The notes beneath the pieces were generated by a model. It was not told the DNA's origin. It saw only the letters and a program-made list of their open reading frames with translations, and made no database searches. Positions 1 through 64,000 of a DNA stretch of 64,000 bases are shown piece by piece. This stretch comes from Paenibacillus sp. FSL R10-2782 (GTDB lineage Bacteria; Bacillota; Bacilli; Paenibacillales; Paenibacillaceae). The position numbers and the translations under genes were made by a program. The first letter of the stretch is position 1, and each line of letters begins with the position of its first letter. The stretch is taken from contig NZ_CP151951.1 of assembly GCF_038592985.1 (NCBI RefSeq), forward strand, positions 1,169,001 through 1,233,000. The letters run 5' to 3'.

Positions 1-570
1 CTCCAGTTGATGAGCAAGCAGGAGGATGGAAAAAACAAAGACTATCTGCATATCGCGCTGGAAGAGCTGGATCGTGCCTCGGGGATTATCACCGATTTTC
101 TGACATTTGCCAAGCCTGAATTTGAGCAGACCACAACGTTGTCCATCCTGGATGAATTTAAGCATATTGAAGGAATCATCAGTCCGATGGCTAATTTGCA
201 AGGCGGCAAAATTTCTTTGGATATTCCCCAGGAAATCAAAGTTCGCGGGAATTCCTCCAAGTTCAAGCAGGCATTCATCAACATTATTAAAAACAGCATT
301 GAAGCGTTGCGAGATCAGGGTCATATTCATATATGGGCTTATGTGGAAAACGGAGAAGCTGTTATTCATATTCGGGATAATGGCGAAGGGATGGATGCGC
401 AGACCTTGTCGAGACTGGGTGAGCCTTACTTTTCCAATAAGACCAAAGGCACAGGGTTGGGCATGATGGTGACCTTCCGGATTATTGAAACGATGAACGG
501 AAAAATTTCTTTTACAAGTGCAAAAGGGGTGGGAACAGAAGCGACCATCCGCTTCCCCGTAGCCGGATAA
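1..570 (+). CDS. Sporulation-type sensor histidine kinase, C-terminal part (5' end outside window)
   Basis: Only the last ~190 residues are present and the reading frame is open at the window edge. The fragment carries the end of the dimerisation helix (LEELDRASGIITDFLTFAKP, typical of KinB/KinC/KinE-like kinases) and a complete HATPase_c domain: N box (NIIKNSIEAL), G1 box (DNGEGM) and G2 region (TKGTGLGM). It should autophosphorylate and feed a phosphorelay or a response regulator. The phospho-accepting His and the sensor region lie upstream of the window. A hairpin terminator sits directly on the stop codon. It converges with the NHLP peptide/ComQ-like pair; whether it senses their product is unknown, as its input domain is not visible. 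Confidence 0.85.
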   Translation, partial: LQLMSKQEDGKNKDYLHIALEELDRASGIITDFLTFAKPEFEQTTTLSILDEFKHIEGIISPMANLQGGKISLDIPQEIKVRGNSSKFKQAFINIIKNSIEALRDQGHIHIWAYVENGEAVIHIRDNGEGMDAQTLSRLGEPYFSNKTKGTGLGMMVTFRIIETMNGKISFTSAKGVGTEATIRFPVAG

Positions 571-584
571 TATCCGGCTTTTTG
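561..584 (+). terminator. Rho-independent terminator of the kinase gene
   Basis: Inverted repeat AGCCGGATA / TATCCGGCT followed by five T. The stem overlaps the stop codon of the kinase. Confidence 0.8.
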
Positions 585-657
585 TGCTAGGGAAAACGGA
601 AGGAAGCTTGCTGAACCCACCCGCATGGTGTTTAAGGATTATCAAACAAAAACAAGT

Positions 658-894
658 TTACCACATGGAGCGTGGTTTCTGGGATGAAGCGAGCACACCG
701 GAAGGGTCTGGAGGGATGACCAGATAAAATTGATCTGGTGTTTCCTCTAATGTTTTGATTTGGATATGATCGGGGATAACGACTCCTAACACATCACGGA
801 TTGCAGACTTGGGATCTGTCATCAGTTTTTCTCTAAAACTGGCATCCTCCCACGCTTTTTGAATGACCTGTGTTTGAAGAACTTCAGTAGCCAT
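658..894 (-). CDS. NHLP-leader RiPP/pheromone precursor peptide with C-terminal Trp
   Basis: A 78-residue peptide whose first ~62 residues match the nitrile-hydratase-like leader (NHLP) pattern of natural-product precursors: QVIQKAWEDASFREKL, then DPKSAIRDVLGVVIPD, then ETPDQFYLVIPPDP. The short tail after the leader is Ser-rich and Cys-free and ends in KPRSMW, so Trp is the last residue. The ATG at 894 is chosen because AGGGTGA lies 7 nt upstream; a TTG immediately before it has worse spacing. It is directly downstream of the ComQ-like gene on the same strand, the order seen for comQ-comX. A prenylated signalling peptide or other RiPP is inferred; the core boundary cannot be set from sequence. 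Confidence 0.75.
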   Translation of the reverse strand: MATEVLQTQVIQKAWEDASFREKLMTDPKSAIRDVLGVVIPDHIQIKTLEETPDQFYLVIPPDPSGVLASSQKPRSMW

Positions 895-969
895 CAAAAA
901 TCACCCTCTCATTCAATTGGTTATATTTACCTAGACAGTATAGCACGAAAGTATCGTAAAAATCTAGCA

Positions 970-1905
970 CTATTTCATATTTTTGGAGAGCCAAAAATCC
1001 AGTCCGCCTCTTCGCAAATGCGAACGTCCGGCTTCAATTTCTGCCGCCTCTTCACCCAGTTCTTCTGCGATCGAACGCGTGAACATACGCAGTCCAGGGA
1101 TGGCAGGCTCCAGATGCTCCAACTGCTGAACCGCTTGATCAGCAATGCTCACGTAACTGACAAGCGCCCCGCGTACATAAATCGCCTCCCGAATTTGCTC
1201 TGGTCCCAGTCCTTCGCGATAGGCCGTCTTCTGCTCGGCGCTGATGTGGGACAAAAGGCAGTTGTAGCTATTTTCCTCTAAGTCCTCCGACCAGTCGGCC
1301 CAGTCATCCGACATTTGGAGTACAACCAGCGCTGTATCTGTCATGTCTGTAATGGTCTGAATCAGGTCGGCCCGCCCTGCGAGCAGCAAAGCACCCGTCC
1401 CAGCCATTTTTAAGGGACTGGCTTTCAGCGCCACCTGACGCCGTTCCCCCTGAAAAAAGTCCTTTGCTCCCTCAGATGTCACACTAACGGCCCATTCACC
1501 AATATACGTTTGGGCATACGTCCAAAAAGGAGAGGACGCAGGAAAAAGGTCCCGGTATACGTCCAAGCATTCAGTATAGAACAATTGGCTTAAGGCGAGT
1601 TGCGTTTTGCGATTGTCTGCTGCTGTGTCCATCACATCGTCCTGAATCAAATAATGAGCCATGACGAACACGTTGCCCAGTGACAGCTTACGGCAAATTT
1701 CGGGAGCCAGCCCGGTGAGCTCCTGCAGCCAGAACGGAAGCAAATAGCATATGTAGTTGCGCGTGCTGTCTTCCCTTAACGGATTAAAACGGGCCAGATA
1801 GTCCAAGCCCTGACGCTGAAATGGAGCAGGAAACGCGGCTGTCCGTTCTTCCGCTTGACGGAAAACAATTTCCAATTCATCTTTGTATGCAAAATACCAT
1901 TCCAT
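970..1905 (-). CDS. ComQ-like class I isoprenyl transferase/synthase
   Basis: A 311-residue all-helical protein of the trans-isoprenyl diphosphate synthase fold. A first Asp-rich motif (DDVMD) is at about residues 90-95, and a second (DDWADWSED) lies near residue 205. These bind Mg2+-diphosphate in polyprenyl synthases and in ComQ, which prenylates a Trp of the ComX pheromone. Length is close to ComQ (about 300). The ATG at 1905 has AGGTGA 5 nt upstream; the ATG at 1920 lacks a site. Its partner gene downstream encodes an NHLP-leader peptide ending in Trp, which supports a peptide prenylation role. A terpene or polyprenyl synthase working on small molecules is the alternative. Confidence 0.7.
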   Translation of the reverse strand: MEWYFAYKDELEIVFRQAEERTAAFPAPFQRQGLDYLARFNPLREDSTRNYICYLLPFWLQELTGLAPEICRKLSLGNVFVMAHYLIQDDVMDTAADNRKTQLALSQLFYTECLDVYRDLFPASSPFWTYAQTYIGEWAVSVTSEGAKDFFQGERRQVALKASPLKMAGTGALLLAGRADLIQTITDMTDTALVVLQMSDDWADWSEDLEENSYNCLLSHISAEQKTAYREGLGPEQIREAIYVRGALVSYVSIADQAVQQLEHLEPAIPGLRMFTRSIAEELGEEAAEIEAGRSHLRRGGLDFWLSKNMK

Positions 1906-2096
1906 CGCTATCACCTGCATCTCTTATAGATAATTTTATAGCGATATCTAGTTGTTACCTGCCATTATAAAATAGATTGCAATTTTCAACATTTTGTTAT
2001 TTTTACATTAAGGATTTTATGAAAATCTGTAAAGTGAATAAAAAAAGCAGAAAGAGAAAATATAGTATGAAAAAGGACGAAAGAAGGGTCTGCATC

Positions 2097-2627
2097 ATGA
2101 AAAACCAATGGAAATTGACCGCTGCTATCCTATATGGAGGGGTGATGATGTATGGGAGTGCAGGCGCTGCCGGAGCTTCCGGTGCTGAACCGGGCAACCC
2201 GTCGCAAGCTGCCGTTCCTAATGCTACAAGCCAAGGAGAAGCTCATCAGGGGAAGGCTGCACCACAGGATCATCACAGATCAGGACATGTTCATAGACAT
2301 GGACACGAACATGGACATGGACATGGTAAAGGGCCAGGCGGCTGGAATTACCATTTGAACGAGAAGATCGCCAAGCTTCTGGGTATCACTCCTGCCCGGT
2401 TAGAGAATGAACTGGGACAAGGCAAATCGTTGGCCGATATTGCTAAAAGCAAAGGCATCAAAGAGGAACAGCTCATTGATAAGCTGAAAAATGAAATGAC
2501 CGTGGATCTGAAACGGCTCGTGAACCGTAAAGGTCCGATTACATTCGACCGTAAGTCCGGGGCTCCACATGAAGCCCAATTGAAGCGGGAGCCAGGGGTC
2601 ACCTCAACCTCGGTTAATGAAAACTAA
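2097..2627 (+). CDS. Secreted His-rich protein of unknown function
   Basis: 176 residues. A signal peptide covers roughly the first 25 residues (KLTAAILYGGVMMYGSAGAAGA). It is followed by a low-complexity linker and a His-rich tract (HRHGHEHGHGHGKG) that could bind Ni, Zn or Cu. The C-terminal half contains a helical motif (LLGITPARLENELGQGKSLA...AKSKGIKEEQLIDKLK) found in many secreted or cell-surface proteins of spore formers. The start is at 2097 with AGAAGGG 8 nt upstream; longer in-frame forms from 1977 have no plausible site and would bury the signal peptide. Function not recognised; metal storage or sensing is a guess. Confidence 0.7.
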   Translation: MKNQWKLTAAILYGGVMMYGSAGAAGASGAEPGNPSQAAVPNATSQGEAHQGKAAPQDHHRSGHVHRHGHEHGHGHGKGPGGWNYHLNEKIAKLLGITPARLENELGQGKSLADIAKSKGIKEEQLIDKLKNEMTVDLKRLVNRKGPITFDRKSGAPHEAQLKREPGVTSTSVNEN

Positions 2628-2640
2628 GCTATGTACTAAA

Positions 2641-2672
2641 AAAACCTTGAGAATGGCGGTTCTCAAGGTTTT
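2641..2672. terminator. Bidirectional terminator
   Basis: A perfect 13-bp stem (AAAACCTTGAGAA / TTCTCAAGGTTTT) with a 6-nt loop. A- and T-rich flanks serve both the plus-strand His-rich gene and the converging minus-strand reductase gene. Confidence 0.85.
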
Positions 2673-2677
2673 CATAT

Positions 2678-3559
2678 TCACCGGGCGGTTCGCATCGGAT
2701 TCCTGCTTTCACAGGGCACCTTGGTCTGGCACAGTCCGCAGCCGGCGCCCGATTCGGCTTCACCGCCGTTTAGCACCGCAAAGTCCCGCGATGCCTGGCC
2801 ATACACAAATTTCATGCAGGCGATTTTGTCATGTCCGCCGTCCTTGCTGATCGCCTGCACAGGGCAGCGGGTAATGCACACACCGCAGGTGCCCTTGCTG
2901 CACAGCAGGCAGTTTCCGGTATGGCCTGTTGACGTTCTGGAATCAGGCGGCACTTGGAGATCGGTCACCACGGACAGCAGGCGGATGGCAATTCCTTTTT
3001 CGGTGATGAAGCCGTCATTAATACTGAAGGTGCCAAGACCCGCAGCATATGCAATGTGGCGCTCCGACCAATTGGAGACAGGCCCTCCTGCGGCACCATA
3101 AATGCTGTACCAATCCGTATCCAGCGGCGCAACCGCACGGTAACCAAGGTCTGTTAAATATCCCGTCAAATGCCTCCTTGCAGACTGTACAAAATATTCA
3201 TCGCCGAAGGTCCGCAGCAGCGCCCATTCTTTGGAGGCTCTATCTTTTTGTGCGCGATTAGCCTTGCGGATCGTCTCGCTGATCGGCAGCACAACGCTGA
3301 TAACGGTGCCTCCATCAAAACTCCCCATTCCGAAGGAATGTTCAAATGCTTCCTGCGGCGTGGCGTGGTCGGGTCCCACCACTCTTTTGTACTCCTCAAA
3401 CAAAGGATCATTGGCCCCGGCAAATTGAATAATCGGCTCCTCGTAATAAGGACTCTGTAGTTCTTCACAAACATTGCCCTTGTCTTCGCTCACATAGGTC
3501 TTCATCTCGGCTGCGATGATTTCTCTCATATCAGGTACGGATTCAACCATCCTATCCAC
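2678..3559 (-). CDS. 4Fe-4S reductase, epoxyqueuosine-reductase-like
   Basis: 293 residues. The C-terminal half carries two ferredoxin-like Cys clusters: CLLCSKGTCGVCITRCP (about 217-233) and a later CGLCQTKVPCESRNP (about 274-288). The N-terminal half has the Asp- and Gly-rich segment typical of QueG-like proteins (AAGLGTFSINDGFIT). It lacks the HEAT repeats of full QueG, so the substrate is unclear. It probably starts at the GTG at 3559; an ATG three codons later is possible. It lies 124 nt downstream of the MarR gene on the same strand, and an 18-bp palindromic operator sits between them, so MarR control is likely. It converges with the His-rich gene. Confidence 0.7.
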   Translation of the reverse strand: MDRMVESVPDMREIIAAEMKTYVSEDKGNVCEELQSPYYEEPIIQFAGANDPLFEEYKRVVGPDHATPQEAFEHSFGMGSFDGGTVISVVLPISETIRKANRAQKDRASKEWALLRTFGDEYFVQSARRHLTGYLTDLGYRAVAPLDTDWYSIYGAAGGPVSNWSERHIAYAAGLGTFSINDGFITEKGIAIRLLSVVTDLQVPPDSRTSTGHTGNCLLCSKGTCGVCITRCPVQAISKDGGHDKIACMKFVYGQASRDFAVLNGGEAESGAGCGLCQTKVPCESRNPMRTAR

Positions 3560-3632
3560 ATCCCTCTCCGTGGTTATTGTTCACCAGCAAAGCATTCTTT
3601 CCTTGATACCGCGATAAACATTTTCAATCTTT

Positions 3633-3650
3633 TTCGTGTATATACACGAA
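3633..3650. promoter_or_regulatory. Palindromic operator upstream of the Fe-S reductase (MarR site)
   Basis: Perfect 18-bp palindrome TTCGTGTATATACACGAA between the MarR gene and the reductase gene. The core GTGTA-N2-TACAC is repeated upstream of the MarR gene itself, as expected for an autoregulating MarR repressor. Confidence 0.7.
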
Positions 3651-3682
3651 TTGAGCATCACCTCATGTAAGAAGGTGACTGA

Positions 3683-4138
3683 TCACAAACCCAAATTTTC
3701 AATTTTGGATAAGAGTGCGGTCAGTATCTGCAGCTCCCCATTTCCCAATGACTCCTGCAAACAACGCTGCGCCTCCTCCCAAAGCTCTGCTGCGTCGTTG
3801 TATACCGTTCTTCCATTCTCCGTCAGAGTAAGGCAGCGGTTGCGACTGCCCTCAGCAGATATATCCTCCACATATCCGCTATGCTCCAGCGCCTTCAAAT
3901 TACGTACAATCGTGGTTCGGTCGAGCCGCATCTCCAGCGCCAATTCACTTACACTTGCCGATCCCAGCGCAGCTAAGTGCTTGAGCAGTGAAAATTGGCT
4001 AATATGGAGTCCGCTTGGAGCCAGATATCGGTCATATAGTCCCGTAACAGCCATCGAGGAACGGCGCAGATTGATGCAGGTACAGACTGAGGCAGATCGC
4101 TCTTGCGAAGATTGCTTGTTTTTCCTTGTCGTTGCCAT
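3683..4138 (-). CDS. MarR-family transcriptional regulator
   Basis: 151 residues with the MarR winged helix: QFSLLKHLAALGSASVSELALEMRLDRTTIVRNLKALEHSGYV and a wing (GSRNRCLTLTENGR). The N-terminal Cys pair (SVCTCIN, about residues 17-21) could allow thiol sensing. GGAGA lies just before the ATG. The matching operators at 3633 and 4163 flank the gene, so it probably represses itself and the Fe-S reductase downstream. The ligand is not known. Confidence 0.85.
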   Translation of the reverse strand: MATTRKNKQSSQERSASVCTCINLRRSSMAVTGLYDRYLAPSGLHISQFSLLKHLAALGSASVSELALEMRLDRTTIVRNLKALEHSGYVEDISAEGSRNRCLTLTENGRTVYNDAAELWEEAQRCLQESLGNGELQILTALLSKIENLGL

Positions 4139-4162
4139 AGGTTCTCCATTCTTTGCGCTGTT

Positions 4163-4177
4163 TCGTGTATCTACACT
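4163..4177. promoter_or_regulatory. MarR operator in the marR promoter region
   Basis: CGTGTATCTACAC carries the same GTGTA-N2-TACAC core as the 18-bp palindrome at 3633, 25-40 nt upstream of the MarR start codon. Confidence 0.65.
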
Positions 4178-4410
4178 ATTTCAAAAATAACAGGTTTTGT
4201 CAGAGAAATTTGTCACAGCAGTCGGCTCAGTCGGTCTGTCAGGACGCTTTTTTATGCTCATTTAAAAATTTATGTGTAAAATTCTTGAGAAAAGCAACAA
4301 AATTTCGATTTGATCGTCTATGTATATAGATATCATTTTAGGAAAGGCTTGGAACAAATTGTGGTAATAAATATCAATAGGCCAATACATTTTATAAAGG
4401 AGCTATTCAA

Positions 4411-5187
4411 ATGAAGAATGTAAGAGCAAAATACGCTACTGCTTTCCTGTCGAGCATGGTGCTTGTGGGCAGCTTGAGTGGTCTTTCTATGGCTAATGCA
4501 GGAACCCAAAATCCATCAGTATATCAGTCGATAACAAAATTTAAAAAGAGTGAGAGCCAAGGCCAAGTGATATGGAAAGAAAAGAATATTACGGTAACGG
4601 CGAAGAAAACGGAGCTGAAAAATGTACCAGGCTCTGAAAAAAGCGTTATTACATCCATAACGATCCAAAAAGGAGAAAAGATCTACACAATCAAAACAGA
4701 TGGTTTTGATGATAAGCTGCGTGATATATCGAGTATTTCAGTATCACCTTCAAATGATTGGCTCGCTATACAAACACGACGTAGCGCAGGGGAGACGGTG
4801 CTGCTTATGGATTTGAAAAATGGAAAGCATCAAATATTAAATGACCAGTTAAGTGCTGCTGGCAAGAAAAATATTGAAACAATAAATTCCTATAATTGGT
4901 CACCAAAAACAGATCAACTTGCTTTCTCCTACGGAGATCCTGCCAGAAGCTCCATAGCCATTTACGATTCCCCAAAAGGTACGTTTACTTTTTTACCTAG
5001 AGAAACAGATTACATTAGTACAAGTTTAATTTTATGGAATAAAAATGGAGATCAATTAAACTATATAAGTGAATATCCATCGGATCAAAAAAGACTGTAT
5101 ACGTACTCTATGATCACTAAGAAAGTGAAGACTGTTAAAAAAATAAGTGAAAAAGAATTTCAACAATGGTTAAAGCTTGATAAATGA
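4411..5187 (+). CDS. Secreted beta-propeller-like protein (TolB/WD40-like repeats)
   Basis: 258 residues with a signal peptide (FLSSMVLVGSLSGLSMANA, cleavage near residue 31). The mature part has repeated blades such as ISSISVSPSNDWLAIQTRR, INSYNWSPKTDQLAFSYGD and SLILWNKNGDQLNYISEYP, resembling TolB-type beta-propeller repeats, so a binding or scaffolding role outside the membrane is likely. AAGGAGC lies 8-9 nt before the ATG. It stands alone, followed by a repeat element and a strong terminator. No catalytic motif was recognised. Confidence 0.6.
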   Translation: MKNVRAKYATAFLSSMVLVGSLSGLSMANAGTQNPSVYQSITKFKKSESQGQVIWKEKNITVTAKKTELKNVPGSEKSVITSITIQKGEKIYTIKTDGFDDKLRDISSISVSPSNDWLAIQTRRSAGETVLLMDLKNGKHQILNDQLSAAGKKNIETINSYNWSPKTDQLAFSYGDPARSSIAIYDSPKGTFTFLPRETDYISTSLILWNKNGDQLNYISEYPSDQKRLYTYSMITKKVKTVKKISEKEFQQWLKLDK

Positions 5188-5189
5188 GC

Positions 5190-5264
5190 ATGTTGCAACA
5201 ATCCCAAGAGGGATTTCAAATCAGCAATAGATAGATGAAACGGTTTAGTTCGTCTATCTATTGA
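5190..5264 (-). repeat. Palindromic intergenic repeat, copy 1
   Basis: About 75 nt that match, in inverted orientation, the element at 18031-18152 at nearly 90% over the 65-nt core (AATCCCAAGAG.GATTTCAAA and the following palindrome). It contains an 11-bp stem, CAATAGATAGA / TCTATCTATTG. It lies immediately 3' of a gene, as REP- or MITE-like elements often do. Confidence 0.7.
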
Positions 5265-5274
5265 ACGAGCAAGA

Positions 5275-5308
5275 AGGGCGGGAGTTGCTCCCGCCCTGTT
5301 TTTTTTAA
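5275..5308. terminator. Strong Rho-independent terminator
   Basis: 10-bp GC-rich stem AGGGCGGGAG / CTCCCGCCCT with a 3-nt loop, then G and eight T. It ends transcription from the beta-propeller gene and overlaps the 3' end of the converging transpeptidase gene. Confidence 0.9.
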
Positions 5309-5781
5309 ACCTCGGAAATTGTAATTTTTCCTGAACTTCCGTTTGCCTCCAAGATTTGAATCAGTGCTTTCTGATTGCTATTCGAGAGTCGGATACAGCC
5401 ATAGGTTGGGCGTAATGGATACCAAGTAGCGGAAGAGCTTGGAGCAGGATCTCCACCATGGATCATAATTTCATCTCGACCGTTCTGTGCAGCAATTAAG
5501 AAATTCCCACTTACTGCTTCATTTAGCCATACACGTTTGTAGGGACCATAAGAATACTCCGAAGAACCCTTAGCATAAACTTTACATTTAGCTACACCAG
5601 TAGGAATATCTGCATTTTTACGTTTCCAGTTGGTATGGTCGCCACCGTTCGCTTCATCATTTGACCCGCGCCCCAAAGCTTCGACAGGGCCAAATACCAG
5701 TGTACCGCTGTCATTGTATACTTTCAGAATACCTTTGTAATCCCGATTAGCCGGAAAATTAGCAAGAATGTGAAAACCCAT
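5305..5781 (-). CDS. L,D-transpeptidase (YkuD fold) without signal peptide
   Basis: 158 residues. The YkuD catalytic signature is present: IHGG (about residues 105-108), then TYGCIRLSN with the nucleophilic Cys near 131. Such enzymes make 3-3 peptidoglycan cross-links or anchor proteins to the wall. Unlike most family members there is no signal peptide, membrane segment or LysM domain; the protein starts MGFHILANFPANRDYKG. It could be a cytoplasmic or spore-compartment enzyme, or be exported by another route. It has its own promoter region (5782-5980) and overlaps the terminator of the opposite gene. Confidence 0.8.
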   Translation of the reverse strand: MGFHILANFPANRDYKGILKVYNDSGTLVFGPVEALGRGSNDEANGGDHTNWKRKNADIPTGVAKCKVYAKGSSEYSYGPYKRVWLNEAVSGNFLIAAQNGRDEIMIHGGDPAPSSSATWYPLRPTYGCIRLSNSNQKALIQILEANGSSGKITISEV

Positions 5782-5984
5782 TGTTATACGCCTCCAATTG
5801 TTTTATTGAGAGTGAATTTGATGGAGTCGCAAACACCAGAATGGCTCCACATTCTTTTTTGGTGTTTGTATCAATTTCGCCCTTCACTTAGATAGGTAAT
5901 TTGGAGTCGATAAATACAACGAGTTATTCGTTTTTTTTTCAGGTTCATATCGTCCTTAAAAATGTGGATAATGGTGAGCGATGC

Positions 5985-6431
5985 CTATAACAGCTTTTTA
6001 AGCTGGGAAATACGGCCTTGTGACACGCCAAGCCATTTGGCATAATCGCCTTGCTTGGCTGTAGGATGCTCACTCATGAGTCTTCTTAGTTGTTCAGCCA
6101 GTTTTTTTGAAGACGACCGATTTGCTCTTTTTTCTTTGAACGGTTTCTTAACAACAGGAGCAGGTATTGGACTCACACCTATGTTCCCTTTCAGATCGAG
6201 AATGCATTTTTTACATAATAATGAAGCCCTGAAATAGGTTAAAGACTCAACCGAACTGCACAAGTTGCAGGCGACTCCAATATACTTCCGCATACTCAAA
6301 AATCCTGTTTCAACATCTACATAAAACTCTAAAGGATCGCCAACATCAATACCCATAGAGGTCCGCATTTCCTTAGGAATAACAATCCGGCCTAGCGTAT
6401 CAAGGGAACGTGTCATACCTGTATTCTTCAA
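5985..6431 (-). CDS. AbrB/SpoVT-like regulator with zinc ribbon and C-terminal helix-turn-helix
   Basis: 148 residues from a TTG start at 6431, chosen because AAAGGAG is 8 nt upstream and the product then begins MKNTGMTRSLDTLGRIVIPK, the usual AbrB start. Residues 1-50 form the swapped-hairpin AbrB DNA-binding domain. A CxxC...CxxC pair (CNLCSS and LLCKKC, about 53-75) should bind zinc. The C-terminus (LRRLMSEHPTAKQGDYAKWLGVSQGRISQL) is a second helix-turn-helix. It is a likely transition-state regulator and is adjacent to a shorter paralogue on the same strand. Confidence 0.8.
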   Translation of the reverse strand: MKNTGMTRSLDTLGRIVIPKEMRTSMGIDVGDPLEFYVDVETGFLSMRKYIGVACNLCSSVESLTYFRASLLCKKCILDLKGNIGVSPIPAPVVKKPFKEKRANRSSSKKLAEQLRRLMSEHPTAKQGDYAKWLGVSQGRISQLKKLL

Positions 6432-6491
6432 GTGATCTTCTCCTTTCTTAACCGTCACCTGCCTGATCGAACATTTTTGGTATGAGCTGAC

Positions 6492-6755
6492 TTACACGGG
6501 CTTTAGATGACTCTTGAGCATATATCTACAGCTTGTACATATAAGAGAACTCTTAAAATAACTTAATCCCTCGGTAGATTGACAAAACTTACAAGACTGA
6601 CCAATGTATTTTTTTAGGGATAGGATACCTTTTTCTTCATCTGTGAAAAATTCTATAGCATCATTTGCACAAATATCACAGGTTATGAGTATTTCTTTGG
6701 GAATTACGAGTCTACCAAAAGCTTCTAAATTTCTTGTCATTTTTGCGGCCATCAT
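6492..6755 (-). CDS. Short AbrB-like regulator, paralogue of the neighbour
   Basis: 87 residues starting at ATG 6755 (GGAGAG 7 nt upstream). The AbrB domain (MTRNLEAFGRLVIPKEILIT) is followed by the CxxC...CxxC zinc ribbon (CKFCQS, LICTSC), but the C-terminal helix-turn-helix of the neighbour is missing. The region after IPKE (ILITCDICANDAIEF) diverges from the usual basic AbrB sequence and adds two Cys, so DNA binding may be altered. It may form mixed oligomers with the 148-residue paralogue 60 nt downstream. Confidence 0.75.
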   Translation of the reverse strand: MMAAKMTRNLEAFGRLVIPKEILITCDICANDAIEFFTDEEKGILSLKKYIGQSCKFCQSTEGLSYFKSSLICTSCRYMLKSHLKPV

Positions 6756-6930
6756 CCAATACTCTCCTATTAGAAATATAAAAATCAATTAAATAAAAGC
6801 ATTTATTGTTGTTCCAGAAGATGGTATTATCATGAGTAGAAAAAAATAATTATACTATTAGTTTCCAAACTCTATTTTTTTGTTGAAATTTGCACTAATT
6901 TAAAGTTCATGCTGAAAGGGTGGTTTATCC

Positions 6931-8328
6931 ATGGAAATCACACCTACGATACGAGCAGAAATTCAAACCTATCTAAAACGAAAAGGCTTAACCATGACCG
7001 AGTTTGGTCGCATTATTGATTTGAATGTAGGTACAGTTAGTAGCATTGTGACGGGCAATCGTTCTATTTCTGTTCACCAATTGGATTGCATTACTGCGGG
7101 AATGAATTTACCACTGGATTATTTTTACGAACGTTACATTGAAGAGTGCATTGAAGAATCTCCACTCAACTGGAAAAAGATCTGCCCATTCCTATACCGA
7201 TGCATTGAGTTAGGGCGACTGGACTGCTTGCAGCGAGTTGTAATTCTGTTGTTGGATAACCCTACTTATCCGCCGTCGCTCTTTGATGTTGCAGAAAATG
7301 TGTACAAAGACGGCTACAATGAAGCAGCGGCATACCTTTATAAAAAGGTGGCTGAAAGTGAGAAGCACCAGCATGCAGAGCGATTGGCGATCTGCCAATA
7401 TCGCTTGTTCCAAATCAATATTGGACAGGATAGAACTGTAAATCTTCAAGCTGCCACCGAGTTTGCCCCTTTTGTGGATCGCTTGGACGAGATAGAGCAA
7501 TTAGATGCTTTGAAAGATTTAGCAAACGTGTACAGATCATTAAGCCTGTGGGACAAGGTTCAAGAATTTGCACATCGAATGGGTCGATTGGGACAGCTCC
7601 AATATAATTTGGTTCACAACTCCAAGCGAAAAGGAACAGAGCCACGAAAAAAGCTAAGTAGGCCGCTGTTTGTATACATAACTTACGCCGAACTTCTGTG
7701 TGCTAGTGCTTGCGATGCAAAAGGAGATCATGAACAGGCATTAAAACACATTCGTCGTTATACCGATCTAAGTTGGGTGAAGGAGAAGGACCCTGATGCG
7801 CTTTATTGGAAGCGGCAATATCAGCAATGGGCGAAAATTAATACTTACGTAAACAGACTTATGTCTGGAGATGTTAGCGTCCTGTCGGATTACGTGGAGT
7901 ACATAGCTGGTGAAAAAGAGATTTTTGCCGAGTTACTAAACGTCATTGAAGTAGCCAACCGATACAATGTGGATGTGGACCATATTCTACAGCGTTTTGA
8001 GTCCCAAATTGCAGCTTATCAGGAACCGTCATCTTCTGACATGTATACACAACAAGTTTTACCGGAAGAATACGTACGGTTTTGGTACAAGATAGCTAAG
8101 TACAGCCTAAATAAAGGTAGATATCCATATGGTTTCAATTGTTTAATAAACGCTTTTGAAAAAGCTGTTACAATTAATCATGTACTACTTATTGCCAATT
8201 GTGTTGGATTATTTTTTCATTTCAAAACACATGCGGCTCCTGAAACACAGGCTCAGTTCCAATCTATTTATGAGGAGGTGTGGGAAAAAAATGATCAAAA
8301 GGATGGTTTTCTTCTTGATGGTAACTAG
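6931..8328 (+). CDS. RRNPP-type peptide-responsive regulator (Xre HTH plus TPR-like repeats)
   Basis: 465 residues. The N-terminal 65 residues form a Cro/C1-type helix-turn-helix (LKRKGLTMTEFGRIIDLNVG). The remaining ~400 residues are helical repeats with TPR character (for example AAAYLYKKVAESEKHQHAER and LCASACDAKGDHEQALKHIR), as in NprR, PlcR or AimR-like receptors. AAAGGGTGG precedes the ATG. The 3' end overlaps a small gene for a secreted peptide by 38 nt, with the peptide's ribosome site inside this gene, the usual receptor/propeptide arrangement. A Spo0E phosphatase gene follows, so a link to sporulation timing is inferred. Confidence 0.8.
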   Translation: MEITPTIRAEIQTYLKRKGLTMTEFGRIIDLNVGTVSSIVTGNRSISVHQLDCITAGMNLPLDYFYERYIEECIEESPLNWKKICPFLYRCIELGRLDCLQRVVILLLDNPTYPPSLFDVAENVYKDGYNEAAAYLYKKVAESEKHQHAERLAICQYRLFQINIGQDRTVNLQAATEFAPFVDRLDEIEQLDALKDLANVYRSLSLWDKVQEFAHRMGRLGQLQYNLVHNSKRKGTEPRKKLSRPLFVYITYAELLCASACDAKGDHEQALKHIRRYTDLSWVKEKDPDALYWKRQYQQWAKINTYVNRLMSGDVSVLSDYVEYIAGEKEIFAELLNVIEVANRYNVDVDHILQRFESQIAAYQEPSSSDMYTQQVLPEEYVRFWYKIAKYSLNKGRYPYGFNCLINAFEKAVTINHVLLIANCVGLFFHFKTHAAPETQAQFQSIYEEVWEKNDQKDGFLLDGN

Positions 8329-8416
8329 CTTATTGCTGGTATTCACAGTACCAGTGCAAGCTGGAAACCCAAGCTATGGAATAATCCAAACTTATGGACA
8401 CGTTGGTGGATCTTGA
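8291..8416 (+). CDS. Phr-like secreted signalling propeptide (41 aa)
   Basis: Too short for usual gene calling. It has a strong site (GAGGAGGTG) inside the upstream regulator gene and an ATG at 8291. The product has a basic start (MIKRM), a hydrophobic signal core (VFFLMVTSLLLVFTV) and a likely cleavage after PVQA, leaving a 17-residue tail (GNPSYGIIQTYGHVGGS). That is the layout of Phr, PapR and NprX propeptides, which are exported, trimmed and re-imported. The overlap with the TPR regulator indicates a cognate pair. A hairpin terminator follows 33 nt later. Confidence 0.8.
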   Translation: MIKRMVFFLMVTSLLLVFTVPVQAGNPSYGIIQTYGHVGGS

Positions 8417-8448
8417 TCCAAGTAATCATCTTCATATTCATTACACTG

Positions 8449-8474
8449 GACCAGCTTATTGCTGGTCTTTTTTT
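8449..8474 (+). terminator. Terminator of the regulator/propeptide operon
   Basis: GACCAGC / GCTGGTC stem with loop TTATT and seven T. The stem-loop sequence AGCTTATTGCTGGT also occurs inside the signal-peptide coding part of the propeptide gene at 8327. Confidence 0.85.
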
Positions 8475-8563
8475 GGATTATTTTGTAATTTATTGGCTCA
8501 AAAAAGGACATGAAATATTTGTTCATTACCTCCTAAAATGAGATTCACTAGGAGGTATGCAGG

Positions 8564-8818
8564 ATGAACAGGGATGAAACGTTAACGTTAATTCAACAAA
8601 TGGAACACGCCAGACAACACTTGCATGAGCTTTACGAAGAGTATGGCTTCGGACACGCTTGTGTACTTGAGCAGTCTATGCTTTTGGATGAACTGATTAA
8701 TCAGTACAACCGTATGTTTCAGACCAAGAAGCAATCTCACTATGTTTTGGGTCAAATCATTGGCAACGACGATGCTATATTCAGTCCATCCCTCCATTCC
8801 TTTTATGCAGAACTGTGA
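8564..8818 (+). CDS. Spo0E-family aspartyl-phosphate phosphatase
   Basis: 84 residues containing the family signature SMLLDELINQYN (pattern SxxLDxLIxxY) near residue 43, after a helix (TLIQQMEHARQHLHELYEEYG). Such proteins dephosphorylate Spo0A~P and so delay sporulation. The start ATG has AGGAGG 9 nt upstream. It follows an RRNPP regulator/propeptide pair but is separated by a terminator, so it has its own promoter. Confidence 0.85.
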   Translation: MNRDETLTLIQQMEHARQHLHELYEEYGFGHACVLEQSMLLDELINQYNRMFQTKKQSHYVLGQIIGNDDAIFSPSLHSFYAEL

Positions 8819-9221
8819 TTTCTCCCTCATAACGTTTATCATTATTCTATATAATGACTTATTTTAAAATGAAATACATGTTCATGGAATAAAATGTTAT
8901 TGAATTGGGGGGATACACACTTTGCATAGCGATTGGTACGATTGTCCAAATTCCTATTTAAAAATGACAATAAAAAAACTTATAATGTAAAATAATACAC
9001 AAAAAAGCAGAAAGTATAGCTGCTAAATGATATTGCTGTACTTTTGGAAAATCTTTATTAGTCATGTAGCAAAATTGGAACTTATACATACTGGGAGTTG
9101 ATTAATAAAGACCATTCCTGTCTTGGAAAGAGGTGGGCACTTATTATTCATTCCATTTAATTAGAGTGAGTTCAGATTAGTTTAGATAAAACAAAATTTC
9201 ATGAGAGAGAAGGCTATGAAT
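8819..9221. other. Gene-free stretch, nothing clear
   Basis: AT-rich. It presumably holds the promoter and leader of the secreted protein gene downstream. No conserved motif, repeat or RNA structure was recognised. Confidence 0.4.
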
Positions 9222-9728
9222 ATGACAAGTATTAAAAAAGCTTCATTATTATCTGTTTTGTCTTTAGCTGTTGCCATTCCATTAACTGCTTCTGCCGCAG
9301 CTACGACCGATCTTGCACCAGCTATAACAGACACAGTACAAGTGACTCAGTCTGCAAATGAATCAACAGCTGTGAATACGCCAAAAACGGGAGATCATGT
9401 TATTACTCCTCAGGAAACTAAATCGGTGGTCAATAGAACTCTTCGTAATACAGAGCTTACAGAGGATTTTGAAATTCCCTCAAGATATGGATATGTTAAA
9501 GTATGGATACGTAATGACGTCAGCCAACCAATTAAGTTTTCCGTAAATCAAGGTTCACCATCAGGTACGCAGAAGCTTTCTGGAACTGTAAAACCTGGCC
9601 AGATTTATAGTGAAGTTAGCTCGAATGCTTGGTCTACCGGTAAGTTTTATGTGAGCCTTACCTCAGGTAATGCTTACATGTCTGGTGAACTCGCAGTTCG
9701 TATAGGTACTTCACGGGGAGAATTGTAA
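9222..9728 (+). CDS. Secreted protein of unknown function
   Basis: 168 residues from ATG 9222 (AGAAGG at 8 nt); in-frame ATG at 9216 and 9201 are closer to or inside the ribosome site. The signal peptide is clear (KKASLLSVLSLAVAIPLTASAAA). After a Thr/Asp-rich linker, the C-terminal ~80 residues (RYGYVKVWIRNDVSQPIKFS... to the end) look like a small beta-sandwich with alternating polar and non-polar strands. Short Paenibacillus exoproteins of this form are common, but I recognise no family. Monocistronic, followed by a terminator. Confidence 0.6.
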   Translation: MTSIKKASLLSVLSLAVAIPLTASAAATTDLAPAITDTVQVTQSANESTAVNTPKTGDHVITPQETKSVVNRTLRNTELTEDFEIPSRYGYVKVWIRNDVSQPIKFSVNQGSPSGTQKLSGTVKPGQIYSEVSSNAWSTGKFYVSLTSGNAYMSGELAVRIGTSRGEL

Positions 9729-9757
9729 TTATCTCATAGTTGTATTGAAGATGGATC

Positions 9758-9783
9758 AGGCCGGCCAATGTGTCGGCCTTTTT
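9758..9783 (+). terminator. Rho-independent terminator
   Basis: AGGCCG / CGGCCT stem with a 10-nt loop and a T run. Confidence 0.75.
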
Positions 9784-9843
9784 CATTAGAGAGGGGCTAC
9801 CCTCTACACAGTGTCCTTTTTTAGTGTTATAGCATCTTTTTTT

Positions 9844-11070
9844 CTATGAGCCAACCTCCTGCGTGCCTTTGGAAGTTCGCTTGGAGGAAAGCGGCTGGAG
9901 CCGAAACGGCCAGGTCAAGCGCTGTTTGCCTTTCGAGCCGACAATCCAGTGGCCTCCCGGCAGATGGGCGAACAGCCAGCTAATGCCGAGAGAAACACTT
10001 GCCACGACGACAAACGTAAGCAGCGTCGCCGTAAAATGATGATCGCCCAGTGAAAGCGGGCGGGTAAAGTAGGATATGAAGGACAGCACTAGCGCATGGG
10101 CCAGATACCCGCCGAAGGAATAACGTCCGATCCAGTTCAGCATGCGGCGGAACGGCTCGGAGCGCTGGTCTTTTTGCAAATGGAGCAGCAGTCCATATAA
10201 CAAAAGCAACTGTGAGACAATCAGCACAAAGGTACTTGGCTTGAGATAGGTGGAAATGTTCAGATTAATCGTATCGCCTGACAGGATCAGCATCGTGTGA
10301 CCCATGAGCATGAACAGACCAATAAAGACAAATACATTCCACGGCAACGTCTGCTTAGCCAGTCCCCGCCACGTGTCCGTCATATAGGCACATACGGCGC
10401 CCAACATAAAATAGAAAAAATACATAATAAAGTTATAGGTGCGGTAATCTAACAAGGCCTGCCAAAAGGACGGCAAATGGGTGCTCCATGCAGACATGTC
10501 ATAGTAGGACCATTGCAAGAGCAGAGCATAGGCCGCCGCTGCTATCAGCATTACAATCAGAACGAGGTGTTTGCGTTTTTTGGTGCTGTAGCGACGGAGG
10601 AACGTTTGTACCTGCCCGGCTGCTTTTGCAAATAAGGGAAACAAAATATAAAACTGAAAAATCATCACTACAAACCATAGATGATATCCGCTGACAGGTA
10701 TAATCATTTCCTCCAACATGCCCTTGTAAAAATAAATATTTCCCCACTGCGCCGTAGACCAGTTCTGAGTAGATAGCCAATACACAACCGTCCAGCAGAG
10801 AAAAGGAACATAAATATCCCGAAACCGCCTGCCAATGTAACGGGAATAGCTAATCGATTTGTTACCGTTATAAAAAAGCAGCGCCGCAGACAGGAAAACG
10901 AACGTCGGTGTGCCAAAGCGAGTCAAATGATACAGCATTGCGAGCATAACGGAATCCGGCTGCTGGATATCGCTGCGGTAAATATATTCACCAATGCAAT
11001 GCTGAAGCACGACAGCGAGGTAGGCAAGACCCCGCAGTTCTGTCCACTCCGCGATACGCGGCTTGCTCAT
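9844..11070 (-). CDS. Acyltransferase-3 family membrane protein
   Basis: 408 residues with about ten membrane helices. The N-terminal segment (WTELRGLAYLAVVLQHC) holds the RG and H positions typical of acyltransferase-3 (OatA/NodX-like) enzymes, which move acetyl or succinyl groups to extracytoplasmic carbohydrate. The ATG at 11070 has AAAGGAG 9-10 nt upstream; a longer in-frame form has no such site. The acceptor (peptidoglycan, exopolysaccharide or teichoic acid) cannot be told. Stands alone, divergent from the sensor operon. Confidence 0.8.
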   Translation of the reverse strand: MSKPRIAEWTELRGLAYLAVVLQHCIGEYIYRSDIQQPDSVMLAMLYHLTRFGTPTFVFLSAALLFYNGNKSISYSRYIGRRFRDIYVPFLCWTVVYWLSTQNWSTAQWGNIYFYKGMLEEMIIPVSGYHLWFVVMIFQFYILFPLFAKAAGQVQTFLRRYSTKKRKHLVLIVMLIAAAAYALLLQWSYYDMSAWSTHLPSFWQALLDYRTYNFIMYFFYFMLGAVCAYMTDTWRGLAKQTLPWNVFVFIGLFMLMGHTMLILSGDTINLNISTYLKPSTFVLIVSQLLLLYGLLLHLQKDQRSEPFRRMLNWIGRYSFGGYLAHALVLSFISYFTRPLSLGDHHFTATLLTFVVVASVSLGISWLFAHLPGGHWIVGSKGKQRLTWPFRLQPLSSKRTSKGTQEVGS

Positions 11071-11213
11071 CCATATCACTCCTTTTACAAAAGAAATCGT
11101 ATACCTTCTCCATAACACAATTTAGGTATTGTAACGCAGGAACATTAGTGCAGGATTAACGCTACCTGAAAGTAAGAGGAGTGGAAGTAGTTCCAATTTG
11201 ATATGATTGCGTT

Positions 11214-11227
11214 TACAATCTAAGTAA
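11214..11227 (+). promoter_or_regulatory. Possible cre-like site upstream of the sugar-sensor operon
   Basis: TGATTGCGTTTACA fits the CcpA consensus TGWAANCGNTNWCA except for two positions in the left arm. It lies 42 nt before the start codon of the sensor gene. Weak evidence. Confidence 0.3.
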
Positions 11228-11268
11228 ATTCACAACTTTGGGATAGGCCCAGAAAGGGGGGAGGAAGG

Positions 11269-12276
11269 GTGAAAAAAACGCTGCTGGTATATATTCTGCT
11301 GATTGCGGCTTTTGCGCTCTATGTGTTCAGGTACGAACAATCCGGGCCATTGAAGGGCACTTGGGAGGAAAAAGGACTGCGCGGCAGCATCGGAGAAACG
11401 TATATCATGATTACGTTCCAGTCCGGTTTGGAGTATTGGAAAAGCGGGCTAAAGGGCTTTGAGGATGCTGGGGATGCGTTGGGTGTGACCGTCGAGTATC
11501 GGGGGGCTACCCGTTATGATGCGCAGGAGCAGACGACCGTGATCGAGCAGGCGATTGCCCGGAAGCCCGCAGGGATTGCGATTTCCGCGATTGATCCACA
11601 CTCGCTGATCCCGGCGATCAACAAGGCACTGGACGCGGGCATTCCTGTGGTGCTGTTTGATGCAGGGGCGCCGGGCAGCCGGGCTTATTCTTTTTTGGGA
11701 ACGGACAATTACAAGGCGGGCGTGACCGCTGCGGACAAAATGGCAGAGCTGCTGGGACGGGAAGGCGAAGTCGCTGTTCTGACGTTACCCGGTCAGCAAA
11801 ATCACGAGGAGCGTTCCCGTGGCTTTCGTGACACCATTCAGCGGCAGTATCCTGCTATGAAGGTGGTGGAAGTGGCAGATGGACGCGGAGATGCGATGAT
11901 ATCCCGGAATGAGTCGCTACGGCTGATGAAGGCGTATCCGAAGCTGGCGGGGATTTTTGTGACCGAGGCGACGGGAGGAACAGGTGTCGGTGAGGCGGTA
12001 TTGAGCCAAAAGAGCCGTCGTCCGCTGAAAATCATTTCTTTTGATACGAATAAAGCGACTCTGGATATGATCCGTGGAGGGACGATCTCGGCAACCATTG
12101 CTCAGGGAACGTGGAATATGGGCTATTGGTCGCTTCAATACCTGTTCCATCTGCACCATCATTTGACGATTCCTGCTCCTTCCTCCTCCGGTGACAACGC
12201 CCCGCTGCCCGTACGGGTGGACACAGGAATATCCGTCGTCACACGGGCGAATGTAGATGATTATTATGCGAAATGA
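11269..12276 (+). CDS. Membrane-anchored sugar-binding sensor protein (XylFII/LacI-type periplasmic fold)
   Basis: 335 residues with one N-terminal membrane anchor (TLLVYILLIAAFALYVF) and no lipobox. A type I periplasmic sugar-binding domain follows (TYIMITFQSGLEYWKSGLKG, IEQAIARKPAGIAISAIDP, VFLLFD-type hinge segments). The GTG start follows a GGGGGGAGGAAGG site. The gene overlaps the kinase gene. This matches the XylFII-LytS-YesN arrangement known from clostridia, where an anchored sugar-binding protein signals through the kinase instead of feeding a transporter. The likely target is the ABC sugar transporter at 36-40 kb. Confidence 0.75.
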   Translation: MKKTLLVYILLIAAFALYVFRYEQSGPLKGTWEEKGLRGSIGETYIMITFQSGLEYWKSGLKGFEDAGDALGVTVEYRGATRYDAQEQTTVIEQAIARKPAGIAISAIDPHSLIPAINKALDAGIPVVLFDAGAPGSRAYSFLGTDNYKAGVTAADKMAELLGREGEVAVLTLPGQQNHEERSRGFRDTIQRQYPAMKVVEVADGRGDAMISRNESLRLMKAYPKLAGIFVTEATGGTGVGEAVLSQKSRRPLKIISFDTNKATLDMIRGGTISATIAQGTWNMGYWSLQYLFHLHHHLTIPAPSSSGDNAPLPVRVDTGISVVTRANVDDYYAK

Positions 12277-14335
12277 TGATCAACGGAGATGGAAGCGTAT
12301 ACGCGCATGGTCGGATCAAAGGATGCAGCGTTTGCGCTTGCGCAATATGCCTTTGCGGTATCAGCTTATGCTGTTATTCCTGTTCTTTGGCATCGTACCG
12401 TCACTGGGATTGGGCCTGCTGGTCAACTGGACGGTGGAACGGATTATTGAGCGGCAGGTGGAAGACCATACGATGCAGCTCATTGGCAAGGTAAATGAGG
12501 CATTGGATACCAAAATGGAAAATTTGCAGAACATGACGTATTTGATTGGCTTTAACCCGGATATCGGGGAGTTCTGGCAAGGACGGACGCTCGCTGACGG
12601 TCATACGGGTACAGGAGCGCAGTCGGTTGCGCAGGAGAAACAACAGGAGGAACGGGCACAGGATACGCTGTATGGGATGAAGCAATTTTTACAGGGCTTT
12701 ACCACGTTATATCCCGAGATTGCAGGTATTCTGATCGTGAACGAACACGGTGACTATATTAGTAACGAAATGTATGCTCGAAGCACGCGCAGCCTGACTC
12801 AAGAAGACTGGTATAAACAGGCGGCGCAGCATGCAGGTATTTTTACCGTACTGGGACAGCCGAGCCATCGTAATGTGACGACTCATGTTCAGTACAAGGA
12901 TAGTGAAATGGTGTCTGTCGTCCGGTCGGTGACGGATTCGGAGACTGGACGTGTGCTGGGCGTGATTATGATTGATCTCAAGCTACGGGCCGTGTCGCAG
13001 GCTGCCAGAGATGTAACCCTGGGCAAAACCGGGTATTTAATGGTGGCAGATGCCAAGGGACGCAGCGTGTATATGCCCGATATGCCGCTGATCAAGCGTA
13101 TTCCCCCGGAATGGTTTGGTGCAGGTGACAACGGGATATTTACTCGTGAAGCTGGAGGAAGGGAATTGTTGTTCATGTTCCGGGCTTCCGAGTTTACGGG
13201 CTGGAGAACGGTGGGGGTATTCCCGGCGCAGGAATCAACACTGGAGGTACGACAAATTCAATTCTACGTCGTCTCCTTTGTCTTCATTGTATGTCTGTTC
13301 GGACTGACGGCATCTTTAAGGTTGTCGCGTTCGATTGCGCAGCCGATTTTCCGGCTGATGTCCTATATGCGGACAGCAGAAACGGGGGATCTTACGGTTC
13401 GCCAATGGAGTGAGCGTGGGGATGAAATCGGGATGCTCGGCAGGAGCTTCAACCGGATGCTGGAGCAAATTCGCCGTTTGATGTCGCTTAGCGAGCTAAG
13501 GGAGCGGCAGAAGCGGGATGCCGAGCTACGCAGCCTTCAGGAGCATATCAAGCCTCACTTTTTATACAATACTTTGGACACGATTCATTGGATGGCTCGT
13601 AAAAACGGGGCAGATGATGTGTCCGACATGGTAGGGGCGCTATCCAGATTGTTTCGCCTCGGGCTGAGTAAGGGGGATGACTTTATTTCGCTACGCAGCG
13701 AAATTGAGCATATATCGAGCTATATGCAAATTCAGCAAACCCGGTATCGGGACAGACTTCGCTGGGAATTAAGCGTACCCGAGGAATTAGGGGAGCTGCT
13801 CGTGTTAAAGCTCATGCTTCAACCTGTGGTGGAAAACGCTATTTACCACGGCATTAAGGCTAGACGCGGACCCGGCACGATTGGTGTCGAGGCGCGGATT
13901 GAGGGAGATAAGCTGCTACTGACGGTACGTGATAATGGTGCAGGGATGACGGTGGAACGGTTGCGGGAGCTGCGGCATTTGCTGGAAGCACCGCTGTACT
14001 CGATGGAAGGACAACAGAAGCCAAGTGGAGCCAGTGTGAATGCGAACGGCAGGAGCTATGGCATGCTGAATGTACAGGCGCGTATACGTCTATCTTTTGG
14101 TGAGGAATATGGAATTGTATTGGACAGTGAAGAAGGGGCAGGTACCTGCGTTACGATCATTCATCCGTTGCTGCGGGATATAGCACAATTGAAGAAGCCT
14201 CATGATAAAGGAGCGGATCAGGATGACGAAATCACACACCACCGGCACCTCGACAACGACGAGTCTGACGGACAAGAACATAACGGAAGTGACGACGATG
14301 ACGGCAAAACGTTATCAGGTGCTGATCGCAGATGA
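12257..14335 (+). CDS. YesM/LytS-type sensor histidine kinase
   Basis: 692 residues. Membrane helices are at about 35-58 and 330-352, bracketing an extracellular dCache-like sensor. A HAMP domain follows (SRSIAQPIFRLMSYMRTAETGDLTV), then the His_kinase segment (LQEHIKPHFLYNTLDTIHW, phosphorylated His near 432) and HATPase_c (VVENAIYHGIK; DNGAGM). The C-terminal ~45 residues are charged and read through the start of the next gene. It overlaps the upstream sensor gene by 20 nt, implying translational coupling; an ATG at 12266 is an alternative start. It should phosphorylate the YesN-like regulator next door in response to a sugar. Confidence 0.85.
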   Translation: MIIMRNDDQRRWKRIRAWSDQRMQRLRLRNMPLRYQLMLLFLFFGIVPSLGLGLLVNWTVERIIERQVEDHTMQLIGKVNEALDTKMENLQNMTYLIGFNPDIGEFWQGRTLADGHTGTGAQSVAQEKQQEERAQDTLYGMKQFLQGFTTLYPEIAGILIVNEHGDYISNEMYARSTRSLTQEDWYKQAAQHAGIFTVLGQPSHRNVTTHVQYKDSEMVSVVRSVTDSETGRVLGVIMIDLKLRAVSQAARDVTLGKTGYLMVADAKGRSVYMPDMPLIKRIPPEWFGAGDNGIFTREAGGRELLFMFRASEFTGWRTVGVFPAQESTLEVRQIQFYVVSFVFIVCLFGLTASLRLSRSIAQPIFRLMSYMRTAETGDLTVRQWSERGDEIGMLGRSFNRMLEQIRRLMSLSELRERQKRDAELRSLQEHIKPHFLYNTLDTIHWMARKNGADDVSDMVGALSRLFRLGLSKGDDFISLRSEIEHISSYMQIQQTRYRDRLRWELSVPEELGELLVLKLMLQPVVENAIYHGIKARRGPGTIGVEARIEGDKLLLTVRDNGAGMTVERLRELRHLLEAPLYSMEGQQKPSGASVNANGRSYGMLNVQARIRLSFGEEYGIVLDSEEGAGTCVTIIHPLLRDIAQLKKPHDKGADQDDEITHHRHLDNDESDGQEHNGSDDDDGKTLSGADRR

Positions 14336-15530
14336 TGAGCCGATCATTCGTGAGGGCATACGAGATTGCGTAGACTGGACGGCTCTCGGCATGGAGGTTG
14401 CGGGTGAGGCGGAGGATGGCGAAGAAGCGCTGGAGCTGGCGGTACAGCTTGGCATCGACATCTTGCTGGTCGATATGAATATGCCGTTCATGGACGGCAT
14501 TGAGCTGATCCGACGACTGCGGGAAGAACGCCCGGAATGTCGGTGTCTGATCATTTCCGGTCATGATGAATTTGCGTATGCGCAGGAGGCCGTCCGACTT
14601 GGCGTGGAGGATTATATATTGAAGCCGGTCGATGCGGAGCAGCTTCACGCTGCGTTGTCGCGGCTCGGTGGGCGGCTGGATGAAGAGCGTAAGCGTGCCG
14701 CCTATGTAGAACAGGCCGCCGGGCAGATTGAGCGGAATATTCCGCTGCTGCGCCAGCGCTTTTGTCTGGAATGGCTGGAAGGGCAGAACACGGGAAAGGA
14801 CGTGATGGAGCAACTGGCGTTTTTACGTCTTCCATCCCGTTCACCCGTTCAGATCGGCGTAGTGCGGTGGCCTGCGGCAGAGGCACGACAGACAATTATG
14901 CGCGAGAATGATCGCCAACTGTTTCTTTTTGCCGCTGAAAATATCATTGGCGAGCTGCTGGAGGGCCTGCCGCATGTGTTGTTCCGCGATGCAAACGGGC
15001 TGATCGGCATGTGCTTGTGGCAGGAGGCACCCGAAGCCATCGGCGCAACGATGGAGCAGGCTATCGGACGTTACCTGAACATAGCGGTTCATACACATGT
15101 GGAGCGAAATGCCCAGGGGCTGGAAGGTGCGGTTGATGCGTTTCAAGTGTGCCGTGATCGTGTGTACGGCGAATCGCAGCTGTCTCCACTCGTACGCCGG
15201 GCACGGCAGCTTATTCAGGAAGGCTTCGCAGACCGGGAGATGACACTGGAATCTCTCGCCTCGCGTTTACAGGTATCCGCCGTATATCTCAGCCGTGTGC
15301 TCAAAAAAGAGCTAAACGATAGCTTCGTGACCCTCGTCACACGCGCTCGTATCCGCAAGGCGGTGCAACTGCTGGATTCTACGACGTTGTCTATCTATGA
15401 TATAGCAGAACGTACGGGATACGACAGTCAGCACTATTTTAGCACCGCTTTTAAAAAGACCATGGGTGTTTCCCCTGTTCAGTATCGCAAAGGCGGTGGA
15501 ATGGCTGTGATCGCGTCGGATCAGGAGTGA
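14223..15530 (+). CDS. YesN-type response regulator (receiver plus AraC helix-turn-helix)
   Basis: 435 residues from ATG 14223 (AAAGGAG 9 nt upstream), overlapping the kinase gene by 113 nt. A start at 14298 (MTAKRYQVLIADDEP) would remove a Thr-rich N-terminal extension and fits the family better, but its site is weaker. The receiver domain has the acidic pair (ADDEP), the phospho-Asp (LLVDMNMP) and the Lys (ILKPVD). The last ~100 residues are two AraC-type helix-turn-helix units (LESLASRLQVSAVYLSRVLK; YDIAERTGYDSQHYFSTAFKK). It should activate sugar uptake genes. Confidence 0.85.
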   Translation: MTKSHTTGTSTTTSLTDKNITEVTTMTAKRYQVLIADDEPIIREGIRDCVDWTALGMEVAGEAEDGEEALELAVQLGIDILLVDMNMPFMDGIELIRRLREERPECRCLIISGHDEFAYAQEAVRLGVEDYILKPVDAEQLHAALSRLGGRLDEERKRAAYVEQAAGQIERNIPLLRQRFCLEWLEGQNTGKDVMEQLAFLRLPSRSPVQIGVVRWPAAEARQTIMRENDRQLFLFAAENIIGELLEGLPHVLFRDANGLIGMCLWQEAPEAIGATMEQAIGRYLNIAVHTHVERNAQGLEGAVDAFQVCRDRVYGESQLSPLVRRARQLIQEGFADREMTLESLASRLQVSAVYLSRVLKKELNDSFVTLVTRARIRKAVQLLDSTTLSIYDIAERTGYDSQHYFSTAFKKTMGVSPVQYRKGGGMAVIASDQE

Positions 15531-15540
15531 GCTGAAAAAT

Positions 15541-15556
15541 GTGTGTGTAATCACAC
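15541..15556. promoter_or_regulatory. FNR/CRP-like palindrome upstream of hcp
   Basis: GTGTGTGTAATCACAC, a dyad with GTGTG and CACAC arms resembling FNR-type sites. It is about 70 nt before the hcp start, and hcp genes are commonly under anaerobic or nitrosative control. Regulator not identified. Confidence 0.4.
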
Positions 15557-15626
15557 CTATGCGCTTAGGGGTCTGTTACGCTGTGGATAACGAACAAATA
15601 CCTATCCATATTTGGAGGAAAACGAT

Positions 15627-16919
15627 ATGTTTTGTTATCAGTGTGAACAGACGCCGAGTGGCGGGTGTACCGTAGTTGGGGTGTGCGGCAAGAATGAAAC
15701 GATAGCGAGCTTGCAGGATACGATGATTTTTGCGTTAAAAGGCATTGCGGCCTATGCGACACATGCTCGACAGTTGGGCTATAGCGATCCAGAGGTGGAT
15801 CGTATCACGCACGAAGCGTTATATATGACCTTAACCAATTCCAATTTCAATGTACAAGAGCATTTGGAGATGGCGATGAAGGTCGGAAATGCAGCCGTAC
15901 GGATCATGGATGTGCTGGATCATGCGCATACGGATCGTTTTGGCATACCGCAGCCGATTACCGTCAGCCAGAATAAAATTGAAGGACAATGTATCGTCGT
16001 GACCGGACATAATCTGTATGCACTGGAGGAATTGCTGCGGCAAACGGAGGGTAAGGGCATTAATATCTATACCCACTCGGAAATGCTGCCTGCCCACGGT
16101 TATCCGGCGTTGAAGAAATATGCACATCTAAAAGGGAATATCGGCAAAGCCTGGTACGATCAGCGCAGGCTGTTCGAGGAATTTCCAGGCGCGATTCTCG
16201 CCACGACGAACTGTGTGATGCCGATTAAAGGCACATATGCAGACCGCTTCTTCTCTTATGAAGTAGCCGGGCTAGAGGGCGTCGCCAAGATTATGGACGA
16301 TGACTTTGCACCGTTGATCGAGCGCGCGTTGGCGCTGCCAGCCGCAGATGTAGAATCTGAGCAGGTGCTTACGACGGGATATCATCACGAGACGGTCATC
16401 GGACTCGCTCCCGAGATTATTCAGGCGGTGAAAGACGGACATATCCGTCGTTTCTTCGTCATTGCAGGCTGCGACGCACCAGGTAAAGGCGGTAACTATT
16501 ACCGCGAGCTGGCTACTTCCTTGCCGAACGATACGGTTATTTTAACCACGTCCTGTGGGAAATTCCGCTTTAATGACGTGGACTACGGTACCGTGGGGGA
16601 CACGGGGATTCCGCGTTATATTGATCTGGGGCAATGTAACAATTCCGGCTCTACGGTGAAAATCGCTCTGGCGTTAGCGGATGCTTTTGGTTGTACGGTG
16701 AATGAGCTGCCAGTCAGCATCGTGTTGTCCTGGTTTGAGCAAAAAGCAGTTGCCATCCTGCTAGGCTTGTTCAGCCTTGGCATTCAGGATATCCGCATCG
16801 GGCCGAAGCCGCCCGAGTTTATTTCTTCTGGCGTGCTGGATGTGCTCGTAGAGCTGTTTGGCTTAAAGCTGATTACTACCGCAGAGGAAGATATGAAAGC
16901 AATGCTGGCGTTGTCGTAG
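15627..16919 (+). CDS. hcp: Hydroxylamine reductase (hybrid cluster protein)
   Basis: 430 residues. The N-terminal Cys cluster (CYQCEQTPSGGCTVVGVCG) binds the cubane, and downstream segments (HNLYALEELL, TTNCVMPI, GCDAPGKGGNYYREL, CGKFRFNDVDYG) carry the hybrid 4Fe-2O-2S ligands. The enzyme reduces hydroxylamine and probably NO-derived species in the cytoplasm under low oxygen. TTTGGAGG lies 9 nt before ATG 15627. It is slightly shorter than some Hcp proteins (about 430-550), the range of Gram-positive and clostridial forms. Monocistronic with a strong terminator. Confidence 0.9.
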   Translation: MFCYQCEQTPSGGCTVVGVCGKNETIASLQDTMIFALKGIAAYATHARQLGYSDPEVDRITHEALYMTLTNSNFNVQEHLEMAMKVGNAAVRIMDVLDHAHTDRFGIPQPITVSQNKIEGQCIVVTGHNLYALEELLRQTEGKGINIYTHSEMLPAHGYPALKKYAHLKGNIGKAWYDQRRLFEEFPGAILATTNCVMPIKGTYADRFFSYEVAGLEGVAKIMDDDFAPLIERALALPAADVESEQVLTTGYHHETVIGLAPEIIQAVKDGHIRRFFVIAGCDAPGKGGNYYRELATSLPNDTVILTTSCGKFRFNDVDYGTVGDTGIPRYIDLGQCNNSGSTVKIALALADAFGCTVNELPVSIVLSWFEQKAVAILLGLFSLGIQDIRIGPKPPEFISSGVLDVLVELFGLKLITTAEEDMKAMLALS

Positions 16920-16934
16920 GGGATTGGAATGGGA

Positions 16935-16967
16935 GGAACTGCAAAGTGCAGTTCCTTTTATTTTTTT
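16935..16967. terminator. Terminator between hcp and the Xre gene
   Basis: GGAACTGC / GCAGTTCC stem, 5-nt loop, then TTTTATTTTTTT. Confidence 0.9.
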
Positions 16968-17314
16968 CACCGTTCATCAATTCTTGCAAATATGTCCGTA
17001 AGAATCTTCAATGCCAGCTCAGTATCTTTGGATTCGCGCGTTCTTAGCAGAGTCAAAATACTTTTTACACTCGAATTTCCTTCGGCAAGCTCATCATTTT
17101 CCTTTACATATGTAAGCAACTGATAAACGCCCACGTTCAATGCCTTCGCTATTTTCTCCAGATTTTTCAAAGATATATTTCTCTCTGCACGCTCAATAAA
17201 ACCGATATAACTCGAATTGAATCCTGCTTTTTCGGCTAAAGCTTCTTGGGAAAGCCCTTTAGACTTCCGAATATCTCGAATACGTGTGCCGACTAAATCT
17301 AAAAGTTCAGACAT
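16967..17314 (-). CDS. Xre-family regulator (SinR-like)
   Basis: 115 residues. The helix-turn-helix lies at 8-65 (IRDIRKSKGLSQEALAEKAGFNSSYIGFIERAERNISL) and is followed by a short helical tail (SVKSILTLLRTRESKDTELALKILTDIFARI) for oligomerisation. It converges with hcp and shares its terminator. A 30-nt inverted repeat (TTAGAAGT...ACTTCTAA) lies upstream of its start at 17333 and is a likely autoregulatory operator. It stands at the left edge of the AT-rich island, so it may belong to the acquired DNA. Confidence 0.8.
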   Translation of the reverse strand: MSELLDLVGTRIRDIRKSKGLSQEALAEKAGFNSSYIGFIERAERNISLKNLEKIAKALNVGVYQLLTYVKENDELAEGNSSVKSILTLLRTRESKDTELALKILTDIFARIDER

Positions 17315-17332
17315 GATTACACCTCTCTATAG

Positions 17333-17362
17333 TTAGAAGTGTAGAGAAAGAGTTACTTCTAA
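17333..17362. promoter_or_regulatory. Inverted repeat operator upstream of the Xre gene
   Basis: TTAGAAGT and ACTTCTAA arms separated by 14 nt, 19-48 nt before the Xre start codon. Confidence 0.5.
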
Positions 17363-17523
17363 TTAATAACTGTTAATAAGTAAATTGAATTAAAAACTAC
17401 TATATAGTAATATTTATTGTAATGCTTGTCCGATAGCTAGAAATTTGTATATTTTGATCGTTTCTTATTGGTCCTGCGATGTCCTCACTGTTCATTAAAT
17501 TAAAATTCAGGAGTTGACTCCCC

Positions 17524-18030
17524 GTGAAAAATTACTCCTTAAGCAACCACCTACATAGTGATCCAGATTCCATACAGCCTAATCATAGCGACCCCAACAT
17601 ATTGAATTGCATGATGGATTTTCAAAAGCTCGCCCAATATCAGATCAAGCTTGCACAGATCATGCGCAATTATCATCAATTTCACAACTGCCTCATTCTT
17701 TGTGACCGGGCGATGTTTTCTATGGCTAAGGCCGTTTATGTTCACCGAAATCAAATCATTCTATCCTCCATTAACCTATCTATAACGGATGTGTTTAGGT
17801 TAATCCACACGGATGCTGAGCCGAGTTTGGATATGGTGCTGTTTATGGGTACCGTGCATTATCTTATTTCCGCAGAGGATAATGCACATAACAAGCCAAT
17901 GAAGCTGGAGGAGGTCGATAGACTGCTTTTTAGAACGGACCATATTTTAATATGTCTATCTCGTCGAATTGTAGCTGATCCTGCTGAGCGGTATCAATCT
18001 ATTTTTAAAGAAAATCAGTCCATGAAGTAG
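17524..18030 (+). CDS. Hypothetical protein
   Basis: 168 residues, GTG start with CAGGAG about 10 nt upstream. Mostly helical, soluble, His-rich at the N-terminus (SNHLHSDPDSIQPNHSDPN), with no signal peptide or membrane segment. No motif recognised. A palindromic repeat element begins at its stop codon, as for the gene ending at 5187. Confidence 0.55.
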   Translation: MKNYSLSNHLHSDPDSIQPNHSDPNILNCMMDFQKLAQYQIKLAQIMRNYHQFHNCLILCDRAMFSMAKAVYVHRNQIILSSINLSITDVFRLIHTDAEPSLDMVLFMGTVHYLISAEDNAHNKPMKLEEVDRLLFRTDHILICLSRRIVADPAERYQSIFKENQSMK

Positions 18031-18152
18031 TTCAGCATTTTGCATAATTCGATTCCCAACGCTTAGAAGTGCAATATATAGACAAACTAGACCGTTTTGA
18101 TCTATATATTGCTGATTTGAAATCGCTCTTGGGATTTATGCAAAATGTTCAG
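18031..18152 (+). repeat. Palindromic intergenic repeat, copy 2 (MITE-like)
   Basis: 122 nt bounded by a 12-bp terminal inverted repeat (CATTTTGCATAA at 18036 and TTATGCAAAATG at 18136). It has nested arms ATTCCCAA / CTTGGGAT and GCAATATATAGA / TCTATATATTGC. Its right-hand 75 nt match the element at 5190-5264 in the opposite orientation. It has no coding capacity and starts directly at a stop codon. Confidence 0.75.
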
Positions 18153-18263
18153 TTAAATCATATGGTAATAACACCCAACCTTTTCTCACGAATGATATAA
18201 TGGAAAAAAGGGAGATGTTGGCTGCGACCTCAAGGCTCTACAACAGAAAGGGTGTTATTTCAA

Positions 18264-18611
18264 ATGCCTACATACAACAAGCTGGTGCGGGACCGGATTC
18301 CGCACATCATTACGTCTCAGGGCAAGGAATGTCGGACACGTATTTTGGACCCAGAGGAATATAAGCAAGAGCTGAGAACGAAGCTTCGTGAAGAAGCAGA
18401 GGAATATTTTGAAGCGGCGAAAGATAAGGACGCGCTGGAGGAGCTGGCAGATATGCTGGAAGTCATCCGGGCGCTGGCAGAAGTACATGGGGCGAATGTG
18501 GCAGAGCTGGACAAGCTGCGGGCAGACAAAGCCGAGGCACGAGGTGGATTCCAGGAGCGGGTGTTTTTAATCGATGTCAACGAAGCTGAATGTCAAGCTC
18601 ATTACAGATAA
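18264..18611 (+). CDS. Nucleoside triphosphate pyrophosphohydrolase (MazG/HisE-like)
   Basis: 115 residues. The sequence YNKLVRDRIPHIITSQGKEC followed by LREEAEEYFEA and DALEELADMLEVIRALAE gives the EExxE...ELxD Mg2+-binding pattern of small all-alpha NTP pyrophosphatases that remove non-canonical nucleotides. ATG 18264 is preferred (AGAAAGGGTG upstream); an in-frame ATG 12 nt earlier overlaps that site. Monocistronic. Confidence 0.85.
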   Translation: MPTYNKLVRDRIPHIITSQGKECRTRILDPEEYKQELRTKLREEAEEYFEAAKDKDALEELADMLEVIRALAEVHGANVAELDKLRADKAEARGGFQERVFLIDVNEAECQAHYR

Positions 18612-19017
18612 TTTAGCAGATGAGCTGATCGCCGGGATACAACATGCCTCTGGGATTTATATTATGACTTCTTTTATTATGCAATCCGGGGTGAATCGCT
18701 GAGAAATTGACTTATCTGCTCTAGTAAGCCTAAAGTCTAGTCAAGTGGTACATATGGAACAAACCTATTTTCTTATATATTATGTATAGTTAACGTTTGA
18801 TGATTCTTACGTACCTGTCATTGATGGGGTGTTCGTGTGAATTAATTATTCAAAAAAGCTTCTGCTGAAGTTTTGGCGGGAGTTTTTTGTTTGAAAGTAT
18901 AGGATTAGAGATCGTCATATTCTTCCATTTGATGATACAATATAAACATGATTCAAAAGGACTATTTCAAATACGATGTTTCGTTTAATCAATTGTATTT
19001 CTTATATTTACGAACTT
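18612..19017. other. Gene-free stretch with a coding remnant
   Basis: No intact gene. A short open frame ending at about 18840 (TFDDSYVPVIDGVFV then TGA) looks like the C-terminus of a CBS- or ACT-type protein. A nearly identical 30-nt segment recurs at 29275-29306. The rest is AT-rich and leads into the first cassette half-site. Confidence 0.45.
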
Positions 19018-19038
19018 CGTGAATATTCCGTTATGTGA
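19018..19038 (+). repeat. attC-like right half-site opening the cassette array
   Basis: CGTGAAT-ATTCC-GTTATGTGA, the same order as the right ends of the full elements downstream (CGTGAAT, spacer, GTTA). No matching left half is seen. The preceding ~40 nt (CTTATATTTACGAACTT) recur at 35106-35120. The sequence after the GTT is complementary to the left end of the next element (GTTATGTGAAATCAGC against GCAGACATCACATAAC). Confidence 0.6.
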
Positions 19039-19072
19039 AATCAGCTTAAATAAGAGAGAAAGAGTGAGATAG

Positions 19073-19570
19073 ATGATTCAAAGCAGATATTTATTTGTAT
19101 CTCGTGCAGGCAAAGTTATAAAGATCGCCCGACCTAAAGATCATAAGCATAAATCTGTTCCTCAATTAGCAGGTGAGGAAGTACTTGAAGTGATCTTATA
19201 TTACAGGAATAAAGACAGGAAGCCGCATAAACTACTTATGGTGGAATTTGATAGATTCCATTTAGATTCGGACGGAAATTATAAACAGACAGAAGAAGAT
19301 AGAAAAAGAGCTATTCATAATTTTCTTTCTTTTGGGATGGCTGATTTGCATGAAGGAATAGAAGTAGAAGATAAGCCACTACCTATACCTGTTGCGCCGA
19401 TAATTCCGACGACTGCTGAGAAAAAATCATTATACGATTACATAAATGAGAAACTACCCAGTTTTTCAGATGATGCTCCTTATGTAGTGGAAAGTAAAAT
19501 TAAAGCTGCTAAAGAGAAATATGAAGAGTTTAAAAGCATGGCAAAGAAATCAAACAAGCTGTCTAAGTAG
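19073..19570 (+). CDS. Cassette protein of unknown function
   Basis: 165 residues, lysine-rich, soluble, no signal peptide. The N-terminal part (RYLFVSRAGKVIKIARPKDH) and a helical C-terminus (SKIKAAKEKYEEFKSMAKK) show no family I recognise. It is the sole gene between the half-site at 19018 and the element at 19590, in the sense orientation, as expected of a one-gene cassette. The ribosome site is weak (AAGAGTGAG). Confidence 0.6.
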   Translation: MIQSRYLFVSRAGKVIKIARPKDHKHKSVPQLAGEEVLEVILYYRNKDRKPHKLLMVEFDRFHLDSDGNYKQTEEDRKRAIHNFLSFGMADLHEGIEVEDKPLPIPVAPIIPTTAEKKSLYDYINEKLPSFSDDAPYVVESKIKAAKEKYEEFKSMAKKSNKLSK

Positions 19571-19589
19571 TTCGAAGAAGAAGCAGACA

Positions 19590-19694
19590 TCACATAACAT
19601 AACATAACATTCACGCTGCGGACATTCGTCCTTGGCCCGGCATGCGCCGGACACCCAGCATATGCTGGGTCGTGAATACAGAAACGTTATACGA
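19590..19694 (+). repeat. attC-like element 1
   Basis: 105 nt. Left end TCACATAAC then ATTCACG; right end CGTGAAT then GTTATACGA. The outer boxes pair with the cassette that lies before the element, the inner boxes (ATTCACG/CGTGAAT) with each other. The centre is a variable GC-rich hairpin (CCCAGCATATGCTGGG). The ATAAC unit is repeated three times at the left edge. Confidence 0.75.
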
Positions 19695-19794
19695 CAGAAT
19701 CAAGTACAAGACTAAAAAAGATAAAGCTAAAATATCTAAATTCGTTTTGTGACGAAAATCATGAGTATAAATTTGATAAGTAGGTGTGAACAAT

Positions 19795-21186
19795 ATGATG
19801 GAAGAATATAAAGATAACAAAGTAGTAGATTTAGTAGTCGAGTTAGACTTCGATCAAAATATTGATATTTTAGTTGCTGAAATTTCTGAAATTCTCAAAT
19901 ATAAGAATGCTCAAATCTCCACTAAAGAGTTAGAAAACGAAACTATTGTAAAATGCATATACAAAGATCAAATCAGAAATTTCGAGAATTTAAGTTTGTT
20001 TTTGGAATTTAAATTTACGAAAGATAATTTTAAAAGTATGAAGCTCTCTCTTGAGCACCATCAGATCAACGAAAATGATTTAGATTTGTATATTTATAAA
20101 ACTATACAAATGAAATTGCTAAACAGTGTATATAAAAAAAATTCTAGTAAATATACTGTTCGAATATACAAAAGCATCTTCAATAAAACTACCATAAAAG
20201 GAGTATATACAATAAATTGGATAAATAAGATTCAAATGTTCCCTCTTATGGTTTTTGAAAAAGATGAATCTTATTCGGAACACATTATTGTATTCGATGT
20301 GGAAGTTAAAGCAATCAATTTAGATCAAGCAAGAAGCATTGCATATAATATTATTTCGGATTTTACTGCCTTTCTTTCTCTGCTTATAGATGTTGGATTT
20401 CAAGACATTAGATCAAAATACATGAATTTTTTAATCAAAGGTAATTTAGGTCGAATACAATTGAATCGCCATCGTACAGGTACTTACGATGAGGAACTAA
20501 AGTTATACGTGAGGGATAATTTCTATGGTATCACGCCTGAAGATAATCCAGGGTATGATTATGGCCCAATTTATTTAGTTGCAGAGGAAATGAAGACGAA
20601 AGTTACTTATCAAACAAATAGTGACGCCTTTTTAGAAAGAATATTTAAAGATAGAGAAATAAAGAAAAAGAGCTCAATGAAAAACGAATATTCAGAAGGT
20701 TCATTTGCACAGATACACAATCCACATAATCCTATTAAAGTACCCAAAAAAATTAGAGATTATTTTCGTGAAATCAAGCAGCTTGAAGAAGAAAATATAA
20801 AAAAATATGAATCTTTCAGAAATGCATGTCGAATTTACCTGCTTGCTAAGAACACAGAACAATTTAACGAAACATCAGCAATATCCTATATGGTAGCGTC
20901 TGTTGAAGCACTAGGAAAATATGAAAAGATAGGTTTCTCTGAAATGTGTAAAAGATATTTAGGGGACGATATTGATTTAAAGTTTCTCGACTATCTGTAC
21001 GGGAATGTTCGATCAGGACATTTTCATTCTGGAGAATTTGCTTTTTTAGAATATGATGTTAATTTCAATAGATCTATGGATAGTTTATATACCAAAATTA
21101 TTCAAAAAAATCGTGAAGCTAAAAGTAGTTTGCGAAAGGTATTGGTAAGTTGGGTTGAAGAGAATTTAAATCTTAGAAATAATTAA
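19795..21186 (+). CDS. Cassette protein with HEPN-like C-terminus (possible ApeA-type defence protein)
   Basis: 463 residues from ATG 19795 (TAGGTG 8 nt upstream; a GTG at 19786 lies inside that site). The N-terminal ~320 residues are not recognised. The C-terminal ~130 residues are helical and include SAISYMVASVEALGKYEKIG followed by GNVRSGHFHSGEF, which fits the HEPN nuclease motif R-x4-6-H and the RxxxxHSG layout of ApeA-like proteins. HEPN proteins are commonly RNases in phage defence or abortive infection. The function is inferred from this one motif. It is the only gene in its cassette and very AT-rich. Confidence 0.6.
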   Translation: MMEEYKDNKVVDLVVELDFDQNIDILVAEISEILKYKNAQISTKELENETIVKCIYKDQIRNFENLSLFLEFKFTKDNFKSMKLSLEHHQINENDLDLYIYKTIQMKLLNSVYKKNSSKYTVRIYKSIFNKTTIKGVYTINWINKIQMFPLMVFEKDESYSEHIIVFDVEVKAINLDQARSIAYNIISDFTAFLSLLIDVGFQDIRSKYMNFLIKGNLGRIQLNRHRTGTYDEELKLYVRDNFYGITPEDNPGYDYGPIYLVAEEMKTKVTYQTNSDAFLERIFKDREIKKKSSMKNEYSEGSFAQIHNPHNPIKVPKKIRDYFREIKQLEEENIKKYESFRNACRIYLLAKNTEQFNETSAISYMVASVEALGKYEKIGFSEMCKRYLGDDIDLKFLDYLYGNVRSGHFHSGEFAFLEYDVNFNRSMDSLYTKIIQKNREAKSSLRKVLVSWVEENLNLRNN

Positions 21187-21249
21187 ATATTTTTAAATAA
21201 AGAGTCAAACAAGAAAAGAAAATTTTAGTCAGTCAGAGATGCAATTCCG

Positions 21250-21331
21250 TCGTATAACATAATATTCACGCTGAGGACATTCGTCCTGGGTCCGGCATCC
21301 GCTGGGGCGTGAATACAGGAACGTTATACGA
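21250..21331 (+). repeat. attC-like element 2
   Basis: 82 nt, the shortest complete copy. TCGTATAAC-ATAAT-ATTCACG on the left; CGTGAAT-ACAGGAAC-GTTATACGA on the right. The left outer box is complementary to the sequence at the start of the preceding cassette (GTTATACGACAGAATC). Confidence 0.8.
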
Positions 21332-21445
21332 AATTCTTGCATTGACCAAAGAACCGACAAAATATATTTAAAAATTTTAATATTGATAGAGAATGTCGGA
21401 TAAAATATAATAAAATTATATATCCATTATTTGGGGGTGCTTGAA

Positions 21446-22300
21446 GTGCCTATATACGAAGCGATCTATAGAAATGAAGAAAACGAAGAATTGGTACTTA
21501 TTAATACATTTGAATCTCATCCCGAGTTTGAAGTTGCGAGGAATAATTTATTTTGTGTGTTCGAAAACTGTCCTGCAAAGCTTGAGTACGTACCTAAAGG
21601 CAAACGCAAGGAGCATTTTAAAACTTGGCCTAAACATAATCATATTCAAGATTGTCTGGATTACTTTGAAAGAGAGAAGGTTGCTCAGGGCAATAAAAAC
21701 TCAGCGACTGCTACAATGGCTCTCACGGATAAACATATCTCAAATATCCTTAATGAAATAAAACGTAAAAGAAAGCAGAAAGAAAATGAAGGGCAATTGC
21801 ATCAGGGGAATAAAAAAACTAAGAAAAAAAGAACTAATGTAGATACATCTTTGCCCGCAACAAGTAATATTAATATTAATCCAACAACTGGTCCTGATGC
21901 TGTGCTACAGGAGGGTGAAGGTGGTTATAAAGCACCACCTGTTAGAAGGAGAAATTTAACGCTCTTAAATAATGATGATATTGGTTTTACTCGTAGTCTA
22001 GAAGATGCGACAATAGAACAGATTGAAATAGACGATGAACGGGTAGTTTTTAAAGTTTCAAATGGACAAAGACACTGTAATATTTACTTTGAAGAGTTTT
22101 TCTTTACTAATTCACCAGTAAACTTTTTGGAATTACTCAAGCAACTAAAAGAGATAGTAGATAAGAGCAACCTGAAATTTTATTTCAGTTGTGTCGGAGA
22201 AGTAGTAAAAAGAGATGATTCGGTTCATATGTTAATCAATAGGAATACTCATTTTAGAGTAGATGATCAGTATTTACCAGTATTCCTCCATACGCTCTGA
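21446..22300 (+). CDS. Cassette protein with N-terminal Cys/His (zinc-finger-like) segment
   Basis: 284 residues from GTG 21446 (GGGGGTG about 6 nt upstream). Residues ~30-70 contain Cys and His spaced like a zinc ribbon (FCVFENCPAKLEYVPKGK, then KTWPKHNHIQDCLDYFE), reminiscent of the N-terminal region of CoiA-like proteins. A Lys-rich linker and a C-terminal alpha/beta domain ending HTL follow. Family not recognised; nucleic acid binding is plausible. Only gene in its cassette. Confidence 0.6.
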   Translation: MPIYEAIYRNEENEELVLINTFESHPEFEVARNNLFCVFENCPAKLEYVPKGKRKEHFKTWPKHNHIQDCLDYFEREKVAQGNKNSATATMALTDKHISNILNEIKRKRKQKENEGQLHQGNKKTKKKRTNVDTSLPATSNININPTTGPDAVLQEGEGGYKAPPVRRRNLTLLNNDDIGFTRSLEDATIEQIEIDDERVVFKVSNGQRHCNIYFEEFFFTNSPVNFLELLKQLKEIVDKSNLKFYFSCVGEVVKRDDSVHMLINRNTHFRVDDQYLPVFLHTL

Positions 22301-22386
22301 ATTTAAGTAACTATTCCTAGATGTACTTCTATCATTAAAGTACATCTTTTTTTTATAGTTTGGACTATTCAAGGATGGCAATAACA

Positions 22387-22557
22387 TCGTATAACAAAAT
22401 ATTCACGTTGCGAGGCCATGAGGCACCTTGTGGATCGCCAGGAGTTAAGCAGCGAGGAAGCGGGATCGGGCAATTAATTCTGCGAGCCTAAGTCTCTGAC
22501 CCAGTCGCTACGTTCCTTTAAGGCTCTGGGGTTCGTGAATACAAGAACGTTATACGA
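22387..22557 (+). repeat. attC-like element 3
   Basis: 171 nt, the longest copy. Left TCGTATAAC-AAAAT-ATTCACG; right CGTGAAT-ACAAGAAC-GTTATACGA. The enlarged GC-rich centre forms several stems. The ends are conserved while the centre is unrelated to elements 1 and 2, as in attC sites. Confidence 0.75.
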
Positions 22558-22574
22558 CAGAATCAAAAACAATA

Positions 22575-22599
22575 GAAAAAGAGGGTCATATGGCCCTCT
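22575..22599 (-). terminator. Terminator of the minus-strand cassette gene
   Basis: AGAGGG / CCCTCT arms with an 8-nt loop, followed on the minus strand by TTTTTC. It overlaps the stop codon of the gene ending at 22598. Confidence 0.75.
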
Positions 22600-22885
22600 A
22601 AATACTAGAATTTTGTAATTCACTAAATAGTTGTAGAGCATCTTTGAAACCTTGTATGTAGATACTTCTTTCTAGGATGGATTGGAGAGAAATTTGGGCG
22701 TCTTCGTAAAGAAAAACCGTATGTTGAAGTTGATCGGGCAAAGCATCACGAAGCGTTTTAAAATATTGATCTGTCTCCGAAGAAAGCTGAGTGTACTCCT
22801 TATGACACTCCAGAAGCTCAGTATATAGTAATTCTAAACGTATTCTTATAAGCGGATCTGTTAATGATTCTAATGTATTAATCAT
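22598..22885 (-). CDS. Unknown small helical protein, partner of a divergent HTH gene
   Basis: 95 residues, acidic and helical (SLTDPLIRIRLELLYTELLE, KEYTQLSSETDQYFKTLRDA). An AGGAGGAAT site precedes the ATG. It has a clear paralogue at 28494-28772, and both are divergent from a 67- to 74-residue Xre-type regulator. No toxin motif is visible. A regulator/effector or toxin-antitoxin-like pair is inferred from the arrangement. Confidence 0.6.
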   Translation of the reverse strand: MINTLESLTDPLIRIRLELLYTELLECHKEYTQLSSETDQYFKTLRDALPDQLQHTVFLYEDAQISLQSILERSIYIQGFKDALQLFSELQNSSI

Positions 22886-22904
22886 ATGTTATTCCTCCTC
22901 AAGT

Positions 22905-22974
22905 TAACTTTATAGAGTTATTATATAACCTTATAAAGTTAATTGAAAGATGAATATTTGACTTTATAGAGTTA
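22905..22974. promoter_or_regulatory. Three 16-bp operators between the divergent genes
   Basis: TAACTTTATAGAGTTA (22905), TAACCTTATAAAGTTA (22926) and TGACTTTATAGAGTTA (22959) are near-identical dyads. They are placed to control both divergent promoters, probably as targets of the HTH protein encoded at 23039. Confidence 0.75.
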
Positions 22975-23038
22975 AAACTTCGCTTTTCGTTGATGATTGC
23001 TAATATGGAAGATAAGATAGAATTATGGAGGGGAAAAG

Positions 23039-23263
23039 ATGAACGTAATCAAGTGCAATATACGAGAACTCATGGCAGAACATCGAATAGATGATATAAC
23101 AGAATTGATGGCGAAATCGGGCTTAAGTCGGAATTCAATCAACAAGTTGTATAGGGGAACGAATATAGAAACAACAAAGCTGGAAACCTTATTCAAGCTA
23201 TGCGACACATTTAACTGCAAATTATCAGATTTAATTGAGTATGTACCCAAAGAAAACCAATAG
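23039..23263 (+). CDS. Small Cro/C1-type HTH regulator
   Basis: 74 residues that are almost entirely one helix-turn-helix (MAEHRIDDITELMAKSGLSRNSINKLYRG, LETLFKLCDTFNCKLSDLIEYV). GAGGGG lies 6 nt before the ATG. Divergent from the 95-residue gene, with three palindromic operators between them. The same pairing occurs at 28.5-29.1 kb. Confidence 0.8.
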   Translation: MNVIKCNIRELMAEHRIDDITELMAKSGLSRNSINKLYRGTNIETTKLETLFKLCDTFNCKLSDLIEYVPKENQ

Positions 23264-23290
23264 TGAAGGCAGATTCGAGAAGTGATTCCA

Positions 23291-23408
23291 TCGTATAACA
23301 TAATATTCAAGCTTCGGCTCCTTTGGAGCCTTGGTCTGCGGATGGATTTCGGGGAGGAATTTCAGCAGACAACCCTTCGGGGTTCATGAATACAGGAACG
23401 TTATGTGA
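23291..23408 (+). repeat. attC-like element 4
   Basis: 118 nt. Left TCGTATAAC-ATAAT-ATTCAAG; right CATGAAT-ACAGGAAC-GTTATGTGA. The centre has stems GGCTCC/GGAGCC, GTCTGC/GCAGAC and AACCC/GGGTT, shared with elements 5, 6 and 8. The left flank GATTCCATCGTATAAC pairs with the start of the preceding cassette. Confidence 0.8.
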
Positions 23409-23483
23409 AATTCTATTGGATACCATTAAACCAAATAAATGATATAATACAACCAACCCAAAACGTCTGCAGGGGGATTAATC

Positions 23484-23609
23484 GTGAAGTGGCAAGGAGT
23501 ACAACAAATCTTTCCGAATCAACTTGTGAAGTTCGAAATTTTTTGTTCTGAAGGGATAAATCATAAAGAATTTATAGATGATTTTTCTGAAAGTAGACAT
23601 GTGAAATGA
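23484..23609 (+). pseudogene. Probable truncated N-terminus of a cassette gene
   Basis: A 41-codon open frame from GTG 23484 with AGGGGGA upstream: it begins MKWQGVQQIFPNQLVKFEIF and ends ESRHVK. It is the first coding segment of its cassette, while the last coding segment of the same cassette, 3.2 kb later at 26786, is a SEC-C zinc motif without a start codon. The two may be halves of one gene split by the DNA in between. This is inference. Confidence 0.4.
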
Positions 23610-23994
23610 GATGCATCTGTGCAAGCACTAGATATCAGGGGCTACGCCCCTGATATGCGGACTTTGAAGATTAAATTAAGTGCTTGCTGTAACGCAATAC
23701 ATTCGCCCCCCCGCTGCCTAAATCTGATGGAAAAAGACGTGCGACGTCCAGCTTTTAACAGCCATCCATTCTCTCGTTCAGTGGCCTGAAGGTTTGTGTT
23801 CCCCTGTTTGCTTCTCCTGATGAAAATTGCTGTTTCTGTCCTAGTTACCGATTTTTATATAACTCTCTTGCAGTTAACAATTAATCGCCGCACTATATTC
23901 CTCCGCGTAACACATCATGCTGGATGACAAGCTTGGTGTAAGCAAACAGCTTGTTCTTCCTTAATACATAAAAGTCATCTTGTCGCTATTTTCG
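23610..23994. other. Gene-free stretch at the left end of a probable insertion
   Basis: Contains a hairpin (TATCAGGGGC / GCCCCTGATA at 23633-23655) and outer arms CAAGCACT / AGTGCTTG. The remainder has short open frames only, with GC content higher than the cassettes around it. No gene recognised. Confidence 0.4.
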
Positions 23995-24309
23995 TCATAA
24001 TGACAAGCCCGAAGTTGCATTCGGAACAAACTCCTCGCGTTTGCTCATGACCTCGATCATCATGTTGGCCCCAAGCCTGAACCCATGAATAAATGCGGCT
24101 TCGACGTGCATTCCGTCAGACATGTCACACAAGTCGAAAAACTCCTCAAGCTCACGAAATTCTTCTTCGCCAAGTCTGTTTCTCCATTGCTCCGTCATAG
24201 CTACGATTTGTCGGCCTAACTGTCGATATTCAGGATGAGACGGTACAATTGTCTCATCGGGATGAAGCTGTCCGTGGTAAAGAGCTTCCAGAATAGATTT
24301 CATGTTCAT
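23995..24309 (-). CDS. DUF6809-like protein
   Basis: 104 residues, helical and acidic. It has the pattern of small proteins common on Firmicutes mobile elements: start MNMKSILEALYHGQLHPDE, centre YRQLGRQIVAMTEQWRNRL, end FIHGFRLGANMMIEVM. Function unknown. Oriented against the cassette array, next to a ribbon-helix-helix gene on the same strand, so probably imported with a plasmid or conjugative element fragment. Confidence 0.6.
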   Translation of the reverse strand: MNMKSILEALYHGQLHPDETIVPSHPEYRQLGRQIVAMTEQWRNRLGEEEFRELEEFFDLCDMSDGMHVEAAFIHGFRLGANMMIEVMSKREEFVPNATSGLSL

Positions 24310-24441
24310 CCTCCCATAAATGTAATCGCATCGCTTGAATGAGATTCCTGCACATGGTAGGATATTTATGCAGTCTGCTTATTAAGCGATTGCGCTTAGG
24401 AAGTAGCGATGTTCTTTTCGGGACTCACGCTGCTTCCTTCT

Positions 24442-24621
24442 TTATTTTTGGAGATCGTCATACACCTTCTCAATCCCTTTACGCACGATATCCGAACGGG
24501 TCGTACTCAACTTCTCGGTGCAAGCATCAAGCTTACTCAAGATAGTCTGATCGACACGTATCTTAATCGTTTCGCTTTTGGGATTGTCAGATGGAGGACG
24601 CCCCATCTTTTTGGACGACAT
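24442..24621 (-). CDS. Ribbon-helix-helix (CopG-like) repressor
   Basis: 59 residues, too short for common cut-offs. After a basic start (MSSKKMGRPPSDNPK), the strand SETIKIRVDQTILSKL and two helices (ACTEKLSTTRSDIVRKGIEK) make a ribbon-helix-helix fold typical of plasmid copy-control and antitoxin proteins. GGGGTGA lies 6 nt before the ATG. A 43-nt perfect palindrome is placed 13 nt upstream of the start, a likely operator. No toxin gene is adjacent; the DUF6809-like gene is downstream. Confidence 0.8.
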   Translation of the reverse strand: MSSKKMGRPPSDNPKSETIKIRVDQTILSKLDACTEKLSTTRSDIVRKGIEKVYDDLQK

Positions 24622-24633
24622 CGCTTCACCCCA

Positions 24634-24676
24634 CTTTTCGTGTCCACAATAATCATATTATTGTGGACACGAAAAG
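24634..24676. promoter_or_regulatory. Long perfect palindrome, operator of the RHH gene
   Basis: Two 20-nt arms in perfect inverted repeat around a 3-nt centre: the left arm starts CTTTTCGTGTCC and the right arm ends GGACACGAAAAG. It overlaps the expected promoter or leader of the ribbon-helix-helix gene. Confidence 0.7.
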
Positions 24677-25207
24677 TCAATCCATATGTTGAACTACTCA
24701 TTCCTTTTCCCTCGGCAGGTTAGGCATCTTTCACACGAAACTGCTGTCTCGTGTTGAAGCAAGCACTGAATTTGGGTATCCAAATACGCTTGTTAGACGA
24801 CAGGCCCCTAATACCCATGTTTCTGTTCTTTGACGAAATATGTGGCATGTTCCATTCCATGAGTACCTGTCTTTTTATATATCTTTTTAGGCATCACAAG
24901 ACCAGAAACATTGATATGACCAATGTATCTCCTATTGAATGTATATTGGATGATATACCTTCACCAATTGGCGTCAAAAGTTTTTAAGATTTCAGGGTAC
25001 AATAATCCTCCTTGTGGTAATGAATTTAATAATAAATTACATTTATGAATAACATTCTCAAATGATTAAATGAATCACGGATGCGTATTACGCAGACTAT
25101 CACCAATAGATCATATGACCCACCGCGATATGAGACTCCCACACTATAGTATAACAATATATGGTATGATAATACAGAGAACGTCACCTGGAAAGGGAGT
25201 TGTTTGT
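24677..25207. other. Gene-free stretch
   Basis: About 530 nt between divergent units. Short open frames on both strands look non-coding. It must hold the promoter for the membrane protein/Shedu-like pair. Confidence 0.4.
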
Positions 25208-25891
25208 TTGAATAATTGGATATTGTTTATTGTCTTCATAATTATTTTCTGTATTGGATTAGTTCGAAGTACCTTCAATTATTTTCATGTGTTAAAGAAG
25301 AAAAATTTCTCAATTGATTTCCTTAATAACTTCAGAGAGTTTGGCTCTCAACTTGTTCAGCAAGAACTCTTTGATTCCGAAAAATACCAATGGTTAATGA
25401 TGAATTCATCCAAAATGCAAACAATGATGGGGAGTTACGGAGTAGCCTCTTATAAGCCCCCTTTCGCTAATTATATGTACAACAATTATCAACTGGTCGT
25501 AAATGGGATAAGAGAAATAAAAGATAACTTTCAAAGAGCGGCGGGCAGCTACGGACTAAGCTTTGAAAAACGTTGGGTTATTGAATCAATTAGTATGGTT
25601 GATGACGCACTTCTTACATATGTAGGTGCAATTAGTGATGCTTTAGATGAAGTAAAAAAGGATTCGAAAAATCCACTTATTTGGTTGCGCGAAGGTGTTC
25701 GGTTTATCGTAACGAGCCCAATTTCACTGATGTATTGGTCTGGATTAATCAAGTATAGGACGTACAATGTAATATCAAATAACTTCTTTGTAAAGTTACT
25801 TTCATTTCTTATTGGCATCATTGGTTTCGTTAGTTCAATCGTTACAATAGTCACGGGCTATACGCCATTTAAATCTCTTATTGGGTTTTAA
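25208..25891 (+). CDS. Membrane protein, probable partner of the Shedu-like gene
   Basis: 227 residues from TTG 25208 (AAAGGGAG 8 nt upstream). One N-terminal membrane segment (NNWILFIVFIIIFCIGLV) and a C-terminal hydrophobic hairpin (LLSFLIGIIGFVSSIVTIV) enclose a soluble helical middle (about 30-190). No family recognised. It is followed after 65 nt by a Shedu-type nuclease gene on the same strand, so a two-gene defence unit with a membrane effector or anchor is suggested. Confidence 0.6.
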   Translation: MNNWILFIVFIIIFCIGLVRSTFNYFHVLKKKNFSIDFLNNFREFGSQLVQQELFDSEKYQWLMMNSSKMQTMMGSYGVASYKPPFANYMYNNYQLVVNGIREIKDNFQRAAGSYGLSFEKRWVIESISMVDDALLTYVGAISDALDEVKKDSKNPLIWLREGVRFIVTSPISLMYWSGLIKYRTYNVISNNFFVKLLSFLIGIIGFVSSIVTIVTGYTPFKSLIGF

Positions 25892-25956
25892 ATCAAGAAC
25901 GATTAATATTTGGGAATTACGGATAAGTGCGTGTGTTTACTTATAGGAGGATGTGT

Positions 25957-26754
25957 ATGTCACTATATGAACGAAACTATACAACAATTACTGATGAAGA
26001 AAGATTAATATGGGAAGATATGAAGGAACAAGAGAAAACTGGTCTAGGAAACCTACGGAAGCGAAATCTTTTCTTGAAATATCCGAAAGCAATACGTCAT
26101 TATTTAAGCTTATTTCCGAATCACTATTTAGATGTTGTGGAGTTACGAGACGAAGTTAGACTACAAAATATAACTGAACAGTACCTACTTGAAATAAACA
26201 ACCCAAAAGCAAACGAATTATCCATTATGAAATTTATTAAGCAAAGTAGAACTTATTTTATTATTGCTTCTTTGTTTAAAGATTATAATTTTGGACACCA
26301 CGAAGCATATGTAATTCCAGAGTTTATGTTTGGAAATACTTATCGTGTAGACTATCTATTGATTGGAAAAAATTCGGGTGGTTATGAATTTATACTCGTT
26401 GAACTTGAACATCCTTATAAGGATATTACAACGAAATGTGGAGATTTAGGCAGTGCATTTCGTAAAGGGATAAAACAGATTGACGATTGGAAAAGGTATC
26501 TTATTCCCAATTTCATGACACTTGAAGAAACATTTTTAAAGTATAAAAACCCCAAAATAGATCTTCCCCGAGAATTTATTAAACCAGATATAACCCGTAT
26601 TCATTACGTTGTTGTCGCCGGGAGACGTAGCCATTTTAACGATAACACTTATTGGATTAAAAGAAATAAAAGAGAAAATGAGAAGATTAATCTACTTCAT
26701 TATGACAATCTATACGACTATGCTGTGGACACTATAGGTAAGTCAACATATTAG
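25957..26754 (+). CDS. Shedu-like anti-phage nuclease (DUF4263)
   Basis: 265 residues from ATG 25957 (TAGGAGG 6 nt upstream). The central region has a PD-(D/E)xK-type nuclease core in the form seen in Sdu[18 protein letters not shown], then FILVELEHP, then [18 protein letters not shown]. The D...ExE spacing and the following Gln/Trp helix fit DUF4263. SduA proteins protect against phage by nicking DNA. The N-terminus is shorter than in many Shedu proteins and of unknown role. The second gene of a likely operon with the upstream membrane protein. Confidence 0.75.
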
Positions 26755-26785
26755 TCTCAAAACTTTTCTAAAAGGAGGGTGTGAA

Positions 26786-26899
26786 GGTGAAGATATCGGT
26801 AGGAATGATCCATGTTTCTACGGTAGTGGTAAGAAGTATAAAAAATGTTGCTTAGGAATAAATGAGATTAATTTTGAAAAAACAAATGATGTTGTTTGA
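26786..26899 (+). pseudogene. SEC-C zinc-binding motif fragment
   Basis: An open frame without a start codon encodes [22 protein letters not shown] and a short tail. This is the SEC-C metal-binding motif found at the C-terminus of SecA and many other proteins; the usual third Cys (PCxCGSG) is Tyr here. It sits just before attC-like element 5, where the 3' end of a cassette gene is expected. Probably the severed C-terminus of the gene starting at 23484. Confidence 0.55.
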
Positions 26900-26921
26900 G
26901 TTATTCAGGGTAGATTAGAAC

Positions 26922-27044
26922 TTCACTTAACATAATATTCAGGCTGCGGCTCCGTCGGAGCCTGGGTCTGCGGGATGGATTTCAGAGAGGCATTTCAGCA
27001 GACAACCCCTGACGGGGTTCGTGAATACAGAAACGTTAGCTGAA
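26922..27044 (+). repeat. attC-like element 5
   Basis: 123 nt. Left TTCACTTAAC-ATAAT-ATTCAGG; right CGTGAAT-ACAGAAAC-GTTAGCTGAA. The left outer arm GAACTTCACTTAAC pairs with GTTATGTGAAATTC at the start of the cassette beginning at 23400, not with this element's own right box. About 80% like element 4. Confidence 0.8.
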
Positions 27045-27131
27045 ATCGTCGAAAAACTTTTAAATAGCTTAAGCAGTTATTGTTCGATAATTCGTTGTGA
27101 AAATTAATAAAATCATACAAGGAGTGTAGAT

Positions 27132-27524
27132 ATGAAACTGGGAGCAACGTTATACATTAAGAATACAGTTGATGCCGTGGAGTTTTACAAGGATGCTTTT
27201 GGAATGAATTTGGGATATAATGAGAAATTTCCAGATGGAACGTTCATACATGCGGAGTTACTTAAAGATGGACATGAAGTATTTGCCGTAAGTGAGTCCC
27301 CAAATGATGCATTTGTTAATGTTATGTTGTCATCATCATTAAAAGAGTCGCGACCGACTATGAGTTATAGTATTAATTTTGACAACGAAGAAGAAGTAAG
27401 GAAAGCATATTCTATTTTAGCAGAAGGAGGAAAGGTGCTATTACCTATAGGGTCTCTTCCATGGAGTTCTTGTTGTGCAGAGGTAGTAGATAAATATGGT
27501 GTGTATTGGTATATAACTGTGTAA
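27132..27524 (+). CDS. VOC/glyoxalase-family protein (PhnB-like)
   Basis: 130 residues with the beta-alpha-beta-beta-beta repeats of the vicinal oxygen chelate fold: LYIKNTVDAVEFYKDAFGMN at the start and VDKYGVYWYITV at the end, with a Glu/His pattern of PhnB-like proteins. Possible metal-dependent resistance or detoxification enzyme; substrate unknown. AAGGAGTG lies 7-8 nt before the ATG. The only gene between elements 5 and 6. Confidence 0.8.
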   Translation: MKLGATLYIKNTVDAVEFYKDAFGMNLGYNEKFPDGTFIHAELLKDGHEVFAVSESPNDAFVNVMLSSSLKESRPTMSYSINFDNEEEVRKAYSILAEGGKVLLPIGSLPWSSCCAEVVDKYGVYWYITV

Positions 27525-27632
27525 ATATATCATTCCATTTTTGAGAATAATCTAAAGTTTGGTTTATATTGTTATTGTAAGTTGTTAGTAATGTTCTAAT
27601 AGATTCGATAGTTTAATCGAAGAAGCGACGAC

Positions 27633-27801
27633 TTTAGCTAACACCGTACTCACGCTACGGACCCTAACGGGTCCTTGGTCTGCAGAGGTATTTCGAGGGA
27701 GCGGAAACAGCAGACAACCCTGCTCTGGCTAAGTCCGTCGGACCCGGGGCTAACGCCCCTTAAGCCAGTGAGGGTTCGTGAATACAATAACGTTAGGTGA
27801 A
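27633..27801 (+). repeat. attC-like element 6
   Basis: 169 nt. Left TTTAGCTAAC then ACTCACG; right CGTGAAT-ACAATAAC-GTTAGGTGAA. The left arm with its flank (CGACGACTTTAGCTAAC) is complementary at 15 of 17 positions to the first 17 nt of the preceding cassette (GTTAGCTGAAATCGTCG at 27035). The centre shares the GTCTGC/GCAGAC stem and has an extra GGGGC/GCCCC stem. Confidence 0.85.
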
Positions 27802-27893
27802 ATATCGGCAACCCCATAAAAACATTAAAGGCGAATGTTAAGTCCCATCATGCTTTGGTGTATAATGAAAACAAAGAAGTGCAGGAGGTATGT

Positions 27894-28004
27894 GTGATTG
27901 ATTTTATCGAATTTCTAAAGAACCGAAGTAATCAGCAAATGGAGTCACTAATGGACGATATTATAAATGAAAACGCTGAAGCACTTAGGGAATTAGCCAA
28001 ATGA
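27894..28004 (+). CDS. Possible short antitoxin upstream of Doc
   Basis: 36 residues from GTG 27894 (AGGAGG 5 nt upstream): starts MIDFIEFLKNRSNQQ and ends EALRELAK. It overlaps the Doc reading frame by 4 nt (ATGA), as toxin-antitoxin pairs often do. It resembles only the C-terminal, toxin-neutralising part of Phd-like antitoxins. Small size lowers confidence. Confidence 0.5.
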   Translation: MIDFIEFLKNRSNQQMESLMDDIINENAEALRELAK

Positions 28005-28371
28005 AGAATATCAGTTTAGAACAAATTATTCAATTCCATACTAAGATTGTAAAGGCAACAGGTGGTTCGGTTGGGATCATGGAATGATTGAAAGTGCATT
28101 ACGAAAAGCAGAAGCAACCTTCGATGGACAGGAGCTTTACGAAGGTACGATAAGGAAAATATCTGTAATTGGATACGCGTTAATAAAGAATCATGGATTT
28201 ATTGACGGGAATAAACGTATAGGTGTAGCGACAATTTTATTTTTATTACGTTTAAATGGATTGTCAATAAAATATGAACAGAAAGAACTAATTGAATTAG
28301 GATTAAAAACGGCAGAAGGAACAATTAAAGAAGAGAATATTGAACAATGGATAGAAGAACATCGAGTATAG
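28001..28371 (+). pseudogene. Doc/Fic-type toxin, frameshifted
   Basis: The frame from ATG 28001 encodes the Doc N-terminus (MKNISLEQIIQFHTKIVKA, then GGSVGI) and stops at 28087. The rest of the family continues in another frame from about 28080: HGMIESALRKAEATF, then the Fic motif HGFIDGNKRIG and a complete C-terminus to EEHRV. A small deletion where 'GIRDxG' is expected breaks the frame. Doc toxins phosphorylate EF-Tu. As read, the toxin should be inactive; a sequencing error would have to be excluded. Confidence 0.75.
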
Positions 28372-28435
28372 AAAGTGCTTGATGTTCTTTGCTTAATAGA
28401 GGATATTTGTAGGCAACTCAAAGAAGGCCGATACA

Positions 28436-28493
28436 TCATCTAACATAATATTCACGCATCGGGCTATGCCCTTGGTTTGGCCGAGGAATTTCG
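28436..28493 (+). repeat. attC-like element 7, right end missing
   Basis: Left end intact: TCATCTAAC-ATAAT-ATTCACG. The flank GCCGATACATCATCTAAC is complementary to GTTAGGTGAAATATCGGC at the start of the Doc cassette. The right half is lost; the element runs directly into the 3' end of the next minus-strand gene. Confidence 0.7.
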
Positions 28494-28772
28494 TTATGTA
28501 AGATGGAGAGCATCTTTAAAACCTTGCAAATAGATTTCACGCTATAAAATAGCTTGAACAGAAAGGTCTGCATCATCAAAAAGGAATAGAGTCTTTTGTA
28601 TATCCTCTGGTAGTAGTTCATGTAACTGCTTGAAGAAAAGATTCCGTTCGGATGAGAACTGGTTGTAGCTGGAGTTGTTTTTGATAAGCTCGCCATATAA
28701 AGATTCAATTCGATTACGTATCAGTGAATCGAGTAAGACTTCTAAAGAATTATGCATATTTGAACACCACAT
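28494..28772 (-). pseudogene. Paralogue of the 22598 gene with an internal stop
   Basis: The reading frame matches the 95-residue protein at 22598-22885 along its length (SLIRNRIESLYGELIKNN, LPEDIQKTLFLFDDADLSVQ), but a TAG at 28542-28544 replaces the Glu of ILERSIYIQGFKDAL (here IL-stop-REIYLQGFKDAL). The 3' end is fused to the truncated attC-like element 7. Divergent from the HTH gene at 28926; the spacer has repeats TGAATAAAAGTTTA / TGAATAAAATTTTA that may be operators. Confidence 0.7.
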
Positions 28773-28925
28773 TGATTTAATTTTGTGAATAAAAGTTTAA
28801 CTAATTGAATAAAATTTTATCATAACGAACATATAAGTCAATACATGTTGAAGATGTTTTTGATAAAGAAAATATACTTTCATATAATTAAAGAAAATTA
28901 ACTTCATGTGTGAAAGGAATAACAG

Positions 28926-29129
28926 ATGATTAGTTACAAACCTTTTCAAAAATTATTGATCGACAGGGAAATTAAGAAGCAGGACTTACTTAAAATGACA
29001 GGGATTTCGTCTGCTACAATGGCGAAGCTCAATACGAGTGAATATGTGTCATTAGAGGTAATTGATAAATTATGTACGGCTTTAGGTTGTCAACCAGGAG
29101 ATTTATTGGAACACATAGCAGAGCAATGA
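28926..29129 (+). CDS. Small Cro/C1-type HTH regulator (second copy of the pair)
   Basis: 67 residues, a single helix-turn-helix (LLIDREIKKQDLLKMTGISSATMAKLNTSEYVSLEVIDKLC, ending ALGCQPGDLLEHI). GGAAT lies about 7 nt before the ATG. Same arrangement as the 23039 regulator and its divergent partner, but the partner here is broken. Confidence 0.75.
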   Translation: MISYKPFQKLLIDREIKKQDLLKMTGISSATMAKLNTSEYVSLEVIDKLCTALGCQPGDLLEHIAEQ

Positions 29130-29177
29130 CAGATCAAGATCAAGGAAGAATTTTGGTTGATCGAAGCAGTGATTCCG

Positions 29178-29228
29178 TCGTGTAACATAAATATTCAAGC
29201 TGTGGCTCCGTCGGAGCCTGGGTCTGCT
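29178..29228 (+). repeat. attC-like element 8, truncated
   Basis: TCGTGTAAC-ATAAAT-ATTCAAG and the stem GGCTCCGTCGGAGCC as in elements 4 and 5; it breaks off after GGTCTGC. The right half is absent. Confidence 0.65.
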
Positions 29229-29681
29229 ATATAGTCTTTTTATCTAATAGGATTAGCTGAAGTTTATTTGACCCACACGTACCTGTCATTGATGGGATGT
29301 TCGTGTGAAACAATTCTAGTAGAAGTTACTGAATTTAACTTTCTTATCTGGAAAGTAATAGGATATTTAATTAGGTAAAGAGTCTGAGCGATAAAGAAGA
29401 AATCCTTATCGTTCAGACTCTTTTTTCTTTTTATACCCATAGATGTAAGACTAAAGAAAACTTCCGATTGAGCACTATAGTAAATTTGCAAAATGTCTAT
29501 CCTGCATAGCAGTACACCCTAAACACCACAGAAAGGGAGTTGCCTTGGCAATGATAGCAAATATGTTGTCTATATTTCCAAGCGATGCTGATATCAGAAA
29601 TTTGTCCTACATAGAAAACGAGTATAGAAGAGCAACCTTTAAACACTTTCAAGTGTTAGGTAATAAGCTAGCAGGAGCCTT
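29229..29681. other. Remnant region at the right end of the array
   Basis: Holds a second copy of the 30-nt coding remnant seen at 18811 (29277-29306, HVPVIDGMFV then TGA), a terminator, and a short plus-strand open frame from 29545 that runs into the antisense of the DUF418 gene. No intact gene. Confidence 0.45.
29377..29428. terminator. Bidirectional terminator
   Basis: Long stem AAGAGTCTGAGCGATAA / TTATCGTTCAGACTCTT, with one mismatch, an 11-nt loop and A/T tracts on both sides. Confidence 0.8.
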
Positions 29682-30551
29682 TTATCGTTTTATTGCATGC
29701 TTTGTTCCATATGTCATCAAACGCCAAACCTTTTCTAAGGGTCCCATGGAAAAGAACTTGAACGAGATGGTGCTAAAAATGATTTGAATAATATAGATCA
29801 GAACTGCGATGTAGAGAATATCTTTTGGTGAAACGACTTCGAAACCTATAATTGAAATGGTTGCCGTCCCTATAATGCTTTGTGCTACATAATTTGTAAA
29901 TGCCATTTGACCAACCCGTGATATGGGTGTCAGGAATTTCACAATGTGTTTATTTTCTAATAGTAGAAATAATGTTGTTAAGTAAAACAAAGTGGTTGGA
30001 AGTGATCCTAAGCCCGTAACTGAATTTACATTGCTGCTCCCACTTTGAGAAGCATTCGAAATCCATAGTGAGAAACCAACGAATAAAAGAAATGATACCA
30101 TTTGAATCCATCTAATTGGTTTAGATAATTCTTTTGTGTGTGTCAGCCAACCTGACTTCGCGGTTAAAAAACCAGCTAAAAACATAATAAAAATTTGTAA
30201 AGCGTCATTAGAAAAAATATCAAGGATAGAGGATATTTCCCCTAGAGAGGGTAAAAATATTTTTACCACCAAGGAAATGATGTAAATGGATGTCATACCA
30301 ATAAGCCACTTTTTAAGTGTAGAAACCGTTGTGTGATAAAAAGGGATTAGAAACAATCCGATAATCGCGTATACGGGTAGAATGGTTCCCCAAAAGATAA
30401 ACACATGAATGATTCCCAGCAGCAAGAGGATTAGTAAACGTCTAGCCATACGCCATCTTGGTTTATCTCCCCGGCTTTCGGCTCTTGAGGAAATGTATAG
30501 ACCTACTCCAAATAGGAATGAAAAAATAGATTCTTTCGCAAAAAATTCATT
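29682..30551 (-). pseudogene. DUF418/YeiB-type membrane protein, N-terminally truncated
   Basis: About 256 residues from an ATG at 30449, but homologous-looking sequence continues upstream to about 30551 (FFAKESIFSFLFGVGLYIS) before an in-frame stop. YeiB-family proteins begin some 60-100 residues earlier, so the 5' end is lost. Eight or so membrane helices remain; the C-terminal DUF418 region (VGQMAFTNYVAQSII, FSMGPLEKVWRLMTYG) is complete. It is divergent from the mur operon, whose promoter occupies the missing 5' region. Confidence 0.65.
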
Positions 30552-30559
30552 TCAGAATT

Positions 30560-30608
30560 TTGACATTTTGTTTTAAGTAAAACTAAATAATGTTGAAAAA
30601 ATATTTCA
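30560..30608 (+). promoter_or_regulatory. Promoter and probable MurR operator of the mur operon
   Basis: A -35 TTGACA (30560), an 18-nt spacer and -10 TAAATA, followed by the dyad TGAAA-AAATA-TTTCA (30594-30608). The dyad lies just downstream of the -10, a position suited to a repressor. MurR is encoded at the end of the operon. Confidence 0.55.
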
Positions 30609-30654
30609 GTAATGTTATCATTCGATTAGAAAGCGATTTCATATACGGAAAAGG

Positions 30655-31557
30655 ATGATGATAAAAATCATGTTAGAGCATTTGACAACAGAGACTCGCA
30701 ATAAGAAGACAATGAACTTGGATGAATTAACACCTCTTGAACTTTTGGAAGTGATGAATGAAGAAGACCAAAAGGTCGCACAGGCGGTTAAGCAAGAAAT
30801 TCCGCAAATTGCCAAAGCTGTTGAAGTAATAACAATGGTGCTCAAACAAGGTGGACGCTTAATTTACATGGGGGCTGGAACAAGTGGACGTATCGGCTTG
30901 CTAGATGCGGTTGAATGTCCACCAACCTTTGGAACAGCACCTGAAGAGGTAGTTGGACTAATTGCTGGAGGAGAGAGAGCGTTTATTAAAGCGGTCGAAG
31001 GTGCAGAGGACAATGAACAATTAGGGGCGCAAGATTTACAAGATATTAAGCTAACAGCCAAAGATGTTGTTGTAGGAATTGCCGCTAGCGGACGCACGCC
31101 TTATGTTATCGGTGGATTAGAATATGCCAATTCTATTGGAGCGCCTACCGTAGCCGTGAGTTGCAACAAAGATTCAGCGATTGGTAAAGTTGCCAAGATT
31201 GCGATTGAAGTCGTGAACGGACCGGAAGTGTTAACTGGCTCAACACGTTTAAAAGCTGGGAGCTCTCAAAAATTAATTTGCAATATGCTTTCCACAGCTT
31301 CGATGATTGGCACGGGGAAAGTATATGGGAATTTAATGGTAGATGTACAGTTAACTAATGAAAAACTTGTAGAACGTGCTAAACGTATTGTTATGGATGC
31401 GACAGATTGTGGTGCTGAAACAGCAGAAGATTATTTGAAAAAGGCAGATCATAAACCGAAAATTGCAATTGTGATGCTTCTTGCCGGGCTTTCGAAAGAA
31501 GAAGCTGTACAACGTTTGGAGGAATCACAAGGGTTTGTACGTCAAGCGATAAAATAA
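30655..31557 (+). CDS. murQ: N-acetylmuramic acid 6-phosphate etherase
   Basis: 300 residues. The SIS-type sugar phosphate fold carries GAGTSGRIG and LLDAVECPPTFG, the MurQ signatures; the enzyme cleaves the lactyl ether of MurNAc-6-P to GlcNAc-6-P and D-lactate in the cytoplasm. The family normally begins close to MLEHLTTETRN, so the true start could be ATG 30670, though AAAAGG favours 30655/30658. First gene of murQ-murP-mupG-murR, with 26-nt spacing to murP. Confidence 0.92.
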   Translation: MMIKIMLEHLTTETRNKKTMNLDELTPLELLEVMNEEDQKVAQAVKQEIPQIAKAVEVITMVLKQGGRLIYMGAGTSGRIGLLDAVECPPTFGTAPEEVVGLIAGGERAFIKAVEGAEDNEQLGAQDLQDIKLTAKDVVVGIAASGRTPYVIGGLEYANSIGAPTVAVSCNKDSAIGKVAKIAIEVVNGPEVLTGSTRLKAGSSQKLICNMLSTASMIGTGKVYGNLMVDVQLTNEKLVERAKRIVMDATDCGAETAEDYLKKADHKPKIAIVMLLAGLSKEEAVQRLEESQGFVRQAIK

Positions 31558-31583
31558 TGCGAAAGTAAGAAGGGGGCATAAAC

Positions 31584-33002
31584 ATGAGTAAATATCATGA
31601 TTTAGCGGTCAAAATATTAGGGGCTATTGGTGGCAGTTCAAATGTATCCGAATATACTCATTGCATGACTCGTCTTCGTGTAACTGTAGTTGATCGCAGT
31701 CGAATCGCTGAAGCGGAATTGAAGAAGATTGATGGGGTTCTAGGTGTAGTGGATGATGAAACGTATCAAATCATTCTCGGACCAGGGGTCGTGACCAAAG
31801 TAGCTGAAGAATTTGGTGAAGTGTTAGAAGGAAGTGTCTCAGAGGGTAAAAGTTCAGCTTCGGCTGAACAATTACAAGCAAAAGGCGCAGAAATGAAAGC
31901 ACAACTCAAAAAGAAAAATGATACACCGTTCAAAAACTTTTTGCGGAAAATAGGAAATATTTTTATCCCCCTAATTCCTGCATTCGTTGGAGCTGGTTTA
32001 ATTGCGGGTATTGGCTCGATTCTAGCGAACAATATTACAGCAGGCAACTTAGACGCCACAACTTGGCAGCAATATGTAACGATATTAAATGTAATTAAAA
32101 ATGCGATTTTTAGTTACTTAGTGATCTATGTCGGCATTAATGCAGCTAAAGAATTTGGAGCTACTCCTGCGCTTGGTGGAGTGATCGGTGGGGTAACGCT
32201 TTTAACAGGTGTTACAGCTGACTTGTCCATTAATAATATATTTACGGGTGCGCCTTTAACGCCTGGGCAAGGAGGAGTTATTGGTGTTCTAATCGCAGTA
32301 TGGATTTTATCAATCGTTGAAAAATATTTGCGTAAAGTTATTCCAGATGCCGTTGATATTATCGTTACGCCTACAATAGCCTTACTAGTCGTGGGGCTGA
32401 TAACTATATTTTTCATCATGCCATTTGCTGGATTTATTTCTAATAACTTAATCGGAGCGATTAACTGGACGATAGAAGTTGGTGGTGCATTCTCAGGTTT
32501 TGTATTAGGGACAGCGTTTTTACCACTTGTTATGTTAGGGCTGCATCAGGTATTGACGCCGATTCATATTGAGATGATCAATAGCTCAGGGATGACGTTA
32601 TTACTTCCGATGCTTGCTATGGCTGGTGCCGGTCAAGTAGGGGCATCCATTGCATTATGGATTCGTTGCAAGAAGAATAAATCATTAACAAACATGATTA
32701 AAGGTGCGCTTCCAGTTGGTATTCTAGGAATCGGGGAGCCATTGATCTATGGGGTTACTTTACCGCTAGGACGTCCTTTCATTACAGCTTGTATTGGCGG
32801 AGGTATTGGTGGTGCGGTCATTGGTTTATATGGTAACGTTGGAGCGATTGCTATTGGGCCATCTGGAGTTGCGTTAATTCCATTGATTGCGAATGGATTA
32901 TGGTTGAAATATGTAATAGGGTTAATTGCAGCTTATGCTGGTGGTTTTATAGCTACTTATTTATTCGGTACACCAAAAGAGGCTATGGCAGAACAGGAAT
33001 AA
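31584..33002 (+). CDS. murP: PTS MurNAc-specific EIIBC component
   Basis: 472 residues. The N-terminal EIIB domain has the phosphorylated Cys27 (YTHCMTRLR). A linker at about 85-110 leads to an EIIC domain with ten or so membrane helices and the GLHQVLTPIH, GIGEPLIYGVTLPL motifs. It takes up and phosphorylates N-acetylmuramic acid, using a general EIIA(Glc)-type donor since no EIIA domain is present. AGAAGGGGG precedes the ATG. Substrate assigned from its neighbours murQ and mupG. Confidence 0.9.
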   Translation: MSKYHDLAVKILGAIGGSSNVSEYTHCMTRLRVTVVDRSRIAEAELKKIDGVLGVVDDETYQIILGPGVVTKVAEEFGEVLEGSVSEGKSSASAEQLQAKGAEMKAQLKKKNDTPFKNFLRKIGNIFIPLIPAFVGAGLIAGIGSILANNITAGNLDATTWQQYVTILNVIKNAIFSYLVIYVGINAAKEFGATPALGGVIGGVTLLTGVTADLSINNIFTGAPLTPGQGGVIGVLIAVWILSIVEKYLRKVIPDAVDIIVTPTIALLVVGLITIFFIMPFAGFISNNLIGAINWTIEVGGAFSGFVLGTAFLPLVMLGLHQVLTPIHIEMINSSGMTLLLPMLAMAGAGQVGASIALWIRCKKNKSLTNMIKGALPVGILGIGEPLIYGVTLPLGRPFITACIGGGIGGAVIGLYGNVGAIAIGPSGVALIPLIANGLWLKYVIGLIAAYAGGFIATYLFGTPKEAMAEQE

Positions 33003-33029
33003 CTGATCAGAAGTATTGAGGTGATTCGA

Positions 33030-34082
33030 ATGTTGGGGATTTCAATTTTTGTAGCGGACCGGACGTTAGTAGAAAACATCAATTATATGAAAAAAATGAA
33101 GGAAGCAGGTTGTACAGAAATATTCACATCCCTTCATATGCCAGAAGATGATATAGAACTATTGAAGGAGAAATTGCTGGAAATCACAAACGCTGCCAAA
33201 CAATTAGAAATGGACTTGATGGCAGATATTTCTGGGAAAGCATTGGAGAAATTTTCTTTTCGCTTTTTATTGGAATCGGGTGTTACAGGTTTGCGGTTGG
33301 ATTTTGGATTTAGCGCCCATGATATTGCTGCCTACTCGCAAATAATGAAAATTGCCTTAAACGCTAGCACATTAACACCAGAGTTCTTAGCTACATTAAA
33401 AGATCATCATATTTGTCTTGATAATATTGAAGCTTGGCATAATTATTATCCCCGCCCGGAAACTGGGCTTGATAAAGAAACGTTTAAAGAGAAGAACAGA
33501 TGGTTGCAAGCTGAAGGCATTACGACAATGGCCTTTATTCCTGGAGACGGGCTGAAGAGAAAACCATTATTTGAAAGCTTGCCTACATTAGAGAAGCATC
33601 GGAATCAATCTTCTTTTCTAGCTTACTTGGAATTAGAGAAGGATTGTGCCGTGGACAAAATTTTTGTTGGAGACTTAACACTTTCAGAATGGTCTCAGCT
33701 TCAATTTCAAAGTTATCAAGAAGGAATTATTCTTTTGCGGGTAACCAAGGAACTGCCTTATGCCTTATGGGATATTGTCCATCGGAATCGCCTTGACGCT
33801 GCTCGTGATGTGGTTCGCTCAGAAACTGCACGAACAGATGAAGAACGTTTTGTAATGACAAAAAATATTGCGCCTATGCATACGAACAAGCGACCAAAAG
33901 GATCGATTACGGTCGATAATTATTTGTATGGCCGCTATGAACATGAGTTACAGATCACATTAACGGATCTGTCGGCACATGAGGGCGTTAATGTGATTGG
34001 TCATGTGATAGAAGAAGACATTCCGCTATTAGACTACGTTAGAAAAGGCGGAAGCCGATTTTCCTTTACAACTGCTACTTAA
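33030..34082 (+). CDS. mupG: 6-phospho-N-acetylmuramidase (DUF871)
   Basis: 350 residues from ATG 33030 (GAGGTG 6 nt upstream; the GTG at 33021 lies in that site). A DUF871 protein with a TIM-barrel N-terminal part (MLGISIFVADRTLVENINYM, DLMADISGKALEKF, LRLDFGF) and a cyclophilin-like C-terminal domain. MupG of B. subtilis and S. aureus splits MurNAc-6-P-GlcNAc, which fits the position between murP and murR. Confidence 0.88.
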   Translation: MLGISIFVADRTLVENINYMKKMKEAGCTEIFTSLHMPEDDIELLKEKLLEITNAAKQLEMDLMADISGKALEKFSFRFLLESGVTGLRLDFGFSAHDIAAYSQIMKIALNASTLTPEFLATLKDHHICLDNIEAWHNYYPRPETGLDKETFKEKNRWLQAEGITTMAFIPGDGLKRKPLFESLPTLEKHRNQSSFLAYLELEKDCAVDKIFVGDLTLSEWSQLQFQSYQEGIILLRVTKELPYALWDIVHRNRLDAARDVVRSETARTDEERFVMTKNIAPMHTNKRPKGSITVDNYLYGRYEHELQITLTDLSAHEGVNVIGHVIEEDIPLLDYVRKGGSRFSFTTAT

Positions 34083-34143
34083 TGATTACTCCCGTCTATT
34101 TTGTTATAATAAGTAAAATAGATTAAGTAGAGGAGATAAAGAC

Positions 34144-34995
34144 TTGGTAGTAGGAAATATGATTTCTCAAATTGAACTAGTATTAAATGAACTGCCAGAA
34201 TCCGAAAAAAAAGTAGCTGAGTACATTCTTGCCAATGCTAAAGAAGTGCTGCATATGACCATACATGAGTTAGCGACGAAATCGGAGGCAAGTAGTGCGG
34301 CGGTAGTTCGTTTTTGCAGGTCGCTGGGAATAGATGGTTTCCCTGCTCTGAAAATTCGTTTATCAGCGGAAGTAGAAAATACGCAGTATGTTGGCTACTT
34401 TGATGTTGAATCGAATGAAACGGTGCATTCTATCATTGATAAAATGTTGTCGAACACAATACTGACCTTTCAGAATACGGCCAGTCAACTGGACGCGCAA
34501 TCTATTGAGCAGGCAGTGAGCCTGTTACAGCAGGCAGAAGTTATTTATGTTTATGGGATAGGTGCCTCTTTTATTATTGCAGAAGATGCAGCACAAAAAT
34601 GGATTCGGCTTGGTAAAAATGTATATGCGATTTCAGATCGTCATTTATTAGCAGCGTCCATGGCTACGAAATCAGAAAACGCCGTCTTCTGGGGAATTTC
34701 GTACAGCGGTGAGACGAGAGAGGTTATTCAATTAATAAAGCGAGCTAAGGAACAGGGGATAAAAACAATTAGCCTCACTCGTCCTGGTAATAACAAGCTC
34801 TCTCAGCTTGCCGATGTTTCTTTATTTACATCACGTGCGCCAGAAGCACAGCTTCGTAGTGCGGCAACAAGCTCTAGATTTGCTCAATTATTTGTGCTCG
34901 ATATTGTCTTTAGCGCATATGCTTCTGCTCAGCATGATTTTACTGTGGAGCAGCTAGCGAAGACAAGGAAAATGATTGAGGTTTTGTATGATTAA
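34144..34995 (+). CDS. murR: MurR, RpiR-family regulator
   Basis: 283 residues. An N-terminal HTH_6 domain (LPESEKKVAEYILANAKEVL, SEASSAAVVRFCRSLGIDGF) and a C-terminal SIS domain (VYVYGIGAS-type, WGISYSGETREVIQLIKRAK) that should bind MurNAc-6-P. The TTG start has AGAGGAGA 6 nt upstream; ATG 34159 is an alternative. Last gene of the operon, followed by a terminator; the dyad at 30594 is a likely target. Confidence 0.88.
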   Translation: MVVGNMISQIELVLNELPESEKKVAEYILANAKEVLHMTIHELATKSEASSAAVVRFCRSLGIDGFPALKIRLSAEVENTQYVGYFDVESNETVHSIIDKMLSNTILTFQNTASQLDAQSIEQAVSLLQQAEVIYVYGIGASFIIAEDAAQKWIRLGKNVYAISDRHLLAASMATKSENAVFWGISYSGETREVIQLIKRAKEQGIKTISLTRPGNNKLSQLADVSLFTSRAPEAQLRSAATSSRFAQLFVLDIVFSAYASAQHDFTVEQLAKTRKMIEVLYD

Positions 34996-35007
34996 TGTTT
35001 TGATTAG

Positions 35008-35044
35008 AAGCTTCTTCCAGAGTATGGGGGAAGCTTTTTTTTTG
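35008..35044 (+). terminator. Terminator of the mur operon
   Basis: AAGCTTCTTCC / GGGGGAAGCTT arms around AGAGTAT, then about nine T. Confidence 0.75.
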
Positions 35045-35120
35045 TAAAGTGCTTTAAGGAGATCGAACTATTCTTCCATTTAATAGTATAATCAATGGTA
35101 TTCCTTATATTTGCGAACTT

Positions 35121-35140
35121 CGTGAATATTACGTTATATG
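35121..35140 (+). repeat. attC-like right half-site, right edge
   Basis: CGTGAAT-ATTAC-GTTATATG, preceded by TTCCTTATATTTGCGAACTT, which matches the sequence before the half-site at 19018. It marks a second boundary 16 kb away and is followed by a broken gene. Confidence 0.55.
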
Positions 35141-35178
35141 TACTTACTACAACAGACATTTTGAATGGAGGAGATTTT

Positions 35179-35620
35179 CTGGAAGCTAAAGTAATAACAC
35201 TACCCCTTTTCATGTTGTAGGTTACAAAATTGAAGCAGATATTAAAGAGTTTGAGTCTGGTCTAGGTAAGAACATTTATCATTTGCTATTTGAAAGAAAA
35301 GACGAAATTCAAAACAAGAAAAATGAGAATGTGATTTTAATGCAGATTTATCCTAATGAAGCCCGATTTTAATCCCAGATGGATAGGTTTACACATATTC
35401 TTTGTTATGAAGTAAGTAAACACAAGGCGATGTTCCATTAAATATGGTAAGTCATGCTGTCACTGAAAGTAAGTATGTTACTTACACACATAAGGGACTT
35501 GAATCTGAACTCAGTCGTTCGTATGACTATGTATATGGCCAATGGATTAGAGAAACTGGAAATGAACCAAAGGATTATGATTTTGAAATTTGGGATGAAA
35601 GATTGATGAATTGTCAATAA
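35179..35620 (+). pseudogene. GyrI-like/AraC effector-binding domain protein, degraded
   Basis: GGAGGAG precedes a CTG-initiated frame. Fragments in different frames align with a GyrI-like small-molecule-binding domain: VGYKIEADIKEFESGLGKNI, then ILMQIYPNEARF, then MVSHAVTESKYVTYTHKGLE and SYDYVYGQWIRETGNEPKDY. At least two frameshifts and stops (about 35205 and 35370-35425) prevent a full product. It directly follows the half-site at 35121, where a cassette gene is expected. Confidence 0.7.
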
Positions 35621-35885
35621 AAGTGTGAACTCTTTAGATAGCGGATTTAATGATTCTACAAATTGAGACTTTGCCAATCGTAAGAAGGCTAAAGTCTTTT
35701 TGTGTTTTCAAAATATATGAGCGATCTCCCGATAATCTCCATTCTCCTCAAATCCAATCCCGTCCCCCCACACAAAGGTTAAAATTTTATAAAAAAAGTT
35801 CAAAACGAGCAAAGACCTTTCCCGGCTTGGAATGATACCATGTGGTTGCACATAAAAAAAGGAGAGGCGTTCATCGCCACTCTAT
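35621..35885. other. Gene-free stretch before the sugar transporter
   Basis: No gene recognised. The compositional change from AT-rich to the chromosomal average occurs here, and the promoter region of the transporter operon follows. Confidence 0.4.
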
Positions 35886-35899
35886 TGTAAGCGCTATCT
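35886..35899 (+). promoter_or_regulatory. cre site (CcpA) upstream of the sugar ABC operon
   Basis: TGTAAGCGCTATCT matches the consensus TGWAANCGNTNWCA at all but the last position, 60 nt before the first gene. Indicates carbon catabolite control. Confidence 0.65.
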
Positions 35900-35958
35900 A
35901 ATATCTACTCTAATCAGCACTAAATGACCCGCATCACATGAGGAAAGGGGAGCTTCAT

Positions 35959-37044
35959 ATGAAAAAAGGAGCTGTTGTCGTCTGGCTTCTGGTTTTGGCC
36001 TTGATGCTTTCAGCCTGTAATTTGGCAGAGAGTGGAACGGGCAGCAAGGAAAAAGGCTATGTGGGCATTTCCATGCCGACCAAATCGTCCGAGCGTTGGG
36101 TAGGGGACGGAGAGAATATGGTCCGGCTGTTTCAGGAGCAAGGCTATAAAACAGATTTACAGTATGCCGAGGACGTGGTGGAAAACCAGATTGCCCAAAT
36201 TGAAAATATGATTACCAAGGGCGTGAATGTCATGGTGGTTGCATCCGTGGACGGGAATACACTAACAGATGTGATCAAGAAGGCGCACGACCGGGGGATT
36301 CAGGTTATTTCCTATGACCGTCTGATTCGGAACACGCCGTATCTGACGTATTATGCGACCTTCGACAACTTTAAGGTGGGCGTGCTACAGGCGTCATATA
36401 TTGAGAAAAAGCTGGGACTCAAGGAAGGCAAAGGCCCCTTCAATGTGGAGCTGTTTGGCGGTTCGCCGGATGATAATAACGCATACTTTTTCTTTAACGG
36501 CGCGATGTCCGTCCTCAAGCCATACATTGATTCGGGCAAATTGGTCGTACGCAGCAAGCAAATGACGATGGCACAGATTGCTACGCTGCGGTGGGACGGA
36601 GCTTTGGCCCAGTCGCGGATGGATAATCTGCTGAGTGCCTACTATTCGGGAGCCAATCTGGACGCGGTGTTATCCCCGTATGATGGGATTAGCATCGGTA
36701 TTATTTCATCCCTCAAAGGGGTTGGCTACGGATCAGCGAACAAGCCGCTGCCGATCATTACGGGGCAGGATGCGGAGCTGGCTTCGATCAAGTCGATTGT
36801 GGCCGGGGAGCAGACGCAAACTATATTCAAGGATACTCGCAAGCTGGCTGAGCAGACGGTTGTGATGGCCAACAGCATTTTACAGGGCAAGCAAGCAGAA
36901 GTGAATGATGCCAAATCATATAACAACGGAATAAAGGTAGTTCCTGCTTATTTGCTTGACCCGATCTCGGTGGATCGGACGAATGTCGAGAAGGATATTG
37001 TGGGGAGTCATTATTACACCAAGGAGCAAATCGGACTGAAATAA
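35959..37044 (+). CDS. Sugar ABC transporter, substrate-binding lipoprotein (ChvE/XylF-like)
   Basis: 361 residues from ATG 35959 (GGGGAG 6 nt upstream). A lipoprotein signal ([14 protein letters not shown]) gives a lipid-anchored Cys. The type I sugar-binding fold shows [37 protein letters not shown] and [10 protein letters not shown], the pattern of ChvE/XylF binding proteins for xylose, arabinose or other monosaccharides. First gene of a three-gene operon with ATPase and permease. Confidence 0.88.
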
Positions 37045-37078
37045 GAGCAGGCTATTCAAACCGAAAGGAGTGTACCCC

Positions 37079-38629
37079 ATGACTGGAATCATTTTGGAAA
37101 TGAAGGGAATTACCAAGACCTTTCCTGGCGTGAAGGCGTTGGAAAATGTAAACCTCAAGGTCAAGGAAGGCGAAATCCATTCCCTGTGTGGTGAGAACGG
37201 TGCGGGCAAATCGACGCTGATGAAGGTACTCAGTGGTGTATATCCGCATGGAACCTACGAAGGGGATATTATTTTCCAGGGTAAAACATGCGAGTTCAAG
37301 GACATCAAGCAGAGCGAGGAATTGGGTATTGTCATTATCCATCAGGAGCTGGCGCTGATCCCGTATCTCTCGATTGCGGAAAATATTTATCTGGGCAATG
37401 AACGCGCCAGCGGCGGCGTGATTGATTGGAAAGAGACTTTTGTGGGCACACGCGAGCTGCTGTCCAAGGTGGGTCTGAGCGAAAATCCCAATACATTAGT
37501 TACGAACATCGGGGTCGGGAAGCAGCAACTGGTTGAAATTGCGAAAGCGCTCTCTAAAAAGGTGAAGCTGCTCATTCTCGATGAGCCGACAGCGGCGTTG
37601 AATGAGGACGACAGCGAAAACCTGCTAAATTTGATGCTTGAATTTAAAAGACAAGGCATTTCCTGCATTCTCATCTCCCACAAGCTGAATGAGGTCGCCA
37701 AGGTATCTGATTCGATCACGATTTTGCGGGACGGGAAGACGATTGAGACGCTGGATATGAAAAAAGATCAGGTCACAGAGGACCGGATTATTAGCGGGAT
37801 GGTTGGACGTGATCTGACCAGCCGTTACCCGGAGCGCCATGCGGAAATTGGCAAGGTCATTTTGGAAGTGAAGGATTGGACGGTGTATCACGAGCATCAT
37901 GCGGAGCGCAAGGTGCTGGAACAGGTGAATCTCAACATTCGGCGTGGCGAAATTGTCGGCATTGCCGGGCTGATGGGAGCGGGACGGACGGAGCTGGCGA
38001 TGAGTATTTTTGGCAAATCGTATGGACGCAATATCTCCGGGCAACTGATCAAGGACGGCAAGCCGATCCAGAACAACACGGTAACAGACGCGATCAACAA
38101 CGGCTTCGCCTATGTAACCGAGGATCGCAAGGAGTATGGCCTTATTCTGATGGACGATATCAAGCGCAATATTTCGCTGACCGGCCTGAACAAGCTGACG
38201 AAGGGCGCTGTCGTCAATGAGCAGGAGGAAGTCGTTGTTGCAGAGGAAATGAAGAAGAGCATGAACATCAAAGCGCCGAGCATTTTACAGAAAACAGGCA
38301 ATCTGAGCGGTGGCAATCAGCAGAAGGTGGTACTGAGCAAATGGATTTTTGCCGGGCCGGACATTCTGATTCTGGATGAGCCGACGCGGGGCATTGATGT
38401 GGGCGCCAAATATGAAATTTATACGATTATTCATCGACTTGCCGCCGAAGGCAAGGGTGTGCTGGTTATTTCGTCCGAGCTGCCAGAGGTACTGGGCTTG
38501 TGTGACCGGATTTACGTCATGAACGCCGGGCGGATTACGGGAGAGGTTAGCCGTGAGGACGCGTCGCAGGAAACATTGATGAGATATATGACCAAGTCGG
38601 GAGGCGTGAAGCATGGAAACCATAACTAA
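37079..38629 (+). CDS. Sugar ABC transporter ATP-binding protein (MmsA/XylG/GguA-like)
   Basis: 516 residues with two ABC domains. Domain 1 has Walker [10 protein letters not shown] and Walker [12 protein letters not shown]; domain 2 has a degenerate Walker A ([10 protein letters not shown]), the signature LSGGNQQKV and [12 protein letters not shown]. This is the usual asymmetry of the RbsA/XylG class. AAAGGAG is 8 nt before ATG 37079. It overlaps the permease gene by 17 nt. Confidence 0.92.
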
Positions 38630-39776
38630 ATTATTTAAAAATAACATCCGCCAATATGGCATGATGATTGCGCTGGTCGTCATTATGATCCTGTTCGAGG
38701 TGCTGACGGGCGGCCTGCTGTTGAAGCCGATTAATATTACAAATCTGATTCTGCAAAACAGCTACATTCTTGTGCTCGCTATCGGGATGGTGCTGGTCAT
38801 CATCACGGGGCATATTGATTTGTCTGTCGGCTCGATCGCCGCTTTTGTCGGGGCAGTGGCCGCCATCATGATGGTGGATTGGCAGCTTCCGGCGTGGATC
38901 GCCGTGATTGCAGCCTTGGTAGTCGGAGCGCTGATCGGCGCATGGCAAGGGTTCTGGGTCGCCTATGTGCGGATTCCGGCCTTTATCGTGACGTTGGCAG
39001 GGATGCTGCTCTTCCGTGGCTTGACGATGATTGTACTGGAAGGTCAATCCATCTCTCCTTTTCCGGGTGGCTTTCAGAAAATCAGTTCAGGCTTCCTGCC
39101 TGATTTTGCTTCCTCGGGTTATAACCTGGTATCGGTCATTGTTGGCATCGCGCTCACGGTATGGTTTATCGTCAACGAACTCCGCGAACGCCGTTCCCAG
39201 CTTAAATACGGCTTCGAGGTTCCGTCACAGTTTCTATTTGTACTCAAGCTGATTGTGGTGGCTGCTGTCATCAATCTGTTCACCTTTATGCTCGCAAGCT
39301 ATGCGGGGATTCCGAACATTCTCGTATTGCTGTTCATTCTGATCGTCGTATACTCCTTCGTCATGAACCGCACGGTTATGGGCCGACATGTGTATGCGCT
39401 GGGCGGGAATGAAAAGGCGGCGGGTCTGTCCGGTGTCAAAACGAAAAAAGTAACGTTCTGGGTATTCGTCAACATGGGCGTGATGGCTGCCATTTCCGGT
39501 CTGATCTTCGCTGCACGTCTGAACGCGGCTACACCAAGAGCAGGTACGAACTTTGAGCTGGATGCTATCGCAGCTTGCTTTATCGGTGGGGCTTCGGCAT
39601 CCGGCGGGATCGGAACGGTTTTCGGAGCGATTATCGGTGGTTTGGTCATGGGCGTACTGAATAACGGCATGTCCCTGATCGGTCTGGGCATTGACTGGCA
39701 GCAAGGTATCAAGGGCTTGGTGCTGCTGCTGGCGGTAGCCTTTGATATTTACAACAAAAACAAAAGATCAGCTTAA
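38613..39776 (+). CDS. Sugar ABC transporter permease (MmsB/XylH/GguB-like)
   Basis: 387 residues, about ten membrane helices, with the family segments [32 protein letters not shown] and [15 protein letters not shown]. Length fits XylH/GguB. Starts within the end of the ATPase gene (translational coupling) and is followed by a terminator. Confidence 0.92.
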
Positions 39777-39804
39777 GCTTTATATTCCATTGTCGTATAA
39801 AAGG

Positions 39805-39846
39805 AACCTCCAGTCCCACTTGAAATGTGGATGCTGGAGGTTTCTT
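39805..39846 (+). terminator. Terminator of the sugar ABC operon
   Basis: AACCTCCAG / CTGGAGGTT stem with a partly paired 20-nt loop and a short T tract. Confidence 0.7.
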
Positions 39847-39873
39847 GTTGGTTCGTTATTGAGGCAGCGGAGC

Positions 39874-40629
39874 TTATTTATCAGATAAGCTTTCTCCATC
39901 TACCGGAATGTGCACACGCTCACTCAGTCCTTCGTTGCGTATATGTTCAGTTAGCTCAGTTCGAGTGAGCAGACAATGATTGATCGCCTCCATATGGACA
40001 GCCACTACTTGTGTATAGGGGGCGTGTTGCGCAACCGTCGTTACATCCTGCGCTGTCATCGTAATTGGATCACCGACTGTGAACCGCGCTCCTCCGGCAT
40101 TCACAATCGTCCACTCCGGATGGTACTTGTCGAGAGCTTCTGCCACTTCACTGCACCAGATAGTGTCCCCGGCCAAATAGACAACAGGCTCGCCCGGAGC
40201 TTGGAATACAAAGCCCGATACGGGGCCCATCTGTTCGCCGATTTCTCCAGTACCATGATGCCCAGTTGTGCGGATGATCTCAATCTCTCCCACAGAACCA
40301 ACCACCCAAACTGGAGTCACCTGCGTAAAACCGTCAGCGGCGATCTGATCTTCATTTCCGGGCTGGCAGAGGACAGGAAGCTGTTTGTCCAGCCATTGTG
40401 CTGCTGCCGGGTCCCAGTGATCCGGGTGTAAATGCGTAACGATAACAACGTCAGGCTGTCCGAGCGATTCCCATTGCGGCGGCAAGGGAACCAACGGATT
40501 GCGACGGTCGTTCTCCGTATTCGGAATAGGCGGATTTACGCCAGGCTCGCTCAGCATCGGGTCGATCAGGAATTTTACTCCACCATATTCTAACCATAGG
40601 GTTGCATTGCGGATCAGTGTGATTTTCAT
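39874..40629 (-). CDS. MBL-fold metallo-hydrolase (UlaG/YtkL-like)
   Basis: 251 residues. The metal-binding motif THLHPDHWD (about 72-80) and later His/Asp ligands (GHHGTGE, LAGDTIW, VHMEAINHC) define a metallo-beta-lactamase fold; the start MKITLIRNATLWLEYGGVKF is typical of predicted Zn-dependent hydrolases of this group. Substrate unknown. Divergent from an AsnC/Lrp-like regulator, which probably controls it. Confidence 0.8.
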   Translation of the reverse strand: MKITLIRNATLWLEYGGVKFLIDPMLSEPGVNPPIPNTENDRRNPLVPLPPQWESLGQPDVVIVTHLHPDHWDPAAAQWLDKQLPVLCQPGNEDQIAADGFTQVTPVWVVGSVGEIEIIRTTGHHGTGEIGEQMGPVSGFVFQAPGEPVVYLAGDTIWCSEVAEALDKYHPEWTIVNAGGARFTVGDPITMTAQDVTTVAQHAPYTQVVAVHMEAINHCLLTRTELTEHIRNEGLSERVHIPVDGESLSDK

Positions 40630-40790
40630 ATCTGGAATCTCCTTTTAAGTTGGACAGATTAATTTTTATCCGAATATGTTCGGCAGTTGTTTGTTTCTGT
40701 TACAATCATATCTGATGCAAGAAGCTACAGGCTACGGCCTGCTGAAAGGAAAACAAGAATTCTCGTTTCATCATGAAAGGAAAAATGGCT

Positions 40791-41219
40791 ATGGAACTAT
40801 TCGTACCTGATGAGATCGACCTGCGTATCCTTCATCATCTGATTGAGGACAGCTCTTTATCGCACAAGGAGATGGGTCTGCTTGTACATCTTACGGGCCA
40901 GGCGGTAGGAGCGCGTGTTCGAAAAATGCAGGATGCAGGCATCATCGAGGGCTACACGCTACGCTGGAACCCTGAAAAAATGGGGCAGACCATTCATGCC
41001 TTTATTACGGTGTTTTTGAATTCGGGAACCGTTCATAGTGCTTTCCAGGCATTCGCACGGAAGCACCCCTCTATTATTGAGATTCATCGGGTTAGCGGGG
41101 AGGGCTGTTACTGGATGCGCTTGCGCATGTCCTCACAGGAAGAGCTAAATACCATGCTTGATGAACTGACGCAGTACGGCAATTACAAGCTAAGCTTTTC
41201 GTTAGGAGAAATAAAATGA
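40791..41219 (+). CDS. Lrp/AsnC-family regulator
   Basis: 142 residues from ATG 40791 (AAAGGA 9 nt upstream; ATG 40773 and 40785 are in or before that site). The helix-turn-helix (IDLRILHHLIEDSSLSHKEMGLLVHLTGQAVGARVRKMQDAGII) precedes a RAM-type ligand domain (HAFITVFLNSG, IEIHRVSGEGCYWMRLRMSS). Divergent from the MBL hydrolase, with a shared 160-nt promoter region. Confidence 0.85.
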   Translation: MELFVPDEIDLRILHHLIEDSSLSHKEMGLLVHLTGQAVGARVRKMQDAGIIEGYTLRWNPEKMGQTIHAFITVFLNSGTVHSAFQAFARKHPSIIEIHRVSGEGCYWMRLRMSSQEELNTMLDELTQYGNYKLSFSLGEIK

Positions 41220-41220
41220 T

Positions 41221-41253
41221 AAAAGCTCGCGGTGCTGGTGCCGGGAGCTTTTT
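41221..41253. terminator. Terminator after the Lrp/AsnC-family gene
   Basis: AAAAGCTC / GAGCTTTT stem with an inner CGG/CCG pairing, followed by T; usable in both directions. Confidence 0.75.
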
Positions 41254-41271
41254 GTTAGAGACGCATAGAGG

Positions 41272-41745
41272 TTAGCTATGCAGGCTCATTTTTAAAATAT
41301 GCTGCAAGCCGTGCGATCCCATCTTGGTGTCGCCTTCGTCTTTAAAGCCGCATTTGAGATACAGACTTTGAGCAGGCAGATTACGGGCGTTGACACCCAG
41401 CACGACTTCACGAACATGTGGGAAATACTCGGAGATATATGGGGGCAGTAGAAGCAGCCCTTTTTTGGCGTATCCTTGTCCCTGATCTGTGTAATGAATA
41501 GAGAAGGCACGCAGCAACAGAGCTTCGGAAGTATTCGTATAGTCCGATAACTCATCTCCATCGTACAAAATGAAAAATCCAACCGGTCTTCCGGCAGCCG
41601 TAATCACGACAGGATGGCGGTGCGGGTCTTGCTTGGCCAGTGCCAGCATTTCATCCGGCATTCCGGTAAACTGCTGCTGATCCTCAGGCAAATAAAATGT
41701 ATGTAAAATGGCATCATGCTCACAATGGTAAGGGACAAGCTCCAC
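41272..41745 (-). CDS. GNAT-family N-acetyltransferase
   Basis: 157 residues. The fold is shown by VVITAAGRPVGFFILYDG, the acetyl-CoA loop region DQGQGYAKKGLLLL (Q/RxxGxG/A-type) and VREVVLGVNARNLPAQSLYLKCGF. GTG start with no strong ribosome site, the only candidate before an upstream stop. Substrate unknown. Confidence 0.8.
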   Translation of the reverse strand: MELVPYHCEHDAILHTFYLPEDQQQFTGMPDEMLALAKQDPHRHPVVITAAGRPVGFFILYDGDELSDYTNTSEALLLRAFSIHYTDQGQGYAKKGLLLLPPYISEYFPHVREVVLGVNARNLPAQSLYLKCGFKDEGDTKMGSHGLQHILKMSLHS

Positions 41746-41854
41746 GTCAGCGGTAGAAGTAGGCTGTGAGGTAAAAAAAAGAAACCTGAACTCACCTCAC
41801 TTACGTATTACCCGTTACATAAACAAGCATGGTTAAAAGGAGACGTGTACTTCT

Positions 41855-42769
41855 ATGAAGCAGGCTGCACAATATCGTGAAAGTCAGGATCTATTGCGTC
41901 ATGAGCTGAAAGCCATTGAGGCGTGGGAGAAGGCGCAAAAGGATGTTTTTTTCTGGGAAAAGCTCGGCAGATGGCCCTTTATGCTGCTGGATCGGCTGAC
42001 ACCTAAAATCATTAAAGACAAGCTGGAGCAATTGCTTAACGAGTTGGGAAGCTTTATTCAAAACGGCGGTAAATATCTGGTGAAAGAAGAAACGGTTCTG
42101 AATAAGCTGAAACAGACGGCCCGTGAACACGTGATTCGGCAAAATGACGCGGATTCCACTTCTGATACGCAGGATCGGCTTCATGATGGGGAAAACGCTG
42201 ATTCGGACATTAGCCCTGAACCGACGTGGGGATTGAAGCAGGCGGCTGGGCTACCTCTGACGATCATGGATCAGACCGCTGACGATATGATAGCAGGCCG
42301 TGTCACCTTTGCTACCGCTCAGGGGGCAACGACAGGGATTGGTGGTGTATTGACCATCGCAGCGGATATTCCTATTTTGCTCGGCTTGTCGCTCAAAGTA
42401 CTTCAGGAAATGGCCTTATGCTACGGCTTCAATCCTGATGAGAAGCAGGAACGCATCTTTATCATTAAATGTATGCAGTTCGCTTCATCCGATATTGTGG
42501 GCAAAAAGGCTGTGCTGGAGGAACTGGCCTTGTTTGATGATCCTTCACGCCAGGCGCAGGTCTTTTCCCAGATGCAGGGGTGGAGAGAAGTAGTTAATAC
42601 GTACCGCGATCAGTTTGGATGGAAAAAGCTGCTCCAGATGGTCCCGATTGCGGGCATTTTGTTTGGCTCCATTGCCAATCGAAGTGCTATTCGTGACGTG
42701 GCTGAGGCGGGTAAAATGCTATACAGGAAGCGCCGTATTTTGATACGTTTAAAGGAAGAAGAGAGCTGA
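41855..42769 (+). CDS. EcsC-family protein
   Basis: 304 residues. The EcsC pattern begins with a helical region (LKAIEAWEKAQKDVFFWEKLGR) and continues with the Gly- and Ala-rich membrane-associated segment FATAQGATTGIGGVLTIAADIPILLGLSLKVLQEMALCYG. The biochemical role is unknown; EcsC accompanies an ABC transporter in bacilli, but no transporter is adjacent. An AAAGGAGACG site precedes the ATG. Confidence 0.85.
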   Translation: MKQAAQYRESQDLLRHELKAIEAWEKAQKDVFFWEKLGRWPFMLLDRLTPKIIKDKLEQLLNELGSFIQNGGKYLVKEETVLNKLKQTAREHVIRQNDADSTSDTQDRLHDGENADSDISPEPTWGLKQAAGLPLTIMDQTADDMIAGRVTFATAQGATTGIGGVLTIAADIPILLGLSLKVLQEMALCYGFNPDEKQERIFIIKCMQFASSDIVGKKAVLEELALFDDPSRQAQVFSQMQGWREVVNTYRDQFGWKKLLQMVPIAGILFGSIANRSAIRDVAEAGKMLYRKRRILIRLKEEES

Positions 42770-42880
42770 CTGGATGATTCGGGATACAAGAGGGGGGACC
42801 TTTCTTGGCTTGCTTGGAGAATCAGGTTAGGCCATTACGAAGGTGTGAAGCGGCCGGGATGGCCGCCACACGCTTGCCTG

Positions 42881-44149
42881 CTACACTTCGGCTCCGTTTT
42901 CTTCCGCCCAGCGGTTCAGGGTTTTATCTGTAGGAAGCAGGAAGGTCAAAATACCGAGCAGCGGCAAAAAGCCGCACAGGAACATGATGTTCGTGATGCC
43001 TACTTTGTCGATCCAGTTGCCGAGCACGAGCGCACCCACACCGCCAAGGCCAAAGGCGAGGCCCGTGATCAGACCGGAGACGGTTCCGATTTTGCCGGGT
43101 ACGAGCATTTGGGCATATACGACCGTAATGGAGAAGCTCGACAGCATGATAAATCCGATAATTGGCAGCAGAATAGCCGTCCAGAATTGGTTGGCGTAAG
43201 GCAGCAGCAACGCAAGAGGTGCGGCCAATACCATGGACAGGAAAATCATATTGCGTTTACCAAAACGATCTGCCAGTGGACCGCCAAAGAAGGTGCCTAG
43301 CGCACCAGCTCCTAGAAACAGGAAAATGTACAGCTGTGCATCAGCCAGTGGCATTTTGAACACTTCCATCAGGTAAAACGAATAGTAGCTGCCGACCGAG
43401 GTCGAGTACCACGAACGGACGAATACCAGTAGAATGAGAACAACCATGGCAAACATAATACGGTTGCGTACTTCGGGCTTCATACGGCGCGCCGCCGCTT
43501 TTTTACGTGCATAGCCTTCCGTGCGCAGCACGTTACCATACCAGCGGGCGATGAACGACTGCACCACAATCCCGGCCGCAGCAATACCTGTGAACCAGAT
43601 GGCGCCAAATTGCCCCAGTGGGATAAAAATCCAGCTCGTAAGCATGGGGGCCAGCGATTGGCCTGCATTACCGCCGACCTGGAAAATGGACTGAGCCAGC
43701 CCCCGGCGGGGTCCAGCCGCCATATGGGATACCCGCGAGCCTTCCGGGTGGAAGGCAGCCGAGCCCAAACCCACGAAGATGACCGCGATGAGCACTGCTT
43801 TATAATCGGGAGCATAGGCGAGCAGCAGCATGCCTGTCAGCGTAAAGCCCATGCCGATCGGAAGGATTGCGGGCGTAGGTCTTTTGTCCGAAAACAAGCC
43901 AATGACGGGCTGCATGATCGAAGCTGTAAAATTGATGGCGAATGAAATCCAGCCGATCTGCGTGTAGCTGAGGTTCATGGATTCTTTTAAGATCGGGAAG
44001 ATCGCAGGAATGACCGATTGAATCGAGTCGTTGAACAGATGAACGAAACTGATGGCAATCAGAATCGCAAAAACGGTGCCCTTCGCTTGAGGTCCCGGCA
44101 GGGGGAGCGATGGGCTCGTTTCATTTTGTGCAGCAGTTTTAGTAGTCAT
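42881..44149 (-). CDS. MFS transporter, fosmidomycin-resistance (Fsr)-like
   Basis: 422 residues, twelve membrane helices. Signatures of the Fsr group: FVHLFNDSIQSVIPAIFPIL in helix 1, FSDKRPTPAILPIGM in the 2-3 loop, and GLGSAAFHPEGSRVSHMAAG in helix 4-5. A proton-driven drug exporter is expected; the true substrate is unknown. GGAGGTTGCC precedes the ATG. Stands alone between converging and diverging neighbours. Confidence 0.85.
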   Translation of the reverse strand: MTTKTAAQNETSPSLPLPGPQAKGTVFAILIAISFVHLFNDSIQSVIPAIFPILKESMNLSYTQIGWISFAINFTASIMQPVIGLFSDKRPTPAILPIGMGFTLTGMLLLAYAPDYKAVLIAVIFVGLGSAAFHPEGSRVSHMAAGPRRGLAQSIFQVGGNAGQSLAPMLTSWIFIPLGQFGAIWFTGIAAAGIVVQSFIARWYGNVLRTEGYARKKAAARRMKPEVRNRIMFAMVVLILLVFVRSWYSTSVGSYYSFYLMEVFKMPLADAQLYIFLFLGAGALGTFFGGPLADRFGKRNMIFLSMVLAAPLALLLPYANQFWTAILLPIIGFIMLSSFSITVVYAQMLVPGKIGTVSGLITGLAFGLGGVGALVLGNWIDKVGITNIMFLCGFLPLLGILTFLLPTDKTLNRWAEENGAEV

Positions 44150-44347
44150 GGCAACCTCCGGTTAAGTATGTATATTTTAAGATATAGGAAGCGATCCGTT
44201 TGCAGCAAATGGCTGAAAGGGGGATAAAGTCCGCCTTTGCTCGGTGGTTCTTTCCCATCCTGCTGCATACTCGCAATTGCTTGATTTAGTTGGATTTTCT
44301 ACACGTCACATGGAAATTAAAATCATTTTTTCTATAACAGACTAAAC

Positions 44348-44396
44348 AAGGTGTCTCCAGAGTCCGTATATGCGGCTCTTGGGGTGCCTTTTTTTC
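44348..44396 (+). terminator. Terminator-like hairpin with no obvious gene
   Basis: AAGGTGTCTCCAGAG and CTCTTGGGGTGCCTT arms pair imperfectly and are followed by a long T tract. No plus-strand gene ends here, so it may be a leader structure upstream of the phosphatase gene. Confidence 0.45.
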
Positions 44397-44451
44397 TTTT
44401 AACAAAACCAGGCGCTTCATTTAACAAACTTAAGATATGATTCTTTATATC

Positions 44452-44467
44452 ATACAACCTGTTGTAT
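44452..44467. promoter_or_regulatory. Palindrome upstream of the PAP2 phosphatase gene
   Basis: ATACAAC-CT-GTTGTAT, a 16-bp dyad about 50 nt before the start codon; candidate operator, regulator unknown. Confidence 0.4.
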
Positions 44468-44517
44468 AGGTAATAGCTTTGTAGAGAACGCATGATGAGC
44501 ACAAGAGAGGATATGAT

Positions 44518-46293
44518 TTGAGAATGAAATTGTTAAGGAAACCATTATCAGTTGCTTTATTATCTGTACCCTTGCTTATAGGTTCCCTGGGTGGAAGTTA
44601 TGCGAGTGCGGCAACTCTACCAACAACGGTAACTGCGCCAGAGCCGTCTTGGGGATATTTCGTAGATCATTATAAAAATAATAATTCTGATCATAAGACG
44701 GAAAGTTCAAATCCGACACTCGGGTTGCTTTCCGGATTTAATAAGCTTTGGACTCCAGGCACTACCTGGGATACAGGTACCAAGCTGAACAGTAGCGTAC
44801 TGGATGCCAATATTCAAAAAGTTATTGATATTGCTGCTCGCCGTACTTCCAGTGAGGCAGATGCGGCTTATTTGGATGATCGCAGAAATCAGAGCTACAG
44901 TGTGATCGACGGTCTGGGTTCGCTTACCGATGTATATCGAAAGAATGCAGGGGCAACTACCACGATCAACGACATTCCAGCAGATGCACTGACTAAAAAA
45001 TATGAAGATGCCGGAACCAATGCAGGCAGTACGAGTTCCGCTCTAGGCAATATCGTGAATTTGGTCAATACCATGCGTGGTGATTACTCTTCGACGAGCT
45101 CGGCCAAGGCTTATTTTAGCTATCCTCGTCCGTTTCGTTGGAGCAATAATTCAGTCGTGGTTCCGACGTTGCTTCCTGCTCAAAATTCTGATCCAAGCAA
45201 GGATGGCGGTTTTCCTAGCGGTCATACCAATGCCGCGTATCTTAGCGCTATTGCTATGGCCTATGCCGTACCAGAGCGTTACCAGGAACTGCTGACACGA
45301 GCATCTGAACTGGGCAACAACCGTATTGTTGCCGGTATGCATTCGCCATTTGATGTTATGGGAGGGCGCGTCATGGCAACTGCGACAGCGGCTGCCATCC
45401 TGTCTGATCCGGCCAATAGCAATTTAAAGAAAGCAGCTTATCAGGATGCCCACAGTACATTGTTAACGCAAAAGGGGACTGCCCCGGATCGGTTCAGCAA
45501 TTACTCTGCCAATAAAAAAAGCTATACTGAACGATTGACCTACGGATTTAGTCCAATGAACCCGACCACGACTGCAATGACGGTGCCTAAGGGAGCTGAG
45601 GTGCTGCTGGAAACACGTCTGCCTTACCTGGACAGCACACAACGCCGCTGGGTTTTAGCTACTACAGGTCTTCCCTCCGGCTATCCCGTACTGGATGATG
45701 CTGAGGGATGGGGACGACTTAATCTCTTTTCCGCCGCAGATGGTTATGGGGCTTTTGCCAATAACGTTACCGTGACCATGGACGCTTCCAAAGGCGGTTT
45801 CAATGCTTTGGATCGCTGGCGCAACAATATCTCCGGCGTTGGAAAGCTGACCAAAAAGGGTACAGGTACGTTGAAGCTGCTGGGCAACAATACGTATTCC
45901 GGTGGTACACAGATCGACCAAGGCAGACTTGAAGGGAATTCAGAGACGGCTTTCGGAAATGGTGATGTGACGAACAACGGGGGTACGCTCACTGAGAATG
46001 TTGCTGGAAGGCTGATCATTGGCGGTAATTACAAACAATCTGCCAAGGGCACACTGGAGCTCAACCTTCAGAGTAAAAATGATTTGCTCAAAATTAAAGG
46101 CACTGCAATACCCAATGGGAAATTGCGTCTGAATTTTTCAAACAAATATGTACCAGCTAACGGTGCCACGATCATGACTTATGGTAAACGAAATGGAGCA
46201 TTTACTTCCATTGAAACCACAGGATTGCCAAGCAAGTACAAAGTGAAGGTTGTCTATAAAGCTGACAGTATTCAGTTAAAAGTTACAAAGTAA
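44518..46293 (+). CDS. Secreted class A acid phosphatase (PAP2) with autotransporter-associated repeat
   Basis: 591 residues. A signal peptide (LLSVPLLIGSLGGSYASA) is followed by a PAP2 domain with its three catalytic motifs: YPRPFRW (about 200), FPSGHTNAAY (about 240) and NNRIVAGMHSPFDV (about 270). The C-terminal ~150 residues contain a PATR/autotransporter-associated strand repeat (GVGKLTKKGTGTLKLLGNNT then YSGGTQIDQGRLEGN). That module is usual in Gram-negative autotransporters and odd here; it may be a wall- or polymer-binding stalk. The TTG start at 44518 has GAGAGGA 8 nt upstream; ATG 44524 is close behind. Confidence 0.85.
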   Translation: MRMKLLRKPLSVALLSVPLLIGSLGGSYASAATLPTTVTAPEPSWGYFVDHYKNNNSDHKTESSNPTLGLLSGFNKLWTPGTTWDTGTKLNSSVLDANIQKVIDIAARRTSSEADAAYLDDRRNQSYSVIDGLGSLTDVYRKNAGATTTINDIPADALTKKYEDAGTNAGSTSSALGNIVNLVNTMRGDYSSTSSAKAYFSYPRPFRWSNNSVVVPTLLPAQNSDPSKDGGFPSGHTNAAYLSAIAMAYAVPERYQELLTRASELGNNRIVAGMHSPFDVMGGRVMATATAAAILSDPANSNLKKAAYQDAHSTLLTQKGTAPDRFSNYSANKKSYTERLTYGFSPMNPTTTAMTVPKGAEVLLETRLPYLDSTQRRWVLATTGLPSGYPVLDDAEGWGRLNLFSAADGYGAFANNVTVTMDASKGGFNALDRWRNNISGVGKLTKKGTGTLKLLGNNTYSGGTQIDQGRLEGNSETAFGNGDVTNNGGTLTENVAGRLIIGGNYKQSAKGTLELNLQSKNDLLKIKGTAIPNGKLRLNFSNKYVPANGATIMTYGKRNGAFTSIETTGLPSKYKVKVVYKADSIQLKVTK

Positions 46294-46323
46294 CAAAGTA
46301 ACAAACTAGGTATATAACAATTG

Positions 46324-46390
46324 AAGTGCACCTTTAGAATTCATCGGATAACGGAAGGGTTATTCCCATGTCAATTCTAAGGGTGCACTT
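46324..46390. repeat. Long hairpin 3' of the phosphatase gene
   Basis: Eighteen-base arms starting AAGTGCACC and ending GGTGCACTT (one G:U position) with a 31-nt loop. There is no proper T tract, so it may be an mRNA 3' stabiliser or Rho-assisted terminator. Confidence 0.6.
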
Positions 46391-46467
46391 TGTTGTTTAA
46401 TGATGTGGATATTAGGTTTTAAGTATCTTTACAATAGCAAATCATTGGTAGTGAAATTTCTGAAATG

Positions 46468-46965
46468 TTAACGGTTATCTACAGTCTCCGGGTACATATC
46501 ATGATTCATCATGCGATGTTCTGCCATTTGCTCATATTTGGTTCCCGGTTTGCCGTAGTTTGTGTATGGATCAATGGAGATGCCACCGCGCGGCGTAAAC
46601 TTGCCCCACACTTCGATATAACGCGGGTCCATCAGCTTGATCAGGTCATTCATCATGATGTTAACGCAGTCTTCATGGAAATCGCCGTGGTTGCGGAAGC
46701 TGAACAGGTACAGCTTAAGGGATTTGCTTTCGACCATTTTGATATCGGGAATGTAGCTGATGTAGATAGTGGCAAAATCCGGCTGTCCTGTAATCGGGCA
46801 CAGGCTGGTGAACTCCGGGCAATTGAATTTTACAAAATAGTCACGGTACGGATGTTTATTATCAAAGCTTTCCAGAATGGTGGGATCATAGGCAAAGGTG
46901 TATTGTGTGCCTTGATTGCCAAGCAGGGTAACATCGGTCATTTCTTCGGGTGTTCTTCCGGTCAT
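46468..46965 (-). CDS. queF: 7-cyano-7-deazaguanine (preQ0) reductase
   Basis: 165 residues, the short YkvM-type QueF. Active-site region: [19 protein letters not shown], with catalytic Cys in SLCPITG and Asp in QPD, and the QueF motif [20 protein letters not shown]. Reduces preQ0 to preQ1 with NADPH. Same strand as queC-queD-queE but separated from queE by 425 nt with a long palindrome, so it may have its own promoter. Confidence 0.93.
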
Positions 46966-47026
46966 ATTGGATAAGGCTCCTTAAGTTTAGTTTGGTAAAC
47001 GAGATGGGAGTTATGGTGAATGGGGA

Positions 47027-47173
47027 GGTCGCTCCGCGAAGGATTTGAGCTTCCGATCGCTGTTGAAATGGGATTCTTTCTGATCATGTGAAAGATGTAT
47101 AGGTTAGAATCCCATTTCAAAGGCGAACGCTGGCGCTTCTCCAGCTTCAAATCCTCCGCTCCGCTGCCGACCG
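47027..47173. repeat. Large interrupted palindrome between queF and queE
   Basis: Inner arms TTGAAATGGGATTCT (47063) and AGAATCCCATTTCAA (47106) are a perfect 15-bp stem with a 28-nt loop. Outer arms GCGAAGGATTTGAGCT and AGCTTCAAATCCTCCGC continue the pairing, giving a ~145-nt fold. It has no coding capacity; MITE-like. Confidence 0.65.
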
Positions 47174-47260
47174 CCGTTACCACCCTAAAGTCCCTACTCG
47201 TTTACATGAGGTTGGACAGAAGTGAATAAAGCTCGCTCCTTTATTAAGTAGCGCCACTTT

Positions 47261-47297
47261 GAGAAACCCCGTTCTCACGGACGAGGGTTTCTCTTGT
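47261..47297. terminator. Terminator downstream of queE region
   Basis: GAGAAACCC / GGGTTTCTC stem with an inner CGT/ACG pairing and a T-rich tail on the plus strand. Confidence 0.6.
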
Positions 47298-47390
47298 TTT
47301 ATAACTTTGGATGTCGAAAGTATATTTCAACGAATTGGGTGTAACTTTTGTATCACATACAGCTCATATGGAATATATTACATTGATGTG

Positions 47391-48269
47391 CTATACGCCG
47401 CGTTTGTTGCCCCATACGAGGGTGTGGAGCTGCGGGAGCACTCTTACGTCGTTCAGACGTGAATCGTCCATGACACGGTCAATAAGCCATTCATAACGCT
47501 GCAATAGGGATTCCGCAATCTGTTCCGTGTTCTCCGTGTTCACATCCGGGTTGCCAGTCTGGAGGAACAGCGGTACATGTGGATAGCGCTCGTGAACGGT
47601 GCGTGCATATGTGAGATCAATGTCATCGAATATGACGACCTTCAAGCTGCATGCTCCATGGTAGAATCTCGCTGACTCATTAGCGGCTTGCTCTGTGCAT
47701 GCTGCGGTTGAGACGTGTGCCGCAGACCAGGACTCTCCAGCCGCCTTCCAGTCAGTAATCTTCCGATTTGACAGGCGGGCTACGATGTCATCCAGCACGT
47801 CCCAATTGGTCGACATACCAGAGCTGGGCGGCTTGGGCGACAGGGTTACCTCGTCGATATCATACAGCCATTCCTGCCAGCGGGAGCCTTGTGTTTCGAC
47901 AGCGGTGGCAATGCCTTGGCTGCGCAGCAGCGTGATTAGCTCTCCAAGCTGCGGCAACAGGGCCGGGTTGCCCCCAGATAGGGTCACATGTGAAAACCGT
48001 GTGCCACCGATGGCCTGAAGCTCCTGCCAAATGTCTGTTGCGCTGAGACGACGGATCTGTTCCTTGGCGCTGCCGTCCCAGGTAAAGGCGGAATCGCACC
48101 ATGAGCAGTGGTAATCGCAGCCAGCGGTACGTACAAACATCGTTTTGCGCCCAATGACCATGCCTTCGCCCTGAACGGTAGGACCAAACACCTCCAGTAC
48201 AGGGATCGGGGCTGTTTTTGGGTCCCGGGAAGGTGTGGCTGTTTGTTGAGTCGTCGTAGTATTACTCAT
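47391..48269 (-). CDS. queE: 7-carboxy-7-deazaguanine synthase (radical SAM)
   Basis: 292 residues from ATG 48269, whose ATGAGTAA overlaps the queD stop codon. Core motifs: EVFGPTVQGEG, the radical SAM cluster CDYHCSWCD (CX3CX2C), VTLSGGNPAL and ETQGSRWQEW. It converts 6-carboxytetrahydropterin to CDG in preQ0 synthesis. It carries a Ser/Thr-rich N-terminal extension and an insertion near residues 190-215 (AAGESWSAAHVSTAACTEQA) compared with minimal QueE. Third gene of queC-queD-queE. Confidence 0.92.
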   Translation of the reverse strand: MSNTTTTQQTATPSRDPKTAPIPVLEVFGPTVQGEGMVIGRKTMFVRTAGCDYHCSWCDSAFTWDGSAKEQIRRLSATDIWQELQAIGGTRFSHVTLSGGNPALLPQLGELITLLRSQGIATAVETQGSRWQEWLYDIDEVTLSPKPPSSGMSTNWDVLDDIVARLSNRKITDWKAAGESWSAAHVSTAACTEQAANESARFYHGACSLKVVIFDDIDLTYARTVHERYPHVPLFLQTGNPDVNTENTEQIAESLLQRYEWLIDRVMDDSRLNDVRVLPQLHTLVWGNKRGV

Positions 48270-48753
48270 CCAGCATCCACTCCCGTCGGAATTCGGCATA
48301 GCTGGTAGGTGTTTCGAACAGCCGGACAAATTCAGTGCGTCCGCCTTCCACACGATTGCGGTAGGCTTCTGAGGTCAGGGCGGATTCCATTTGTTCGAAG
48401 ATCCAGACGACCATATTTTCCGCCGTTGTATTCATGGGGGGCAGCGTCTCATTCAGATAGCGGTGATCCAGATAAGGCTCAATCCGCTCCTTCCAGATCG
48501 TTTTGATATCACCAAAATCAAGGGTCAGACCGGTTTCACCCGGTGTACCGCTAATGCCGAATACGACGATATAAGTATGTCCGTGCAGATTTTTGCATTT
48601 GCCTTCGTAGCAGTGCAAATGGTGTGCTGCATCGAACGTAAATTGCTTGCTGACCAGTACACGTTTGCGATGATAACGCAGCTGGGAGCGTTCAATGTCC
48701 GTCCCGAACTGCTGGAGCTTGTCGACGATACGAAAGGGGCCCGGCTCACGCAT
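48262..48753 (-). CDS. queD: 6-carboxytetrahydropterin synthase
   Basis: 163 residues from ATG 48753, which overlaps the queC stop (ATGCGTGA). Zinc ligands and catalytic residues are visible: [20 protein letters not shown] (His, Cys24-type residue, HGH). The end of the protein includes [19 protein letters not shown] and [15 protein letters not shown] segments. A longer in-frame form from 48855 lies inside queC and is unlikely. Converts 7,8-dihydroneopterin triphosphate to CPH4. Confidence 0.92.
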
Positions 48754-49429
48754 GGCCTTCAACCCCTTGCGACGAAACTCCGCGTACAGCCAGATACTGT
48801 TCCAGCCCGGCGCGGCGCAGTTTGCAGGCAGGGCATTCGCCACAGCCGTCGCCAATGACGCCGTTATAGCATGTTAGTGTACGGGTTCTCACAAACTCAA
48901 AGGCTTCCAGCTCATCGGCCATTTGCCAGGTTTCGGCCTTATTCAACCACATGAGCGGGGTATGAATGACAAAGGGATAGTCCATGGAAAGATTTAAAGT
49001 AACATTCAGCGATTTGATAAAAGAATCCCGGCAATCGGGGTAGCCGCTAAAATCCGTCTCGCAGACGCCTGTGATGATGTGACGGGCTCCTTTTTGCTTG
49101 GCGAGCACGGCTGCGAAGCTGAGGAACAGCAGATTGCGGCCGTCTACAAAGGTGCTGGGCAGCTCACCTTCCTGCTGAGTAATGTCAATGTCGGTGCGTG
49201 TGAGGGCATTGGGGGCTAATTGATTGAGCAGGCTCATATCCAGTACCGATTGCGGAACACCCAGCTCGTGGGCAATCCCGGCCGCTACTTCGATTTCCTG
49301 CTTGTGGCGTTGACCGTAATCGAACGTCACCGTTTCTACTTCGGCAAAATGTTTTTTCGCCCAAAATAAACAGGTCGTGCTGTCTTGGCCGCCGCTGAAT
49401 ACGACGACTGCTTTTTCGTTGGTAAACAT
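48746..49429 (-). CDS. queC: 7-cyano-7-deazaguanine synthase
   Basis: 227 residues from ATG 49429 (GAGAGG 7 nt upstream). PP-loop ATP-binding motif [13 protein letters not shown] at the N-terminus and the four-Cys zinc site [16 protein letters not shown] at the C-terminus. Makes preQ0 from CDG, ammonia and ATP. First gene of the operon, behind a preQ1 riboswitch. Confidence 0.94.
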
Positions 49430-49568
49430 AAAAAAACCTCTCGATCTTCTTGGAATGGTGTAAGACACAGGGTCTTGTCACTTGGAAGAAGGAGAGTTCT
49501 TGAACCGACTTCAACAAAAAACAGGCCTTGCCCCGCGATTATTTTTTCATGCGGAGGACAAAGCATCG

Positions 49569-49604
49569 TTAGTTTTTTATAGAGGGAGTTCGCGAACCTC
49601 TCCC
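49569..49604 (-). promoter_or_regulatory. preQ1-I riboswitch controlling queCDE
   Basis: On the minus strand: GGGAGAGGTTCGCGAACTCC followed by CTCTATAAAAAACTAA. The P1 stem (GAGG...CCTC), the A-rich tail and the terminal CTAA are the preQ1 class I aptamer. It lies about 140 nt upstream of the queC start. No clear terminator was found in the leader, so the mode of control is unsettled. Confidence 0.88.
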
Positions 49605-49676
49605 ATGCATGGAGCATGGACTTTCTTCATTTGATGTCTGCCAGAGGACAGACGCCTTCATTATAGCATGGCAGAG

Positions 49677-50381
49677 CTATTTGATAAACACTCCTCCAAA
49701 TGGAATGACTTCCCTTAAAAAGCGTTTGATCACGCCATCGTCGTTCATATCCTGCTGGAGTCGTCGATGATGCTCACCCGCATGAAAAAGCACAGTACCG
49801 TGTCCGGTCATTTTAAAATGATAATTCATATGCTGACTGGCCAGATGGTTGCCGTACACCGTCAGCTCTAGCTTGGCGTTTTCGGGATAGGCAATGACGC
49901 TGCTTGCATCGACATACATCGGCTCTGTTGGATGAAGCTGTTCCTGGCATACCAGTCCCTGAGTCAATAGACCGATCTGACCGATGCCATCGAATTTCAT
50001 TTTAATGACGTCCCGACTGAACAACATGTTTTTCATGCTCAGTAGCTTGGTACGCATATGGATACCGGAGCTGTACCAGAACAGGTTGCGAAAATCGTAT
50101 AGCAGATCATCGCCTCCTTCCAGCTCAATCATTTTTAGACTGAAGCCGGGAGGAAGCGCGGCAATCAGACGACAAGTCCCTGTAAAATCGGCCTGAATCA
50201 GCTTGTGCTTGCGGTACATGCCTTTGATATTCATCAGCTTGTCACTGCGGCCTGAGCTGGGGCCACGGTAAGCGATGATTTGCTGCGGGTGAAGAACATG
50301 CAGCTTTTCGCCCTCCGCCAGATCAAGCGTTACGACCGAACCAACGCTTTCATCATGGTGTTGTCCTGCTTGTATGTCCAT
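49677..50381 (-). CDS. AIM24-family protein
   Basis: 234 residues, all-beta. The repeated strand pattern (VVTLDLAEGEKLHVLHPQQIIAYRG, GQIGLLTQGLVCQE, EPMYVDASSVIAYPENAKLEL) is that of AIM24/TIGR00266-type proteins, a double-stranded beta-helix fold of unknown activity. Cytoplasmic. Twenty-five nt downstream of the coiled-coil membrane protein gene on the same strand, so the two may be co-transcribed. Confidence 0.85.
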   Translation of the reverse strand: MDIQAGQHHDESVGSVVTLDLAEGEKLHVLHPQQIIAYRGPSSGRSDKLMNIKGMYRKHKLIQADFTGTCRLIAALPPGFSLKMIELEGGDDLLYDFRNLFWYSSGIHMRTKLLSMKNMLFSRDVIKMKFDGIGQIGLLTQGLVCQEQLHPTEPMYVDASSVIAYPENAKLELTVYGNHLASQHMNYHFKMTGHGTVLFHAGEHHRRLQQDMNDDGVIKRFLREVIPFGGVFIK

Positions 50382-50406
50382 TCTGACCTTTCATCCTTTC
50401 AGAGAG

Positions 50407-50847
50407 CTAGTATCTTCCTGAACGTCGACGCATCCCGTATCGCAGCAGGCGGATACCGATAAAATAACCAGCCAGCAGAATGACGGCTGTGAGGATCAGC
50501 ATCTTGTTACGGTGTGAAGCCTGATCGCGCTGAACCTGAAGATTTTTCAGCTCGGTAACGGTGTCGGTCAGCTTGCGATTTTGCTCTAATAGTTGAGCGT
50601 TTTGCTCCTGATAAGCCTCAATGCTGCTATGGGCCTTTTGCAGCTCTTCCTGCGTTTGCTTATAGCTTTCCTTGAGCTGATATACATCGCCAGGCAGCCT
50701 GGAAAATTGCTCAAAGCCCTGGTATACATCATCCCAGTAGGCGGCATGCGCTCCCGGAACTCCGGTTCCGCCAAACATAAACATAAGCGCTACAGCAGTG
50801 CAGGCGACACGACGGCAGAAAGCAAAGCGAGAAATTTGTCGTACCAA
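50407..50847 (-). CDS. Membrane protein with coiled coil
   Basis: 146 residues from TTG 50847 (AAGGAGG 8 nt upstream). Signal or anchor helix (VACTAVALMFMFGGTGVPGAHA), a long coiled coil (LPGDVYQLKESYKQTQEELQ to TVTELKNLQVQRDQ, about residues 55-115) and a C-terminal membrane helix (MLILTAVILLAGYFIGI) with a basic tail. No known family. Probably an extracellular coiled coil anchored at the C-terminus; linked with the AIM24 gene. Confidence 0.65.
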   Translation of the reverse strand: MVRQISRFAFCRRVACTAVALMFMFGGTGVPGAHAAYWDDVYQGFEQFSRLPGDVYQLKESYKQTQEELQKAHSSIEAYQEQNAQLLEQNRKLTDTVTELKNLQVQRDQASHRNKMLILTAVILLAGYFIGIRLLRYGMRRRSGRY

Positions 50848-51152
50848 GAGATATTCCTCCTTCTGATGCACCAAGATGTTAAATGATAAGCATAATTACC
50901 CATATCTTATTGGTTACGTATAGTGTAATGATTAGGGTTCAAAGTTTAGAATAACAGGATGACAAATCCGGGAGAAATATTTACAAAAAAAGTCGATATT
51001 CTAGTTTAAGTGTACCTCAAAACGGGTATATCAAGGAAGCAGCAAGATTCCGTAATTTTCTGGCGAGCATGTACAAGAGCCAACCCTATTTGATGAAGGA
51101 CAGAAATGAGTAAAAATATATTAAGCAAGAAATATAGAAGGGAAAATGAACG
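50848..51152. other. Gene-free stretch
   Basis: Divergent promoter region between the coiled-coil gene and a small plus-strand gene; no further structure recognised. Confidence 0.4.
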
Positions 51153-51308
51153 ATGAACGAAAAAGAACAAACCTATAAAACGTTAAAAATAACGGTAAAC
51201 GGAAAGCCTTTGTCGAAGGAACTGGTGGTGGACAGCATAACATTTGCGCCTGTTTCCGATATTTGCACAAAAGCGAATGTTTCTTTGGCAGAAACTACAA
51301 TTTCCTAG
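51153..51308 (+). CDS. Small protein of unknown function (51 aa)
   Basis: ATG 51153 with GAAGGGA upstream: MNEKEQTYKTLKITVNGKPL to SLAETTIS. One Cys, probably beta-strand at the start. A strong terminator 28 nt after the stop supports a real transcription unit. It may be the stub of a longer gene, as the end is abrupt. Confidence 0.45.
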   Translation: MNEKEQTYKTLKITVNGKPLSKELVVDSITFAPVSDICTKANVSLAETTIS

Positions 51309-51335
51309 CTTTATATATGAAGAGAGACTATAATG

Positions 51336-51363
51336 CAGCCCGGCTTATGCCGGGCTGTTTTTT
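51336..51363 (+). terminator. Strong terminator
   Basis: CAGCCCGGC / GCCGGGCTG, loop TTAT, six T. Confidence 0.92.
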
Positions 51364-51532
51364 GCGTAATTATGCAATTTTATTGGGCTAAAATGTTATT
51401 TATTGATATACGCCCCTCTTCCTACAGATTACCTGTATAATTTTCGGTAACGAACATATGTTCCCTGACAATATAGTGTCAGATAACACTGTTAATTTAG
51501 AGTTACATGTTCTTTTTAGGGGGAATTTACCA

Positions 51533-52294
51533 GTGTTGAAGTCAATGGTTAATGTAACGTACACATGGGATAAAGAGTCTATATCTGCGAATGGGTCCGA
51601 ACAAGTAAATCTGCTGATAGAATGGGGCCATGGGGCTATACGTAAAAGAAAAGGGACTTTAATGCCGAAAACAGTTGGATGTGACCTGCAGCTTCGGTTC
51701 ATTCCAGAGAGTGGAGTAAACCTATTGAAAGTAGATGGGGCCAGGCTCAGCTTTAGTCGCTCGGAAGACGGAGAATTTATGCTTGTTCACTGTGGTGATA
51801 CGCGAAGGGGGAAGTATAAGCAGGCTATTTTGTCATTTTCTATACCGTCCCACTCTTCCGGAAGACATACCATTGGAATGATGGAGTGGAGCTGGCGTAA
51901 GACTAATCAGGAAAAACGGACGCTGATTCGAACGGACCAGCTCTATATCCATTACACACATCATCTTGGGCTGCTGAGCATTCCATCCAACTCAAAGGTG
52001 GCAAAATACATAAAGCTGAATGAGACGGCTCCAATTGTGAAGAAAGCATTGCGTATATACGAGAAGGGGGAACATGAGCGAGGGGCGTTTCTGCTTACCA
52101 GACAAGCAGATGGACTGCTTATACAGGCGGCGAGAACAGGAGACATGGAGTATCTGGAGGAAGCCGAATTACTTTTTTCCATACGCAATAAATGGAATGG
52201 GACTTTTGGATTATTTAAAGCATGTAGTTCTAAAGACTCTACTGATAAGGAAATATCTATAGAAGATGTTCGCTTTACCGAAATTAATATTTAA
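51533..52294 (+). CDS. Uncharacterised protein with beta-rich N-terminus
   Basis: 253 residues from GTG 51533 (AGGGGGA 8 nt upstream). The N-terminal ~150 residues look like a beta-sandwich (MVNVTYTWDKESISANGSEQ, LLKVDGARLSFSRSEDGEFM) and the C-terminal part is helical with a TPR-like pair (APIVKKALRIYEKGEHERGA, FLLTRQADGLLIQAARTGD). This layout recalls the C-terminal region of VWA-domain proteins, but the VWA domain itself is absent. No signal peptide. Function unknown. Confidence 0.6.
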   Translation: MLKSMVNVTYTWDKESISANGSEQVNLLIEWGHGAIRKRKGTLMPKTVGCDLQLRFIPESGVNLLKVDGARLSFSRSEDGEFMLVHCGDTRRGKYKQAILSFSIPSHSSGRHTIGMMEWSWRKTNQEKRTLIRTDQLYIHYTHHLGLLSIPSNSKVAKYIKLNETAPIVKKALRIYEKGEHERGAFLLTRQADGLLIQAARTGDMEYLEEAELLFSIRNKWNGTFGLFKACSSKDSTDKEISIEDVRFTEINI

Positions 52295-52371
52295 AAGTAG
52301 GAAATTATGCTAGTTTATTTATGTAATATAGTGAGTCTATTTTACTATCTTTTTGTAAAGGAGAGACTTCC

Positions 52372-53355
52372 TTGACTGATCGGTTGATACGGTTAATGCG
52401 GATTATTACTATTGTTCAGGCAAATCCGGGAATATTGGCAAGAGAGCTTGCCGAACGTTGTGAAACATCAGAACGCACCATTTACCGAGATATGGAGGCT
52501 CTAAGCGCTATGCATATTCCGATAGCCAATATGGGGCATGGCAAAGGATACATATTTATTAGTAACTTCGCCCTGTATCCTCTCAATTGGACGGAAGAAG
52601 AGGCACAGGCTTTTGCCAAGCTGGGGGAAGTCATGGAAACGGTTAAACCTCTTTTACCACCAGCTTTTGAAAGTGCTTATGAGAAAGTGATGGCCTCCAG
52701 TCAGAAAAAAAAGATGGACCAGACAAGCTTCGCGCAGGAAATGAAAAATATCGTCCGGCTCGGCTCGACACTTGAGCGGGAAAACCAGCCTTATCTGCTC
52801 AGGCTGATTGTTTTGGCAAGTCTTACGCAGCAGACTATTGAAGCGGAATATAGTTCGCCTCAGAATGAAGATGTATCATTGGTTCAGATTGATCCTTATT
52901 GTCTGGTTCCTCAGGATCGGCGTTTTTATATGCTTGGTTTTTGTCACAAGCAAGCCGCCATGAGAACCTTTCGGATCAGCCGCTTTCGAAATATGAGGAT
53001 CTTGCCGTATACGTTTCAGAAGAATACTTCTGAAATGGAAATGTTTTTTAAGGGGACCTGGTCAGTTACCAAGGGGAACCAGAATATCCGGTTTGTGGTG
53101 AGGTTTTCTGCCGAATCTGTATATCGGGTCAAAGAAGAGGAGTTGTTCATCAAGCCTCTTCTCAAGGATTTGCCAGATGGAAGTCTATTGTTTGAGGTAA
53201 CGGTGAATCATGAAGGTGAATTTCTGGACTGGCTCACTCAATATGGAGCGGAGGCGGAAATTTTGGAGCCTTTGCGATACCGCAAGCGAATGCAGGAAAT
53301 GCTGCGAAACTGGGGGGCGTTTTATTCCGATAAAAGGGCAGGGAATCATGAATGA
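52372..53355 (+). CDS. WYL-domain transcriptional regulator
   Basis: 327 residues. N-terminal DeoR-type helix-turn-helix (MRIITIVQANPGILARELAERCETSERTIYRDMEAL), a central WYL domain (about 145-215, EAEYSSPQNEDVSLVQIDPYCLVPQDRRFYMLGFCHK with a WYL-like RFYMLGF) and a C-terminal WCX region (VNHEGEFLDWLTQYGAEAEI). The TTG start has AAAGGAGAG about 7 nt upstream. WYL proteins sense nucleic acid or nucleotide ligands; the target is unknown. It converges with the exonuclease gene, 43 nt away. Confidence 0.88.
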   Translation: MTDRLIRLMRIITIVQANPGILARELAERCETSERTIYRDMEALSAMHIPIANMGHGKGYIFISNFALYPLNWTEEEAQAFAKLGEVMETVKPLLPPAFESAYEKVMASSQKKKMDQTSFAQEMKNIVRLGSTLERENQPYLLRLIVLASLTQQTIEAEYSSPQNEDVSLVQIDPYCLVPQDRRFYMLGFCHKQAAMRTFRISRFRNMRILPYTFQKNTSEMEMFFKGTWSVTKGNQNIRFVVRFSAESVYRVKEEELFIKPLLKDLPDGSLLFEVTVNHEGEFLDWLTQYGAEAEILEPLRYRKRMQEMLRNWGAFYSDKRAGNHE

Positions 53356-53398
53356 TAAGGGGGATAGATCCCCCTGAACGGGCCGGGGTGCGATCCTC

Positions 53399-54070
53399 CT
53401 AACGGTCCTTAAACAGGTTGGCGAGATTGCCAAATGGGCTATACTGTTCCTGTTCTTCTTCCGGTGAGGAGTATACAAGCTTCGAGCCCCGGCTTTCCTC
53501 ATCGTCAGAAGCGTTATTGGATAATGTGATACGATCAAAATGGTGCATGAAAACCTGAGCGGTATTCAGTGCGTCGTCCAGCGCCCGGTGCTGCTGACCA
53601 TCAAAGTCAATGTTGCACAGCTCCAGCGCCTGAGACAGGCTTAGCTGACGGTACTTGCCGCTGGAACCGAACAAACGGGAGATTTGTTTTTGTATATCAT
53701 TCGTATTATGAATCCAATGGAGGTCCACATGGTGGGTGCGACAATGGGATACCAGCTTCTGACGGTCATCTGGCCCCCAAGCACATAAGTAATAGGGAGA
53801 GTCCGTTCCGAGCCATGTGATAAATTGCTTCACGGCTTCAGGGAAGAGCGGGGCTGCATCAATGTCCCGTTGAGTTATACCGGTAAACTGCACGGTATCT
53901 GTAGACAGCACAGGCCGATTTGAGGGTCTGACAAAGCTGTGAAACGTGTCCGCAACGTATAAGCCATCGTCTCCCTTCATGACTTTGACGGCACCGATAT
54001 CAATGATCTCGGAGGAATATCTGGCGTTACGGCTAACGGTAAACTCAAGATCATAAATAATATATTGCAT
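53399..54070 (-). CDS. DEDD-type 3'-5' exonuclease (KapD-like)
   Basis: 223 residues. Exonuclease motifs: IIYDLEFT with SSEIIDIGAVKV (Exo I), the middle Asp region CAWGPDDRQKLVSHC (Exo II) and HRALDDALNTAQVF (Exo III, HxxxxD). Resembles KapD, an inhibitor of the KinA sporulation pathway in B. subtilis, but general RNA/DNA exonuclease activity is equally possible. Confidence 0.82.
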   Translation of the reverse strand: MQYIIYDLEFTVSRNARYSSEIIDIGAVKVMKGDDGLYVADTFHSFVRPSNRPVLSTDTVQFTGITQRDIDAAPLFPEAVKQFITWLGTDSPYYLCAWGPDDRQKLVSHCRTHHVDLHWIHNTNDIQKQISRLFGSSGKYRQLSLSQALELCNIDFDGQQHRALDDALNTAQVFMHHFDRITLSNNASDDEESRGSKLVYSSPEEEQEQYSPFGNLANLFKDR

Positions 54071-54198
54071 TTTTGTGCTCCTTCCACACCTATAACTGAT
54101 CCCGCTAGAGAACGGGATGGATGTTTTTTGCTCGAATGGCTCTTCTCCATCATACCTCCCGGTTCACATCTTGTCAGCGTCTAAAAGGCTTGCTTTTG

Positions 54199-54240
54199 AA
54201 AAAAAATATGCGATGTCCAAATGAGTTTGGACTATCGCAT
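54199..54240 (-). terminator. Terminator of the 5'-nucleotidase gene
   Basis: Arms ATGCGATGTCCAAA and TTTGGACTATCGCAT with loop TGAG; on the minus strand the stem is followed by a run of T. A second hairpin, GCAGCGTCCG / CGGACGCTGC (54263-54298), lies between it and the gene. Confidence 0.8.
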
Positions 54241-54315
54241 AAAAACAACCTTCTGACATACAGCAGCGTCCGAAACCATTGAGATTCCGGACGCTGCCTT
54301 TGCAAGCTTATTGAA

Positions 54316-56202
54316 TTAGGCCGGGAGGTCAAGCTTTTGTCCCGGATAAATGCGGTGAGGATTTTTCAGCTTGTTCAGCTTTTGAAGCTGTTGCCAGGTG
54401 AACCCATATTGACGGGAAATGTCATACAGTGTATCCCCGGACTTTACAATATACACATGGCTATTTGTAGCTTGTGCAGAAGCCAGTGTCTGCTGTGGCT
54501 TCGCTGTTGGAGCTTTGGCTGGTGCAGGTTTCGCAGACGGGGTAGAGACCACTTGCGGTTTTTCCTGCACGGGTGCCGGTGTTGTGGCTGGAGCAGATGG
54601 TACAGGCTGCACGGTAGGAACGGAAGCCTTGCCGTCTGCTTTGGCTTCTTGAATGCGGCCGTCTGCTTGTACTTGCAGGCTGGCGGAGCCAACCTTTTGC
54701 ATATAGCGAATCAGCGCCTCGTCAAGCGATCCGAACATACCTGCCTGCGGATATTTGGCGAACATTGTATACTGATCTCCGCCTACAGCTGTAAAGTCAT
54801 TGGTTGCCAATGTGTACGTGGCATCAGGATCAAGCGTTTTTCCGCCAATCAGAATGGAGTGGACGCGACTACCCTTGGCTGCCGAGGTATCTATTTTAAA
54901 CGAGATCCCTGATACTTGCGGAAAACCGCCGCTTGGCTCTGGATAGGAGGCTGTGCCATTTTCAAGTGCTGCCTGAATGTCGGAGCCTTTCACTTTCAGG
55001 GTAACAATCTGGTTGCCGAAGGGCAGCACAGTGATGATGTCTCCCTTGGTTACCGTTCCAGTCTTGATGGACGCCCGAATGCCGCCGCCGTTGGTCAGGG
55101 CCACATCTGCCCCCGAAATATCACGCATGGCATCGGTGAGCAGGTCGCCGAGGTTTGTTTCACCTGCACGTACCTTTTCACGCGCTCCTTCCAGGTCCAC
55201 ACTCGTTTGTGCTACAACTTCTTTGAGAATAGGCTCCTGTTCCTTCTGAATGGAAGCGATCAATGAAGTAATCTCAGCATTTGGCTGAATGTCGGCTGCT
55301 TGCGTCGAATCAATCAGCTTGGCTTGCTTTTGCGTAACCTTACCGCCGTCAACCCATAAATCAACAACGCCCAGATACTTCGTATATTCACCCGCGCTTG
55401 CGATCAGTGTACCATTGTCACCAACCAAGCCTTTTTCCAGCACCGTATGGCTGTGTCCATCAATGAAAATATCAATGCCGGGCACTTCCTTGACGACCTT
55501 AAGGCTGGTGTCTTTGCTGGATGCATCTTGTCCCAGATGACCGAGGACCACAACAACGTCCACTTTACTGCGGATTTCATCTACAGCCGCTTTGGCTTCA
55601 GCCACGGGATCGGTGAATTGAATGCCCTCGACATTTTTAGGATTTGTTTTGTATGCCGTTTCGGGTGTGGTCAGGCCGATAATGCCGATTTTAACGCCAT
55701 CGACTTCTTTAATGACATAAGGCTGGAACAAACGTGTTCCATCTGTTTGCTTAATATTGGCGCTGAGTACCGGGAATTGAATTTCCTTACTCAGCTTCAC
55801 AAGATGCTTCCAGCCGTAATTAAACTCATGGTTGCCTGGTACCATCGCATCATAGCGAAGCTTGTTAATGACTTTCACGATGCTCTCGCCGCTGACCAAG
55901 GTAGCGAAGGTCGTTCCATGAACCGTATCTCCGTCATCCAACAATAGTGTATTAGGATTGGAAGCGCGGTACTGGTCAATGATGCCTGCCAGCTTGGCGA
56001 AGCCCATTTCCTTGTCGTTCGCCACCACGTGGGAATGAGTATCGTTCGTATGTAGGATGGTGATGTGTTTCCCGCTGACGGGAGGAGTTGCAGTTCCCGC
56101 TGTTCCCGTACTGGCTGCCGGGTCCGCTGCTGCTGTGCCAAGACATCCGAGCAGAAGCGCGGCGGTCGTCAAGATGGACGAGAGTTTTTTCCATGAGTTC
56201 AT
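54316..56202 (-). CDS. Secreted 5'-nucleotidase/UDP-sugar hydrolase with LysM domain
   Basis: 628 residues. A signal peptide (LTTAALLLGCLGTAAA) precedes the metallophosphatase domain (ITILHTNDTHSHV, DDGDTVHGT, VPGNHEFNYG, IDGHSHTVL) and the C-terminal nucleotidase domain (ALTNGGGIRASIKTG, FGNQIVTLKVKG, YTLATNDF). A Pro/Ala-rich linker (about 525-580) leads to one LysM module (VYIVKSGDTLYDISRQYGF to YPGQKLDLP) that should hold the enzyme on peptidoglycan. Role: extracellular nucleotide scavenging. No LPxTG motif. Confidence 0.93.
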   Translation of the reverse strand: MNSWKKLSSILTTAALLLGCLGTAAADPAASTGTAGTATPPVSGKHITILHTNDTHSHVVANDKEMGFAKLAGIIDQYRASNPNTLLLDDGDTVHGTTFATLVSGESIVKVINKLRYDAMVPGNHEFNYGWKHLVKLSKEIQFPVLSANIKQTDGTRLFQPYVIKEVDGVKIGIIGLTTPETAYKTNPKNVEGIQFTDPVAEAKAAVDEIRSKVDVVVVLGHLGQDASSKDTSLKVVKEVPGIDIFIDGHSHTVLEKGLVGDNGTLIASAGEYTKYLGVVDLWVDGGKVTQKQAKLIDSTQAADIQPNAEITSLIASIQKEQEPILKEVVAQTSVDLEGAREKVRAGETNLGDLLTDAMRDISGADVALTNGGGIRASIKTGTVTKGDIITVLPFGNQIVTLKVKGSDIQAALENGTASYPEPSGGFPQVSGISFKIDTSAAKGSRVHSILIGGKTLDPDATYTLATNDFTAVGGDQYTMFAKYPQAGMFGSLDEALIRYMQKVGSASLQVQADGRIQEAKADGKASVPTVQPVPSAPATTPAPVQEKPQVVSTPSAKPAPAKAPTAKPQQTLASAQATNSHVYIVKSGDTLYDISRQYGFTWQQLQKLNKLKNPHRIYPGQKLDLPA

Positions 56203-56418
56203 GTTGTTCTTTCAACCTCCTATAAAATGAATGAATTAGAGAAACCGCTTACGTCCACATTTTATCAGAAGATTGTAAAAATAACTTCTATTTTATATAA
56301 GAGCACTGAAATTTTTTTGTATCAGGACTTTGCAAAATCCTCGCATATCGGTTGTTAAAGCCCTCGCCAAATTACCTATATTGAAGAGGAATGAATAAAC
56401 GACAATTAGATACAAGAA

Positions 56419-56844
56419 CTAACGTTCTGTTTTAGGGTCAAAAAAAAGGGCAGCCTCCTTGGGCAGACCGATCCGGGATAAATAGTGCTCCTGCGTTTCG
56501 TCGGTAAGCGGTGGTTGTCCTTCACTGAGTAAAAGCACAGCGAACCGATTGGCTTGCATTTCAAATTTGCCGGGAAAAAAGTAGGAATGCTCCTCCATAA
56601 AAAAGCGGCTGACGCCTTTATGAAGTCGGTCATGCCCCAATTCATGCGCACAGACGAATCGTTTCCATTCCGGTGTAAGCTCGTTGTGGATGACGATGAA
56701 TCTTCTGCGCAGCTTGCGGTAATACAGCCCTTTGGTTGTGGGGCCCAGATCGCAGTAACGGATATGGATGCCCAGAGCTTCCGCAATATAGAAGGGGGAG
56801 TTCGTACGGTATTTTCGGACGAGTTTGTGAATGAGTTTGTTCAT
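56419..56844 (-). CDS. ImmA/IrrE-type metallopeptidase
   Basis: 141 residues with the zinc motif CAHELGHDRLHK (HExxH) at about residue 65 and downstream FEMQANRFAVLLL giving the third ligand. Such proteases cleave Xre-type phage repressors on induction. Twelve nt downstream of the Xre gene on the same strand, so the pair is the likely control switch for the tail locus. Confidence 0.9.
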   Translation of the reverse strand: MNKLIHKLVRKYRTNSPFYIAEALGIHIRYCDLGPTTKGLYYRKLRRRFIVIHNELTPEWKRFVCAHELGHDRLHKGVSRFFMEEHSYFFPGKFEMQANRFAVLLLSEGQPPLTDETQEHYLSRIGLPKEAALFFDPKTER

Positions 56845-56855
56845 GCGCTCACCTG

Positions 56856-57326
56856 CTATTCCTGATCATTGCCCGCTGGGGGCGACTTAGGTTTATGCTT
56901 GTTCATCTGTTTGGCTTCCCAGAACAGACCTGTCAGCACATCCTTGATCCGTTGACGATCTTCTTTATCCAGTGGAATGCCGTCGAACATCAATTCGCCG
57001 TCTTCCTCCAGCATTTTTTTAAAATCCCGGCGGTCCTGGGAAGTAGCCCATTCTGGTACGCTGGAACGATAGGAGTCGTGTGAATGTTGCTCTACGGAAT
57101 CATCGTCTCCCCAATATCCGGCGTTCTTCATCATCTCGGTATACGATACGCCGAGCGCGTCCGCTATTTTGCGGAGAGTAGAGGGTTTGGGTACTCCACG
57201 CAGCCCGTTTTCAATGCGGGAAATTTGTGAATTGCTGATGCCAGCCGCTTCTGCCAATTGGTTAATGCTCCATTGCTTGTGCTCACGCTGCTGCTTTAAG
57301 TATGTTCCAAATGCTGGTTGTTCCAC
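56856..57326 (-). CDS. Xre-type repressor of the phage-tail locus
   Basis: 156 residues from GTG 57326 (AAGGGGG 8 nt upstream). N-terminal helix-turn-helix (LKQQREHKQWSINQLAEAAGISNSQISRIENGLRGVPKPSTLRKIA), then an acidic C-terminal region (KMLEEDGELMFDGIPLDKED) that may be the target of the neighbouring ImmA-type protease. Divergent from ArpU, with about 280 nt between. Confidence 0.85.
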   Translation of the reverse strand: MEQPAFGTYLKQQREHKQWSINQLAEAAGISNSQISRIENGLRGVPKPSTLRKIADALGVSYTEMMKNAGYWGDDDSVEQHSHDSYRSSVPEWATSQDRRDFKKMLEEDGELMFDGIPLDKEDRQRIKDVLTGLFWEAKQMNKHKPKSPPAGNDQE

Positions 57327-57604
57327 AATGGCGGCCCCCTTCTGCAACAGAATAAAAGATTAGTTCCATTATACCATTAGGTAAATAGTAAAAGCACGTA
57401 ATATGCCAAAAGGTATAGGGAAATAAAGCGAATTTGCTGTTTTTGAAGCTATATCGCTTTTTTTGCCGATGGATAGCTATCCTAAATAATGCTATGTTAT
57501 ACTTATAATACGAACAAAAGGGGAACAAATTGTAAACGTAAGGGTTGTAAGATTTAAAAAATACATCATTGTCAAAAGGCATAAGATAAGGAGTGTTGCT
57601 TTAC

Positions 57605-58081
57605 ATGAAAAATAACCTACCCGAGTTGGACAGACGCAAAACGCAGAACGCACTGGAGGGGGTATTTGAAAAATATCGGATTTATAAAACCATTACCTTT
57701 ATGGACCGGGAAAGTTTTATCACAGCCGGCTATACGGATCGCCCGAACGGCCCGACGAATGTGACCAGTGATCCAACAGCACGGACAGCCGTATATAATG
57801 TAGATGCTCCTGCGGCTCGCCTGGCTTATTGCGGAATGGTGGATGCCGTAGTCGGCCGCTTGAATGAACGCGAACAGCTGCTCGTCCGTGAGCGTTACTT
57901 AAAGGATGACGATGTGTTCGACTACAAGGTTTACAATTATGTGCTCGACCCGCCGGTAAGCAAGGATACATATACGAAGCTGCGCACGCGTGCTTTTTAC
58001 AAAATGGCGCTTGCACTGGCGGATCAAGGTGTTTTGAATCTGGCGGGTTTACAGAAGGGAGCGGAACGGATACCGGGATAG
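57605..58081 (+). CDS. ArpU-family phage transcriptional activator
   Basis: 158 residues from ATG 57605 (AAGGAG upstream). The N-terminal region MKNNLPELDRRKTQNALEGV and a C-terminal sigma-70 region 4-like part (VVGRLNEREQLLVRERYLKD, SKDTYTKLRTRAFYKMALAL) match ArpU-type late regulators. It should switch on the downstream tail operon. Followed by a terminator, so it is its own unit. Confidence 0.8.
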   Translation: MKNNLPELDRRKTQNALEGVFEKYRIYKTITFMDRESFITAGYTDRPNGPTNVTSDPTARTAVYNVDAPAARLAYCGMVDAVVGRLNEREQLLVRERYLKDDDVFDYKVYNYVLDPPVSKDTYTKLRTRAFYKMALALADQGVLNLAGLQKGAERIPG

Positions 58082-58129
58082 TGTAATAATTATCCATTCG
58101 TTCGCATGTTTAATTTAATATCGCTTCTT

Positions 58130-58175
58130 AAAAGGCTTTGATTTCCTGCAATAGCGGGGATTAAGGCCTTTTTTA
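58130..58175 (+). terminator. Terminator after arpU
   Basis: AAAAGGCTTTGAT and ATTAAGGCCTTTTTT arms with additional inner pairing and a T tract. Confidence 0.7.
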
Positions 58176-58416
58176 ATTATAGGAACACTTGTTCTCGAAA
58201 TACCGCCCGACTTCATCCCTAGTCTCTGCTTTTATCGTCCATTTCCCCGGCAACGCATTCGTTATAAGGGTGTAAGATTATATCATCGGGAATCAAGACA
58301 AGAGGACATACCGAAGACACACACAGTCAAAAGCTAGCCGGCCATCAGGGCCGGTTTTTTCATGCGGTTGTTGTCCCTGTCGATTCCCGGGAATGGTTTT
58401 ACAGAAAGGAGGAGTC

Positions 58417-58554
58417 GTGTTGCCTAAGCAATGGATGCTGCAATGCATGAGGTTGAGGCTGCGCCGGATGAGAAACCGGAAGTGGAAAAAAGCTTGGGTA
58501 AGCAGCCACAACATGCGAGTGCAGGATGCGCAAAGGTGGCATGCCGCAGGATGA
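58417..58554 (+). CDS. Small basic protein preceding the tail genes
   Basis: 45 residues from GTG 58417 with AAAGGAGGAG just upstream, the strongest site in this stretch. Very Arg/Lys/Trp-rich (MRLRLRRMRNRKWKKAWVSS). Its TGA overlaps the ATG of the next gene. It may serve as a leader peptide coupling translation, or be a small phage protein; nothing similar recognised. Confidence 0.5.
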   Translation: MLPKQWMLQCMRLRLRRMRNRKWKKAWVSSHNMRVQDAQRWHAAG

Positions 58555-59414
58555 GACAAGCCTTTAAACAAAAGCTCATTGACATTGTTCCAGCGCTTCA
58601 AGGACGCGTATACGATGTTCAGCCACCGTCGCAGACGGCAGAGGAGCCGTACGCCGTTATGGCGCTGGGTGAGGAAATCTGGAAATCTTCCTGGGCCGGA
58701 TATCGGCAGGTTGTCCGCATCAAGCTGTACGCGGGACAAGCCGGGCTGGCACAGGCCGATGTATGGGCGAACGCCCTGATTGCCGGTCTGCACCGGGAGC
58801 CGGTGACAGGTCAAGGCGGGGACACGTCGGCATTTACCACGCACTATTTGGGCGTGCGGGATGCGGAAAAGCTGGATACCGTCACGGGCAAGGCCTACAG
58901 AACGCTGCGCTTTGGCGTGTATGTGCCTGAAACGGAAGGTAGTCCGGCGGTCGCTTCGGCAAACGGTGTTGCACAGCCGGATGAATGGCTGGCGGCGCTG
59001 ACCCGCTGGACGCAGAAGCAACTGGGCGCAGCGTGGTCAGTGTACGCCGATGCATGGCCCGCACAGCCGGGACGGCACGCGGTGCTATGGCGGCTAAGCG
59101 GTTGCGAGACAAGGATGGCGGGAGCCTCCATGTATGAGCTCCGCAAACGGTTCATTGGGCACGTTATTGCCCCCGACACTGCTGAAGAGAACCGCGCGGC
59201 TACCGCACTGGTCGAGGGCTTTGGCGCCCAAATTCAGCTTCCTCTGGATCAGGAGAAGGGCCGATATATGTCCACGGCGGAAGCTTCCGCAGATTTGCAG
59301 GCGGATGCGATTTTGGACGGTCAGCTTCGGCTGACGCTGGTACAGCGGCGTATGCGTCCGGCTGAGGAAGCGGCGTTAATCCGCAGAGTGGAAATTCATC
59401 CTATTTTGAAATGA
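58551..59414 (+). CDS. Tail completion/terminator protein, DUF3168-like, two-domain
   Basis: 287 residues. The first ~125 residues (LIDIVPALQGRVYDVQPPSQ, EEPYAVMALGEEIWKSSWAG, QVVRIKLYAGQAGLAQADVW) resemble DUF3168/gp17-like tail completion proteins. The second half (LWRLSGCETRMAGASMYELR, QLRLTLVQRRMRPAEEAAL) looks like another tail-terminator domain, so this is probably a fusion of two adjacent functions. ATG 58551 overlaps the preceding stop. Lies where PBSX has xkdI/xkdJ. Confidence 0.6.
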   Translation: MRQAFKQKLIDIVPALQGRVYDVQPPSQTAEEPYAVMALGEEIWKSSWAGYRQVVRIKLYAGQAGLAQADVWANALIAGLHREPVTGQGGDTSAFTTHYLGVRDAEKLDTVTGKAYRTLRFGVYVPETEGSPAVASANGVAQPDEWLAALTRWTQKQLGAAWSVYADAWPAQPGRHAVLWRLSGCETRMAGASMYELRKRFIGHVIAPDTAEENRAATALVEGFGAQIQLPLDQEKGRYMSTAEASADLQADAILDGQLRLTLVQRRMRPAEEAALIRRVEIHPILK

Positions 59415-59424
59415 GGTGGTCCGA

Positions 59425-59643
59425 GTGACTATGGACAACAACGAGAAGGCCCCGGTCATTACCGGGCAGGAAGCAAGCGGCCCCCGCTATACGCTGGAGG
59501 AGCTTAAGGAGCACGCGGAGCAATTGTTTTCCGTGAAGGAAGAAGTGCTGGCAGGCGCCTTTTTTGGCACACAGGACAAGCTGTTCACGGTAGCAGAAGC
59601 ACACACTAAAATCGAACAATTTATGAAAGCGAAGGTGGACTAA
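59425..59643 (+). CDS. YqzN/YkzM-like small phage protein
   Basis: 72 residues from GTG 59425 (TGAGGTGG about 6 nt upstream). The motif YTLEELKEHAEQLFSVKEEV then AGAFFG and FTVAEAHTKIEQFMK is that of the small protein placed just before the sheath gene in PBSX-like loci. Role unknown, probably tail assembly. Confidence 0.8.
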   Translation: MTMDNNEKAPVITGQEASGPRYTLEELKEHAEQLFSVKEEVLAGAFFGTQDKLFTVAEAHTKIEQFMKAKVD

Positions 59644-59645
59644 TT

Positions 59646-61112
59646 ATGGCAGGCGGAACATGGGAAAACACGAATAAACCGGTATTGCCGGGTTTGTATA
59701 TGAATTTTCAGGCAGCAGCAGCTTCAGCGATTCAAGGTGGTTCACGCGGTACGGTCGTTGTGCCGGTTAAAGCCAACTGGGGACCTGTACGTGAGTTTGT
59801 AGAGATTGGCAGCGAAACGGCGATCAGCCAAATCTTTTCCAATGACGGCCTGGATGGTGCGACAGCGTACTCTACACTGTATCTGGCTCTGCTGGGTGGA
59901 CCGAAAAAGCTGTTGGCCTACCGTTTGGCAGATGACACGGCTGCTCAAGCAACTGTGACGCTGAAAAGCGGCGGTGAGGCACCAACCGATGTGCTGCGCT
60001 TGCAGGCTTTGTACACAGGTAGCCGCGGTAATGGCTTTGCCGTAACGGTACAGCCATCCTTGGGTGACGAGCAAGCCCGTGAGGTGCGTCTCTATGAGGG
60101 CACCAAACTGCTGGGTACGTATAAAGGCAGCGACGGTACGGCTGCTTCGATTGCCGAAGCATTGAACAAGAACAGCGAAAATGTATGGGTGAAAGCCGAG
60201 GTTGTCGGCAATGGCGGCATTCCGGCGGATGTCAGCGGCGTACATCTCACGGGCGGCAACAGCGGTAATAGCAAGCTGGTTAATGCCGATTATATCGCCA
60301 TGCAGGAAGCGCTTGAAGGACAGGAATTTAACGTGCTGGCGCTGGATTATGCAGCCGATCTGGCCTTGCTGCAAAGCTTTGCAGCGTGGATCAAGCGTGT
60401 CCGGGGCGAAGGCAAGGGCGTTATCGCCGTGTTCGGTGGTTCTGCGGCAGATGATGTATCCAAAACCGCTGTCAGCCTGGCCTCTGCCCGTTCCCTGGCA
60501 CTCAACCATGAAGGTATCGTGAACGTCGGTACTGGCGTACGTCTGGCAGGTACGGACTACAGCTCCGCTCAAACGGCTGCTTATGTAGCCGGACTGATCG
60601 CAGGCCAACGTCTGAATCAATCCGCGACATATGCGGTGACGCCTTTTGAGGATGTAACCCGCCGCTGGACACGCTCCGAGCAGGAGCAGGCAGTCCGCAA
60701 TGGTGTTTTCCTGCTGTTCTTCGACGGTCGTCAGGTTAAAGCGCTGCGCGGTATCAACAGCTTGGTGAACCCGGCTGCCGGGCAAAATAATGCATGGAAG
60801 AAAATCCGCTCTATTCGCGTTATGGATGCGATTAACGCTGACTTGCAGCGTGCAGCCGAAGAGACTTACATTGGCAAAATCAACAACACGGTGGAAGGCC
60901 GTCTGGCACTCATCGGTGCGATCAAAGAATATTTGGCACAGCTGTCGCTGAGTAACGTGATCGAAGCCGATGGCTACGATGTCATTCTCGATCCGGCTTA
61001 CTATGGTGACGCGCCAGTCATCAAACCGGAGCCGGACCAAGTGTTCCTGCAATGGAACGTGAAGCTGACCGACGTGATGGAGCAACTGTTCGGTACATTT
61101 TACGTGCAATAA
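59646..61112 (+). CDS. Contractile tail sheath protein (XkdK-like)
   Basis: 488 residues. Sheath features: an N-terminal GLYMNFQAAAASAIQGGSRG-type start, the central VTPFEDVTRRWTRSEQEQAV and the C-terminal RIMDAINADLQ-like helix with NTVEGRLALIGAIKEYL, typical of Myoviridae/PBSX sheath proteins. GGTGGACTAATT separates it from the preceding gene by 2 nt. Marks the locus as a contractile (R-type) tail. Confidence 0.9.
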   Translation: MAGGTWENTNKPVLPGLYMNFQAAAASAIQGGSRGTVVVPVKANWGPVREFVEIGSETAISQIFSNDGLDGATAYSTLYLALLGGPKKLLAYRLADDTAAQATVTLKSGGEAPTDVLRLQALYTGSRGNGFAVTVQPSLGDEQAREVRLYEGTKLLGTYKGSDGTAASIAEALNKNSENVWVKAEVVGNGGIPADVSGVHLTGGNSGNSKLVNADYIAMQEALEGQEFNVLALDYAADLALLQSFAAWIKRVRGEGKGVIAVFGGSAADDVSKTAVSLASARSLALNHEGIVNVGTGVRLAGTDYSSAQTAAYVAGLIAGQRLNQSATYAVTPFEDVTRRWTRSEQEQAVRNGVFLLFFDGRQVKALRGINSLVNPAAGQNNAWKKIRSIRVMDAINADLQRAAEETYIGKINNTVEGRLALIGAIKEYLAQLSLSNVIEADGYDVILDPAYYGDAPVIKPEPDQVFLQWNVKLTDVMEQLFGTFYVQ

Positions 61113-61175
61113 GAAGGTTGCGGAAAATTAGAAATTCAAAACTATATTATGGATCATTTTGAGGAGGAAAAATAA

Positions 61176-61583
61176 ATGTTGGATGCTTCAAGAGTCATTT
61201 TAGGTACGTATGGTCAGGCGCATGTGGACGGGGTATGGCAGACGAATATCAATAAGCTGGAAGCCAGTGTGGAAATGGAAAAACGCGAGCTGAATCTCGT
61301 GGGCAATGACTGGAAGGTACACAAACGCGGTATTAAAAAAGGAACGGGCACGATGAGTGGCTACAAGGTAACGTCCGATATGATTCGTCGTGGTTTCACT
61401 CGTTTTGAGATTATTACCAAACTGGATGATCCAGAAGCCTTTGGTCATGAGAGCATTCGTCTTATCCGTTGCACTCCTGACAAAATCCAGCTTGCCAACT
61501 GGACAGCAGGTGAGGAAGTACAGGAAGAAACGACCTTCACCTTCGAAGGTTATGAGCTGCTTGATCCGATTGTAGCGAACTAA
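61176..61583 (+). CDS. Tail tube protein (XkdM-like)
   Basis: 135 residues: GTYGQAHVDGVWQTNINKLE at the N-terminus, VHKRGIKKGTGTMSGYKVTS in the middle and EETTFTFEGYELLDPI at the end, the XkdM-family pattern. GAGGAGG lies 8 nt before the ATG. Forms the inner tube within the sheath. Confidence 0.9.
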   Translation: MLDASRVILGTYGQAHVDGVWQTNINKLEASVEMEKRELNLVGNDWKVHKRGIKKGTGTMSGYKVTSDMIRRGFTRFEIITKLDDPEAFGHESIRLIRCTPDKIQLANWTAGEEVQEETTFTFEGYELLDPIVAN

Positions 61584-61658
61584 TATGAATACGGGGGGAT
61601 GGGATGCCATAAGGTGTTCCGTTCCCCAAAACAAATTGATAATAAGGGAGAATGACTT

Positions 61659-62093
61659 ATGAGCTTGAATGAAAATATGACAGAAGAACAAATTTTGGAC
61701 AGCCTGTTTGAAGCCGCTGAAAAATTGCCGGAGGAAACGGTGCGTATCAAGCGCCTCGATATGAAAATTGTGCTGCATGGCCTGACCTCCAGCAAAGTGG
61801 ACAGCATTCGTGAACGGTGTACCATTCGCCGTACCGTGAAGGGTGCAGTGGATGAAAAGGTAGATACCGAGACGTTCAACGCGTTGTTGATTTCCGAAGC
61901 TACCGGAAAGCTGGAAGTGAAGGGCTTGTCCCTTAGCGGCTGGGGCGATCCCCGGATTACAAGCCGTTTGAAGCTGTCCGGTGGCGAACAATCTGTCCGT
62001 CGTATGCTGTTGGCAGGCGAGCTGGATGCCGTAGGCGACAAGGTGCTGGAACTGTCCGGCTTTGGGGTGGAAATTGCTGACCTAAAAAACTAA
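61659..62093 (+). CDS. Tail assembly chaperone, zero-frame product (XkdN-like)
   Basis: 144 residues (MSLNENMTEEQILDSLFEAA, MKIVLHGLTSSKVDSIRERC, LSLSGWGDPRITSRLKLSGG). Between tube and tape measure, the position of lambda gpG and PBSX xkdN. It ends LKN at a slippery A_AAA_AAC followed by the stop TAA, and a -1 shift would add about 52 residues encoded at 62090-62248. Confidence 0.88.
   Translation: MSLNENMTEEQILDSLFEAAEKLPEETVRIKRLDMKIVLHGLTSSKVDSIRERCTIRRTVKGAVDEKVDTETFNALLISEATGKLEVKGLSLSGWGDPRITSRLKLSGGEQSVRRMLLAGELDAVGDKVLELSGFGVEIADLKN
62084..62090 (+). promoter_or_regulatory. -1 programmed ribosomal frameshift site
   Basis: The heptamer A_AAA_AAC lies in the correct phase (CTA AAA AAC TAA) immediately before the XkdN stop codon. 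After a -1 shift, the frame reads LIGSGG and joins, without a stop, the ATG of the small gene at 62108. Confidence 0.8.
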
Positions 62094-62107
62094 TCGGCTC
62101 CGGGGGA

Positions 62108-62248
62108 ATGACGACGATGCTGTACCACTTGTGGGTTCGGCACCACCTCCGTCCCGGAGACTTTTGGCAGTTTCCCCGTGGCGAGCGCATGCTGCTGTTG
62201 GCGTTTGCTGAACAGGAAATGGACAGTATGGTTTCTTCAAAAGCATAA
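62108..62248 (+). CDS. Tail assembly chaperone T-extension (XkdN -1 frame)
   Basis: 46 codons from ATG 62108 (MTTMLYHLWVRHHLRPGDFW to SMVSSKA), also in frame with XkdN after the -1 shift at 62084. It is equivalent to the T part of lambda gpG-T, which binds the tape measure protein. GGGGGA stands just before the ATG, so independent translation is possible, but expression as the frameshifted fusion is more likely. Confidence 0.75.
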   Translation: MTTMLYHLWVRHHLRPGDFWQFPRGERMLLLAFAEQEMDSMVSSKA

Positions 62249-62269
62249 ACAAGGAGGTGAACATGAAAT

Positions 62270-64000
62270 ATGGCAGAAGCATTAAATTACCGTATGAACC
62301 TCGTAATTGATCCTAAAAACGTCATTAAAGCGAACCGTGAATTGCGCGCGATGGAACGCTATTTTGAGCGGATTCAAGGGCGTGTTATGAAAATAGGTCG
62401 CACTCGCATGGCCCCGGAAATCGTGCTGAACGATATGGCCTCCAAAGGGCTGGATAATCTGTTGAACAAGATTAACCGGGTCAAATCCCAGATTATTAAC
62501 GCTTCGGGGAATGTCAATGTGAAGGCAGTCTCTCAAGGTAGCTCATCAGCTAATAGTGGTGCTGGCAAAGCAGATCCAATTAAGGCTGATAACAATCCGA
62601 GTATCGTTTTGCTAGGTACTGCTGTGCAATTGAACACTATTGCAGTGAACGCCAACACGACTGCTATTGCAGCTTTAGGTAGCAATTTAGCTTCTCTAAA
62701 GCTCGGCGGTGAGAAGAAGGAAGAGGAACCTAAGGGTTTTTTAACTAATGTACAAAATTTTTTTGGTAATGTTAAAAAAGTTGGTGAAGGATTAAAAAAC
62801 GTATCTGAAGCTCCAGAAGCATTTAAAAAATTTAAAACTGATTTTGGTATCCTAAAGGGACCGCTCCAGGGAACTACCAAAACAGAAAAGTTTAAAGATT
62901 TGGCTAAAAAGACACTTAATGTAGGAAAATCTGGGGGTGAATTTTTAGAAAAATTTGGAGGAGCTTCAGATTTATTGGAAGGTGGACAAGGACTATTTGA
63001 TCAGGCTAAAAGCTTGGGGATGATAAATCCAAGCGAAGCCGCTGGTGTAGTACCTAGCACTGCAAGTTCAAATGCTGCGGCAGATGCAGCCTCAAGTATT
63101 ATCAGACCAAGTAGCGTTGCTGGTGCAGCTGAGGAAGCAGGATCAGGCTTGTTCAAAAACCTTTTAAAAGGTGGCGCGAAAAAGCTAATGGGTCCTTTGA
63201 GTTACGGGATGGACATTATGAATATCGCTCAGGCTACCTCTGGTAAAGAGCGTGCAGAAGCTATTGGTTCTACTGTAGGTGGGACCGCTGGTACTGCGAT
63301 AGGTGGAGCCATAGGCTCATTTATACTTCCAGGTATTGGTACTATGGTTGGATCTCAACTTGGAAGCATAGCGGGAGATTTTATCGGTGGAAAAGTAGGC
63401 GGATTAGTCTCAGACTATGGACCAGCTATTATGGATAAGGCTACTTCAGCAGGGAAATATCTCGGAGAAAAAGCATCCGAGGTAACAAGCTGGATCTCGG
63501 ATAAGACTGGAGATTTTGGTAAAAGCTTTTCCAACTTCTTCTCCTTTGGAGGTAAAGATGAGCCTAAGAAAACCCCAGCGAAGCCAGCCGAAGTGCCCAA
63601 GCCTGCGACGCCACCTCAATCCACTACACCTGTAACGATGACTAAGCCATTAACACCTATGCGACCCTTCCCGGGATTACCACCCGGTTCTCAAGTGATG
63701 TATGGGCCTGCACAGTCAGCCTTAAACGGCACTGCCAATCCTTACGGGCCGATGGCTATCGCTAACCAAGGGGTCAATCCTAATCCACTATTGAATACTG
63801 CGGCTCATGCGAACAATGGAGCCAAAGCTAAAGGTAACGCCAATGGCAGCCCGACTCCTCAAGTAGTACAGATCAGCCCTGAACAAATGGGAACACTCTC
63901 CGGATTTTTGAAGGATTTTAAGACGGAAACTACGAACCAGTTCAATCTTCCAGCAGGGGCTGTACAGGTAACTGTGCATGAAAACAAGCTGGATGTGGAG
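62270..64000 (+). CDS. Tail tape measure protein, N-terminal part (3' end outside window)
   Basis: 577 codons seen, open to the window end. The start at ATG 62270 has AAGGAGGTGA 9 nt upstream; an ATG at 62263 is too close and stops early. The first ~85 residues (MAEALNYRMNLVIDPKNVIK, LRAMERYFERIQGRVM) resemble XkdO/tape measure N-termini. Residues ~90-410 are more AT-rich and include a glycine-zipper stretch (GGTAGTAIGGAIGSFILPGI, GSQLGSIAGDFIGGKVGG) suited to membrane insertion. A Pro-rich linker and a new domain (VVQISPEQMGTLSGFLKDFK) follow. Tail length cannot be estimated from the part seen. Confidence 0.8.
   Translation, partial: MAEALNYRMNLVIDPKNVIKANRELRAMERYFERIQGRVMKIGRTRMAPEIVLNDMASKGLDNLLNKINRVKSQIINASGNVNVKAVSQGSSSANSGAGKADPIKADNNPSIVLLGTAVQLNTIAVNANTTAIAALGSNLASLKLGGEKKEEEPKGFLTNVQNFFGNVKKVGEGLKNVSEAPEAFKKFKTDFGILKGPLQGTTKTEKFKDLAKKTLNVGKSGGEFLEKFGGASDLLEGGQGLFDQAKSLGMINPSEAAGVVPSTASSNAAADAASSIIRPSSVAGAAEEAGSGLFKNLLKGGAKKLMGPLSYGMDIMNIAQATSGKERAEAIGSTVGGTAGTAIGGAIGSFILPGIGTMVGSQLGSIAGDFIGGKVGGLVSDYGPAIMDKATSAGKYLGEKASEVTSWISDKTGDFGKSFSNFFSFGGKDEPKKTPAKPAEVPKPATPPQSTTPVTMTKPLTPMRPFPGLPPGSQVMYGPAQSALNGTANPYGPMAIANQGVNPNPLLNTAAHANNGAKAKGNANGSPTPQVVQISPEQMGTLSGFLKDFKTETTNQFNLPAGAVQVTVHENKLDVE

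Follow-up and report, generated by a model that had tools for sequence, protein, structure and literature searches.

An array of integron-like gene cassettes in Paenibacillus, probably served by a distinct lineage of tyrosine recombinase

The cassette array

The window analyzed here, a 64,000-nucleotide stretch of the chromosome of Paenibacillus sp. FSL R10-2782 (NZ_CP151951.1, positions 1,169,001 to 1,233,000), contains a run of small genes separated by palindromic elements. The original prediction had listed eight of these, and all were recovered within a few bases of the positions it gave, six complete and two truncated, with spacers (5 nt left and 8 nt right) that agree with its description. 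The attI-like start, the complementary cassette ends and a second array with an integrase elsewhere in the chromosome come in addition to that prediction. The features are as follows (position 1 is the first letter of the window).

19011..19034, plus: attI-like site CGAACTTCGTGAATATTCCGTTAT, array head, 0 mismatches to the motif
19030..19685, plus: cassette 1, 165-aa protein without Pfam match, ends complementary
19595..19689, plus: attC-like site A1 (TAAC at 19595, second copy at 19600; G of GTTA at 19686)
19686..21322, plus: cassette 2, 466-aa protein of no confident family
21255..21326, plus: attC-like site A2 (TAAC 21255; GTTA 21323)
21323..22548, plus: cassette 3, 289-aa protein of no confident family
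22392..22552, plus: attC-like site A3 (TAAC 22392; GTTA 22549)
22549..23399, no single strand: cassette 4, two ORFs
22598-22885, minus: DUF6809 protein of cassette 4
23039-23263, plus: HTH_26 protein of cassette 4
23296..23403, plus: attC-like site A4 (TAAC 23296; GTTA 23400)
23400..27034, plus: cassette 5, composite, 3.6 kb, with Shedu SduA and a 273-aa protein among its contents
25927-26754: Shedu SduA of cassette 5
26928..27038, plus: attC-like site A5 (TAAC 26928; GTTA 27035)
27035..27791, plus: cassette 6, VOC/glyoxalase-like protein at 27132-27524
27639..27795, plus: attC-like site A6 (TAAC 27639; GTTA 27792)
27792..28440, plus: cassette 7, Fic/Doc-fold ORF at 28084-28371 and a small ORF upstream
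28441..28490, plus: attC-like site A7, left part only, 32.4 bits
28490..29182, no single strand: last cassette fragment
28542-28772, minus: DUF6809-like ORF of the last fragment
28926-29129, plus: HTH ORF of the last fragment
29183..29226, plus: attC-like site A8, truncated, right end of the array
35114..35137, plus: second attI-like site, 0 mismatches to the motif

Within the 64 kb, the right end GTGAATACANNAACGTTA was matched six times with at most 3 mismatches (shuffled mean 0.39; 0 of 100 shuffles reached six) and the left end nine times (shuffled mean 0.91; 0 of 100 as high), namely at six array elements, at the two attI-like sites read in reverse and at an unrelated position, 6211. A further scan counted 7 and 9 matches, with 1 and 3 for the reversed patterns as control; its lone plus-strand right-end match at 3,855,549 was left uncounted, the left end being absent beside it. 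No Rfam family matched the array beyond chance, and two matches to mir-3202 (E 0.15 and 0.65) fell on an inverted repeat outside it. The integrase family PF00589 had no match in the window, the nearest matches in the genome lying more than 100 kb away. In addition, 39-bp direct repeats flanking the array (18809 and 29277) were considered as insertion ends and dropped, because part of the repeat recurs elsewhere in the same genome and in G063, a genome of the same species.

The first cassette begins at the GTTA at 19030, inside the attI-like site. This site is identical in G063 and G060 and present in a diverged version in G019 and G026, and each copy inspected is followed by a different sequence; more generally, the sequence beyond the attI-like GTTA varies from genome to genome. 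Of 63 loci, 22 have the motif with at most 1 mismatch (against a mean of 0.02 in shuffles and 0 in a control stretch) and 50 with at most 3 (6.4 and 3, respectively), which leaves 13 without it at that threshold. As judged by sequence, an attI-like site beside the integrase would thus be the insertion point of the first cassette. No complete attC-like site was found in the window after the second attI-like site.

Structure of the attC-like sites

The sites have the attC layout R''-L''-variable-L'-R' with unpaired spacers and can be folded. Over the whole data set, the left spacer is 5 nt in 258 of 265 measured cases and the right spacer 8 nt in 246 of 258, with a site finder that allows only 4-7 and 7-9 nt, respectively. 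A site usually starts with GTTANNNGA(A/C)A; the 9-nt arm GTTANNNGA is followed by a conserved mismatch and then by 5-6 further pairs that are specific to the cassette. The center is branched into three hairpins, and compensatory changes were seen in all three. The five-helix structure was derived by visual inspection of single folds before being tested, and comparison established a conserved, foldable site; RNAalifold on a MAFFT alignment, which returned only 4 pairs, was set aside.

Two features of IntI-type sites are missing. The IntI-type R' and R'' consensus is GTTRRRY and RYYYAAC, to which only 77 and 74 of 327 sites conform, with a finder that presets GTT and TAAC. In addition, the L'' box has no extrahelical base: L-box columns 12-19 and 258-265 run without a break through the 150 best sites, which leaves no one-base bulge in an alignment fitted to the covariance model, and a 1x1 mismatch occurs in the L-box of 44 of 149 sites. 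In known attC sites, the extrahelical base is described as governing strand choice (PMC2727003).

Array B and its integrase

A second array, array B, occupies 3.737-3.755 Mb of the same chromosome. The gene of a 379-aa tyrosine recombinase (3.757 Mb; L034:15707-16846) adjoins it, and the array follows directly downstream of this gene. Such a recombinase adjoins a cassette array in 47 of 56 named loci, and the other nine comprise about 900 bp or less of downstream sequence. Across these 56 loci (of 80 named, all found via the recombinase), 243 sites follow downstream of the integrase and in its orientation, with none upstream and one inverted; set aside were 14 loci from clostridia or metagenomes in the range L124-L144, together with the whole of L149-L158, in which L152 is a Paenibacillus locus. 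Integrase and cassettes are oriented alike. A search for LexA-like boxes ahead of the integrase, in the own locus and 45 others, gave a perfect box only in L099 and partial ones in L083 and L114, too few to support SOS control in general.

Against the curated IntI model TIGR02249, the integrase scores 202.6 bits (cut-off 265), its best stretch stopping at profile position 175 of 315, and its best curated family is the XerA-like NF040815 (215.3 bits, cut-off 220). The best PDB relative is IntI4, in a match that stops at residue 182 and restarts at 240. The additional domain that IntI carries around patch III is absent. Correspondingly, KDR and HxLRH stand 59 residues apart in all but one of the 11 Paenibacillaceae rows (61 in the exception), versus 100 residues in all eight IntI rows. 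In a tree, the IntI rows form their own clade (100/100); these eight sample IntI narrowly, coming from Limnochorda and its close kin, and long branches in three recombinases of the own genome and in L158 mean that joins around IntI may be false.

The integrase also carries an extra N-terminal domain with a weak likeness to the N-terminal DNA-recognition domains of HARP (SMARCAL1), XPB and UvsW. HARP (PF07443) matched 10 of 21 full proteins weakly (best E 0.003) and 8 of 22 isolated domains (best 7.6e-4), the own protein and domain in neither case, and is part of the precomputed annotation of P0063. A weak match to Cmr2_N was commoner (16 of 21, best 4.2e-4). The predicted structure of the whole integrase is only fair (mean pLDDT 70.1, pTM 0.44), so structural matches with rmsd above 15 A were used for ranking only; the N-terminal domain predicted on its own reached a pLDDT of 91.4.

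Cassettes as exchange units

The two ends of a cassette are complementary at 9.9 of 14 positions on average (245 cassettes; random 5.35, permutation SD 0.095), as expected of circles recombining at GTTA; the count includes two twice-fetched loci (L076 overlaps L079 and L078 overlaps L134). The co-variation thus joins the ends of one cassette and not those of one palindrome, with the exception that positions 8 and 9, which are conserved and pair highly across one site as well (0.94 and 0.77), are uninformative on cassettes. Related cassettes at different locations start and stop at GTTA, and their neighbors were shared in 0 of 38 pairs upstream and 0 of 40 downstream (L079, L080 and L134 left out). 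Among the window cassettes, cassette 4 has relatives in array B (86%), G026 (89%), G061 (90%) and L081 (96%), with no neighbors in common, and in G026 an A2-like site is followed by a relative of cassette 4 instead of cassette 3. Similarly, cassette 7 is also found in array B, behind another site, and the last cassette fragment has 86-97% matches in G063, G026 and G025. Beyond A8, sequence that lies at 35623 in the window adjoins the array end directly in G026, G025 and G019. Judged by eye, the start of cassette 5 looks like an array B cassette.

Content therefore differs cassette by cassette while the sites remain at the junctions. A comparison of strains had been proposed to distinguish single cassettes exchanged at GTTA from palindromes that move among fixed genes, and it came out in favor of the former, with breakpoints at G/TT to a resolution of about the stretch ACGTTA. 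A model-free test found no cassette ends in Halonatronum (L135), though its integrase is a relative, and in Natroniella (L132) a single pair of ends, no more than the best shuffle yields.

Distribution

The system is found across the Paenibacillaceae, and most sampled genomes of the family carry arrays. The search of the genus with a custom covariance model, as originally suggested, found sites in 74 of 75 Paenibacillus genomes, and the model matches 211 of 295 family genomes. In the own genome, the site model R1 had 15 matches at E<=0.001, the same number as the sites from which it was built. Integrases were found in 104 of the 295 genomes, with six candidates scored per genome, and G063 has arrays and no integrase match at E<=1e-40 in an assembly of 20 contigs that is 94% complete. 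Since sites thus occur in more genomes than integrases, many arrays may be relics or depend on an enzyme encoded elsewhere. By comparison, 2 of 398 Bacillota genomes have a curated IntI above its cut-off.

Interpretation and alternatives

We consider it highly probable (about 0.9) that these arrays belong to an integron-type gene-capture system with its own integrase lineage, in which the window array is a second platform lacking an integrase. The label "integron-like" thus held and even understated the case, in that the sites of the named loci adjoin a dedicated tyrosine recombinase; a plain integron in the IntI sense does not fit the features tested, because three of its marks are missing: the IntI domain, a GTTRRRY core in the sites and their extrahelical base. 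By comparison of sequences, the cassette appears as the unit of exchange, with breakpoints at GTTA and genetic linkage of integrase and array; recombination itself we infer. Cassettes of one or two genes, each ending in an attC-like site, would be cut out as circles and integrated again, in both steps at the GTTA of an attC-like or attI-like site. As catalyst we propose the recombinase encoded next to the main array (3.757 Mb), which would act in trans on the window array and on one folded strand as substrate; its N-terminal domain may take over from the missing IntI insertion and help the enzyme hold branched or folded DNA. The window array would then be a CALIN-like platform retaining its own attI-like head. 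The integrase without the IntI insertion, the absence of the extrahelical base, the lack of an integrase match in G063, the surplus of genomes with sites over genomes with integrases and the 13 of 63 loci with no attI-like motif within 3 mismatches speak against this reading.

The most serious competitor accepts integron-like exchange and attributes it to ordinary recombination of double-stranded DNA, the palindromes being dimer-binding sites that never fold as single strands. The left arm read in reverse, CGTGAATATTATGTTA, is almost the attI-like core CGTGAATATTACGTTA, which would allow an arm to serve as a core site in duplex form, and the missing extrahelical base fits as well. Such recombination needs neither the compensatory changes in three central hairpins nor the 5/8-nt spacer asymmetry, and every cassette retains its own paired arms; we regard it as unlikely but worth keeping in view. 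Spread of a canonical IntI chromosomal integron from Gram-negative bacteria into Paenibacillus would account for the layout of integrase, attI and attC-bounded array and for IntI4 as best PDB relative. It is very improbable in light of the sub-threshold IntI score, the separate IntI clade, the few GTTRRRY sites, the rarity of IntI in Bacillota and the short KDR-HxLRH spacing, a contradiction already contained in the missing insertion.

RecA could also move cassettes between repeated sites whose conserved cores align, with the recombinase a bystander. Unrelated sites share only about 18 nt, which is short for RecA, and this route would not yield complementary cassette ends; moreover, the named loci have the recombinase as a neighbor of the array, although it was the recombinase that led to these loci, and we give the idea scarcely any weight. 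Dispersed palindromes of MITE or REP type would account for similar palindromes repeated between genes. Against them, sites stay while genes change, co-variation links cassette ends, and 243 of 244 sites in the named loci share one orientation, downstream of the integrase, which makes this explanation practically negligible.

Relation to known systems

Returning to the integron-type capture system, a close likeness is to the sedentary chromosomal integrons of Vibrio type, with integrase, attI, ordered small cassettes mostly in one orientation, the same attC layout and breakpoints at GTT. They differ in that the integrase here lacks the IntI insertion, has an extra N-terminal domain and points in the direction of the cassettes, and in that the sites combine the 9-nt arm, the 5/8-nt spacers and the three-hairpin center with neither the GTTRRRY core nor the L-box extrahelical base. 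The orientation recalls the reverse integron of Treponema denticola, described as having its integrase oriented as the cassettes (PMC4909258); four Treponema MAG relatives of the integrase are placed toward IntI in the tree (98/94, with long branches), and none of the four has an R1 match at E<=1. Limnochorda pilosa, which IntegronFinder 2.0 is described as reporting as the sole complete integron of Firmicutes (PMC9024848), shares the phylum and has an integron integrase (L159, P0121), which, compared as a protein, is a true IntI, above cut-off and with the 100-residue spacing. As in a CALIN, sites and cassettes occur in the window array with no integrase nearby; the array differs in keeping an attI-like head and in a genome that encodes an integrase elsewhere. 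The XerA-like recombinases (NF040815) are the best curated family; the integrase stays below their cut-off and has the N-terminal domain and a cassette array.

We favor, as a likely though less secure view, a second integron lineage independent of IntI in Bacillota (Paenibacillaceae and several Clostridia), in which an insertion-less recombinase with a HARP-like domain would shuffle cassettes whose paired arms and cloverleaf-like sites obey a different grammar. It would be either a sister lineage that gave rise to IntI or a parallel invention, the narrow IntI sample and the possibly false long-branch joins being compatible with both. Integrons in Firmicutes have been described as extremely rare, an intriguing gap suggestive of host incompatibility (PMC9024848), and a review counts Firmicutes among the phyla with detected integrons (PMC8618304). 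The Paenibacillaceae arrays have probably been overlooked so far, because search tools target IntI and IntI-type attC. If the recombinase is active, it would break the rule, as stated in two papers (PMC9668308; PMC8138268), that the IntI insertion is necessary for integron recombination, and would offer a natural comparison for the evolution of folded-DNA recombination. It would also open a large cassette reservoir of defence genes, toxin-antitoxin-like genes and unknowns, with relatives in several species.

Two arrays and three attI-like sites in one chromosome

The attC-like array of the window and a second array of the same chromosome, here called array B, appear to belong to a system that works like an integron, a reading to which we give a probability of about 0.9; by the features tested, the system is not an IntI integron. 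The window covers 1,169,001-1,233,000 of a 5.6-Mb genome that forms a single contig. All eight elements of the original prediction were recovered where it had placed them, and their ends exceeded chance expectation in the 64 kb (six right ends against a shuffled mean of 0.39, nine left ends against 0.91), with none of 100 shuffles reaching either number. A pattern search of the same genome revealed nine more sites on the minus strand (3,737,671-3,755,094), which make up array B. The integrase gene and array B run in the same direction, and GGAAGTTCGTAAATAAGACGTTAT lies about 80 bases after the integrase stop, with cassette sequence directly after it. At three mismatches or fewer, the attI-like motif occurs at only three places in the genome, namely at array B and twice in the window.

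Integrase and attI-like sites (L034 is a fetched locus of the array B region)
L034:15707-16846 (genome 3,756,706-3,757,845), minus strand: tyrosine recombinase, 379 aa, directly ahead of array B
Window 19011-19034: attI-like site related to GGAAGTTCGTAAATAAGACGTTAT, start of the window array
Window 35114-35137: second attI-like site

No Pfam PF00589 tyrosine recombinase was found in the 64-kb window, and thus the window array counts as a second platform that lacks its own integrase. The sequence upstream of the second attI-like site resembles that of the array head, and a coding stretch that looks degenerate by eye (35160-35620) follows, with no recognisable attC-like site; this site is possibly an emptied platform. 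In addition, a dispersed repeat of about 39 bp lies on both sides of the array (18809-18847 and 29277-29315), with partial matches elsewhere in the chromosome (2716215-2716260) and in a genome of the same species (G063).

The integrase led to 80 named loci, in which a covariance model of the attC-like site built from the 15 sites of the own genome (R1) gave 341 matches; among the 300 listed, two were on the minus strand, both in one locus (L087). A separate site finder, applied to 56 of these loci, placed 243 sites downstream in integrase orientation, none upstream and one inverted, with at least one site in 47 loci; the other nine have about 900 bases of downstream contig or less. Of 259 cassettes examined, 228 had an ORF of at least 80 aa, and in 198 of these the longest such ORF ran along the cassette strand; cassette bodies had a median of 748 bp. 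In 22 of 63 loci, the attI-like motif TTCGTNAATANNNNGTTA followed the integrase with at most one mismatch (0.02 on average in shuffles; none in a control stretch from the same loci), and with at most three in 50 (shuffled 6.4; control 3), and at this threshold was not found in the remaining 13. One locus (L084) has, beyond position 11146, attI-like boxes at intervals of about 36 bases ahead of the final GTTA site, an arrangement resembling accessory integrase-binding repeats.

The cassette as the unit of exchange

Only in the circle do the start of a cassette (following GTTA) and its end (preceding TAAC) make up one site, and therefore the two should be complementary; the prediction particular to circular cassettes is that these ends pair with each other and not with the other half of their site. 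In 245 cassettes, taken from the own and related genomes, ends of the same cassette paired at 9.90 of 14 positions, versus 5.67 for the two flanks of one site and 5.35 for random pairs, the highest mean in 2000 permutations being 5.73. Pairing by position was 0.83-0.94 at positions 5-9, 0.40 and 0.03 at 10-11 and 0.75-0.83 at 12-16, from which it follows that each cassette has paired arms GTTANNNGA, a conserved mismatch and then five to six further cassette-specific pairs. In the window array, a model-free test, based on GTTR and YAAC with inner flanks paired at 10 or 11 of 11 positions, detected five cassettes, where single-base shuffles averaged 0.10; a further 10 kb of the window yielded none.

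Comparison of 259 cassettes yielded 53 related pairs (at least 80% coverage and 75% identity). Breakpoints fall at GTTA, where related cassettes in different places begin and end, with no neighbour in common (upstream 0/38, downstream 0/40 pairs with both neighbours known). On the left side, identity per position stays near background up to the conserved core just before GTTA and is high from GTTA on; on the right side it falls directly after GTTA, except at conserved positions 7-10. In the window, for example, the Fic/Doc cassette comes after site A6; array B has it behind another site, and identity begins at GTTA. Likewise, in a related genome (G026) a site like window A2 is followed immediately by a DUF6809-cassette relative; the DUF6809 cassette itself stands one cassette further on in the window, after A3. 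Relatives also occur across species, as with a cassette of G060 that is 90% identical to one of Paenibacillus sp. Root52 (L108), although the Root52 integrase, encoded on the same contig (L058), shares only 53% identity with that of the own genome.

Copies of the Fic/Doc-fold cassette (L035, array B region)
Window 27894-28371
L035 11856-12340

Viewed by eye, both copies carry the same early stop ahead of the Fic ORF, and thus look equally shortened. Further cargo of the window cassettes includes Shedu SduA (3.5e-110), a DUF6809/HTH pair, a VOC protein and unknowns, and array B opens with a cassette for a TIR/SIR2-type protein. Cassette 5 (window 23400-27034) is unusually long; by eye, it begins like a short array B cassette, the corresponding reading frame stops early, and several unrelated genes precede the next site.

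Fold of the attC-like site

A five-helix structure (R stem, L stem and three hairpins) fits the 15 own sites with 92.9% of cells paired and a covariation of 0.228 versus 0.099 in shuffles (0/500 as high). In the best 150 of the 341 R1 matches, in an alignment fitted to the structure, 94.8% were paired (only 30-40% in slid versions) and covariation was 0.306 versus 0.109, with frequent compensatory changes in the three hairpins. Because of this paired, covarying structure and these compensatory changes, folding of one strand is taken to be under selection, as in attC. Unlike known attC, however, the sites show GTTRRRY in just 77 of 327 cases, lack the one-base bulge of the L stem (best 150 sites) and have unequal spacers of 5 and 8 nt. 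For known attC, the extrahelical G of L'' has been described as determining strand choice, and spacer shape as influencing efficiency (PMC2727003); in the present system, strand choice would most obviously fall to the asymmetry of the spacers.

An integrase outside IntI

The closest named integrases are those of Paenibacillus sp. RC254 (98%), Paenibacillus polymyxa (96%) and relatives, which confirms the genus given in the original prediction and makes membership in the P. polymyxa group likely. The curated family NF040815 scored best (215.3 bits, cut-off 220), and its name, "site-specific tyrosine recombinase/integron integrase", is the NCBI name of some of these proteins. The original integron-like reading is supported; the features tested do not place the integrase in IntI: the integron integrase family TIGR02249 reached 202.6 bits (cut-off 265), and the KDR and HxLRH motifs are 59 residues apart in 10 of 11 Paenibacillaceae proteins (61 in L110) versus 100 in all eight IntI. 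The best PDB relative, IntI4, matched in two pieces that leave its residues 183-239 unmatched. In the tree, IntI (100/100) and the Paenibacillaceae proteins (100/98) each form one clade; the lineage may be sister to IntI or a parallel invention. Four relatives from Treponema MAGs (L150, L151, L156 and L157) fall on the IntI side, three with the short 59-residue spacing and one giving no measurable spacing, and could be informative about how IntI arose. Tyrosine recombinases with 36-41% identity to the integrase core also occur on many rhizobial and bradyrhizobial plasmids.

The N-terminal 82 residues have a confident predicted fold (pLDDT 91.4), with weak HARP matches in relatives (none in the own protein) and weak structural matches to UvsW, XPB and SMARCAL1-HARP, which are proteins of branched or forked DNA. 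On account of these matches, the modelled domain suggests, without proving, a different answer to the same problem, that of holding folded DNA. The IntI-specific domain has been described as necessary for integron recombination (PMC9668308), and the insertion as essential for integron function, yet not fully conserved in an integron-like subgroup (PMC8138268).

Distribution

In a custom-model check of the kind proposed for Paenibacillus, R1 matched, as lower bounds because at most 41 (genus), 10 (family) and 7 (phylum) candidates were scored per genome, in 74/75 genus genomes (E<=0.001), 211/295 family genomes (1e-4; 17/19 genera) and 11/398 phylum genomes, four of them in the genus and the other seven with one or two matches each (E 1.9e-9 to 7.4e-5). 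Integrase relatives were present in 51/75 genus genomes (E<=1e-40; several are fragments) and 104/295 family genomes (1e-50; 14/19 genera; six candidates scored per genome), and IntI above the cut-off in 2/398 Bacillota genomes, one being Limnochorda pilosa.

Clostridial integrase relatives also had cassette-end pairs downstream in the model-free test: two each in Frackibacter and Natronincola, one in Alkaliphilus, five and one in two Fusibacter, and 14 in Acididesulfobacillus, of which most derive from an inverted duplication and about three look like cassettes. The single pair in Natroniella did not exceed the best shuffle of that locus, and none was found downstream of the integrase in Halonatronum or in three upstream control stretches. 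Acididesulfobacillus (L126 12877-16140) has two oppositely oriented copies of a cassette-bearing stretch within some 3.3 kb.

For Firmicutes, IntegronFinder 2.0 is described as finding a single complete integron, that of L. pilosa, next to a few CALIN from different genera (PMC9024848); some of these CALIN could be pieces of this system. A 2021 review names Firmicutes among the phyla with integrons (PMC8618304). Among the matches listed from the open-access literature, titles and abstracts described no Paenibacillaceae integrons; a prior description elsewhere is possible. In the P. vortex genome paper, the word integron occurs in a reference title only.

The window locus in related genomes

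The left flank is common to the window genome, G063, G060, G026, G025 and G019. The attI-like motif of the window has no mismatch in G063 and G060, three in G019, where it has diverged, and is more diverged in G026, where it was recognised by eye; beyond GTTAT, the sequence differs in each of the window genome, G063, G026 and G019. The right flank was not found in 35 kb of G063. In G027 and G028 the array is absent, window 18.6 kb being separated from 35.76 kb by only about 100 and 200 bases, and no site was found in the 9-11.5 kb fetched from G007, G062 and G061 (flank-to-flank gap 2.9 kb in G007 and 4.2 kb in G062; right flank beyond the stretch in G061).

In G026, G025 and G019, the truncated last site (window 29226) directly abuts the sequence of window 35623, and therefore 29227-35622 is absent at that place. 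This 6.4-kb block, which in the window separates the truncated array end from the flank, contains by eye a membrane-protein ORF, MurNAc-6-P etherase-like, PTS-like and MupG-like genes, an RpiR-type regulator and the second attI-like site.
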